Shown in pieces: positions 1 through 35,797 of a stretch of DNA of 35,797 nt. The notes below the pieces were generated by a model. That model worked only from the letters and a program-made list of their open reading frames with translations, was not told the DNA's origin and made no database searches. Numbering within the stretch: the stretch's first letter is position 1; every line of letters starts with the position of its first letter. This DNA comes from Pseudomonadota bacterium (GTDB lineage Bacteria; Pseudomonadota; Gammaproteobacteria; Burkholderiales; Thiobacillaceae). The stretch covers positions 1 through 35,797 of the forward strand of contig JAUXXW010000100.1 in the NCBI GenBank assembly GCA_030684775.1, written 5' to 3'. The translations under genes were made by a program, and so were the position numbers.

Positions 1-81
1 ACCGCCAACATCGGCTGCCAAAGCCACCTCGCCGCCGCCGGCGGTGTGCCGGTGGCGCACTGGATTACCTTGTTGAATTGA
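1..81 (+). CDS. glcF: Glycolate oxidase iron-sulfur subunit (GlcF-like), C-terminal end only
   Basis: Only the last 26 codons and the TGA stop are inside the window. They read TANIGCQSHL followed by AAAGGVPVAHWITLLN. The pattern of a Cys after 'NIG', then a short linker and a 'PV-H-W-I-LL' tail is how GlcF-type Cys-rich (CCG-domain) iron-sulfur subunits of glycolate oxidase end. The family role is electron transfer from the flavoprotein subunits GlcD/GlcE during glycolate oxidation. The stop codon lies inside the first copy of a 37-bp direct duplication (72-108) that flanks a palindromic element. Identification rests on a very short stretch; another CCG-domain protein is possible. Confidence 0.6.
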   Translation, partial: TANIGCQSHLAAAGGVPVAHWITLLN

Positions 82-252
82 GCCGACTACCGGGAACGCC
101 TGAACCAGTAGACGTAGGTTGGGCAAAGCGCAGCGTGCCCAACATGGCGACGGGTTGTTGGGCACGCTGCGCTTTGCCCAACCTACGCTTCTACGGCTTC
201 AACTGCTGGATTTAGGTTGAATTGAGCCGACTGCCGGGAACGCCTGAACCAG
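72..252. repeat. 37-bp direct duplication (72-108 and 216-252) flanking a repeat element
   Basis: The 37 bases at 72-108 recur at 216-252 with one difference. Copy 1 contains the end and stop codon of the glcF-like gene. The 107 bp between the copies is family A repeat sequence. The copies abut the element, as a target-site duplication would, although 37 bp is far longer than usual for insertion sequences. Confidence 0.85.
109..215. repeat. Palindromic repeat, family A (copy A1)
   Basis: The core at 114-187 is a near-perfect hairpin: the left arm starts GTAGGTTGGGCAAAGCG and the right arm ends CGCTTTGCCCAACCTAC. The loop reads ATGGCGACGGGTTG. A further tail at 188-215 is the approximate reverse complement of the sequence in front of copy A9 (35768-35786), so the element is longer than the hairpin. 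No open reading frame of interest is inside. Confidence 0.9.
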
Positions 253-453
253 ATCGACGAGAAGCAGGCTCAGGCCAAGGCGCCATCCACCCGGCGGGCC
301 ACGAATTCCTCGAAGATGTGCCCTCGGCAGGCCCGGCCACCGACTTCGGGAGCCTATCGGGTACATTCCACGGGCCGGACCTAAACCAACCAGCTTCCAC
401 GATTTCCGGAGCGGTTCACTCGTCAAGCATCACCACTCATCAGGCGTGCCTTC
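253..453. other. Intergenic stretch, nothing recognised
   Basis: About 200 bp between the duplicated segment and the SLC13 permease start. No RNA gene, terminator or known operator was recognised. An 80-codon frame starting at 222 runs through the duplication and overlaps the permease start; it has no recognisable domain and is not called. The promoter of the permease is presumably here. Confidence 0.4.
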
Positions 454-2319
454 ATGACAGTTGATCAAGGCGTTTTATTCGCGATTCTGCTGGCGACCAT
501 GGCCATGTTCATGTGGAGCGGTTGGCGACATGACATGGTGGCCATCGGCGCTTTGCTCGTTTGCGTGTTCGCCGGGCTGGTGCCGGGGGGACAGGCTTTC
601 TCCGGATTCGGCCACCCGGCGGTGATTACGGTGGCCTGCGTGCTGATTCTCGGCCACGGCTTGCGGATCACCGGGGCGGTGGACGTGCTGGCGCAGCGCT
701 TCCTTCCAACTTCGGCGGGGCCGACGCTGAGCATTCTGGCGCTCATCGGCCTGGCGGCGCTGCTCTCGGGCTTCATGAACAATGTCGGCGCGCTGGCGTT
801 GCTGATGCCCATCGCCATTCAGATGGCGGCCAAATTGAATCTGCCGGCGGGCAAGCTACTGATGCCGCTGGCCTTCGGTTCGATTCTGGGGGGAATGACC
901 ACCCTGATCGGCACCCCCCCCAACCTGATCGTTTCGGGTTACCGGGCGACGACCGGCGCGGGCCACTTCGCCATGTTCGACTTCGCGCCGGTGGGCGTCG
1001 CCGTCGCCGTGCTCGGCATCGTCTTTATCGGCCTGGTCGGCTGGCGTCTGGTGCCGACGCGCAAACAGGCCGATTCCGGCGGCTTCGAATCCGGCGCCTA
1101 TCTCAGCGAGGTGCGCATCGTCGAGGGCAGCAAGGTGGTGAACAAAAGCCTGCGCGAAGTCGAGCACTTGCTGGATGAGACCGATGCCCAGATCGTCGGC
1201 CTGGTGCGCCACGAGGTCCGTATTTCCGCGCCCAACCCCGGACGGAAATTGCGCGCCGGCGACATCCTGGTCATCGAGGTGGAACACTCGGCCCTGGCTT
1301 CCGTGCTGTCCAGCCTGGGGCTCAAACTCGAAGAGGACGTGCCCGCCAACCAGGAAGCGCGGGAGGGCGGGGAAACCGGCGAGATGGCGCCAGCGGCGAG
1401 TGAAGCGACCGAGGATGACGTTCCTCCGGCCAGCGAGGTGGAGCAGGAAATCGCCCAGGCGGACGAAGTCCTGATTCAGGAACTGGTGGTGATGCCGAAT
1501 GCGGCGCTGGTCAACCGTTCCGCCACCGATATCGAATTGCGCACCCGCTACGGCATCAATCTGCTGGCCATCTCGCGTCAGGGACAGCGCACCATCAAGC
1601 GTTTGCGCACCGCCCGCATGCAGGCGGGCGATGTCCTGCTGATGCGGGGATCGACCGAGGCGGTTTCCGGTTTTGCCGCCCAGTTCGGCTGTCTGCCCCT
1701 GGCCAAACGCGATATCCAGGTGCCGAAAAAGGGCCAGGCGCTGACTTCCACCCTGGTCATGGTGCTCACGGTGGCCGCCGCGGCGTTGGGCGTGCTGCCG
1801 ACCGCGGTGGCGTTCGCGGCCGGCGCGCTTGCCTTCGTCGCGCTTCATATCGTCCCGGTGCGCTCCATCTACACGGCGGTCGACTGGCCGGTCGTCGTGC
1901 TGCTGGGAGCGATGCTCCCGGTGGCGAATGCCATGACGAGCACCGGCGCGGCCGACCTGATCGCCGGCCTGATGCTGGAAAACGTGGCGCAAGGGCACGC
2001 CATCGCCGGATTGGTGGCGGTTCTGGTGGTCACCATGTTCCTCTCGGACTTGATGAACAACGCCGCCACGGCGGCGGTGATGTGCCCGATCGGCATCAGC
2101 ACCGCGCAACAACTCGGCGTCGGCGCCGACGCCTTCCTGATGGCGATCGCGGTGGGCGCCTCCTGCGCCTTCCTGACCCCCATCGGACACCAGAACAACA
2201 CGCTGATTCTCGGGCCGGGCGGTTTTCGTTTCAGCGACTACTGGCGCCTCGGCCTGGCGGTGGAAGCCATCGTGATCGCGGTCAGCGTGCCCATGATTCT
2301 CTGGGTGTGGCCGCTGTGA
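454..2319 (+). CDS. SLC13-family anion permease with two RCK_C (TrkA-C) domains
   Basis: A 621-residue inner-membrane transporter of the SLC13/DASS (CitMHS/ArsB-like) superfamily. The membrane domain is split into two inverted halves. The first carries 'GFMNNVGALALLMP' near residue 109 and 'IGTPPNLIVSGY' near 152. The second carries 'SDLMNNAATAAVM' near 532 and 'FLTPIGHQNN' near 575. Such paired NN and TP-type motifs line the substrate site in this family. Between the halves are two soluble RCK_C domains (about 215-290 and 340-415) joined by an acidic linker, which in relatives are thought to be regulatory ligand-binding modules. Substrates in the family are sulfate, dicarboxylates or related anions; the sequence does not decide. 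The gene stands alone, 120 bp before the metal-uptake locus. Confidence 0.88.
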   Translation: MTVDQGVLFAILLATMAMFMWSGWRHDMVAIGALLVCVFAGLVPGGQAFSGFGHPAVITVACVLILGHGLRITGAVDVLAQRFLPTSAGPTLSILALIGLAALLSGFMNNVGALALLMPIAIQMAAKLNLPAGKLLMPLAFGSILGGMTTLIGTPPNLIVSGYRATTGAGHFAMFDFAPVGVAVAVLGIVFIGLVGWRLVPTRKQADSGGFESGAYLSEVRIVEGSKVVNKSLREVEHLLDETDAQIVGLVRHEVRISAPNPGRKLRAGDILVIEVEHSALASVLSSLGLKLEEDVPANQEAREGGETGEMAPAASEATEDDVPPASEVEQEIAQADEVLIQELVVMPNAALVNRSATDIELRTRYGINLLAISRQGQRTIKRLRTARMQAGDVLLMRGSTEAVSGFAAQFGCLPLAKRDIQVPKKGQALTSTLVMVLTVAAAALGVLPTAVAFAAGALAFVALHIVPVRSIYTAVDWPVVVLLGAMLPVANAMTSTGAADLIAGLMLENVAQGHAIAGLVAVLVVTMFLSDLMNNAATAAVMCPIGISTAQQLGVGADAFLMAIAVGASCAFLTPIGHQNNTLILGPGGFRFSDYWRLGLAVEAIVIAVSVPMILWVWPL

Positions 2320-2441
2320 TGCCGTGAACCGGGCCACAGCGGTCGGCAATCCGCTTGCGCCGGGTGGCCGATATTCATAGCATTCGGCCCCGATGCATCA
2401 ACGCAAATGGGCCGCTTGTTCATGCCCCAGCCCACCCCCCC

Positions 2442-3233
2442 ATGTCCCAACCGTTGCTCGATCTGCAAGATGTGGTGTTCCGCTGGCCGGGACAGGCGGC
2501 CGCCTGCCTGGACATCGCGAACTTCCAGGTGGCGGCGGATGAGCATGTGTTCATCCACGGCGAAAGCGGCAGCGGCAAGAGCACGCTGCTCAATCTGATC
2601 GCCGGGGTGCTGCTGCCGCAACAGGGCCGGCTGACCGCGCTCGGGCAGCCTCTGCCGGCCCTGTCCGCCGCCGCGCGCGACCGCTTCCGGGTGGACCACG
2701 TCGGCCTGATCTTTCAGCAGTTCAACCTGATTCCCTATCTGTCGGTGCTGGATAACGTGCTGCTGCCCTGCCGTTTTTCCCGGCGCCGGCGCGAGCGGGC
2801 GGGGGACATGAAGCAGGCCGCCGCGACCTTGCTGAATCACCTCGGCCTGGGCGAAGACCTCTGGCAACGCCCAGCCACGCAACTTTCCGTGGGCCAGCAG
2901 CAACGGGTGGCGGCGGCGCGCGCCTTGATCGGCCAGCCGGAAATCGTCATCGCCGACGAGCCCACTTCGGCGCTCGATGCCGCCCGCCAGGAAGCGTTTC
3001 TCGGCCTGTTGCGCCAGGAATGCGCGGCGGCCAGGGCGGCATTGCTGTTCGTCAGCCACGACCAACGCCTGGCCGAGGGCTTCGGCCGCCGCGTGGATAT
3101 GGCGGAGCTAAACCGGGCGGCGGGGCGGGGTGGGGATGAGGGAACAGCGGGGGAAGCAGCGGGCGCGGCTGTGCCGGCGTCGCTCCCTCACCCCCGGCCC
3201 CTCTCCCGGGGGGAGAGGGGAGACCAAGCATGA
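2442..3233 (+). CDS. ABC transporter ATP-binding protein, MacB/LolD type
   Basis: A 263-residue ABC ATPase. Walker A is GESGSGKST near residue 41, the signature is LSVGQQQR near 147, Walker B is IVIADEPTSALD near 167, and the switch His is in FVSHDQR near 203. This type pairs with FtsX-like permeases that drive conformational work rather than classical import. ATG 2442 (MSQPLLDL) is chosen because the domain begins there; an in-frame ATG at 2355 would add 29 residues of no recognised kind. The TGA overlaps the permease ATG (ATGA at 3230-3233), implying translational coupling. The last 25 or so residues are unusual: they are Gly/Ala/Arg-rich and partly encoded by a family B palindrome (3183-3222). 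Similar ATPase-permease-DUF3299 sets occur in zinc-regulated loci of Vibrio and Pseudomonas. Confidence 0.9.
   Translation: MSQPLLDLQDVVFRWPGQAAACLDIANFQVAADEHVFIHGESGSGKSTLLNLIAGVLLPQQGRLTALGQPLPALSAAARDRFRVDHVGLIFQQFNLIPYLSVLDNVLLPCRFSRRRRERAGDMKQAAATLLNHLGLGEDLWQRPATQLSVGQQQRVAAARALIGQPEIVIADEPTSALDAARQEAFLGLLRQECAAARAALLFVSHDQRLAEGFGRRVDMAELNRAAGRGGDEGTAGEAAGAAVPASLPHPRPLSRGERGDQA
3183..3222. repeat. Palindromic repeat, family B (B1), inside the ABC ATPase 3' end
   Basis: The hairpin CCCCTCTCCC (3198-3207) pairs with GGGAGAGGGG (3211-3220), preceded by CTCACCCCCGG. The same 'CTCACCCCCGGCCCCTCTCCC'-type sequence is found in hemF at 15255-15297. Here it codes for the last residues of the ATPase and reads through in frame to the overlapping stop. 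Confidence 0.8.
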
Positions 3234-4507
3234 TCCACCTCCTCCCCATCGCCCTGAAAAGTGCCTGGAACCGGCGTTACACGCTGGGCCTGACGCTGAT
3301 CGCCATCGCCCTCTCGGTGACGCTGCTGCTCGGCATCGAGCGGCTGCGCCAGGATGCGCGCGACAGTTTCGCCGATGCCGTCTCCGGCACCGATCTGGTG
3401 GTGGGCGCGCGTTCCAGCCCGATGCAGTTGCTGCTCTACGCGGTGTTCCACCTCGGCGAGGCGAGCAACAACCTGAGCTGGCAAAGCGCGCAAAGGCTGG
3501 CGGCGCATCCCGCCGTGGCCTGGACCATTCCGATCTCGCTGGGCGATTCGCACCGGGGTTTTCCGGTGCTGGGCACCACGCCGGCCTACTTCGAGCACTT
3601 CCATTACGGCGACAAACAGCCGTTGCGGCTGGCCCGGGGCAAGCCCTTCAGCAGCCTGTTCGACGTGGTGCTGGGCGCGGAAGTGGCCGATCGCCTCGGT
3701 TACAAGCTGGGCGACCGCCTTACCCTGGCGCACGGCATGGCGCATGAAGACGAGCACGAGCCCGGCCATGCGGAACACGGCGACAAGCCGTTCACCGTGG
3801 TCGGCCTCCTCGCGCGAACCGGCACGCCGGTGGATCGCACCGTGCATATCGGCCTGGAGGCGATGGAAGCCATCCACCTCGATTGGCAGGGCGGCGCGCC
3901 GATTCCCGGCTTCGCCATACCGCCCGAGTTGGTGAAGAAATTCGACCTGGCCCCGAAGGCCGTCAGCGCCGTGCTGGTAGGCCTGAAGTCGCGGGCGGAG
4001 GTGTTCGCGATGCAACGCTATCTGGCCGATTACCGCGACGAGCCCTTGATGGCCGTTCTGCCCGGCGTCGCGCTGGCCGAATTGTGGGCACTGATGGCGG
4101 TGGCGGAACGCGCCCTGCTGGCGATTTCGGCGCTGGTGCTGGTGGTCAGCTTCGCCGGCCTGGTGGCGGTGGTTCTGGCGGGCTTGGGCGAACGGCGGCG
4201 CGAGCTGGCGATACTGCGTTCGGTGGGCGCCCGCCCGCGCGACCTGTTCGCCCTGCTCGCCCTGGAAGGCGGCGCCGTCACCCTGGCCGGCGCGCTGCTC
4301 GGCACCCTGCTGCTCACCGTGTTGACCGCCGTACTCGGCCCCTGGCTGGAGGCACGCTACGGCCTGGTTCTGCGCCTGGCCCTGCCGACCATGAGCGAAC
4401 TGCAATTGCTGGCCTGGGTCATCGCCGCCGGCACCCTCGCCAGCCTGTTGCCGGGCTATCGCGCTTATCGGCTGTCTCTCGCCGATGGGCTGACGCCGAG
4501 GGTATAG
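3230..4507 (+). CDS. ABC transporter permease, FtsX/MacB type, with His-rich loop
   Basis: A 425-residue FtsX-like permease. There is one N-terminal membrane helix (about 16-36), a large periplasmic domain (about 40-285), then three helices near 293-318, 345-370 and 388-410, which is the usual MacB/LolC order. The periplasmic domain contains the His/Glu-rich run HGMAHEDEHEPGHAEHGDK (about 169-187), suggestive of transition-metal binding. It is coupled to the ATPase by a 4-bp overlap and followed after 3 bp by a GTG that opens the next small gene. Given the ZnuA- and ZnuB-like genes downstream, a role in zinc (or similar metal) handling across the envelope is inferred. The direction and substrate are not shown by sequence. 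Confidence 0.88.
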   Translation: MIHLLPIALKSAWNRRYTLGLTLIAIALSVTLLLGIERLRQDARDSFADAVSGTDLVVGARSSPMQLLLYAVFHLGEASNNLSWQSAQRLAAHPAVAWTIPISLGDSHRGFPVLGTTPAYFEHFHYGDKQPLRLARGKPFSSLFDVVLGAEVADRLGYKLGDRLTLAHGMAHEDEHEPGHAEHGDKPFTVVGLLARTGTPVDRTVHIGLEAMEAIHLDWQGGAPIPGFAIPPELVKKFDLAPKAVSAVLVGLKSRAEVFAMQRYLADYRDEPLMAVLPGVALAELWALMAVAERALLAISALVLVVSFAGLVAVVLAGLGERRRELAILRSVGARPRDLFALLALEGGAVTLAGALLGTLLLTVLTAVLGPWLEARYGLVLRLALPTMSELQLLAWVIAAGTLASLLPGYRAYRLSLADGLTPRV

Positions 4508-4510
4508 CGC

Positions 4511-4912
4511 GTGGAAAAGGGGCATCTCGTAGGTTGGGCAGCGGAGTCGTTGTCCGCTTTAGCGGCTTACAAATCCGGCGTGCCCCTTGCGGGTGCAAAG
4601 CGCGGCGTGCCCAACATGGCAGCGGTTTGTTGGGTACGCTTCGCTTTGCCCAACCTACTGGTGCTGTTTCTCCTGTTCGCCCAGGCCGGCGCGCTGGCGC
4701 ATGGCGTCAAACACGTCCCGGATCAATTCCACGGCGATGAGCCGGCCTGCGATCTATGCCTGGCCTACGCGCCGATGGGTGCGGGCGTGGCCAGCACGCC
4801 TTTGCCGTGGGTTGCACCCACGGCAACCATTTCCTTCGACGCGGCCGTTCCGGCGGCGTCACCCACGGGCTTCCGCCCCGGCTACCAGAGCCGCGCGCCA
4901 CCTGCCGCGTAG
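4511..4912 (+). CDS. Small exported CxxC protein (DUF2946-like) with repeat-derived N-terminus
   Basis: A small protein whose recognisable part is a hydrophobic signal segment (LLVLFLLFAQAGALAHG), an HGVKHVPDQFHGDE stretch, a CDLCLAY motif and a tail ending YQSRAPPAA, all typical of small DUF2946-like proteins near metal-uptake genes. The His residues and CxxC suggest periplasmic metal binding (inference). The GTG at 4511 lies 3 bp after the permease stop and would be translationally coupled, but then about 43 residues come from a family A repeat (4529-4658) inserted before the signal segment. ATG 4616, itself inside the repeat, would give a 98-residue protein with a neat signal peptide but lacks a ribosome-binding site. 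The TAG stop falls in the first bases of a family G repeat. Confidence 0.6.
   Translation: MEKGHLVGWAAESLSALAAYKSGVPLAGAKRGVPNMAAVCWVRFALPNLLVLFLLFAQAGALAHGVKHVPDQFHGDEPACDLCLAYAPMGAGVASTPLPWVAPTATISFDAAVPAASPTGFRPGYQSRAPPAA
4529..4658. repeat. Palindromic repeat, family A long form (copy A2)
   Basis: It starts GTAGGTTGGGCAGCGGAG and ends TTTGCCCAACCTAC. The long form carries about 55 extra bases in the left arm (including GTCGTTGTCCGCTTTAGCGG and GTGCCCCTTGCGGGTGCA). The same long form occurs at 10439-10568 and, inverted and truncated, at 20713-20800. This copy is open in the reading frame of the small CxxC gene. Confidence 0.9.
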
Positions 4913-4989
4913 GGTGTGGTGAGCGAAGCGAACCGCACCATCCAGGCCTGCCGTGATTGATGCGGTTCGCTTCGCTCACCACATCCTAC
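4909..4989. repeat. Palindromic repeat, family G
   Basis: It starts GTAGGGTGTGGTGAGCGAAG and ends CTTCGCTCACCACATCCTAC, with complementary arms around a loop near 4940-4958. Its second to fourth bases (TAG, 4910-4912) are the stop codon of the preceding small gene. Confidence 0.85.
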
Positions 4990-5047
4990 GGCTCCCCATG
5001 CAAGCCCGCCCCACGGGGCGCGTGTCATCCCCATTCAAGGACGCATC

Positions 5048-6388
5048 ATGTTCAAACCCACCCTGCTCGCCGCCGCCCTGGCGTGCGCGCTCCCCCTGCC
5101 CGCCGCCGCCGCGAGCGACGCCGATCTGGTCAACGAACTTGCCAAAGTTCGCGCGGAATTCGATCAGAAACTCAAAGAACTCCAGGCCACTTACGAAGCC
5201 CGCCTTCGCCAACTGGAAAAGACAGCGCCGGTCGCGGCCGCGAGCCGCGGCAACGACTTCAACCCCGAAATCGGCCTCGTCCTGCAAGGCAGTTATGCCC
5301 AAAGGAAGCCGGGCGAACGCGCCATCACCGGCTTTCTCGCCGGCAGCCATAACCACGCTGGTTCGCGCGGTTTCAAGCTGGACCACAGTGAACTGACCCT
5401 GGCCGCCAACATCGACCCCACCCTGCGCGGTTACGCCAACATCGCTCTGCTCGACGGTGCGGCGGAAGTGGAAGAGGCCTGGTTCCAGACCCTGGGGCTG
5501 GGCAACGGTTTTTCCGTCAAGGGCGGCCGCTTCCTCTCCGGCATCGGCTACGCCAATGAGCAGCACCCGCACGCCTGGGATTTCGCCGACAACAGCCTGA
5601 TGTACAACGCCCTCTTCGGCGAGCACCTGGCGCAGGATGGCGTCCAGGTGAAATGGCTGGCGCCGACCGCTACCTTCCTGGAATTCGGCGCGGAACTCGG
5701 TCGCGGCGGCAATTTCCCCGGCTCCGACGACGGCGGCAACCGCAACGGCGCCGGCGCCTGGTCGGCGTTCGCGCATGTCGGTGACGATGTCGGCGACGCA
5801 GCCTCCTGGCGCGCCGGCCTGTCCTATCTTTCCGCCAAGCCAAAGAACCGGAGCAGCCATGTCGAAGACCTGGGCGGCGTCGAGGCGGAAACCCTGTTCA
5901 GCGGCAAGTCGAACACCTGGCTGGCGGATTTCGTCTGGAAATGGGCGCCGGACGGCAACCCGAAAGCGCGCAACTTCAAGTTCCAGACGGAGTATTTCCG
6001 GCGCAACGAGGCGGGCGACATCAACTGTGTCGACAACACTGTCGATGGCGGCGCCTGCGCGCTGGGCGTGAATGACAGCGACGCCCATCACACCAGGCAA
6101 TCCGGCTGGTACGCGCAGGGCGTCTACCAGTTCATGCCGCGCTGGCGCGCCGGCCTGCGCTACGACAGGCTCGACAGCGGCACGGTCGATTTCGGCCTGC
6201 TGCCGCTGCCGCCGGCCGACTATCGCCCGAGCAAGTGGAGCCTGATGGCGGATTATTCGCCCAGCGAGTTCTCCCGTTTCCGTCTGCAACTGGCGCGCGA
6301 CCGTTCCATGCAAGGCAGTCCGGACGACAACCAGGCCACGTTGCAATACATCCACAGCCTGGGGGCGCACGGCGGCCACAAGTTCTGA
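5048..6388 (+). CDS. Porin-like outer-membrane protein of the metal-uptake locus
   Basis: A 446-residue exported protein. The signal peptide is about residues 1-22 (ending PLPAAAA). It is followed by a predicted coiled coil (about 25-58, heptad-like with KVRAEFDQKLKEL) and then a long region rich in alternating aromatic/polar strands ending in a C-terminal Phe (GGHKF), as expected for a beta-barrel. There is no TonB box or plug domain visible, so it is closer to a phosphate-selective-porin-like barrel than a TonB-dependent receptor, though relatives may be annotated as the latter. AAGGA precedes ATG 5048. Its position between the ABC genes and the ZnuA-like gene suggests it admits or binds metal at the outer membrane (inference). 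Confidence 0.75.
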   Translation: MFKPTLLAAALACALPLPAAAASDADLVNELAKVRAEFDQKLKELQATYEARLRQLEKTAPVAAASRGNDFNPEIGLVLQGSYAQRKPGERAITGFLAGSHNHAGSRGFKLDHSELTLAANIDPTLRGYANIALLDGAAEVEEAWFQTLGLGNGFSVKGGRFLSGIGYANEQHPHAWDFADNSLMYNALFGEHLAQDGVQVKWLAPTATFLEFGAELGRGGNFPGSDDGGNRNGAGAWSAFAHVGDDVGDAASWRAGLSYLSAKPKNRSSHVEDLGGVEAETLFSGKSNTWLADFVWKWAPDGNPKARNFKFQTEYFRRNEAGDINCVDNTVDGGACALGVNDSDAHHTRQSGWYAQGVYQFMPRWRAGLRYDRLDSGTVDFGLLPLPPADYRPSKWSLMADYSPSEFSRFRLQLARDRSMQGSPDDNQATLQYIHSLGAHGGHKF

Positions 6389-6402
6389 AGCAGAAATTTC
6401 AT

Positions 6403-6443
6403 ACCGCCGCGGTGTTGGGCACGCTTCGCTTTGCCCAACCTAC
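6403..6443. repeat. Half copy of family A repeat (A3)
   Basis: Only the right half is present, from the loop (ACCGCCGCGGTG) through TTGGGCACGCTTCGCTTTGC to CCCAACCTAC. The left arm is missing, so this is a decayed copy just after the porin-like gene. Confidence 0.8.
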
Positions 6444-6447
6444 TTCA

Positions 6448-6631
6448 CCCCCCTTTTCCAAAGGGGGGCAGGGGGTACCGCAGGGTATAAGCAGGGACTT
6501 GGCCGCCGTCTTTTGGCGGCTTAGTCCTTCGCTTAGGGGCTTTATCAGGGGCTTCATCAGATTTGGCGACGCTCGCCGCCGCGCAACCCATGCAGAAATC
6601 CCCCCCCAGCCCCCCTTTGGGAAAGGGGGGA
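6448..6631. repeat. Palindromic repeat, family C (C1), intergenic
   Basis: Two hairpins, CCCCCCTTTTCCAAAGGGGG (6448-6467, plus one G) and CCCCCCTTTGGGAAAGGGGG (6610-6629, plus one G), bracket a spacer. The spacer contains a GGGGGTACCGCAGGGTATAA block, GCTTCATCAGATTTGGCGAC and GCAGAAATCCCCCCC. The same blocks recur in C2-C5. Together with A3 this fills the gap between the porin-like gene and the ZnuA-like gene; no other feature was seen. Confidence 0.85.
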
Positions 6632-6652
6632 GCCACAAAAGGAACCGACATC

Positions 6653-7549
6653 ATGCTCAACCGACTTGTATTAATCGCGCTGCTTCTGGCGGCGAACACC
6701 GCCCAGGCCGCCCTCAACGTGCTCGCCTGCGAGCCCGAGTGGGCGGCGCTCACCCGGGAACTGGCAGGCGATCTGGCGCGCGTCAGTAGCGCCACCACGG
6801 CGCGGCAGAACCCGCATCACATCGAGGCGCGGCCGTCGCTGATCGCCCGCGCCCGCAACGCCGACCTGCTGGTATGCACCGGCGCCGACCTGGAGATCGG
6901 CTGGTTGCCGCTGCTCACGCGGGAATCCGGCAACGCTCGCATCCAGCCGGGGCAGGCGGGGTATTTCGAGGCGGCGGCCCATGTTCGCCTGCTGGAGAAA
7001 ACCGGCATCGCCGACCGCGCCCAGGGCGACGTCCACCCTGGCGGCAATCCGCATCTGCACGCCGACCCGCGCAATCTTCCGGTCGTCGCCCAGGCTCTGG
7101 CACGCCGGCTGGCGGAGCTGGACCCGGCCAACGCCGCCCATTACGCCGCTCGCAATCAGGATTTCCAGTTGCGCATGAACGCGGCCATCGCCCGTTGGGA
7201 GAAGGACGCCGCGCCGCTGCGTGGCGTGCCGGTGGTGGTGCAGCACCGAAGCTGGAGCTATCTGGCCGACTGGCTGGGCCTGAAAGTGGTGGCGGACCTG
7301 GAGCCCAAGCCCGGTATCGAGCCTTCGGTGTCCTCGCTGGCCAGCCTGCTGCAAGGGCTGAAGGCGCGGCCGGCGCGGATGATCCTGCGCACGCCCTACC
7401 AGTCGCCCAAGCCCGCCGAATGGCTGGCCGAGCGCGCCGGCATCGACGCCGTGGAACTGCCCTACACGGTGGGCGGTTCGGCGCGGGCGACGGACCTGTT
7501 CGGCTTGTTCGACGACACCCTGGCGAAATTGAAAGGAGGTCTGAAATGA
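6653..7549 (+). CDS. ZnuA-like metal ABC transporter substrate-binding protein
   Basis: A 298-residue periplasmic cluster A-I (ZnuA/TroA-like) binding protein. The signal peptide is about 1-20 (ending ANTAQAA). Probable metal ligands are in 'NPHHIEARP' (near 53), 'GGNPHLHADPRN' (near 130) and 'VVQHRSWSYLADWLG' (near 196), the three His positions expected for zinc or manganese binders. A 'PKPGIEPS' segment follows, as in the family. There is no long His/Asp-rich loop of the kind seen in E. coli ZnuA. ATG 6653 is preceded by AAGGA; the upstream in-frame region belongs to a repeat. The ZnuB-like permease follows after an 87-bp gap holding a repeat. Zinc is the likely ligand but is not proven by sequence. 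Confidence 0.85.
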   Translation: MLNRLVLIALLLAANTAQAALNVLACEPEWAALTRELAGDLARVSSATTARQNPHHIEARPSLIARARNADLLVCTGADLEIGWLPLLTRESGNARIQPGQAGYFEAAAHVRLLEKTGIADRAQGDVHPGGNPHLHADPRNLPVVAQALARRLAELDPANAAHYAARNQDFQLRMNAAIARWEKDAAPLRGVPVVVQHRSWSYLADWLGLKVVADLEPKPGIEPSVSSLASLLQGLKARPARMILRTPYQSPKPAEWLAERAGIDAVELPYTVGGSARATDLFGLFDDTLAKLKGGLK

Positions 7550-7558
7550 GGCGCCCTT

Positions 7559-7624
7559 GTAGCGCCGGCTTCCAGCCGGCTTCTTTCGGTTTGCACAAAG
7601 ACGCCGGCTGGAAGCCGGCGCTAC
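7559..7624. repeat. Palindromic repeat, family H
   Basis: It starts GTAGCGCCGGCTTCCAGCC and ends GGCTGGAAGCCGGCGCTAC, forming a strong hairpin around the loop TTCTTTCGGTTTGCACAAAG. It sits between the ZnuA-like and ZnuB-like genes and may affect their relative expression as an mRNA stem-loop. Confidence 0.85.
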
Positions 7625-7636
7625 ACGGGGGGCAGC

Positions 7637-8395
7637 ATGAATCTCGACGCTCTTGAATTCGGCATTCTCCTGCCCGCCTTCGTGGCGGGACTGCTGGTGC
7701 TGGCCAGCCATGTGCCGCTGGGCCAGACGGTGCTGAAACGCGGCATCATCTTTCTCGATCTCGCCATCGCCCAGATCGCCGGCCTGGGTGTGGTGATCGC
7801 CCATGGCCTGGGCGGCGAGGGTAGTCCCTGGCTCTCCCAGGCCGGCGCGGTCTCGGCGGCGCTGCTGGGGGCGTTGTTCCTGCATCGCATGGAAAAACTC
7901 GCCCGAGGGGACGAAAACTCACGACAGGAGGCGATCATCGGCGTCACCTTCGTCTGTGCCGCCTGTCTCGCGCTGATTCTGATGAGCCACGACCCGCATG
8001 GCGCGGAACATCTGCGGGAACTGCTGGTGGGCCAGATTCTATGGACCACCTGGAGCGACCTCGTTCCCCTCGCCGTGGTCACGGCCCTGGTGCTGGCGGC
8101 CTGGTTCGGGCTCGGCTGGCGCGACTCGCCCTTGGGCTTCTATATGCTGTTCGCCGTCACCATCACCGCTTCGGTTCAGGTGGTGGGCATCTACCTGGTG
8201 TTCGCCAGCCTGATCGTGCCGGCCCTGGTCAGCGGCGAACGCCTCGGGCGCGGGCTGGTCATCGGGGCGACGGGGTATGCTGTCGGCCTGATCGCTTCCG
8301 GCCTGTTCGACCTGCCCTCGGGCGCGGCCATCGTGCTGGCGTTGACGGCGGTGGCCGGGCTGGTGGCCTTGTTCAATCGAGTGAGACGCGTATGA
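7637..8395 (+). CDS. ZnuB-like metal ABC transporter permease (ABC-3 family)
   Basis: A 252-residue polytopic membrane protein of the ABC-3 (ZnuB/TroC/MntB) family, hydrophobic throughout with about seven or eight helices. Recognisable family stretches are GQTVLKRGIIFLDLAIAQIA near residue 30 and 'VGIYLVFASLIVPAL' near 185. The expected partner ZnuC ATPase is not adjacent; the only ATPase in the locus is the MacB/LolD-type gene at 2442. The stop codon overlaps an ATG (ATGA at 8392-8395) that is the duplicated, now orphan, start of the DUF3299 gene. The protein looks intact. Function is inferred to be zinc import with the preceding binding protein. Confidence 0.85.
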   Translation: MNLDALEFGILLPAFVAGLLVLASHVPLGQTVLKRGIIFLDLAIAQIAGLGVVIAHGLGGEGSPWLSQAGAVSAALLGALFLHRMEKLARGDENSRQEAIIGVTFVCAACLALILMSHDPHGAEHLRELLVGQILWTTWSDLVPLAVVTALVLAAWFGLGWRDSPLGFYMLFAVTITASVQVVGIYLVFASLIVPALVSGERLGRGLVIGATGYAVGLIASGLFDLPSGAAIVLALTAVAGLVALFNRVRRV

Positions 8396-8520
8396 ACATG
8401 GAAACCTTTGTGCCGTAGGTTGGGCAAAGCGAAGCGTGCCCAACGAACCGCCGCGATGTTGGGCACGCTTCGCTTTGCCCAACCTACGGCGCTTGTTCAA
8501 TCGATTGAGACATCCATGAA
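8368..8520. repeat. 29-bp direct duplication (8368-8396 and 8492-8520) flanking repeat A4
   Basis: CTTGTTCAATCGA followed by G/T and TGAGAC, four differing bases, and ATGAA occurs at both places (24 of 29 bases identical). Copy 1 keeps the ZnuB-like stop codon and a dead ATG; copy 2 keeps the working ATG of the DUF3299 gene. Between them lie 95 bp containing a family A hairpin. Confidence 0.8.
8415..8487. repeat. Palindromic repeat, family A short form (copy A4)
   Basis: Starts GTAGGTTGGGCAAAGCGAAG and ends CTTCGCTTTGCCCAACCTAC, loop GAACCGCCGCGATG. It separates the ZnuB-like permease from the DUF3299 gene. Confidence 0.92.
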
Positions 8521-9082
8521 ACAAACATTCACCGGCCTGCTTCTGGCCTTGTTGCTTGCCGCCCCCGCGCTGAGCGCCGACTACAAAGTGGGCGACCGCC
8601 TGCCCGAGGGCGCGAAAGCCAAATCCGCCTACAAGACCACGGACTGGGACGATCTGTTGCCCAAGGGATGGGACCCGATGGCCGCGTTCAAGGGCATCGA
8701 TCTGGCCAAGTTGGACGACGCCGACCCGCGCGCGGCGGATGCCCTGGCGCAAATGCGCCGCGCCTGGGACGCGGCGCCGGTCAACCCGGCGATGGACGGT
8801 CGCGACATCCGCATTCCCGGTTTCGTCGTCTCGCTCGATGGCGGCCCCAACGAGTTGCGCGAATTCCTGCTGGTGCCCTATTTCGGCGCCTGCATCCATG
8901 TACCGCCACCGCCCGCCAACCAGATCATCCACGTCATGCCGGACAAGCCGGTCAAGGGCGTGAAGAACATGGAGGCGGTATGGGTCAGCGGCAAACTGAC
9001 GATCGGCCACTCCGATACGGCGATGGGCAAATCCGGCTACCGGATACAGGCGCGGGAGGTGGTGAAGTACAAGGAGCGTTGA
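8516..9082 (+). CDS. DUF3299 exported protein of the metal-uptake locus
   Basis: A 188-residue protein with a signal peptide (about 1-20, ending PALSA). The body matches the DUF3299 pattern: 'GRDIRIPGFVVSLDG' near residue 100, 'REFLLVPYFGACIHVPPPP' near 117, and a C-terminal 'GYRIQAREVVKY'. The Cys in 'YFGACIHVPPPP' with its flanking His is a family hallmark. DUF3299 proteins occur next to MacB-type ABC genes in zinc-regulated clusters of Gammaproteobacteria; their biochemical role is unknown. The start lies in the second copy of a 29-bp duplication, and the ancestral start probably overlapped the ZnuB-like stop. Confidence 0.82.
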   Translation: MKQTFTGLLLALLLAAPALSADYKVGDRLPEGAKAKSAYKTTDWDDLLPKGWDPMAAFKGIDLAKLDDADPRAADALAQMRRAWDAAPVNPAMDGRDIRIPGFVVSLDGGPNELREFLLVPYFGACIHVPPPPANQIIHVMPDKPVKGVKNMEAVWVSGKLTIGHSDTAMGKSGYRIQAREVVKYKER

Positions 9083-9094
9083 GAGGCGTGGCTT

Positions 9095-9189
9095 CCCCCT
9101 TTTTCAAAGGGGGATTGAGGGGGATTTGGCGACGTTTGCCTGAGCTGCCGTCTCAGAAATCCCCCCTGCCCCCCTTTGAGAAAGGGGGG
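9095..9189. repeat. Palindromic repeat, family C (C2), intergenic
   Basis: Left hairpin CCCCCTTTTTCAAAGGGGG (9095-9113), spacer with GATTTGGCGACGTTTGCC and CAGAAATCCCCCC, and right hairpin CCCCCCTTTGAGAAAGGGGG plus G (9169-9189). This is the compact form of the element. It lies between the convergent DUF3299 and reductase genes and could act as a bidirectional transcription barrier. Confidence 0.85.
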
Positions 9190-9238
9190 AACCTCTGCTC
9201 TAACCGCTCCACCAGTGTTGTGGTGTGCGCGGCGCACC

Positions 9239-10384
9239 CTATGGCAATAGCGCCCCCACCTGTTTCGCCAGCTCCGCCCGGCGGCCGGTTTCGCCTCCGG
9301 TCAAGGCGAAACCATCGAGGTTGCCGGCTTCGTTCTGGTGCAGGGCGACGATGCCGTTTTCGTTCTGCTCCACCCGCCAACTCCCCTCCGCACCCGGCGC
9401 CGGAGGCAGCACGGCGATCGGGTAGGCACTGGTTTTCACCATCACCGGCATCGCCGGGTAGCTCACCTGAATGTCCTCGCCGGCGAGGATGGCGGCGAGC
9501 GCGCGGGCCTGGAGCAACAAGGGCTGGACGAAGGGCAGTACATGGCCGGCCACTTCGGCGCAATCGCCGATCGCATAAATGTCCGCGACCCCGGTTTCCA
9601 GTTTCCGATTGACCACGATGCCGCGATTCACCGGGATACCGGCATCCCGCGCCAGTTGCGTGCGTGATCGCAGGCCGATGGCGGAGAGCACCATATCGGC
9701 TTCGATCCGGCTGCCATCGTCCAGGGTGAGGCGGTAACCACCGTCGCGGTGATCCACTCGTTTCGCCGTTTGGCCGAAGCGCCAGGCCACGCCCTGGCTC
9801 TCCAGGGTTTCCGCCAGCGCCCGGCCGGCCTCTTCGGGAATCAGGCGTTCCAGCGGCCAGGGGCCGAGGTGAACGACGCTCGCGGCATGGCCGCTGGCCG
9901 CCAGGTCGTTGGCGAATTCACAGCCGATCAGGCCACCGCCGAGGATGGCGACATGGCGTTTGCCTTCCAGCGCGGCGCGAAAGCGGGTGTAGTCATCGAG
10001 ATCGTTGACGCTGATTACGTCCTTGGCTGCGTCGCCGCCCAGACCGTGCGGGAAGGGGTCGGCGCCGAGGGCGAGCACCAGACGGCCGTAGGGAATTTCA
10101 CCGCCGGCGGTGCGTACCACCTTGTTGGCCGGGTCGATGGCCGCGACCCGGGTATGCGTGAGGATCGTGGCATTGAATTTGGCCGCCGCCTGTTCCGCTG
10201 TTTCCGAGGCCAGTTGCGCGGGCGTGCGCTTCTGGCTCAGGGCGTTGGACAGATTCGGCTTGCTGTAGACACGGCCATCGTCGGCGGTAATCAGCGTGAC
10301 CGGCGTACTCGTGTCGCGTTTGCGGAATTCACGCAGCAGACCGTAACCGGCCAGGCCGCTGCCGAGGATGACGATTGGGGACAT
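9239..10384 (-). CDS. FAD/NAD(P)-dependent oxidoreductase, rubredoxin reductase-like
   Basis: A 381-residue flavoprotein with an N-terminal FAD motif 'VILGSGLAGYG' (about 5-15), a second nucleotide motif 'VAILGGGLIGCEFAN' near 145 for NAD(P)H, and 'DIYAIGDCAEV' near 265 closing the FAD site. This order is that of rubredoxin/ferredoxin reductases of the AlkT/RubB/NorW kind. ATG 10384 is chosen because AGGAG stands about 7 nt upstream and the Rossmann motif starts at once. It is the last gene of a rubrerythrin-rubredoxin-reductase set on the minus strand, so it most likely passes NAD(P)H electrons to the rubredoxin. A long family A repeat lies between it and the rubredoxin gene. Confidence 0.87.
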   Translation of the reverse strand: MSPIVILGSGLAGYGLLREFRKRDTSTPVTLITADDGRVYSKPNLSNALSQKRTPAQLASETAEQAAAKFNATILTHTRVAAIDPANKVVRTAGGEIPYGRLVLALGADPFPHGLGGDAAKDVISVNDLDDYTRFRAALEGKRHVAILGGGLIGCEFANDLAASGHAASVVHLGPWPLERLIPEEAGRALAETLESQGVAWRFGQTAKRVDHRDGGYRLTLDDGSRIEADMVLSAIGLRSRTQLARDAGIPVNRGIVVNRKLETGVADIYAIGDCAEVAGHVLPFVQPLLLQARALAAILAGEDIQVSYPAMPVMVKTSAYPIAVLPPAPGAEGSWRVEQNENGIVALHQNEAGNLDGFALTGGETGRRAELAKQVGALLP

Positions 10385-10406
10385 GGGGGGCTCCTGTGGG
10401 TTTGGC

Positions 10407-10428
10407 CCCTCTCCCAATCGGGGAGGGG
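10407..10428. repeat. Family B-like hairpin upstream of the reductase gene
   Basis: CCCCTCTCCC faces GGGGAGGGG around AATC. It lacks the CTCACCCCCGG lead of B1 and B2, so it is only a related hairpin. It lies between the reductase ribosome-binding site and repeat A5. Confidence 0.6.
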
Positions 10429-10438
10429 CGCGTAGGCC

Positions 10439-10568
10439 GTAGGTTGGGCAGCGGAGTCGTTGTCCGCTTTAGCGGCTTACGAATCCGGCGTGCCCCTTGC
10501 GGGTGCAAAGCGAAGCGTGCCCAACGAACCGCGGCGATGTTGGGCACGCTTCGCTTTGCCCAACCTAC
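10439..10568. repeat. Palindromic repeat, family A long form (copy A5)
   Basis: Starts GTAGGTTGGGCAGCGGAG and ends GCTTTGCCCAACCTAC. It is nearly identical to A2 apart from the loop (GAACCGCGGCGATG). It is inserted between the rubredoxin and reductase genes of an otherwise compact operon. Confidence 0.92.
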
Positions 10569-10591
10569 GCGGCTCCTACGGGGGAGTTCAA

Positions 10592-10756
10592 TCAGATTTC
10601 GCGCATCTCGAAATCGGCCTTGGCGACGCCGCAATCCGGGCAGGCCCAGTCTTCCGGCACGTCGGCCCAGCGGGTGCCGGCCTGGATGCCGTGTTCCGGG
10701 TCACCCTGGGTTTCGTCGTAAACATAACCACACACGATGCATTCGTAGATTTTCAT
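10592..10756 (-). CDS. Rubredoxin
   Basis: A 54-residue stand-alone rubredoxin, too short for many gene callers. The iron-binding cysteines are C6 and C9 in '[11 protein letters not shown]' and C39 and C42 in '[11 protein letters not shown]', with the usual 'GDPEHGI' and '[10 protein letters not shown]' segments between them, all canonical. It is a cytoplasmic one-electron carrier. It sits 27 bp after the rubrerythrin gene, whose own C-terminal rubredoxin domain is absent, so this protein probably serves as the external electron donor to rubrerythrin and accepts electrons from the reductase encoded next. Confidence 0.95.
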
Positions 10757-10783
10757 GATGTTTCCTTTGATCGGTTGAGAGAT

Positions 10784-11257
10784 TCAGGCGGAAATCTGGT
10801 CGAGCTGCGCCTGGTAATGATTGGCGTGTTTCTCTTCGACTCGGGCCAAGGCGGCGAAGCGCTTGGCGGCTTTGGCGAGCACGGCCTGGAACTGGGCGGC
10901 ATGTTCCTTCGATTCGGCGATCTGTTCGTCCATCTCGGCGACCGCCGCGTGGTTTCCCTCTTCCATCGCCTCGTGGCGGAACTTGGGGTACATCTCGGTG
11001 TACTCGTGGGTCTCGCCCTCGATGGCGTACTTGAGGCATTTCTCCGGGGTCATGGTTTCGCCGGCGAACAACAACTCGGCGTGGCCGAAGGCATGTTGCA
11101 CTTCCTGCGCGGCGGTTTCCTCGAACACGCGGGCGGTGGCTTCGTCACCGGCGGCGCGGCACTGTTTGGCGAACCACCTGTATTTGATGTGGGCCATCGA
11201 CTCGCCGGCGAAAGCGGCTTCGAGGTTCTGAATGGTGGGTGACTTGGCGTTTTCCAT
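10784..11257 (-). CDS. Rubrerythrin, diiron domain only
   Basis: A 157-residue four-helix diiron protein. Ligand motifs are 'NLEAAFAGESMAHIKY' (Glu near 19), 'EETAAQEVQHAFGH' (E and H near 51-57), 'EGETHEYTEMYP' near 85 and 'RVEEKHANHY' near 145. These fit the rubrerythrin pattern of two diiron half-sites. The family reduces hydrogen peroxide with electrons from rubredoxin in the cytoplasm. A typical rubrerythrin ends in a CxxC rubredoxin domain; this one stops after the second half-site, and a separate rubredoxin follows. ATG 11257 has AGGAGA about 6 nt upstream. Two palindromes at 11325-11374 lie in the promoter region. Confidence 0.92.
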   Translation of the reverse strand: MENAKSPTIQNLEAAFAGESMAHIKYRWFAKQCRAAGDEATARVFEETAAQEVQHAFGHAELLFAGETMTPEKCLKYAIEGETHEYTEMYPKFRHEAMEEGNHAAVAEMDEQIAESKEHAAQFQAVLAKAAKRFAALARVEEKHANHYQAQLDQISA

Positions 11258-11324
11258 TGCGTTTCTCCTGAGGGTTGAAGGCGGTGCGTTGACCACGGAA
11301 GCCATGCTACGGAGAGACGAATGA

Positions 11325-11374
11325 TCCATCCAATGGATAGTTGTGATTGCAACGATCTATCTAGTAGATAGATC
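11325..11374. promoter_or_regulatory. Two palindromes upstream of the rubrerythrin operon
   Basis: ATCCAT-CCA-ATGGAT at 11325-11339 and GATCTATCT-AGT-AGATAGATC at 11354-11374 are perfect inverted repeats in the 190-bp region before the rubrerythrin gene. Their centres are 32 bp apart, about three helical turns, as expected for paired operators. The regulator is not recognised; the spacing does not fit an OxyR site. Confidence 0.55.
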
Positions 11375-11450
11375 AAGTGCGCCAGGCGCGGTGCCGCGCG
11401 CTTCCGGTGGCCAGCTTGACGCCACGCGGGCAATGCGCGCCGTCTTTCGT

Positions 11451-14400
11451 TCAGAACAAGGGGTTGTCGCCTTCCTGCCAGGAAAAGGCGGGTTTTTTCG
11501 GCGGCTTGGCGTTGGTCGGTGGCGGGGCGCGCGGCGGGGGCGGCGGATCGGGTTTGTCCATTTGTGGCGGTGGCGGGGCCGCCGGCAGTTCCATGGGCAC
11601 CGGATCGGGCTTGACCACGGGCTTGGCCGCCGGCTTTGCCGGGGCGGGTTTGCGCGCTACCGGTTTGGCGGCGGCCGGCGCCGAGGTTGTCGCCGCCACC
11701 GCGGCCGCCGGGGTTCCCGGTGGCGGCAGTGCTCCCGCTTTGGGCGGGGCGCCGCTGGGCGTGGCTTCTTCGCTGTCGAACGCCAGCGCCGATTCCTGCC
11801 AGGTGGGTTCCGGCCGCTCGTTGCCCAGCACCAGGCCGCGCAGGGCGGGCTCCATGTCCTTCAATATCTGCACGGCGATGGCGCTGGTGAAGTGGTAGTT
11901 CGCCGCCGCCTCGCCCGGCACGAACACCGTCATCACGCCGAAGAAGCGCGGCCCGAGGTAGAAGGCGAAGGTGGCGGTGCGGTTCATGACTTTGGATTCG
12001 AGCACCTGGCCGCGGGCGGAATAGACCTCCAGGCGGTGGTCGCCGGTTCCGGTCTTGCCGCCGATCGGCAGGAAACTGCCGTCATCCAGTTGGAAGCTGC
12101 CACGCAGGCGGCGGGCGGTGCCCTCTTGCACCACATTGGCGAGAGCCCGCTTCACCACGGAGGCGACTTCTTCCGGGAAGATGCGCTCCGCTGTGGGCCG
12201 GCGGCGCTTGAGGAGCGTTTGGTAGGGCGTGCCGCCGGCGAGTTCCACACGGGTCAGGGTGACCGGCGGCAGTTTTGCGCCGTCGTTGGCGATCACGCCC
12301 ATCAATTCGGCCAGGGCGGCGGGGCGGTCGGCGGAGGAACCGATGGAGGTCGCGTAGGACGGCACCAGGCTGCCGAACGGGTAGCCGAGGCGACGCCAGC
12401 GCTTGTGGATTTCCTGGAAGGCTTCGATTTCCAGCAGGGAGAGGATGCGGATGTCCTGCGCATTCTTGTGGCTGGTGTTGAGCAGCCAGGCGTAGACATC
12501 GATCCGCTCCTGCGTGCTGGCCTTGACGATCTCGCTCCATTTGGCGCCGGGATGCGCGCGCAAGTAGGCCACCAGCCAGAGCTCCAGGGGGTGAATCTGG
12601 CTGATGTAGCCACGGTCGGCGAGGTTGAATTTGTCCGGCCCGTAGGTTTCGAACAGGTACTGATAGTCGCTTTCGTCGAGGCTGGCGGGGTTGTTGAGGC
12701 GCGTTTTCAGGAAATCGGTGAAGGCGACGACATCGGCTTTCGGTTCCAGATAGCGGTAAACCGCGGCCAGACGCTTGGGGTTGGCGGTGAGGTGGTTGAG
12801 CAGGGCGGCGGGCGTTTCTTCCGGCTTCAAGCCTTTGTATTTCTTGTTGAAACGGGCCAGATAGGCCTTGCCCTCCTTGTCGGCGAATTGTTTCAGGTAG
12901 TCCTCACGCCGGGGGTCTTCGGGGTCGGCCAGGATTTGCGCCGCGCCTTTCGGGTCGCGGTAGATGAAATGGCGTACCAGGTCGCGCATCAGGCGGATGA
13001 ATGGCAGGTTCACGGAATTGCGCGTGGCCTCCCACAAGTCCATGACTTTATGGTCGTCGTCGCCGTGGAAATTGGAGAAGCGGTGCAGGCCGCCGCCGGT
13101 GAAGAAGGACTCCGCCGGACTGGCGGAATATCGCCGCGCCATCGCCGCTTCCAGCATGGGCGTGAGCGATTTGTCCGCGCTCCGCAACAAGTAATCGCGT
13201 ACCCACTGCAAGAGCAGATCCTTGTCGCCGATCTTCAGTTTGAGCAGGTCGGCGCGCGACGCTTCGGCGTATTGATCGTGCAGTTCGGTAACCAGATGCA
13301 GGTAGGTGAGCAGCGTGCGCAGCTTGGCCGAGGAGCCCATGTCCAGTTTGGCGCTCTTGTTGATGTCGAAGGGCTGGTTCAGGTTATCCGCCTGGACTCG
13401 CAACAGCGCGCCATCCTGGGTGTTTTCGTAGAGCGTGAAGCTGTAGATGGGTTTGGACAGGTCGTTTTGCGGCGACAGCAGGTAGTGCCCGTAGAGGCCG
13501 GCGGCTTCCACCACCACGGGGTCGGACAGGCGCCGCAGAAAAGCCGATACCGTGCGCTGGGTGGCGCCATGCAGGGTGGCGTTGGCCTTGATGTCGAGGC
13601 GGTCGAGATCGTAGAGGCGCTGCACGCCCAGGTCTCCCGCGAGTTCCACGCGCAGGGTGCTGGCCGCCTTGTTTTCGGCGAAACCGCCATTCGCGGACTT
13701 CCGGCCGTCGTTGCTTTGAAAGGCGATCTTTTCGCGCAGGGCGAGGTCGCGGAAGGCCGGCGTGATGACCTTGGCCGCCGTCAGCAACCTGAGATGCGTG
13801 TCGGCATAGGCATTCAGGCTCTTGCGCCCGGCTCCGGACAACAGGTGATACGAGGGTTTGCGCTGCGAGATCAGCAGGCCAAGCACATGTTTGTAGGCGC
13901 GCGCTTCCTCCGGGGTGTCGTGCGGGCGCATCAACAACTGGTTGACCTTGTCGAAGTCCATCCCGTACCAGCCCTCCAGCCCCTCGCCGATGCCGTTGAT
14001 CTCACCGAAACCGGGCGCGGCGGACAAGGGCACGGTATTGAGGTAATCGAGCACGATGCGGCGCCGGCTGGCGCGTGTGTCCTCGCCATCCAGGTAGGCG
14101 CGCAGCGAGGCGGAGGCCATCTGGGTGAGCTTGTCGGAGGCCGTCATGGTCAGGCCATCGGGCGAATGGCGGTATTTCTCGATCTGGGTGGCCAGGGTGG
14201 AACCTCCTGGCACATTGCGCGACGGGTCCACGGCCTGGATCGCCTTTTCCATCACCGCCTGGGCCAGGCGATCCCATTCCACGGCGGGGTTGCGTTCCGG
14301 ATGGTTGGGGTCGAGCAGTTCGCGGTTTTCGATGAACAACAGGGTATTGGCGATGATCGGCGGCACGGCGTTGAAATCGGCATAGGCATAGCGCGGGTAA

Positions 14401-14888
14401 CGCGCCTCATGCAGCGGCTTGTTGCTGCAATCGAGCAGGGTGAGGCCGGTGACCGACTTTTCCTTGTAGGGCAGATACAGGCCGTAATCGAGGATGCGCG
14501 CCATGTCCGGCGAAATGCGCGCCTGCGCGGTGACTTCGAAGCCCTGTTCCTTCAGCCCGCGCACGAAATTCGGCAACTCGGTATAGCCGTTGCGGATGTC
14601 GTAGGGGCCATGCTTCGGCACGCGCAGCGCGGGGTTCTCGCCCGCTTCGATCTGAAAAGTCAGGCGCTTGCCATAGCCCGCCAACAGCATGGCCTGGAAT
14701 GGCGAGGCGATCATTTCGTAGGCGGCGATCACGGCGCCGATGATGATCATGAAAATGATCAACATCGCGATCTGGAAACGGCGAATCTTGCGCTTCAAGG
14801 GGTCCGGCGGCAGCACGCGGGGCGGCGGCTCGGAGGCAGGCGTAGAGGTTGGGCGCGCGCCCTCGGGCAGATCGACTTCAGACGACAT
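11451..14888 (-). CDS. Atypical class A penicillin-binding protein (GT51 plus transpeptidase)
   Basis: A 1145-residue protein with a cytoplasmic N-terminus, one membrane anchor (about 36-57) and a large periplasmic part. A GT51 glycosyltransferase domain shows 'FIENRELLDPNHPERNP' near 187 and 'GGSTLATQIEKYRHS' near 227. The first motif departs from the usual ED-F-H pattern (Asn for Asp). Transpeptidase motifs follow: SSAK (SxxK) near 517, SVN (SxN) near 625 and GGKTGTG (KTG) near 943. The transpeptidase part has unusually long insertions, and the last 100 residues are a Pro/Ala/Lys tail. The expected role is peptidoglycan polymerisation and cross-linking; GT activity is less certain because of the altered motif. 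The ATG is 3 bp after the hemF stop, so the two are co-transcribed. Confidence 0.85.
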   Translation of the reverse strand: MSSEVDLPEGARPTSTPASEPPPRVLPPDPLKRKIRRFQIAMLIIFMIIIGAVIAAYEMIASPFQAMLLAGYGKRLTFQIEAGENPALRVPKHGPYDIRNGYTELPNFVRGLKEQGFEVTAQARISPDMARILDYGLYLPYKEKSVTGLTLLDCSNKPLHEARYPRYAYADFNAVPPIIANTLLFIENRELLDPNHPERNPAVEWDRLAQAVMEKAIQAVDPSRNVPGGSTLATQIEKYRHSPDGLTMTASDKLTQMASASLRAYLDGEDTRASRRRIVLDYLNTVPLSAAPGFGEINGIGEGLEGWYGMDFDKVNQLLMRPHDTPEEARAYKHVLGLLISQRKPSYHLLSGAGRKSLNAYADTHLRLLTAAKVITPAFRDLALREKIAFQSNDGRKSANGGFAENKAASTLRVELAGDLGVQRLYDLDRLDIKANATLHGATQRTVSAFLRRLSDPVVVEAAGLYGHYLLSPQNDLSKPIYSFTLYENTQDGALLRVQADNLNQPFDINKSAKLDMGSSAKLRTLLTYLHLVTELHDQYAEASRADLLKLKIGDKDLLLQWVRDYLLRSADKSLTPMLEAAMARRYSASPAESFFTGGGLHRFSNFHGDDDHKVMDLWEATRNSVNLPFIRLMRDLVRHFIYRDPKGAAQILADPEDPRREDYLKQFADKEGKAYLARFNKKYKGLKPEETPAALLNHLTANPKRLAAVYRYLEPKADVVAFTDFLKTRLNNPASLDESDYQYLFETYGPDKFNLADRGYISQIHPLELWLVAYLRAHPGAKWSEIVKASTQERIDVYAWLLNTSHKNAQDIRILSLLEIEAFQEIHKRWRRLGYPFGSLVPSYATSIGSSADRPAALAELMGVIANDGAKLPPVTLTRVELAGGTPYQTLLKRRRPTAERIFPEEVASVVKRALANVVQEGTARRLRGSFQLDDGSFLPIGGKTGTGDHRLEVYSARGQVLESKVMNRTATFAFYLGPRFFGVMTVFVPGEAAANYHFTSAIAVQILKDMEPALRGLVLGNERPEPTWQESALAFDSEEATPSGAPPKAGALPPPGTPAAAVAATTSAPAAAKPVARKPAPAKPAAKPVVKPDPVPMELPAAPPPPQMDKPDPPPPPRAPPPTNAKPPKKPAFSWQEGDNPLF

Positions 14889-14891
14889 GGA

Positions 14892-15866
14892 TCAACCCGG
14901 AAACTCGCCCAGCCAGTCGCGCGGGCGCAGAAAGTCGCTATATAGGCGCGCTTCCTCGCTGCCCGGATCGGGCTTCCAGTCGTAGCGCCATTTCACGATG
15001 GGCGGCATGGACATCAGGATGGACTCGGTGCGGCCGCCGGATTGCAGGCCGAACAGGGTGCCGCGGTCGAACACCAGGTTGAATTCGACATAGCGGCCGC
15101 GCCGGTAGGCCTGGAAATCGCGCTCCCGTTCACCGTAGGGCAGATCACCGCGACGCTCGACAATGGGCAGATAGGCCGCCAGGAAGTGGTCGCCGACGCT
15201 CTCGATCAGGTTCAGACAGTTCTCGAACGCCTCGGCACCCGGCGCCGAGGCGTTCCCCTCACCCCCGGCCCCTCTCCCGCCCGCGGGCGAGGGGAGATCA
15301 CAGAGGTCATCGAAGAAGATGCCGCCGATGCCGCGCGGTTCGTTGCGGTGCTTGAGGTAGAAATACTCGTCGCACCACTTCTTGAAGCGCGGGTAGTACT
15401 CGGCGTCGAAGGGGTCGAGCGCGCGCTTGCACATGGCGTGGAAGTGCACGGCGTCTTCCTCGAAGCCGTAATAGGGCGTCAGGTCCATGCCGCCGCCGAA
15501 CCACCACACCGGTTCTTCGCCCGGTTTTTCCGCGACGAAGCAACGCACGTTCATGTGGGTGGTGGGCACGTAGGGATTGCGCGGGTGCATCACCAGCGAC
15601 ACGCCCATCGCTTCCCAGTGGCGACCGGCCAGTTCCGGGCGGTGGGCGCTGGCCGAGGGCGGCAGCTTGTCGCCGGTCACATGCGAGAAGTTGACGCCGC
15701 CGCGTTCGAGAAAATTGCCATCCTCGATCAAGCGGGTAAGGCCACCGCCACCGCCGGGCCGCTCCCAGGCATCGCTCCGGAACGGCTTGCCGTCGATCTG
15801 CTCCATGCGTTCGACGATGAGCTCCTGCAACTCCAGGAGGAATTCCTTGACCGGCTGCATGTTCAT
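14892..15866 (-). CDS. hemF: Oxygen-dependent coproporphyrinogen III oxidase, with in-frame repeat insertion
   Basis: HemF converts coproporphyrinogen III to protoporphyrinogen IX with O2 in the cytoplasm. Conserved stretches are '[17 protein letters not shown]', '[16 protein letters not shown]', '[18 protein letters not shown]' and '[20 protein letters not shown]'. Between 'GGIFFDDL' and '[20 protein letters not shown]' the protein carries about 20 additional residues (about 190-212), encoded by a family B palindrome and an adjacent hairpin (15229-15297). The frame stays open and all flanking motifs are intact, so the enzyme is probably functional with an extra loop. ATG 15866 (MNMQPVKEF) is preferred; ATG 15860 or GTG 15908 are alternatives, and none has a strong ribosome-binding site. 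Confidence 0.93.
15229..15297. repeat. Palindromic repeat, family B (B2) plus adjacent hairpin, inside hemF
   Basis: CCCCTCACCCCCGGCCCCTC, then TCCCGCCCGCGGGCGAGGGGAG, forms the family B hairpin at 15255-15297. A second hairpin, CGCCTCGGC facing GCCGAGGCG, abuts it at about 15229-15253. Both lie in frame within hemF and explain its extra residues. Confidence 0.8.
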
Positions 15867-15928
15867 ATTGATTTCGCTGTGATTCGTGTATTGGTTGGCA
15901 ATAAACACCGAGCCGAGCCGACGGGCGG

Positions 15929-16108
15929 CTAGCCGTTGCTCAGTTTCTTGATGATCGACTTCGCCAGAAGCTCATTGATCTCGTTATGGCGCGGCACGGG
16001 TTGAGATTGTTTGGTATTCGGATTGGTGTACCAATCGTGGCGGCCACCATTGCGAACAAGGGCACAGCCCATCTCCTCAAGTGCCCGGATCAAATCGCGC
16101 CTTTTCAT
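15929..16108 (-). CDS. hicA: HicA-type mRNA interferase toxin
   Basis: A 59-residue protein with the HicA double-stranded-RNA-binding-like pattern: '[14 protein letters not shown]' then '[10 protein letters not shown]', '[12 protein letters not shown]' and a short basic tail. The His in 'GGRHDWY' matches the catalytic His of HicA toxins, which cleave mRNA. Its ATG directly follows the TGA of the antitoxin gene (TGAATG), so synthesis is coupled. It is shorter than most automatic cut-offs. The order antitoxin then toxin is the reverse of the textbook hicAB order. Confidence 0.85.
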
Positions 16109-16300
16109 TCAGGCGACCAATAACTCTTCGACTTTGTGGATGTACGGCACCTGCCCCGATTCAAGATCGACCAGAAGGTCTTTCAGGTTCTCGGTCAGCT
16201 CTTCCTTGCTGGTGCCCTGGGTCAGGTAGTCAGGGTAATCGTTGAGAAACCCGATAAAAAAGCCACCGTCCCGCCAGGATGTGAATTTGATTGCTCTCAT
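16109..16300 (-). CDS. hicB: HicB-type antitoxin (short form)
   Basis: A 63-residue protein with the partially degraded RNase H-like HicB fold: 'WRDGGFFIGFLNDYPDYLTQ' then 'GTSKEELTENLKDLLVDL'. There is no C-terminal ribbon-helix-helix or HTH DNA-binding domain, so autoregulation would need another factor. It should bind and neutralise the HicA encoded immediately after it. The pair sits between ubiE and hemF, breaking an otherwise housekeeping gene run, which fits acquisition as a small module. Confidence 0.85.
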   Translation of the reverse strand: MRAIKFTSWRDGGFFIGFLNDYPDYLTQGTSKEELTENLKDLLVDLESGQVPYIHKVEELLVA

Positions 16301-16398
16301 TGCTGTTGGCTCCCAGACGCGATGCTGCTGACTTGATGGCCACGCTTAGAAATCGGATTGAACTCGATCATGGCGATACCGCGCACGTCCCGTCCGCA

Positions 16399-17136
16399 TC
16401 AAACCTTGTATCCCACGTGCATCGCGACGACGCCGACGGTGAGATTGAAGAAATCCACGCGCTGAAAACCGACCGATTCCATCATCCCTTTCAGGGTTTC
16501 CTGGTCCGGGTGCATGCGGATGGATTCGGCCAGGTAGCGGTAGCTTTCCGCGTCCTTGGTCACCAGGTCGCCCAGGCGCGGGAGAATCTGGAAGGAGTAG
16601 GTGTCGTAGATCGGCGCCAGCGGTTTCCAGACCTTGGAGAACTCCAGCACCATCAGCTTGCCACCGGGCTTCAGCACCCGCCGCATCTCGGCCAGGGCGT
16701 CTTCCTTGTGGGTCATGTTGCGCAGGCCGAAGGCCACCGTGACCAGATCGAAATAATCGGACGGAAACGGCAGTTTCTCGGCGTCGCACTGCGCCACCGG
16801 CAGCATCAGGCCCTGATCCATCATGCGATCACGGCCCACACCCAGCATGGAACCGTTGATGTCGGTCAGCCATACCTCGCCGGTGGGGCCGGCATCCTTC
16901 GCCAGCAGGCGGGAGATGTCGCCGGTGCCGCCGGCGATGTCGAGTATCTTCGCGCCCGGTCGCACCCGCGCGTGCAGGGAAAGAAAGCGCTTCCAGAGGC
17001 GGTGCAGCCCCATGGACATGAGGTCGTTCATCACGTCGTAGCGTTGCGCCACGGAGTGGAACACCTCGGCGACGCGGGCGGCTTTCTCTTCTTCCGCGAC
17101 GGTCTTGAAGCCGAAATGGGTCTGCTTGTCGGTCAT
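16399..17136 (-). CDS. ubiE: Ubiquinone/menaquinone biosynthesis C-methyltransferase
   Basis: A 245-residue SAM-dependent methyltransferase with the UbiE signatures '[18 protein letters not shown]' near 34, the SAM motif '[13 protein letters not shown]' near 64, '[17 protein letters not shown]' near 120 and '[15 protein letters not shown]' near 152. It methylates the quinone ring at C2 in ubiquinone synthesis (and demethylmenaquinone where present), in the cytoplasm at the membrane. Length and motifs are normal. It follows yggX by 62 bp on the same strand. Confidence 0.96.
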
Positions 17137-17198
17137 AGGTGTGTGACGTGATGCGTGAGGCGGTAGGAGCGCCGACGAGCGGCCCGCCCGGGCGCGGG

Positions 17199-17465
17199 TT
17201 AGTGGGGGCGGAAACCGTCGGGGGCGCCGACGCCCTCGCCGAAGAAATACTTTTCCGCCTGTTCCATCAGGTATTTGCGATGCTGGGCATCGGCCAGGTT
17301 GAGACGGTTCTCGTTGATTATCATGGTCTGGAGCTTGATCCAGCCCTGCCAGGCTTCCTTGGACACGTTCTCGAACACGCGTTTGCCGAGTTCACCCGGC
17401 AGCATCGCGAAATCCATGCCTTCGGCCTCGCGGCCGAGTTTTACGCACTGCACCATACGAGCCAT
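17199..17465 (-). CDS. yggX: Probable Fe(2+)-trafficking protein YggX
   Basis: An 88-residue protein of the YggX family: '[19 protein letters not shown]' with the conserved Cys7, '[17 protein letters not shown]' and '[18 protein letters not shown]'. In enteric bacteria it protects iron-sulfur clusters against oxidative damage and is linked to labile iron. ATG 17465 is chosen because AGGAG stands about 6 nt upstream; an in-frame start 24 bp earlier would add eight residues. It begins the minus-strand run toward ubiE and is divergent from regB. Confidence 0.95.
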
Positions 17466-17643
17466 CGTTTTCTCCTGAGGAATATTCAATCCGGCGGATG
17501 GTAGCCCAACGCGGCAAGGGGCGTCACCCGGCAGTCATTTCCAATCGGGTATGAGTCTGGGCGACGGTCCATCATTGCCACCGGAACCGTCGCGTGAACG
17601 AGGGGGTGGTGCCGCGCCGCCGGGCGCCCGCTAGAATCCGCGC

Positions 17644-18882
17644 ATGCCACGCATACCCGCCCTCCCGCAACCCGCCGACTGGCTTGAGGCTGTACCACGC
17701 GAGGCGCAGGTCCGCCTGATGCTGACGCGCGCGGCGCTGGTTCTGGTGGAGCTGCTGGGCATCCTGCTGGCTTTGTTCACCCTGAATGCCAGCCCGCCTC
17801 TGCTCTCACTGGCCCTGCTCCTGCTGTTGCACCTGCTGCTCAATGGGGTCGCCTGGGCGCGCTTGCGCATGGGCGGCACGCCGCTGTTCGAGTTGGCCCT
17901 CCATCTCGCCGTCGATGCCACCCTCATCGCCGCCCTGGTGTATCTCACCGGCGGTTATGCCAACCCCTTCATATCGCTGTTGCTGGTGCCGCTGATTCTT
18001 GCCGCCGTCATGCTGCCGGCGCTGTTCGCGTGGGGGATGGCGCTGTGGGTGGGCGGGCTCTACACCCTGTTGATGGACCATTACCAGCCACTGGCCTTGC
18101 GGGTGTCGGCGGATGCGGCGGTGGACCTGCATTTGCTGGGCATGTGGCTGAATTTCTTGCTCACCGCCGCGCTGGTGGCGGCCTTTGCCGGCCAGCTCGC
18201 GGCCACCTTGAGGCACCGCGACGCGCAACTGGCGGCGGCACGCGAGGCGCGCCTGCGCGACGAACAATTGTTCGCGCTCGGCGTGCAAGCCGCCGCCGCC
18301 GCGCATGATCTCGCGACACCACTGGCTTCGTTGCGCCTGACCCTGGACGACCTCAGGCGCGATTACGCGGGAGACGACGAACTTGAGGCGCCGCTGACCC
18401 TGCTCGCGGAACAGAGCGCGCGCATGCAACAGGTGCTCGCCCGCCTCGGCGACGCCGCCCGCGCGCGCGGCGCGGCGGCGGGCTCGGAAATGCCGACCGG
18501 AATCTGGCTGGCGCGGGTGGTGGAACACTGGGGTCTGCTGCGCCCGGAGGCGCGGGTGCATCTGGAAATCGACGCGGAAACGCCGGCACAGGCACACGAC
18601 TCCGCGCTCGAAGCGGTGTTGATGACCTTGCTCAACAACGCGGCGGACGCATCGCCCGAAGCGATTTCGGTGCGCGCCGGCGTCGAAGGCAAGCATCTGA
18701 TCATCGCGGTACTGGATCGCGGCCCGGGCCTGGCAAGCGAAAACAACAAAGGCGGCTGGGGGGTCGGCCTCGACCTGGCGCGCGCCGCCCTGGCGCGCCT
18801 GGGTGGCGGTTTGAGCCTGTCCGACCGGCCCGAGGGCGGCGCCATCGCCCGCGTGTCGTTGCCCGTGGGAGCCGGACGGTGA
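17644..18882 (+). CDS. regB: Redox sensor histidine kinase, RegB/PrrB/RoxS family
   Basis: A 412-residue membrane kinase. About six N-terminal helices (about 25-195) contain 'LTGGYANPFISLLLVP' near 103; the GGxxNPF motif is the hallmark quinone-sensing sequence of RegB. The cytoplasmic part has the H-box 'AAAAHDLATPLASL' near 220 (usually AHELGTPL), the N-box 'LLNNAADASPE' near 330 and 'VLDRGPGLASEN' with 'GWGVGLDLAR' as ATP lid. The redox-active Cys often found after the H-box in RegB is not evident. It phosphorylates the RegA-type regulator 58 bp downstream. A TAGAAT hexamer at 17632-17637 could be a -10 element, which would make the mRNA nearly leaderless. Confidence 0.9.
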   Translation: MPRIPALPQPADWLEAVPREAQVRLMLTRAALVLVELLGILLALFTLNASPPLLSLALLLLLHLLLNGVAWARLRMGGTPLFELALHLAVDATLIAALVYLTGGYANPFISLLLVPLILAAVMLPALFAWGMALWVGGLYTLLMDHYQPLALRVSADAAVDLHLLGMWLNFLLTAALVAAFAGQLAATLRHRDAQLAAAREARLRDEQLFALGVQAAAAAHDLATPLASLRLTLDDLRRDYAGDDELEAPLTLLAEQSARMQQVLARLGDAARARGAAAGSEMPTGIWLARVVEHWGLLRPEARVHLEIDAETPAQAHDSALEAVLMTLLNNAADASPEAISVRAGVEGKHLIIAVLDRGPGLASENNKGGWGVGLDLARAALARLGGGLSLSDRPEGGAIARVSLPVGAGR

Positions 18883-18940
18883 ACCCCGTTGCCCGTGTCG
18901 GCGCTATAGAGCGGACACATGCCCAACCGGAGAAGCCGGA

Positions 18941-19474
18941 ATGATCGCCTGGCGCATGCTGGTGGTGGATGACGACCCGGTGTTCGCTGAAACACTGGCC
19001 CAGGCCTTGCGTCGGCGCGGCCACCAGGTGGCCCGGGCACACGACGGTGAAACCGCGCTGGCACAGGCGGCGCAAGGCGGTTTCGACGCCGCCGTGCTGG
19101 ATCTGCGTCTGGCCACCGATTCCGGCCTGCGCCTGATTGCCCCGCTCAAGGCGGCCAGCCCGGAACTGCGCATCCTCCTGCTCACCGGCTATGCCAGCAT
19201 CGCCACGGCGGTCGAGGCAATCAAGCTGGGCGCGGTGCACTACCTGGCGAAACCGGCCGGTGTCGAGGAAATCCTCGCCGCGCTCGGGCGCGAGGAAGGC
19301 GACGCGGCGGTGTTGCCGGCGGAGGAGCCGATGTCGGTCGATCGCCTGGAGTGGGAACACATCCAGAAAGTGCTGGCGGAACACGATGGCAACCTCTCCG
19401 CCACCGCCCGCGCCCTGAAAATGCACCGGCGCACCTTGCAACGAAAGCTGGCGAAACGGCCGGTGAGGGAATGA
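18941..19474 (+). CDS. regA: Response regulator, RegA/PrrA/ActR/RoxR family
   Basis: A 177-residue regulator. The receiver domain has 'LVVDDDP' near 7, the phospho-acceptor Asp in 'AVLDLRLATDSG' near 53, Thr in 'LLLTGYAS' near 81 and Lys in 'HYLAKPAG' near 103. The short C-terminal Fis-type helix-turn-helix 'LSATARALKMHRRTLQRKLA' is nearly invariant in RegA orthologues. The family controls respiration, redox balance and often nitrogen or carbon fixation genes in response to the quinone pool. It is co-oriented with regB and convergent with the COG0523 gene. Confidence 0.93.
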   Translation: MIAWRMLVVDDDPVFAETLAQALRRRGHQVARAHDGETALAQAAQGGFDAAVLDLRLATDSGLRLIAPLKAASPELRILLLTGYASIATAVEAIKLGAVHYLAKPAGVEEILAALGREEGDAAVLPAEEPMSVDRLEWEHIQKVLAEHDGNLSATARALKMHRRTLQRKLAKRPVRE

Positions 19475-19483
19475 GCCGGCTCG

Positions 19484-20530
19484 TTAGCGGCCCCCTCCTG
19501 CCGCCTGGGTGAAGTCGTCCAGCAGCTTGGCGACGAAGGCCTCATCGAGGTCGGCGGTGATGAACACGAAGCGGCTGCGTTGGTCCGCATCGGGCCAGGC
19601 CGGCAGCTCGACGGGCGGGTAGAAGAGGTGCTGCACGCCGTGCAGCACCACCGGATTGGCCTTGCCCTTCACGTTGACGATGGCCTTCATGCGCAACAGG
19701 TTTTGCGATTTGAAGGCTTGCAGCATTTCCAGCGCGGAAGACACCCCGGCCCAGTCGAGTGGCTCATCGAAGGTGAGACTGAAGGCACGGATGCGCTCGT
19801 CGTGCGGCGCCGCTGCGGCGGGCGGCGTCCTGCCGCCCAGCGGAGAACGCGCCGCCGGCCGGTAACGCTGGTGCGCCAGCCACCGCGCGACATCGGGAAG
19901 CTTGCCGGCAGTACTGAACAAGCCGAGGCCGGTAATCAGCGTCGGGTCGATGACGCCGTTCACCACATCGAGAATCGGCGCGGCGGGATTCAGCTCATGC
20001 AGCCGCGCGCGCAGGGCGGCCACCGAAGCGCCATCGGCCTGGTCGCTCTTGGTCAGCAGCAGGCGATCCGCCACCGCCACCTGGCGCACGGCTTCGTAAT
20101 GGCTATCCAGTTGCCCCGCGCCCAGCACCGCGTCCACCGTGGTGACGACGCCATCCAGTTTGTGCCGCGCGGCGATCCAGCGTTCGGCGAGCAGGGTGTC
20201 GAGGATGGGCGCCGGGTCGGCGATGCCGGTGGTCTCGATGATGATGCGTTCATAGGGCGGCAGCTTGCCGTCGCGCCGTCCCATGTAGAGATTCTTCAGG
20301 GTCGGCGCCAGCGCGCCCTGCACCTGGCAACAGAGGCAGCCGCCGGAGAGCAGCGCCAGCGGCCCGCGCGTTTCTTCCAGCAACTGATGATCGAGGCCGA
20401 CCTCGCCGAATTCGTTCATCACCACGGCGGTGAGCGGCAGATGGCGCAACAGGTGATTGAGCAGGGTGGTCTTGCCGCTGCCGAGAAAGCCGGTGAGCAG
20501 GGTGACGGGGAGGAGTTCTTGAGCGGCCAT
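19484..20530 (-). CDS. COG0523 (CobW/YjiA-like) GTPase, metallochaperone family
   Basis: A 348-residue GTPase with the P-loop 'LTGFLGSGKTTLLNHL' near 10, 'MNEFGEVGLDH', the metal-binding CxCC motif in 'LLSGGCLCCQVQGAL' near 64, 'IIETTGIADPAP' near 97 and the base-recognition 'LLLTKSDQAD' near 160, followed by the CobW C-terminal domain. The family delivers or handles Zn, Co or Ni; with a metal-uptake locus in the same window zinc is plausible but not shown. ATG 20530 (MAAQELLPV) is used. An upstream in-frame ATG at 20683 would add 51 residues mostly from a repeat and is unlikely. Confidence 0.88.
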   Translation of the reverse strand: MAAQELLPVTLLTGFLGSGKTTLLNHLLRHLPLTAVVMNEFGEVGLDHQLLEETRGPLALLSGGCLCCQVQGALAPTLKNLYMGRRDGKLPPYERIIIETTGIADPAPILDTLLAERWIAARHKLDGVVTTVDAVLGAGQLDSHYEAVRQVAVADRLLLTKSDQADGASVAALRARLHELNPAAPILDVVNGVIDPTLITGLGLFSTAGKLPDVARWLAHQRYRPAARSPLGGRTPPAAAAPHDERIRAFSLTFDEPLDWAGVSSALEMLQAFKSQNLLRMKAIVNVKGKANPVVLHGVQHLFYPPVELPAWPDADQRSRFVFITADLDEAFVAKLLDDFTQAAGGGR

Positions 20531-20615
20531 GAGTTCAACGGTACGAGATCGAGGTGCCGCGCGCCAAAACAAAACCTGATTCGCAAACAGCCTCGAATAA
20601 AGCCTGGATTGAAGC

Positions 20616-20688
20616 GTGGGTTGGGCAAAGCGAAGCGTGCCCAATATGGCGACGGGTTGTTGGGCACGCTGCGCTTTGCCCAACCTAC
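20616..20688. repeat. Palindromic repeat, family A short form (copy A6)
   Basis: Starts GTGGGTTGGGCAAAGCGAAG (one change from GTAGG) and ends GCGCTTTGCCCAACCTAC. It is preceded by GATTGAAGC, resembling the GTTGAAGC in front of copy A9. Confidence 0.88.
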
Positions 20689-20712
20689 GCCATTACGGTA
20701 TTGGCTGTGGGG

Positions 20713-20800
20713 GGTTGGGCACGCTGCGCTTTGCACCCGCAAGGGGCACGCCGGATTCGTAAGCCGCTAAAGCGGACAACGACTCCGCTGCCCAACCCAC
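20713..20800. repeat. Truncated, inverted long family A repeat (copy A7)
   Basis: Reading on the minus strand it starts GTGGGTTGGGCAGCGGAG and contains the long-form insert, but the distal half of the hairpin is missing. It lies 24 bp from A6, so two elements of opposite orientation are nearly joined in the 290-bp gap before the COG0523 gene. Confidence 0.82.
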
Positions 20801-20828
20801 GGCTACGGCTGCTTGCGCATCAGGAAAC

Positions 20829-20856
20829 AAAAAACCGCCCGAAGGCGGCTTTTTTG
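20829..20856. terminator. Bidirectional intrinsic terminator after the cytochrome c gene
   Basis: A run of A, the stem CCGCC-CGAA-GGCGG and a run of T. On the minus strand it reads as a stem followed by a T tract 16 bp beyond the cytochrome stop codon, the expected position for a Rho-independent terminator. Confidence 0.9.
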
Positions 20857-20871
20857 CCTTGAAAGGCTGGC

Positions 20872-21177
20872 TTAGAGGGACAGAACCCACTTGGCCAGTT
20901 TCTCGGCATTGTCGTCGGACACTTGCGGGTGCGGCGGCATGGGAACCGGGCCCCAAACGCCCTTGCCACCCTTCTTGATGACGGTGACCAGATGATCGTT
21001 GGCCTTGGCGTCGCCCTTGTACTTCTTGGCCACATCCTTGAAGGACGGACCAACGACTTTCTTGTCGAGCTGATGGCAGCTCATGCAAGCGCTTTTCTGA
21101 GCCAGCGCCTGGTCGGCGGAAGCGATACCGGTGGTGAGTGCCAGAGCGGCGGCAGCGGCGATAACGATAGATTTCAT
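20872..21177 (-). CDS. Class I cytochrome c (c-551/c8 type)
   Basis: A 101-residue periplasmic monoheme cytochrome. The signal peptide is about 1-21 (ending TGIASA). The heme-binding motif is CMSCH near 31, with 'KVVGPSFKDVAKKYKGD' after it and the distal Met ligand in 'PVPMPPHP' near 80. This is the size and layout of cytochrome c-551/c8, a soluble electron carrier to terminal or nitrite reductases and oxidases. A strong AGGAGA precedes the ATG and an intrinsic terminator follows, so it appears to be a single-gene transcript. Confidence 0.94.
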   Translation of the reverse strand: MKSIVIAAAAALALTTGIASADQALAQKSACMSCHQLDKKVVGPSFKDVAKKYKGDAKANDHLVTVIKKGGKGVWGPVPMPPHPQVSDDNAEKLAKWVLSL

Positions 21178-21290
21178 GTGGGAATCTCCTTTTTTGCAAG
21201 CTACCTTGCGTAGCGGCTCGCATCTTACGCATCTGTCCGATTGCTGAGAATGGTCAATAGATCAGGCATTTGAACTATTTCGGCAGCCAT

Positions 21291-21371
21291 GTAGCCCGGA
21301 TGCAGCGCAGCGGAATCCGGGGGACGCGCCACACCCCTTCCCGGATTCCGCCTTCGCTGCATCCGGGCTAC
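21291..21371. repeat. Palindromic repeat, family F
   Basis: Starts GTAGCCCGGATGCAGCGCAG and ends CGCTGCATCCGGGCTAC, with arms that also contain GGAATCCGGG and CCCGGATTCC. It fills part of the gap between the cytochrome and the GGDEF-EAL gene. Confidence 0.88.
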
Positions 21372-21404
21372 CTGTTTGGTTCCGGCTCCGCCGACCATCC
21401 GAAC

Positions 21405-23504
21405 TCAATCGAACCACCGGAGCCAGCGGCGCTCGCGCAGGTAGGGCGCCAGCTCTTCGGCGGCGAGTGGTTCGCCGAACAAAAACCCTTGCGCGGCATC
21501 GCAGCCATTTTCGCGCAGGAAGGCGAGTTGGCCGGGGCTGTCCACGCCTTCGGCGATGGTGCGGATGCCCAGTCGCTTGGTAAAGGCGATGAGGGCGGCG
21601 ACCAGTTCCCGGCTTTGTGGGTTGGTCTCGATTTCCTCGATAAAGAACAGATCGATCTTGATCGCCGTCAGCGGCAGTTGCTGCAACAGGCTGAAGGAAC
21701 AGAAACCGGCGCCGAAATCGTCCAGCGCGAATTGCAGGCCGGCCTCGGCCAGCGTGTGCAGATTGGCGAGTCCGGTCTCGTTGCCGGTGACGGCGCTTTC
21801 GGGGAACTCGAAAGTGACCGCGTCCGCCGGCAGGTTGTTGCTACGCAACAATTCGAGCACGTCTTGCACGTCCCCCATGCCGGCCAGTTGCTGGGCGGAC
21901 AGATCAAGGGTGAGGCCGGGACGGGATGCCGCCGGCAATTTGGGAAACGCGGTGCTGAGCGCGGCAATGGCGCGAGCAGCCTCGCGCAGCGTCAACCGGC
22001 CCAGATCCTGGGTGATGCCGAGTTTTTCCGCGTGCGACATGAAGTGGCGCGCATCCATGATTTCGCCCTCGGGGTGGCGGAAGCGTAACAAGGCTTCCAG
22101 TCGATCCACCCGGCCATGCCGCAGGCAGATTTCCGGCAGGTAGCGCAGTTGAAAACGATCTTCGGTCAAGCCGCGCCGTAGCGCGTCATCCAGGGAAAGG
22201 CGGGCCTCGACCGCGCGCTGGTCTTCGCTGCGGTAAAAACGAAAGTCGCCGCGACCATCCTGTTTCGCGGTGTAGAGGGCGGCATCCGCCGAGGCCAGCA
22301 GATCCTCCGCATCGGCGCCATCATCGGGATAGATCGCCACGCCGATGCTGGCCCCGATGGAAACCTGCCGACCCTCGATCAGATAAGGCTGCGATATCGC
22401 CTCGATCAACTTGCGGCTGACCAGGGCGGCGGTGTCCTTGGCATCCTGGGCTTCCAGGGTGGCGACGAATTCATCGCCGCCACGCCGGCTGATGGTGTCG
22501 GTATCGCGCATACAGGCGGCCATGCGGCGCGCCGCTTCGCTCAGTACCTGATCGCCGAAGGCATGGCCATAGTTGTCATTGACGGGTTTGAAGCGGTCCA
22601 GATCCAGATAGAGCACGGCCATCTGGCCGCCGCGCCGGTGCAGGCGGGCCAGCGAGCGCTGCATGTGGTCGCCGAACAGGATGCGGTTGGGCAGGCCGGT
22701 CAGCACGTCGTAATGCGCCAGGCGGCGGATGCGTTCTTCCTCGCGTTTGCGCTCGGTGATGTCGGAAAACAGGCCGATGTAGCGAGTCGTGTGCATGCCG
22801 GGTTCATCCACGGCAACGATGGATAGCCATTCCGGATAAATCTCGCCGTTCTTGCGCCGATTGAGTATCTCCCCCGACCAGCGTCCCAGGCCTCGCAGGC
22901 TCTCCCACATGTGACGGTAAAACTCCGCGTCATGGTGGCCGGAGGAGAGCATGGCCGGGGTCTGGCCCAGCGCCTCGTCCTCGCGATAGCCGGAAATCTC
23001 GCAGAAGGCCGGGTTGACCGCGAGAATGGTGCCCTTCGTGTCGGTCACCACCACGCCCTCGCCCGCCGCCTCGAACACCAGGCGGGCCATGCGCAAGTCA
23101 CGCAGACGCCGCAAGTCGCGCAGGCATTTGCCGATGGCGTCATGCAGCAGGCGTTCGTCCACGGGTTTGGAAACATAGCGATCGATGCCGATGTCGAGGG
23201 CCTGGCGCAGGTGTTCCACCTCCGAGGAGGAAGACACCACGATGATCTGCGTTTCCGGCTCTTCTTCCTTGATGGCCCGGCTCATGTCCAGGCCATTCAT
23301 CACCGGCATCATGATGTCGGCGACCACCAGATCGGGCCGCCACTCGCGCCATAGCGCCAGACCTTCGGCGCCATCGGTGGCGACCCGGACTTCCGTGACG
23401 ATGTGCGACAGCATGCGCCGCAATTGCACGCGGGTAATGGCGTCGTCCTCGACCACCAGCACGCGCGCGTTCATCAATTTCGCTTGTGGATTATCTTGGC
23501 TCAC
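21405..23504 (-). CDS. REC-PAS-GGDEF-EAL cyclic-di-GMP signalling protein
   Basis: A 699-residue cytoplasmic protein. The receiver domain (about 10-125) has 'VLVVEDDAITR' and the acceptor Asp in 'LVVADIMMPVMNG'. A PAS domain (about 145-255) has 'TILAVNPAFCEISGY'. The GGDEF domain has the intact 'RRGGDEF' and an upstream I-site RDTD. The EAL domain has 'LEALLRFRHP', 'ALDDFGAGFCS' and 'TAIKIDLFF', but the usual 'NLS' metal-ligand Asn is Asp ('LDLSAQQL') and 'AEGVE' reads AEGVD, so phosphodiesterase activity is uncertain. GTG 23504 has AGGAG 11 nt upstream and is preferred; ATG 23474 (MNARVLVVED) is the alternative. It is divergent from nirB. Confidence 0.9.
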   Translation of the reverse strand: MSQDNPQAKLMNARVLVVEDDAITRVQLRRMLSHIVTEVRVATDGAEGLALWREWRPDLVVADIMMPVMNGLDMSRAIKEEEPETQIIVVSSSSEVEHLRQALDIGIDRYVSKPVDERLLHDAIGKCLRDLRRLRDLRMARLVFEAAGEGVVVTDTKGTILAVNPAFCEISGYREDEALGQTPAMLSSGHHDAEFYRHMWESLRGLGRWSGEILNRRKNGEIYPEWLSIVAVDEPGMHTTRYIGLFSDITERKREEERIRRLAHYDVLTGLPNRILFGDHMQRSLARLHRRGGQMAVLYLDLDRFKPVNDNYGHAFGDQVLSEAARRMAACMRDTDTISRRGGDEFVATLEAQDAKDTAALVSRKLIEAISQPYLIEGRQVSIGASIGVAIYPDDGADAEDLLASADAALYTAKQDGRGDFRFYRSEDQRAVEARLSLDDALRRGLTEDRFQLRYLPEICLRHGRVDRLEALLRFRHPEGEIMDARHFMSHAEKLGITQDLGRLTLREAARAIAALSTAFPKLPAASRPGLTLDLSAQQLAGMGDVQDVLELLRSNNLPADAVTFEFPESAVTGNETGLANLHTLAEAGLQFALDDFGAGFCSFSLLQQLPLTAIKIDLFFIEEIETNPQSRELVAALIAFTKRLGIRTIAEGVDSPGQLAFLRENGCDAAQGFLFGEPLAAEELAPYLRERRWLRWFD

Positions 23505-23547
23505 TTCTCTCGTTGCTCCTGGACGTCTCTGGTCAGGTAGTGGTGGT

Positions 23548-23564
23548 TTCAGACCAAGTCTGAA
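23548..23564. promoter_or_regulatory. Perfect 7-3-7 palindrome between the GGDEF-EAL and nirB genes
   Basis: TTCAGAC-CAA-GTCTGAA is a perfect inverted repeat 44 bp upstream of the GGDEF-EAL start. It has the size of a dimeric-regulator operator. No regulator is recognised. Confidence 0.4.
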
Positions 23565-23631
23565 GCGCCGACATACTGGCACAGTGTTCCTTGTCTCGCA
23601 ACGGAAAAGACAGCCCATGCCGGTGCATTAC

Positions 23632-23646
23632 GCACTTATCCGGTGC
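23632..23646. promoter_or_regulatory. NtrC-type binding site upstream of nirB
   Basis: GCAC-TTATCCG-GTGC has the GCAC-N7-GTGC dyad of NtrC enhancer sites (as in the glnA sites of enteric bacteria). It is centred about 85 bp upstream of the start predicted from the -24/-12 element, a normal enhancer distance. Confidence 0.65.
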
Positions 23647-23698
23647 ATGGCCGTGCCGAAGGATGCGCCAAACCGCTGTTTTCCTGCTTTATTGCACC

Positions 23699-23714
23699 TG
23701 GCACGGGCATTGCT
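23699..23714 (+). promoter_or_regulatory. Sigma-54 (-24/-12) promoter of nirB
   Basis: TGGCAC-GGGCA-TTGCT matches the sigma-54 consensus TGGCAy-N5-TTGCw at every fixed position, with the GG and GC doublets 12 bp apart. Transcription would start near 23725, about 95 bp before the nirB ATG. With the NtrC-type site upstream it implies induction under nitrogen limitation. Confidence 0.8.
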
Positions 23715-23819
23715 AGTCATTGGCCAATGTTCGACAAGGCTCGCCTGGGCGATCCTGGACAACGGTGTCCTCCCACTTCGTGAGGGATTGCCGTTCTTAT
23801 TGGCCAAAGGAAGAGAGAT

Positions 23820-26516
23820 ATGGCATCGATGAATACACCCCACGCTCCGCTGTCCTCCGAGGCAGCGCAATCCGCGCCTTCGGGCGGCCGGGCGGCGCGG
23901 ATAAACAACCCCCACGCTTCGCTGCCCCCCGAGGGGGCGCAATCCGTGCCTTCGGGCGGCCGCGCGGCACGGATGAAACTGGTCCTGGTGGGTAACGGCA
24001 TGGCCGGGATGCGCACGCTGGAAGAGCTGCTCAAGTCGGCTCCCGATCTTTATGACATCACGGTGTTCGGCGACGAGCCGCACCCCAACTACAACCGCAT
24101 CATGTTGTCGCCGGTATTGGCCGGCGAGCAGACGGTGGAACAGATCATCCTGAACTCGCGTGACTGGTATGCCGAGAACGGTATCACCCTGCACACCGGC
24201 AAGAAGATCGTGAAGATCGACCGCAAGCGCCGCACGGTGGAAGCCGACGACGGCACCGTCGCCGCTTACGACCGCATGCTGCTGGCGACCGGCTCCAAGC
24301 CCTTCGTCCTGCCGGTGCCGGGCGCCGACCTGCCCGGCGTGGTCGGTTTCCGCGACATCGCCGACGTCGACGCGATGATCGACGCCTCCACCCACTACAA
24401 ACACGCGGTGGTGATCGGCGGCGGCCTGCTCGGCCTGGAAGCGGCGAACGGCTTGAAGCTGCGCGGCATGGAGGTTTCCGTGGTGCACATCGGCGACTGG
24501 CTGCTCGACCGGCAACTGGACGAACCGGCCGCGCGCCTGTTGCAGAAGAGCCTGGAAGAGAAAGGGCTGACGTTTTTGCTGAAGAAGCAGACCGCCGAGT
24601 TGCTTCCGGCGGCGGAAATCCCCCCTAACCCCCCTTTGACAAAGGGGGGGACTGACTCCCCCCTTTCCCAAAGGGGGGCGGGGGTACCGAAGGGTAGGGG
24701 CTTCATCAGGGATTTGTCGGCGCCCCGCGTTGGCGCCGTGAAATTCAAAGACGGCTCCGAAATCCCCGCCGACCTCGTGGTCATGGCCGTCGGCATCCGC
24801 CCCAACACCGCCCTGGCGGAATCCGCCGGCCTTTATTGCAACCGTGGCCTGGTGGTCAACGACACCATGCAGACCTATGACCCGCGCATCTATGCGGTGG
24901 GCGAATGCGTCAGCCATCGCGGCATCGCCTATGGCCTGGTCGCACCGCTGTTCGAACAGGCCAAGGTATGCGCCAACCATCTGGCGGAACATGGCGTGGC
25001 GCAGTACGGCGGTTCGATGACCTCGACCAAGCTGAAAGTGACCGGCATCGACCTGTTCTCCGCCGGCAACTTCATGGGCGGCAAGGGTCTTGAAGAAATC
25101 GTGTTCCAGGACGTCGGCCGTGGTTCCTACAAGAAACTGGTGCTCAAAGACAACAAACTGGCCGGCGCCGTGCTCTACGGCGACACACTCGATGGCACCT
25201 GGTACTTCGAGCTGATGCGCGACCACACCGACGTTTCCGACTTCCGCGACAAGCTGCTGTTCGGCCGCAACCACCTGGGCGACTCCGGCCATGGCGACGA
25301 AAAGGGCCGCATCATGGCGATGCCGGACAGCACGGAAATCTGTGGCTGCAACGGCGTGTGCAAGGGCGATATCGTCAAGGCCATCCACGAGAAGAAGTTG
25401 TTCACCCTGGACGAGGTGCGCGCCCACACCAAGGCCTCCGGCTCTTGCGGCTCCTGTACCGGCCTGGTGGAAACCATCCTGGCGGCGACTGTGGGTGGCG
25501 ACTACTCGGTCGCGCCGTCGAAGAAGCCTCTGTGCGGTTGCACCGAATACAGCCATGACGAAATCCGCTCGGCCATCGTCGACAACAATCTGAAATCCCT
25601 GCCGGAAACCCTGCGTTTCATGGACTGGAAGACGCCGGACGGCTGCGCCAAGTGCCGCCCCGCGCTCAACTACTACCTGCTCTGCGCCTGGCCGACCGAA
25701 TACCAGGACGATGCCCAGTCGCGTTACATCAACGAACGCGCCCACGGCAACATCCAGAAGGACGGCAGTTTCTCGGTGGTGCCGCGCATGTGGGGTGGCC
25801 TGACCAACCCGAAGGAACTTCGCGCCATCGCCGATGTGGCGGAGAAGTTCAACGTGCCGGAGATGAAAGTCACCGGCGGCCAGCGTATCGACCTGTTCGG
25901 GGTGAAGAAGGAAGACTTGCCGGCGATGTGGAAAGACTTGTCGGACGCTGGTTTTGTCTCCGGCCACGCCTACGGCAAAGCCATGCGCACGGTGAAAACC
26001 TGCGTCGGCAGCAAGTGGTGCCGCTTCGGCACCCAGGATTCCACCGGCCTGGGCGTCAAGCTGGAACAACTGACCTGGGGTTCCTGGATGCCGCACAAAT
26101 ACAAGCTGGCGGTGTCGGGTTGTCCAAGGAATTGCGCCGAGGCCACCATCAAGGACTTCGGCGTGGTCTGTGTGGATTCCGGCTACGAACTGCATATCGG
26201 CGGCAACGGCGGCATCAAGGTGCGCGTCACCGACCTGCTCACCAAGGTGGAAAGCGAGGAACAGGTGCTGGAATTCGCCGGCGCTTTCGCTCAGCTCTAC
26301 CGCGAAGAAGCCCACTACCTGGAACGCACCGCGCCCTGGGTGGAACGGGTCGGCCTGGCACACATCAAGGCCAGGTTGGTGGAGGACGAAGCCAATCGCA
26401 AATTGCTCGCCGAACGCTTCCTGATTTCCCAGCAGCCCGCGCAGGTGGACCCCTGGAAGGCGCGCGCCGAGGGTGAGCAGAAGCATGAGTTCACGCCACT
26501 GACGGCATTGGCATAA
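23820..26516 (+). CDS. nirB: Nitrite reductase [NAD(P)H] large subunit, with repeat-derived insertions
   Basis: NirB reduces nitrite to ammonium in the cytoplasm with NirD. An N-terminal FAD/NAD domain begins 'MKLVLVGNGMAGMRTLEEL' (ATG 23973). Two BFD-like [2Fe-2S] segments follow (CGCNGVCKG near 508 with CGSC near 543; CGCTEY near 572 with CAKC near 609). The siroheme/[4Fe-4S] domain has CVGSKWC near 728 and SGCPRNCAE near 766. ATG 23820 has the good site AAGGAAGAG upstream while ATG 23973 has none, so the protein probably carries a 51-residue extension made of two 72-bp tandem repeats. A family C repeat adds about 35 residues near 266-300, within the flavin domain. All catalytic motifs are intact. 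Total length is 898. Confidence 0.93.
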   Translation: MASMNTPHAPLSSEAAQSAPSGGRAARINNPHASLPPEGAQSVPSGGRAARMKLVLVGNGMAGMRTLEELLKSAPDLYDITVFGDEPHPNYNRIMLSPVLAGEQTVEQIILNSRDWYAENGITLHTGKKIVKIDRKRRTVEADDGTVAAYDRMLLATGSKPFVLPVPGADLPGVVGFRDIADVDAMIDASTHYKHAVVIGGGLLGLEAANGLKLRGMEVSVVHIGDWLLDRQLDEPAARLLQKSLEEKGLTFLLKKQTAELLPAAEIPPNPPLTKGGTDSPLSQRGAGVPKGRGFIRDLSAPRVGAVKFKDGSEIPADLVVMAVGIRPNTALAESAGLYCNRGLVVNDTMQTYDPRIYAVGECVSHRGIAYGLVAPLFEQAKVCANHLAEHGVAQYGGSMTSTKLKVTGIDLFSAGNFMGGKGLEEIVFQDVGRGSYKKLVLKDNKLAGAVLYGDTLDGTWYFELMRDHTDVSDFRDKLLFGRNHLGDSGHGDEKGRIMAMPDSTEICGCNGVCKGDIVKAIHEKKLFTLDEVRAHTKASGSCGSCTGLVETILAATVGGDYSVAPSKKPLCGCTEYSHDEIRSAIVDNNLKSLPETLRFMDWKTPDGCAKCRPALNYYLLCAWPTEYQDDAQSRYINERAHGNIQKDGSFSVVPRMWGGLTNPKELRAIADVAEKFNVPEMKVTGGQRIDLFGVKKEDLPAMWKDLSDAGFVSGHAYGKAMRTVKTCVGSKWCRFGTQDSTGLGVKLEQLTWGSWMPHKYKLAVSGCPRNCAEATIKDFGVVCVDSGYELHIGGNGGIKVRVTDLLTKVESEEQVLEFAGAFAQLYREEAHYLERTAPWVERVGLAHIKARLVEDEANRKLLAERFLISQQPAQVDPWKARAEGEQKHEFTPLTALA
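23838..23977. repeat. Two tandem 72-bp repeat units at the nirB 5' end
   Basis: CCCCACGCT...GGCGCGGATAAA (from 23838) and CCCCACGCT...GGCACGGATGAA (from 23910) are two diverged copies with a 72-bp period. Both contain the GCGCAATCC and GCCTTCGGGCGGCCG blocks. The period is a multiple of three, so both are open in the nirB frame and encode two related 24-residue segments ending GGRAAR. Confidence 0.85.
24615..24720. repeat. Palindromic repeat, family C (C3), in frame inside nirB
   Basis: GAAATCCCCCC leads to the hairpin CCCCCCTTTGACAAAGGGGG (24629-24648, plus G), then GACTGACT, the hairpin CCCCCCTTTCCCAAAGGGGG (24658-24677, plus G), then GGGGGTACCGAAGGGTAGGG and CTTCATCAGGGATTTGTCGG. Compared with C5 the two halves are in swapped order. 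It encodes the peptides PPNPPLTKGG and SPLSQRG. Confidence 0.9.
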
Positions 26517-26528
26517 CGGCAAATCCGC

Positions 26529-26615
26529 GTAGGTCGGGTTAGGCGCGGGGGTTTGCGCCGTAACCCGACATTCCACCGCGTCGGGTTACGCGATAAAGCC
26601 GCTAACCCGACCTAC
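26529..26615. repeat. Palindromic repeat, family D, between nirB and nirD
   Basis: Starts GTAGGTCGGGTTAGGCGCG and ends GCTAACCCGACCTAC, with internal GTAACCCGAC and GTCGGGTTAC that can form an inner hairpin. It occupies almost the whole nirB-nirD spacer. Confidence 0.88.
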
Positions 26616-26629
26616 ACAAAGGAACGAAC

Positions 26630-26959
26630 ATGAACGAAAACTGGCTCGAAATCGGCCACCTCGAAGACATCCCCCGCCAGGGCGCCCGCGTCGTCAAGAC
26701 CACGGCCGGCGAGATCGCGGTGTTCCGCACCGTCGATGACGAGGTGTTTGCCTTGCGCGACAAATGCCCGCACAAGGGCGGCCCGCTGTCGCAGGGCATC
26801 GTCCACGGCAGACGCGTGGCCTGCCCGCTGCATGACTGGAAGATCAACCTCGACACCGGCCTCGCCGTCGCCCCCGATGTCGGCTGCGCCGCGCGCTATC
26901 CGGTGCGGGTGGTGGATGGCCAGGTCAGCCTGTCGCTGGTACCTGGGGAAAGCGGCTAG
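26630..26959 (+). CDS. nirD: Nitrite reductase [NAD(P)H] small subunit, Rieske-type
   Basis: A 109-residue Rieske-fold protein. The cluster motifs are 'CPHKGGPLSQG' near 46 and 'CPLHDWKI' near 64, the C-x-H and C-x2-H pairs of a [2Fe-2S] Rieske site. NirD partners NirB in cytoplasmic nitrite reduction to ammonium. Many enteric NirD proteins have lost the cluster ligands; here they are all present. A clear AAAGGAA precedes the ATG. A hairpin terminator lies about 55 bp after the stop. Confidence 0.94.
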   Translation: MNENWLEIGHLEDIPRQGARVVKTTAGEIAVFRTVDDEVFALRDKCPHKGGPLSQGIVHGRRVACPLHDWKINLDTGLAVAPDVGCAARYPVRVVDGQVSLSLVPGESG

Positions 26960-27013
26960 TACGTTCGGATTACCCCTTTTCCTCGCACGTCGACGCGTGA
27001 ATGCCGCGCGCCT

Positions 27014-27052
27014 AGCCGCCATGCCCACTCCGGGCTGGCGGCTTTATGCTTT
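27014..27052 (+). terminator. Intrinsic terminator after nirBD
   Basis: AGCCGCCA pairs with TGGCGGCT, with an inner GCCC/GGGC stem, followed by TTATGCTTT. The hairpin is strong; the T tract is interrupted. Confidence 0.7.
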
Positions 27053-27196
27053 CTGGCCGGATCTCGCCTCCAGGGCTCGGCAATATTAGCCATCCCTTGT
27101 TGATTGCCCCCTTCTCTTACAGCAGCATCCCTACATGAGGACAAGCAAATCCTCATCTCTTGGCTGACCAAGATGTGCCATTTTCTGGAGGAGTTC

Positions 27197-27499
27197 ATGA
27201 ATAAAGCATTTCTGTTGTGTGGATTACTTGCAGTCGCCCAAGGGGCAATCGCCTCGACGGACGGCGTCGACAAGACGGTTCGTTTCATGGCGGCCAACTG
27301 CGCCTATTGCCACGGCCCGGACGGCAGGAGCACCAGCGCCATCCCCAGCCTGGCGGGGATGCACAAGACCCGCTTCGTCGGCAGCATGAAGGCGATGAAA
27401 GCCGGCACGCAGGCGTCCCTGGTGATGTACCAGATCGCCGCCGGCTATAGCGATGCCGAGATCGATGCCATGGGCGATTGGTTCGCCAATAACAAATAA
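27197..27499 (+). CDS. fccA: Cytochrome c subunit of flavocytochrome c sulfide dehydrogenase
   Basis: A 100-residue periplasmic monoheme cytochrome. The signal peptide is about 1-19 (ending GAIAS), the heme motif is CAYCH near 34 within 'ANCAYCHGPDGRSTSAIPSL', and the probable Met ligand is in 'MKAMKAGTQASL'. The C-terminal 'YSDAEIDAMGDWFANNK' is typical of the FccA/SoxE-like class. It is 23 bp before the flavoprotein gene, with which it forms the sulfide-oxidising heterodimer that passes electrons into the periplasmic cytochrome pool. ATG 27197 follows GGAGGAG closely. It could alternatively be a generic c4-half cytochrome, but the neighbour supports FccA. Confidence 0.87.
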   Translation: MNKAFLLCGLLAVAQGAIASTDGVDKTVRFMAANCAYCHGPDGRSTSAIPSLAGMHKTRFVGSMKAMKAGTQASLVMYQIAAGYSDAEIDAMGDWFANNK

Positions 27500-27522
27500 C
27501 CGGCGCCCCAAGGAGACTAGCC

Positions 27523-28833
27523 ATGACATTGAATCGACGTGATTTTCTTAAATTTTCCGCCGGTGCCGCGAGCGCCGTCGGCCTGAGCACGCTGGCGGCT
27601 TGCGCCGGAACCGGCCCCGCTGTCGGCGGCGCGCGCCCCAAGGTGGTGGTGGTCGGTGCCGGTTTCGGCGGCGCCACCTGCGCCAAATACCTGAAGCTAT
27701 GGGACCCCAATATCGAGGTGACCCTGATCGAGGCCAACGAGAAGTTCGTCTCCTGCCCGCTGTCCAATCTGGTGATCGGCGGCGCCCGCAACATCGAAGA
27801 CCTGACTTTCTCTTATGACGGCCTGAAGAAGCTGGTGGACAACTTCGTCCACGACACCGTGGTCGGCATCGACGCCACCGCGCGCACGCTGCGCACCGCC
27901 TCCGGGCGCAATTTCAGCTATGACCGCCTGGTGCTTTCCGGCGGCATCGAGCTGCAATACGACAAGATCGAAGGCTACGACGCCGAGGCGCGCAAGACCG
28001 TCATGCACGGCTGGAAGGCCGGGCCGCAGACCGTCGCCCTGCGCCGCCAGCTCGAAGCCATGCCCGATGGCGGCGTCTTCGTCCTCGCCACCCCACCGAC
28101 GCCCTATCGCTGCCCGCCCGGGCCTTACGAGCGAGCTTGCCTGGTGGCGGACTACTTCAAGCAGCACAAACCCCGCTCCAAGGTCATCGTCCTGGACGCC
28201 AATGCCGACATCGTTTCCAAGAAAGGCCTGTTCATGGCCGCCTGGAAAAAGCATTACGGCTTCGGCACGCCGGACAGCCTGATCGACTACCGCCCAAGCA
28301 GCAAGGCGCTGAAGGTCAACGCGGCGACCAAGACCATTTCCCTGGAATTCGACGACATCAAGGGCGATGTCATCAACGTGATCCCGCCGATGCGCGCGGC
28401 CAAATTGACCGAACTGGTCGGCGCCCGCCCGGCCGAGGGCAAGCAGGCCTGGTGCCCGGTGGATTTCCGCAGCTACGAATCGAAGACGGTGCCGAACGTG
28501 CACATCCTGGGCGACTCCGCCGAGTCGAACATGCCCAAGGCGGGCGCGGTGGCCAACAACACCGGCAAGATGTGCGCCGCCGCCCTGGTGGAGTTGTTGA
28601 ACGGCAGGCCGCTGGTGATCGCTCCGGTCATCACCAACACCTGCTTCTCGGCCACCTCGGGCACCACGGCCATGCATGTGGCCATGGTTTTCCGTGCCGA
28701 CCAGGATTTCAAGATGGTTTCCCAGCCGCTGCCCGACAAGGGTATCTCCAAGGTGGAAAGCGAGGCGGAAATGAAGTTCATGGACTCCTGGGGCAAAAAC
28801 ATCTGGGCCGACACCCTCAACCTGAAGATTTAA
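27523..28833 (+). CDS. fccB: Flavocytochrome c sulfide dehydrogenase, flavoprotein subunit
   Basis: A 436-residue periplasmic flavoprotein. It has a twin-arginine signal ('LNRRDFLKFSAGA' and a hydrophobic stretch to about residue 30), the FAD motif 'VVVVGAGFGGATCAKYL' near 42, 'FVSCPLSNLVIGG' near 75 with the Cys that in FccB homologues carries covalent FAD, and 'NTCFSATSG' near 371 with the conserved C-terminal Cys. The family oxidises sulfide to sulfur or polysulfide at the periplasmic face. AAGGAG precedes the ATG. It is unexpected to find this pair between nirBD and nasA; the gene is intact. Confidence 0.9.
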   Translation: MTLNRRDFLKFSAGAASAVGLSTLAACAGTGPAVGGARPKVVVVGAGFGGATCAKYLKLWDPNIEVTLIEANEKFVSCPLSNLVIGGARNIEDLTFSYDGLKKLVDNFVHDTVVGIDATARTLRTASGRNFSYDRLVLSGGIELQYDKIEGYDAEARKTVMHGWKAGPQTVALRRQLEAMPDGGVFVLATPPTPYRCPPGPYERACLVADYFKQHKPRSKVIVLDANADIVSKKGLFMAAWKKHYGFGTPDSLIDYRPSSKALKVNAATKTISLEFDDIKGDVINVIPPMRAAKLTELVGARPAEGKQAWCPVDFRSYESKTVPNVHILGDSAESNMPKAGAVANNTGKMCAAALVELLNGRPLVIAPVITNTCFSATSGTTAMHVAMVFRADQDFKMVSQPLPDKGISKVESEAEMKFMDSWGKNIWADTLNLKI

Positions 28834-28978
28834 GCAGGCCAACCGTAACAGCCGGCACGGTGGACACACACGCCACCGTGTCGGCTGTCGCCCGATGCTC
28901 CGTAATCGGGCGGGAAACCGGCGGCAACTGTCGATACCCGGTTTTCCATGAACACCCGCAATGGCATGGTGCGCCGCC

Positions 28979-28993
28979 GCACCGCTCTGGTGC
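28979..28993. promoter_or_regulatory. NtrC-type binding site upstream of nasA
   Basis: GCAC-CGCTCTG-GTGC is the same GCAC-N7-GTGC dyad seen upstream of nirB. It lies about 185 bp upstream of the predicted nasA transcription start. The remaining 28834-29144 region shows no gene. Confidence 0.55.
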
Positions 28994-29144
28994 CATCCAC
29001 CGAACGGCCTTGAACCCGCTTGCGCCATGCAGCGGTGAACCCGCTCGAAGACAAGCCCGTGATGGCCTGTACCCCGTTGATTAGACAGGGTTTGCCAATG
29101 CAAGCCAGTACCCTCCCAGAGACTCTGCGTAACGGCTGAGGGCA

Positions 29145-29160
29145 TGGCATGGGAGTTGCT
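29145..29160 (+). promoter_or_regulatory. Sigma-54-like -24/-12 element at the nasA start
   Basis: TGGCAT-GGGAG-TTGCT matches the sigma-54 consensus with correct 12-bp GG-GC spacing. It would start RNA near 29171, only about 2 nt before ATG 29173, implying a leaderless message. Either that is so, or the match is fortuitous. Confidence 0.5.
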
Positions 29161-29172
29161 AATCCTCTCCCC

Positions 29173-32130
29173 ATGACTCAATCCACGATTCAAACCACCT
29201 GTCCCTACTGCGGCGTCGGCTGCGGCGTCCTGGTGAGTCGCGAAGACTCCCCCCTTTATCAAAGGGGGGTTGGGGGGGGATTTAGCGACGTTTGCGATTA
29301 CGCCGACCCTGGAGAAATCCCTGATGAAGCCCCTACCCTTCGGTACCCTAACCCCCCTTTTTTAAAGGGGGGGACTCGGTTCACTGTGCGCGGCGACCCC
29401 GAGCATCCCGCCAACTTCGGCCGCCTCTGTTCCAAGGGCGCGGCGCTGGCGGAGACTTTGAGCCTGGAGGATCGCCTGCTGCATCCGGAAATAAACGGCG
29501 AGCGCGTCACCTGGGACGCCGCGCTCGACAGCGTCGCGCAACGCTTCCAGCAAGTGATCGCCGAACACGGCCCAGATGCCGTGGCGTTCTATGTCTCCGG
29601 CCAGTTGCTTACGGAAGACTATTACGTCGCCAACAAGCTGATGAAGGGCTTCATCGGCAGCGGCAACATCGACACCAATTCGCGCCTGTGCATGTCCTCC
29701 GCCGTGGTCGGACACAAGCGCGCCTTCGGCAGCGACACCGTGCCCGGTTGCTACGAAGACCTGGAAATCGCCGACCTGGTGACCTTGGTCGGCTCCAACA
29801 CCGCCTGGGCGCATCCCGTGGTGTACCAGCGCATCGTCGCCGCGAAGCAGGCGCGGCCGCGCATGAAGATCGTGCTGATCGACCCGCGCCGCACCGCCAC
29901 GGCCGGGCTGTTGCAAACCCCGGCCGACCTGCACCTGGCGATCAAGCCGGGCGCGGATGCCTGGCTGTTCAACGGCCTGCTCAACCACCTGAGAAGGGAA
30001 GACGGCATCGACTGGAGCTATCTGGAACAGCATGTCGAAGGTTTCGGCGCCGCGCTGGAGGAAGTCGGCGGCCTGAGCATCACGAAAGTGGCGGCGCGTT
30101 GCGGCCTGGCCGAGGCCGATGTGGCCGAGTTCTACCGCCTGTTCACACAGACGCCGAAAAGCGTCACCGTTTTTTCCCAGGGTATCAACCAGTCTTCCTC
30201 CGGCGTCGATAAAGTTAACAGCGTCATTAACGTACACCTCGCCACTGGCCGGGTCGGCCTGCCCGGCGCCTCGCCGTTTTCCATCACCGGCCAGCCCAAC
30301 GCCATGGGCGGGCGCGAGGTGGGTGGCCTGGCCAATCAACTGGCTGCGCACATGGACATCGTGCCGGAGTGCATCGAGCGCGTCGGCCGTTTCTGGAACG
30401 CGCCCAACATCACCCATCGCCCCGGCCTCAAGGCGCTGGAATTGTTCGACGCCGTGCGTGACGGCCGCATCAAGGCGATCTGGATCATGGCCACCAACCC
30501 GGCGGTGAGCCTGCCGGAAGCGGATCGCGCCGTGGCCGCGCTGAAACAGTGCGAATTCGTCGTGGTTTCCGACAACACCCGCCATACCGATACCGCCCAG
30601 TTGGCGCACGTGCTGCTGCCCGCCGCCGCCTGGGGCGAGAAGGACGGCACGGTGACCAACTCGGAACGGCGCATTTCGCGGCAGCGCCCGTTTCTGCCGC
30701 TGCCCGGCGAAGCGCAACCGGACTGGTGGATCGTCAATGAAGTGGCGCGGCGCATGGGCCACGCGGAAGCGTTCGCGTTCGATGGCCCGGCGGCGATCTT
30801 CGCCGAACATGCCGCCTTGTCGGGCTTCGAGAACGGCGGCTCGCGCGACTTCGACATCTCAGCGCTGCTGGCTCCCCCCTGTGCCAACACGCCAGGCGCG
30901 TTAGGCGCTGCCGCCGGCACTGGCACCTTCCCCCTTTCTCAAAGGGGGATTGAGGTACCGAAGGGTAGGGGCTTCATCGGGGATTTAGCGACGGTTGCAC
31001 AGGCGCAGACCTTGGAGAAATCCCCCCCCAGCCCCCCTTTGAAAAAGGGGGGAGTTGGTTTCACGCAGGCCGCCTACGACACGCTCGAACCCGTGCAGTG
31101 GCCGATAGCCGCCAGCGGCAAAGGCACGCCGCGCCTGTTCGGCCAGGGCCGTTACTACACCGGCAACCACAAAGCCCGTCTGATCGCGCGGCCGCCACGC
31201 GGGCCGGCCACACCGGTCAACGCCAGCCAGCCGTTCATCTTCAACACCGGCCGCGTGCGCGACCAGTGGCACAGCATGAGCCGCAGCGGCAAGACCGCGC
31301 GGCTGCTCTCCCATATCGACGAGCCCTATATCGAGATGCACCCCGCCGACATCCGCCGCGCGGAAGTCCGTCCCGGCGGCCTCGCGCGCGTTCGCAATGG
31401 GCGCGGCGAAATGCTGGCGCGGGTGGTGGAAAGCGCGGAACAGCGCTCCGGCTCGGTGTTCGCGCCAATCCACTGGAACGGCCAGAACTCCGCCAAGGCA
31501 CGGGTCGATGCCCTGGTGTACGCGGTCACCGACGAAATATCAGGCCAGCCCGAATTCAAGCACGCGCCGGTTTCGGTGGAACCCTATGCTGCTACCTGGT
31601 ACGGCTTCGTCATGGCGCGCGCGCCTATCGACTGCAACCAGGCCGGCTACTGGACGCGGGTGCGCTGCCGCGCCTGCTGGCGCCATGAATTGGCCGGCAC
31701 GGAAAGCGAATGCGACTGGCCCAGACGGCTACGCGAAAAGTTTGGCGCCGATGGCGACTGGATCGAACTGAAGGACGGCGGCGTCAGCCGCTACCGCGCC
31801 GCGCTGCTGCGCGATGGCCGCATCGAGATGGTCTGCTTCTTCGACCGCGATTTCGCCGCCCTGCCGCCGCGTCACTGGCTGGAAGGGCTGTTCGAGAAGG
31901 ACGCACTCAATGACGCCGAACGCGCCGCCCTGCTCATGGGCCGTCCCAGCCGTGACGTGCCGGATACCGGCCGCATCGTCTGTGCCTGCTTCGGCGTCGG
32001 CGAAAACGATCTGAAACAAGCGATTCGCCAGGGCGCGAATTCGGTGGAAGCGCTGGGCATCAAGTTGAAGGCCGGCAGCAACTGCGGTTCTTGCATTCCG
32101 GAACTGAGGAAATTGCTGGCGGCTGCCTGA
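29173..32130 (+). CDS. nasA: Assimilatory nitrate reductase catalytic subunit, with two in-frame repeat insertions
   Basis: A 985-residue molybdopterin (bis-MGD) nitrate reductase reducing nitrate to nitrite in the cytoplasm. The N-terminal [4Fe-4S] site uses C10, C13 and C17 (CPYCGVGC) and C86 (GRLCSKG). 'IDTNSRLCMSSAVVGHKRAF' carries the active-site region, 'LIDPRRTATAG' and 'TGRVRDQWHSMSRSGKTA' follow, and the C-terminus has a BFD-like [2Fe-2S] domain (CACFG near 938, CGSC near 971). Family C repeats add about 41 residues at 26-67, between the third and fourth cluster Cys, and about 42 or more at 586-627 before 'YDTLEPVQWP'. The frame remains open. ATG 29173 fits the family start; ATG 29149 would add eight residues. 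It supplies nitrite to NirBD. Confidence 0.94.
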   Translation: MTQSTIQTTCPYCGVGCGVLVSREDSPLYQRGVGGGFSDVCDYADPGEIPDEAPTLRYPNPPFLKGGTRFTVRGDPEHPANFGRLCSKGAALAETLSLEDRLLHPEINGERVTWDAALDSVAQRFQQVIAEHGPDAVAFYVSGQLLTEDYYVANKLMKGFIGSGNIDTNSRLCMSSAVVGHKRAFGSDTVPGCYEDLEIADLVTLVGSNTAWAHPVVYQRIVAAKQARPRMKIVLIDPRRTATAGLLQTPADLHLAIKPGADAWLFNGLLNHLRREDGIDWSYLEQHVEGFGAALEEVGGLSITKVAARCGLAEADVAEFYRLFTQTPKSVTVFSQGINQSSSGVDKVNSVINVHLATGRVGLPGASPFSITGQPNAMGGREVGGLANQLAAHMDIVPECIERVGRFWNAPNITHRPGLKALELFDAVRDGRIKAIWIMATNPAVSLPEADRAVAALKQCEFVVVSDNTRHTDTAQLAHVLLPAAAWGEKDGTVTNSERRISRQRPFLPLPGEAQPDWWIVNEVARRMGHAEAFAFDGPAAIFAEHAALSGFENGGSRDFDISALLAPPCANTPGALGAAAGTGTFPLSQRGIEVPKGRGFIGDLATVAQAQTLEKSPPSPPLKKGGVGFTQAAYDTLEPVQWPIAASGKGTPRLFGQGRYYTGNHKARLIARPPRGPATPVNASQPFIFNTGRVRDQWHSMSRSGKTARLLSHIDEPYIEMHPADIRRAEVRPGGLARVRNGRGEMLARVVESAEQRSGSVFAPIHWNGQNSAKARVDALVYAVTDEISGQPEFKHAPVSVEPYAATWYGFVMARAPIDCNQAGYWTRVRCRACWRHELAGTESECDWPRRLREKFGADGDWIELKDGGVSRYRAALLRDGRIEMVCFFDRDFAALPPRHWLEGLFEKDALNDAERAALLMGRPSRDVPDTGRIVCACFGVGENDLKQAIRQGANSVEALGIKLKAGSNCGSCIPELRKLLAAA
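29249..29373. repeat. Palindromic repeat, family C (C4), in frame inside nasA
   Basis: Left hairpin CCCCCCTTTATCAAAGGGGG plus G (29249-29269), then GATTTAGCGACGTTTGC, GGAGAAATCCCTGATGAAGC and CCCTACCCTTCGGTACC (the reverse complement of the GGTACCGAAGGG block of C3 and C5), and right hairpin CCCCCCTTTTTTAAAGGGGG plus G (29352-29372). It encodes SPLYQRG and NPPFLKGG. Confidence 0.9.
30930..31052. repeat. Palindromic repeat, family C (C5), in frame inside nasA
   Basis: Left hairpin CCCCCTTTCTCAAAGGGGG (30930-30948), then GGTACCGAAGGGTAGGGG, CTTCATCGGGGATTTAGCGA, GGAGAAATCCCCCCC and right hairpin CCCCCCTTTGAAAAAGGGGG plus G (31032-31052). It encodes FPLSQRG and PPLKKGG, the same frame as C3 and C4. 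Confidence 0.9.
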
Positions 32131-32133
32131 AGC

Positions 32134-32213
32134 CGTAGGAGCGAGCTTGCTCGCGATAGCAACGCCGGCATTTCGATCAACCGTGGCTATCGCCAGCAAG
32201 CCGGCTCCGACGG
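32134..32213. repeat. Palindromic repeat, family E
   Basis: Starts CGTAGGAGCGAGCTTGCTCG followed by CGATAGC, and ends GCTATCGCCAGCAAGC followed by CGGCTCCGACGG. It resembles GTAGGAGC-type REP sequences of pseudomonads. It lies directly after nasA and abuts the molybdoenzyme fragment. Confidence 0.82.
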
Positions 32214-32573
32214 CCCACTCGGCTGCCACGAGGATTTCGAGCACACCGACTGCCTGATCGCCTGGGGCTCCAACCTGCCGGAGCAGCACCCCATCACCCC
32301 CGGCACCGACGTGGTGCTGATGAACGCGATGATGCATGTGATCTTCAAGGAGGGCCTGGAGGACAAGCGCTACATCGCGGCCAACACCAACGGCGTCGAG
32401 GCATTGATGGCCGAAGTGGCCAATTACGACCCGGTCAGCGCCGCGAAAATCTGTGGCATCGACGAGGACACCATCCGCGTGGTGGCGCGCACTTTTGCGC
32501 AGTCTGGTGCCGCCATGCAGATATGGATCAGGTCGCGGCGGCGAAATTGCCGATGGAAATGCGGGAGTTCTAG
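32214..32573 (+). pseudogene. Fragment of a molybdopterin oxidoreductase (formate dehydrogenase alpha-like)
   Basis: One frame reads 'GCHEDFEHTDCLIAWGSNLP' then 'EQHPITPGTDVVLMNAMMHV' and 'VARTFAQSGAAMQIW'. In intact bis-MGD enzymes about 35 residues (the 'DPRRT' segment) separate the HP-I motif from the 'PGTDV-L-NAM' motif; here they are directly joined, so there is an internal deletion. The N-terminal Fe-S domain is absent, cut by repeat E, and the frame degenerates after 'AAMQIW'. A separate short frame (32523-32573, starting MDQVAAAKLP) overlaps the end. The second half resembles formate dehydrogenase alpha more than NasA, so this is unlikely to be a duplicate of the neighbouring gene. 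It is non-functional. Confidence 0.75.
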
Positions 32574-32580
32574 GTTTTCT

Positions 32581-32600
32581 CCCCTCCCAGACCGGGAGGG
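32581..32600. repeat. Family B-like hairpin before repeat A8
   Basis: CCCTCCC faces GGGAGGG around the short loop AGACC. It is a reduced relative of the family B hairpins, standing 5 bp before A8. Confidence 0.5.
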
Positions 32601-32604
32601 ACTC

Positions 32605-32677
32605 GTAGGTTGGGCAAAGCGCAGCGTGCCCAACGAACCGCCGCCATGTTGGGCACGCTGCGCTTTGCCCAACCTAC
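32605..32677. repeat. Palindromic repeat, family A short form (copy A8)
   Basis: Starts GTAGGTTGGGCAAAGCGCAG and ends CTGCGCTTTGCCCAACCTAC, loop GAACCGCCGCCATG. It sits between the molybdoenzyme fragment and the toxin-antitoxin remnant. The remaining bases 32678-32823 hold nothing recognised. Confidence 0.92.
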
Positions 32678-32823
32678 GTCTTCTGACCCTATCCAGAGGC
32701 CATGATGCAAGTGCGAGCGCCGTTACCAAGCGGCGCCGTTTGACGAAATCAGGGGCTTATTGATTCCATGCGCGGTGGTGGCCGGTTGCTTCTGTGGCGG
32801 CACCCCATCCCTGCTTTCCTCAT

Positions 32824-33129
32824 TCACGCCAGCCAGTTTTCAATGACCCGCCCGGATACCCTGGAAAACACGCTCACCTTATCCGTGACCGCGATGGCGC
32901 CGAGTGCGCGGGCCTGAGCGGCGATCCAGTAATCGTTGGAACTGATCGTGGTGCCTTTGCGTTCGAGTTCAGCTCTGATCTCGGCGTAATGTTGGCTGGC
33001 GTTCGCGTCCAAGGGCACGAGTTGCATCCCTTCCACCACTCGCGCGATCACCCGGCCATGACGGGTGATCGCGATTTCCTCGCCGGCTTCGACGGCGGCG
33101 AGCATTTCGTCGAACTCGTAGGCGCGCAT
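32824..33129 (-). pseudogene. Fused remnant of a Phd-type antitoxin and a VapC (PIN) toxin
   Basis: The first about 35 residues ('MRAYEFDEMLAAVEAGEEIA' then 'ITRHGRVIARVV') are the N-terminal DNA-binding part of a Phd/YefM-type antitoxin. The rest ('HYAEIRAELERKGTTIS' then 'NDYWIAAQARALGAIAVTDK' and 'FSRVSGRVIENW') is the C-terminal half of a VapC PIN-domain toxin. The antitoxin's toxin-binding tail and the toxin's N-terminal half with its first catalytic Asp are gone, so one deletion has fused two genes in frame. ATG 33129 follows GGAG and is preferred; ATG 33141 and 33165 are in frame upstream. It may still repress a promoter through the antitoxin part, but it cannot be an active nuclease. 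Confidence 0.8.
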
Positions 33130-33332
33130 CACGAACTCCATTCCGGCTATGCGGCCAGCGTCCACTTGCGAGGAGGAAGACGCTGTCCCGGCCGCCTACC
33201 GGATCAGACGGGTGAGAGGCGAACAGCGCCAATTCGCGGATAATCGCGCCGTTTTTTCTTCACGCGCGCCTTGCAAGCCTGGCCGTGTACGAAAAACGCA
33301 ACGTCAACCAAACCACACGAGAGGACCATCCC

Positions 33333-34769
33333 ATGCTGCTGGGTTTCGTCATTCTTTATCTGGTCGTATCCATCGGCATCGGCATGTTTGCCGCCACCCG
33401 CGTGCATAACGCGCGCGACTACATTTCCGCCGGGCGTTCGTTGCCGCTGTACATCGTCATGGCCATGGTGTTCGCCACCTGGTTCGGCGCCGAGACGGTG
33501 CTGGGGATTCCCGCGACTTTCATGGAAGAAGACCTGGGCGGGTTGATTTCCGACCCCTTCGGCGCGGCGCTGTGCCTGGTGTTGTTCGGCCTGTTCTTCG
33601 CCAGGAAGCTGTACCGCATGAACCTGCTGACCATCGCGGATTTCTACCGGGAACGTTATGACCGTCGCGTCGAGCTCATCACCGGCGTGGCCATCGCGCT
33701 GTCCTACCTGGGCTGGGTGTCGGCGCAGGTCACCGCGCTGGGGCTGGTGTTCAACGTGCTCTCCGATGGCCAGATCACGCAGGCGCAAGGCATCCTGATC
33801 GGCGCCTCGGTGGTGCTGATGTACACGCTCTATGGCGGCATGTGGTCGGTGGCGCTGACCACCTTCTTTCAGATGATCGTCATCGTCCTCGGCCTGTGCT
33901 ACATCGCCTGGCTGGTAGCCGGCCTGACCGGCGGCGTCGCGCCGGTCATCGAGCACGCCGCCGCCAACGGCAAGTTCCATTTCTGGCCGGAGCTGAACGC
34001 GGTGGCGATGGTGGCCTTCATTTCCGGCCTGCTGACCATGGGTTTCGGCTCGATCCCGCAGCAGGACGTGTTCCAGCGCGCCAACGCGTCGAAGAATGAA
34101 AACGTGGCGGTGTGGGGCACGGTGGCGGGTGGCATCGCCTATTTTCTGTTTGCCGCCGTGCCCTTGTTCCTGGCCTATTCCGCCACGCTGATCGACCCGG
34201 CGCTGACGGCGAAATGGCTGGCGGCGGATAGCCAGAAACTGCTGCCGGAACTGGTCAAGGGCCATCTACCCCTGTTCGCCCAGGTGATCTTCTATGGCGC
34301 CCTGCTCGCGGTAATCATGTCCACCGCTTCCGGCACGCTGCTGGCGCCTTCGGTGACGATTTCGGAAAACGTGCTGAAGGGCTTCGTCACCCGCCGCAAG
34401 CCCCTGTCGGACAAGGCGCTGCTGCTGATGACCCGCTGGGTGGTCGGCGTTTTCGCCGTGCTGGTCACGCTCTATGCGTTGTGGGCGCTGGGCGAGGACA
34501 CCGGTATCCACCAGATGGTGGAGAACGCCTACAAGGTCACGCTGGTGGTGGCGTTCGTGCCGCTGGTCGCCGGGCTCTACTGGGCGCGCGCCAATACGGC
34601 GGGCGCCTACCTCGCCATCGGCCTGGGGCTGACGACCTGGCTGTCGCTGGAGTTCTTCGCGCCGGAGGGCGACATGCCGCCACACTTCGCCGGCTTTCTC
34701 ATGAGTGTGCTGGGGATGCTGGCCGGTTCTCTATCGTTCGGATCGTCACACGGGCGGAAACAGGAATAA
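33333..34769 (+). CDS. Sodium:solute symporter (SSS family)
   Basis: A 478-residue membrane protein with about 13 helices and the SSS family layout: 'YISAGRSLPLYIVMAMVFAT' near 30, 'ADFYRERYDRRVELITG' near 97, 'YTLYGGMWSVALTTFFQ' near 165, 'SIPQQDVFQRANASKNEN' near 240 and 'MSTASGTLLAPSVTISEN' near 330, which holds the Ser/Thr residues that bind Na+ in relatives. The substrate (proline, acetate, pantothenate and others in this family) cannot be read from sequence. ATG 33333 is chosen with GAGAGGA upstream; ATG-like alternatives 48 bp earlier give a non-membrane extension. It has no obvious operon partner. Confidence 0.9.
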   Translation: MLLGFVILYLVVSIGIGMFAATRVHNARDYISAGRSLPLYIVMAMVFATWFGAETVLGIPATFMEEDLGGLISDPFGAALCLVLFGLFFARKLYRMNLLTIADFYRERYDRRVELITGVAIALSYLGWVSAQVTALGLVFNVLSDGQITQAQGILIGASVVLMYTLYGGMWSVALTTFFQMIVIVLGLCYIAWLVAGLTGGVAPVIEHAAANGKFHFWPELNAVAMVAFISGLLTMGFGSIPQQDVFQRANASKNENVAVWGTVAGGIAYFLFAAVPLFLAYSATLIDPALTAKWLAADSQKLLPELVKGHLPLFAQVIFYGALLAVIMSTASGTLLAPSVTISENVLKGFVTRRKPLSDKALLLMTRWVVGVFAVLVTLYALWALGEDTGIHQMVENAYKVTLVVAFVPLVAGLYWARANTAGAYLAIGLGLTTWLSLEFFAPEGDMPPHFAGFLMSVLGMLAGSLSFGSSHGRKQE

Positions 34770-34835
34770 ACGGTATAAAGATTTCATTTCCACAGCCGAT
34801 AGATATATCCCAAACAGCGTTACTCACCCGGGACC

Positions 34836-35765
34836 ATGACCCAAACTCCAAATGTCATCGGCACGGCCGTCATGCAGTTGCTCAAGGATCGCGGCGAGCC
34901 CGCGACCCCGGACAACTATGAGCGCACCTATTACGAACTCTCCGGCCTGCCGCACCCGGCCAAGCCGAGCGAGCCCGCCGATGACAACAGCGCCAACCTC
35001 CAACTGCTCGCCATGCTGCGCGAGATGGTGCAGGAAATCACCAACAAGACCGAACATCTGGCACACGATCTGGGCGAGAAGAACCAGGGCCTGTCGGAAA
35101 ACGTCAGCAGCCTGAAGTCCTGCCGCGATAAAAACGAAATCCTGCGTTTGCTGTCTTCGGTGGTGATGCAGGCGGGCAGCATCCACAGCACGGTGGAATC
35201 GAGCCATCAGGAACTCCTGGAAACGCGCCAGTCGCTCAACGCCATGCAGGAAGAACTGGCCGAAACCCGCCAGATGCTCAACGAAGACGCCCTGACTGGC
35301 GCCCTCAACCGGCGTGGGCTGGATGCCACGCTTTCACGCGAAATCGCCCGCGCACAAAGGGTCAATGCGCGACTTTCCCTGGCGATGGTAGATCTCGACT
35401 ACTTCAAGAAAATCAACGACGACTTCGGCCACGCGGCCGGCGACCAGATGCTGATGCACTTCACCAGCCTGATCCGCTCGGTGATGCGCAAATCCGATGC
35501 CCTGGTGCGCTACGGCGGTGAGGAATTCACACTGATCCTGCCGGATACCGACGCGCGCGGCGCCCATTTCGTGCTCGGCCGTCTGCAACAGGTAATGGCG
35601 CGCACGCCGCTGAATTACGAAGGCAAGCAGATCAACACCACCTTCAGCGCCGGTGTCGCCACCCTGAAGCCCGATGAAAATGGCCACGCCCTGCTGCGCC
35701 GCGCCGACGATGCCGTTTACGCCGCCAAGAACGCGGGGCGCAACACCATCAAGATGGCGCATTAA
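34836..35765 (+). CDS. Diguanylate cyclase (GGDEF domain)
   Basis: A 309-residue cytoplasmic protein. The N-terminal about 140 residues are helical, with 'LLKDRGEPATPDNYERTYYE' at the start and a coiled-coil stretch (about 100-148) leading into the catalytic domain. The GGDEF domain starts 'DALTGALNRRGLDATL' near 150 and has the active-site loop RYGGEEF near 227, with an RKSD inhibitory site five residues before it, so product feedback is expected. The family makes cyclic-di-GMP from two GTP. The N-terminal domain resembles those of other short betaproteobacterial cyclases; its input signal is unknown. Confidence 0.92.
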   Translation: MTQTPNVIGTAVMQLLKDRGEPATPDNYERTYYELSGLPHPAKPSEPADDNSANLQLLAMLREMVQEITNKTEHLAHDLGEKNQGLSENVSSLKSCRDKNEILRLLSSVVMQAGSIHSTVESSHQELLETRQSLNAMQEELAETRQMLNEDALTGALNRRGLDATLSREIARAQRVNARLSLAMVDLDYFKKINDDFGHAAGDQMLMHFTSLIRSVMRKSDALVRYGGEEFTLILPDTDARGAHFVLGRLQQVMARTPLNYEGKQINTTFSAGVATLKPDENGHALLRRADDAVYAAKNAGRNTIKMAH

Positions 35766-35767
35766 TC

Positions 35768-35797
35768 TAAATCCAGCCGTTGAAGCGTAGGTTGGGC
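35768..35797. repeat. Family A repeat (copy A9), cut by the window end
   Basis: AAATCCAGCCGTTGAAGC followed by GTAGGTTGGGC. The first part is the approximate reverse complement of the tail of copy A1 (188-215), showing that this outer sequence belongs to the element. Confidence 0.8.

Follow-up and report, generated by a model that had tools for sequence, protein, structure and literature searches.

How does a dispersed palindromic element come to lie, three times and always in an open reading frame, inside two conserved enzymes? The question is raised by a window of 35,797 nucleotides (the whole stretch of DNA analysed), which holds five copies of such an element, here called family C: one in nirB, two in nasA and two between genes. 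The window comes from a draft genome of 3.85 Mb in 227 contigs (G000), which is probably betaproteobacterial, as the original prediction had supposed, judging by sequence likeness to the nearest named NasA loci, in MAGs labelled Hydrogenophilales, Tepidiphilus and Thiobacillus.

Allowing up to two mismatches, CCCCCTTTNNNAAAGGGGG occurs 13 times in the window, whereas 100 shuffles averaged 0.01 matches. Exact palindromes occur at 24630 and 24659 in NirB, at 29250, 29353, 30930 and 31033 in NasA, and at 6449, 6611, 9095 and 9170 between genes, the last four bearing out the two intergenic copies of the original prediction. C1 (6446–6632, no strand assigned) lies between an ORF end at 6388 and the next ATG at 6653; C2 (9092–9191, no strand assigned) lies between convergent ORFs, 10 nt past the ORF end at 9082 and ahead of the end of a minus-strand ORF at 9239. 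The in-gene copies C3–C5, all on the plus strand, are 100–127 bp long and built on CCCCCTTTNNNAAAGGGGG palindromes. C3 (24616–24715) adds approximately residues 264–298 to NirB; C4 (29247–29373) adds residues 33–74 to NasA, in a turn joining two strands of the Fe4S4 domain; and C5 (30930–31052) falls in a variable NasA linker, as approximately residues 576–638 with flanking non-element residues included. C4 and C5 have opposite orientations, with the 24-nt GTACCGAAGGGTAGGGGCTTCATC block at the right and reversed in C4 and at the left in C5, and the palindromes of C3 stand nearly back to back, unlike those of C4 and C5. C1, C2, C4 and C5 start and finish with the palindrome, inverted, and so have the terminal inverted repeats typical of MITEs; C3 is arranged otherwise. 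As to target-site duplications, GACTC on both sides of C4 is a candidate and none is evident at C5, the hosts being too diverged for base alignment.

Both host genes are on the plus strand and open throughout, and their family models match on either side of the inserts, which upholds the prediction that C3–C5 lie within NirB and NasA and are open in the host frame. The nitrite reductase large subunit gene nirB (23820–26516) matched TIGR02374 in two stretches (936 bits). The second gene (29149–32130) encodes a nasA-type nitrate reductase with a C-terminal BFD domain (Pfam PF00384, PF04879, PF01568 and PF04324) and was named from its domains, its relatives and the adjoining nirB, no NCBIfam model matching at cut-off. 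Relatives without the inserts, which the original prediction took to exist, were found. Of 20 NirB loci from the genus, 10 had an empty C3 site, their motifs being 144–147 nt apart; G009 was a little longer and hard to assign. The NasA comparison covered 13 loci of the genus: at the C4 site, two (G000 and G016) held family C, G007 had a 10-residue insert and the other 10 were at base length, and the C5 site held family C in three (G000, G016 and G005). In G016 both NasA sites are filled with diverged, related family C copies. The MetH site was empty in 9 of 16 readable same-genus loci (17 examined, one unreadable). The window also carries an insert of a palindromic family unrelated to C in hemF (15234–15296, minus strand; NF003727, coproporphyrinogen oxidase), at a site that held family B in 6 of 21 same-genus loci and was empty in 15.

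Family C is a high-copy element. G000 contained 356 C palindromes at up to one mismatch (305 exact), against none for the reversed control, and exact palindromes numbered 494 in G034 and 223 in G016. In a sample of the class, 27 of 274 genomes (G000 included) had at least one exact palindrome and high counts were few (305 in G000, then 164, 71 and 50). From G000 we sampled 65 clusters, combining a contig-ordered set (29 clusters, contigs C1–C43), loci found by C5 similarity and the window; the contig-ordered part alone was free of similarity-based choice. Six clusters lay at contig edges, and 14 of the 59 classifiable ones were in frame within one ORF, their hosts being NirB, NasA (twice), CobT, Mfd, an oligopeptide-permease-like protein, a dipeptide-type ABC ATPase, CobB, Pgl, BioF, NifJ, MetH and two ORFs with no NCBIfam hit. 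Genic clusters made up 7 of the 29 in the contig-ordered part, a depletion if 87% of the genome is assumed to be coding (p = 2e-14). G034 and G016 yielded six in-frame cases among 42 clusters, one of them a doubtful 109-residue ORF, with one edge cluster left unjudged.

The insert sites look like linkers and loops. An AlphaFold2 model of NasA built with 52 relatives (mean pLDDT 82.1, pTM 0.86) fell below a pLDDT of 50 at residues 35–73 (C4) and 579–635 (C5), and also at 1–10, 381–401 and 708–712; the low values of the inserts arise partly because the aligned relatives all lack them. Predicted strands at residues 26–32 and 77–82 flank C4. In MetH, the insert separates stretches 17–927 and 972–1274, which match a solved structure. 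Aligned with a solved pyruvate:ferredoxin oxidoreductase, NifJ has its B insert between residues 382 and 384 of that structure and its C insert where the alignment is gapped. Among inserts of at least eight residues, with the first 20 core columns omitted, all nine in NirB fell at a single core position of 840 and the 10 in MetH at two of 1,234. NasA had four such positions in 884, two of which stand just three columns from each other; NifJ had two in 1,212, its always-filled linker being taken mostly as core. In Mfd the inserts were confined to two stretches and in HemF to one position.

Several of these sites hold unrelated repeat families in different related species, an observation beyond the reach of the original prediction. 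The NirB site holds C in G000, G005 and G007, the GC-rich family B (SPSPxGG...) in G016, G034, G004 and G015, and a third, GTAG-type repeat in G033, with a shorter relative in G010. The MetH site holds C in four loci and B in three. The second NifJ site is filled in all 20 loci, C and B being joined there by two or more further families. The first Mfd site carries B in G000, G034 and G014, whereas G016 has a different family there and G010 and G011 have others; at the second Mfd site, C occurs in five loci, with a decayed likeness of it in G007, and B in three. Families were assigned from peptides read by eye and from blastn against the fetched loci only. Dispersal was counted as matches at loci of other genes, with all same-gene loci excluded and overlapping fetched stretches counted as separate loci: GTAG-type inserts matched 4–5 such loci, the further NifJ families 2–18 and the Mfd families 20 (G016) and 4 (G010). 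C and B inserts mostly matched many more, with the exceptions of B in G033 MetH (5) and a short insert in G007 NifJ (3); no such match was obtained for 7 of 20 NifJ inserts or for 4 of the 12 at the second Mfd site. Some sites hold mosaics, judged by peptide or DNA: in G031 NifJ, C is followed by B; in G033 HemF, a B palindrome encloses a 24-nt stretch resembling the optional block of C; in G014, the B insert of each Mfd site contains the same TLKGIK block; and in G007, NirB contains a tandem C array. These mosaics suggest that occupied sites go on receiving elements.

Counting one event per family and site, using only families that match other loci and leaving out a second MetH site (G010, G011 and G012), we obtained 14 same-site pairs of different families, against 0.29 expected and a largest value of 6 in 100,000 uniform-placement simulations. 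Were tolerance limited to some 3% of positions, the sharing would become borderline or unremarkable (p = 0.05); that restriction is itself part of a reading in which loops tolerate insertion. On a tree of 20 genomes (NirB, MetH and NifJ columns; G001, G005 and G018 omitted for too little sequence), the minimum number of changes was six for NirB, five for MetH and five for NifJ, with states set by hand from peptides, unknown loci numbering one, none and four, respectively, and the NifJ states including one family (G002 and G006) with no match at any other-gene locus.

Why do the in-gene copies stay open? The original prediction offered two answers, selection for a tolerated frame or an element built to be translated, the latter meaning a selected stop-free, soluble peptide (PLxQRG/PPxKGG) read in one frame and giving harmless entry into genes. 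The like peptides of C3–C5 speak for such an element, as does the greater openness of in-gene dimers (2.5 of 6 frames, against 1.9 for the others), but the remaining evidence on frame runs the other way. Among the 14 in-gene elements, 12, 10 and 6 of the 28 palindromes fall in codon phases 0, 1 and 2, respectively; C4 and C5 are read in phase 1 and then 2, C3 in the reverse order, and all three phases occur in the remaining 11 copies, so that the 'same reading frame' of the prediction holds as openness in the host frame but not as the phase of the palindromes. At the C5 site the second palindrome itself differs in phase between G016 (APLWERGE) and G000 (PPLKKGG). The 40 dimers that are not in genes have 1.9 open frames of 6, below the 2.3 of first-order resampled sequence, whereas the in-gene dimers stand at 2.5 against 2.2. 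The length from palindrome to palindrome is divisible by three in 6 of the 14 in-gene dimers and 5 of the 40 others (Fisher p = 0.024). The bias of length and openness in genes fits survival of open, in-register copies rather than a built-in frame. Among the sites compared in related species, one out-of-frame exception was seen, at the first NifJ site of G014. Nor are the NasA peptides held constant: between G000 and G016, its nearest relative on the tree, pN/pS was 0.94 for the C5 insert (59 codons) and 0.90 for C4 (47 codons), against 0.15 for the NasA host (493 codons). The permease insert differed between the same genomes by 13 nonsynonymous and 2 synonymous changes (pN/pS 2.2 on these 15 differences), while its host had 0 and 34 in 207 codons (pN/pS 0.0). 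Some inserts may be constrained, given a pN/pS of 0.34 on 21 codons for the MetH half-insert of G016 and G034 (host 0.10). On phases, openness and drift we reject selection of the element for translation, now a very improbable account, and the tolerated frame gains support. The original prediction had also expected genic copies to be restricted in frame and mostly not to disrupt their hosts: all frames are used, but no clear disruption by C was seen in the 65 G000 or 42 G034 and G016 clusters by a codon-score heuristic that would miss pseudogenes with weak coding signal.

The sharing of sites allows other accounts. Descent of all the families at a site from one old insert, diverged beyond recognition, would agree with the second NifJ site being filled in every locus, but matches at loci of other genes exist for C, for B and for the GTAG-type inserts, and the family differs among G000, G016 and G034 at NirB, the first Mfd site and NifJ (there between G000 and G034) although the hosts are 90–94% identical over the alignments of the search; common descent is therefore disfavoured and we give it very little credence. 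Insertion aimed at DNA-level hot spots, whether a sequence or existing palindromes into which the families insert one another, is a more serious contender, if still unlikely. It draws on the two to four blast-supported families found at the same narrow position, at five sites in four enzymes, and on the mosaics of G031 NifJ, G033 HemF and G014 Mfd. Against it, the sites are linkers or an inter-strand turn that tolerate changes of length, which explains the sharing if about 3% of positions or fewer are tolerant, and no common target sequence was noticed in an unsystematic comparison of sites. An assembly or binning artefact could be imagined in a genome of 227 contigs; the related, diverged copies at both NasA sites and the permease site of another genome make it the least credible account of all.

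We consider it very probable that the inserts are REP- or MITE-like passengers, purged from genes save in tolerant loops that take open, in-register copies, and that these loops have been colonised repeatedly. The elements would be copies of a high-copy palindrome that lands widely and is then purged from genes, a step to which the observed depletion points under the assumed coding fraction. To survive in a gene, a copy would have to be open and in register, have a frame-restoring length and lie in a loop or domain linker able to bear 10–80 extra residues, its peptide being a neutral passenger. Repeated colonisation would follow because such loops are few, so that unrelated families occupy, and apparently replace each other at, one site in related species. 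At each site a new element may have inserted beside or into an older copy, with an in-frame deletion following, and the insert-bearing enzymes presumably work normally. Some transposition machinery is presumed; the genome has six Y1_Tnp (RAYT) matches, five above cut-off, with an exact C palindrome at one of the six loci and family A motifs at one, and in these six loci we found no link to RAYT as the mobiliser of C.

The nearest parallel is the Rickettsia palindromic element (RPE), a repeat of 100–150 bp described in frame in conserved, unrelated genes and also outside genes (PMC3767692; PMC10969869). The original prediction drew this comparison aptly: dispersed palindromes here too are inserted in frame into conserved enzymes without disrupting them, in 14 of 59 clusters. 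The differences are that the host belongs to another, probably betaproteobacterial genus, that several dispersed families without evident kinship are involved and that related species have empty sites. Each RPE encodes a conserved peptide according to one review (PMC10969869), whereas here all three phases are used and the NasA peptides drift, and a conserved encoded peptide was not found, although the MetH half-insert may be less free to change. On our analysis this would be a separate, multi-family case and not an RPE, the name expressing likeness of behaviour only. In Rickettsia japonica, different RPE groups lie at or near the same locus of orthologues, and of the two explanations named there, hot spots and common origin, the latter is preferred, for RPE-4, RPE-6 and RPE-7 (PMC3767692). 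We think it likely, with less assurance than we have in the passenger account, that permissive loops in the core enzymes of one genus serve as standing docking sites at which unrelated families swap serially in frame, that mobile palindromes of whatever family would go on supplying enzymes with new disordered loops, and that the hot-spot alternative not chosen for R. japonica is the case here. Rickettsia provides the best-known in-frame palindromes, which the review links to a conserved peptide (PMC10969869); unrelated families at the same protein positions in another genus, together with the drift in NasA, separate insertion from retention. The question posed by R. japonica (PMC3767692) becomes directly testable, and the inserts serve as natural markers of where MetH, NifJ, NirB, NasA, Mfd and HemF tolerate insertion.

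In-frame small repeats of other bacteria have been reviewed (PMC2229807; PMC10969869). Literature text searched for the six insert peptides gave no match, and for the letters of the C palindrome the matches listed look unrelated by title; most subscription papers lie outside both searches. MITEs with ORFs (the 107-bp form of Correia, ERIC, YPAL and RU-3) are described as small, non-autonomous and fused in frame to genes, and most of them as rich in A+T, ending in 5'-TA-3' and flanked by duplications of the target (PMC2229807). The C palindromes, in contrast, are G+C-rich, and of the two NasA copies C4 alone has a candidate duplication. Small palindromes and dimers of the GTAG/CGTC REP type have been reported inside ORFs, including in Thauera, and in two Xanthomonas recB carries a REP at nearly the same position (PMC3733652). 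Here, by comparison, several families share sites in several genes across the genus, and the ends of C lack the GTAG/CGTC tag, the window copies reading AAATCCCCC or CTCCCCCC. GTAG is present in family A of the window (GTAGGTTGGGC) and in the NirB insert of G033 (GTAGGAGCGGGC).

Within hemF (coproporphyrinogen oxidase), an in-frame palindromic insert of a family unrelated to the family C palindromes lies at window positions 15234-15296, and its site is occupied in 6 of 21 same-genus loci and vacant in the other 15. In the same-genus genome G033, hemF (locus L287) carries a palindrome of the GC-rich family B, within which sits a 24-nt block that is present also in C elements, as though it were an independent mini-element. 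A block of about 21 nt likewise sits within a B palindrome in mfd of G014 (L268).

In the window's own genome, a C insert in BioF (L088; contig C221, 3647-3772) falls slightly ahead of the segment TLGKAAGVSGA, which we take to contain the cofactor lysine. The first NifJ insert site is not in frame in nifJ of G014 (L210); either the gene is disrupted or the assembly is wrong there. In nirB of G007 (L190), partly degenerate C units form an in-frame tandem array, with 67 additional NirB residues. The N-terminal end of the window's nirB ORF holds two tandem 72-nt repeats (23828-23971; 83% alike), which probably lie 5′ of the real nirB start; similar repeats were seen in G010 and G034.

An ORF at window positions 2355-3233, judged ABC-ATPase-like from its translation, appears to have its C-terminus made by a palindrome of family B. 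The window also holds another family of hairpins, which begin with GTAGGTTGGGC and are GTAG-type by sequence (with a GTAG tag at the palindrome foot); its copies are at 113-196, 4585-4668, 8414-8497, 10495-10578, 20615-20698 and 32604-32687, and a half copy (6403-6443) stands directly ahead of the intergenic C element C1.
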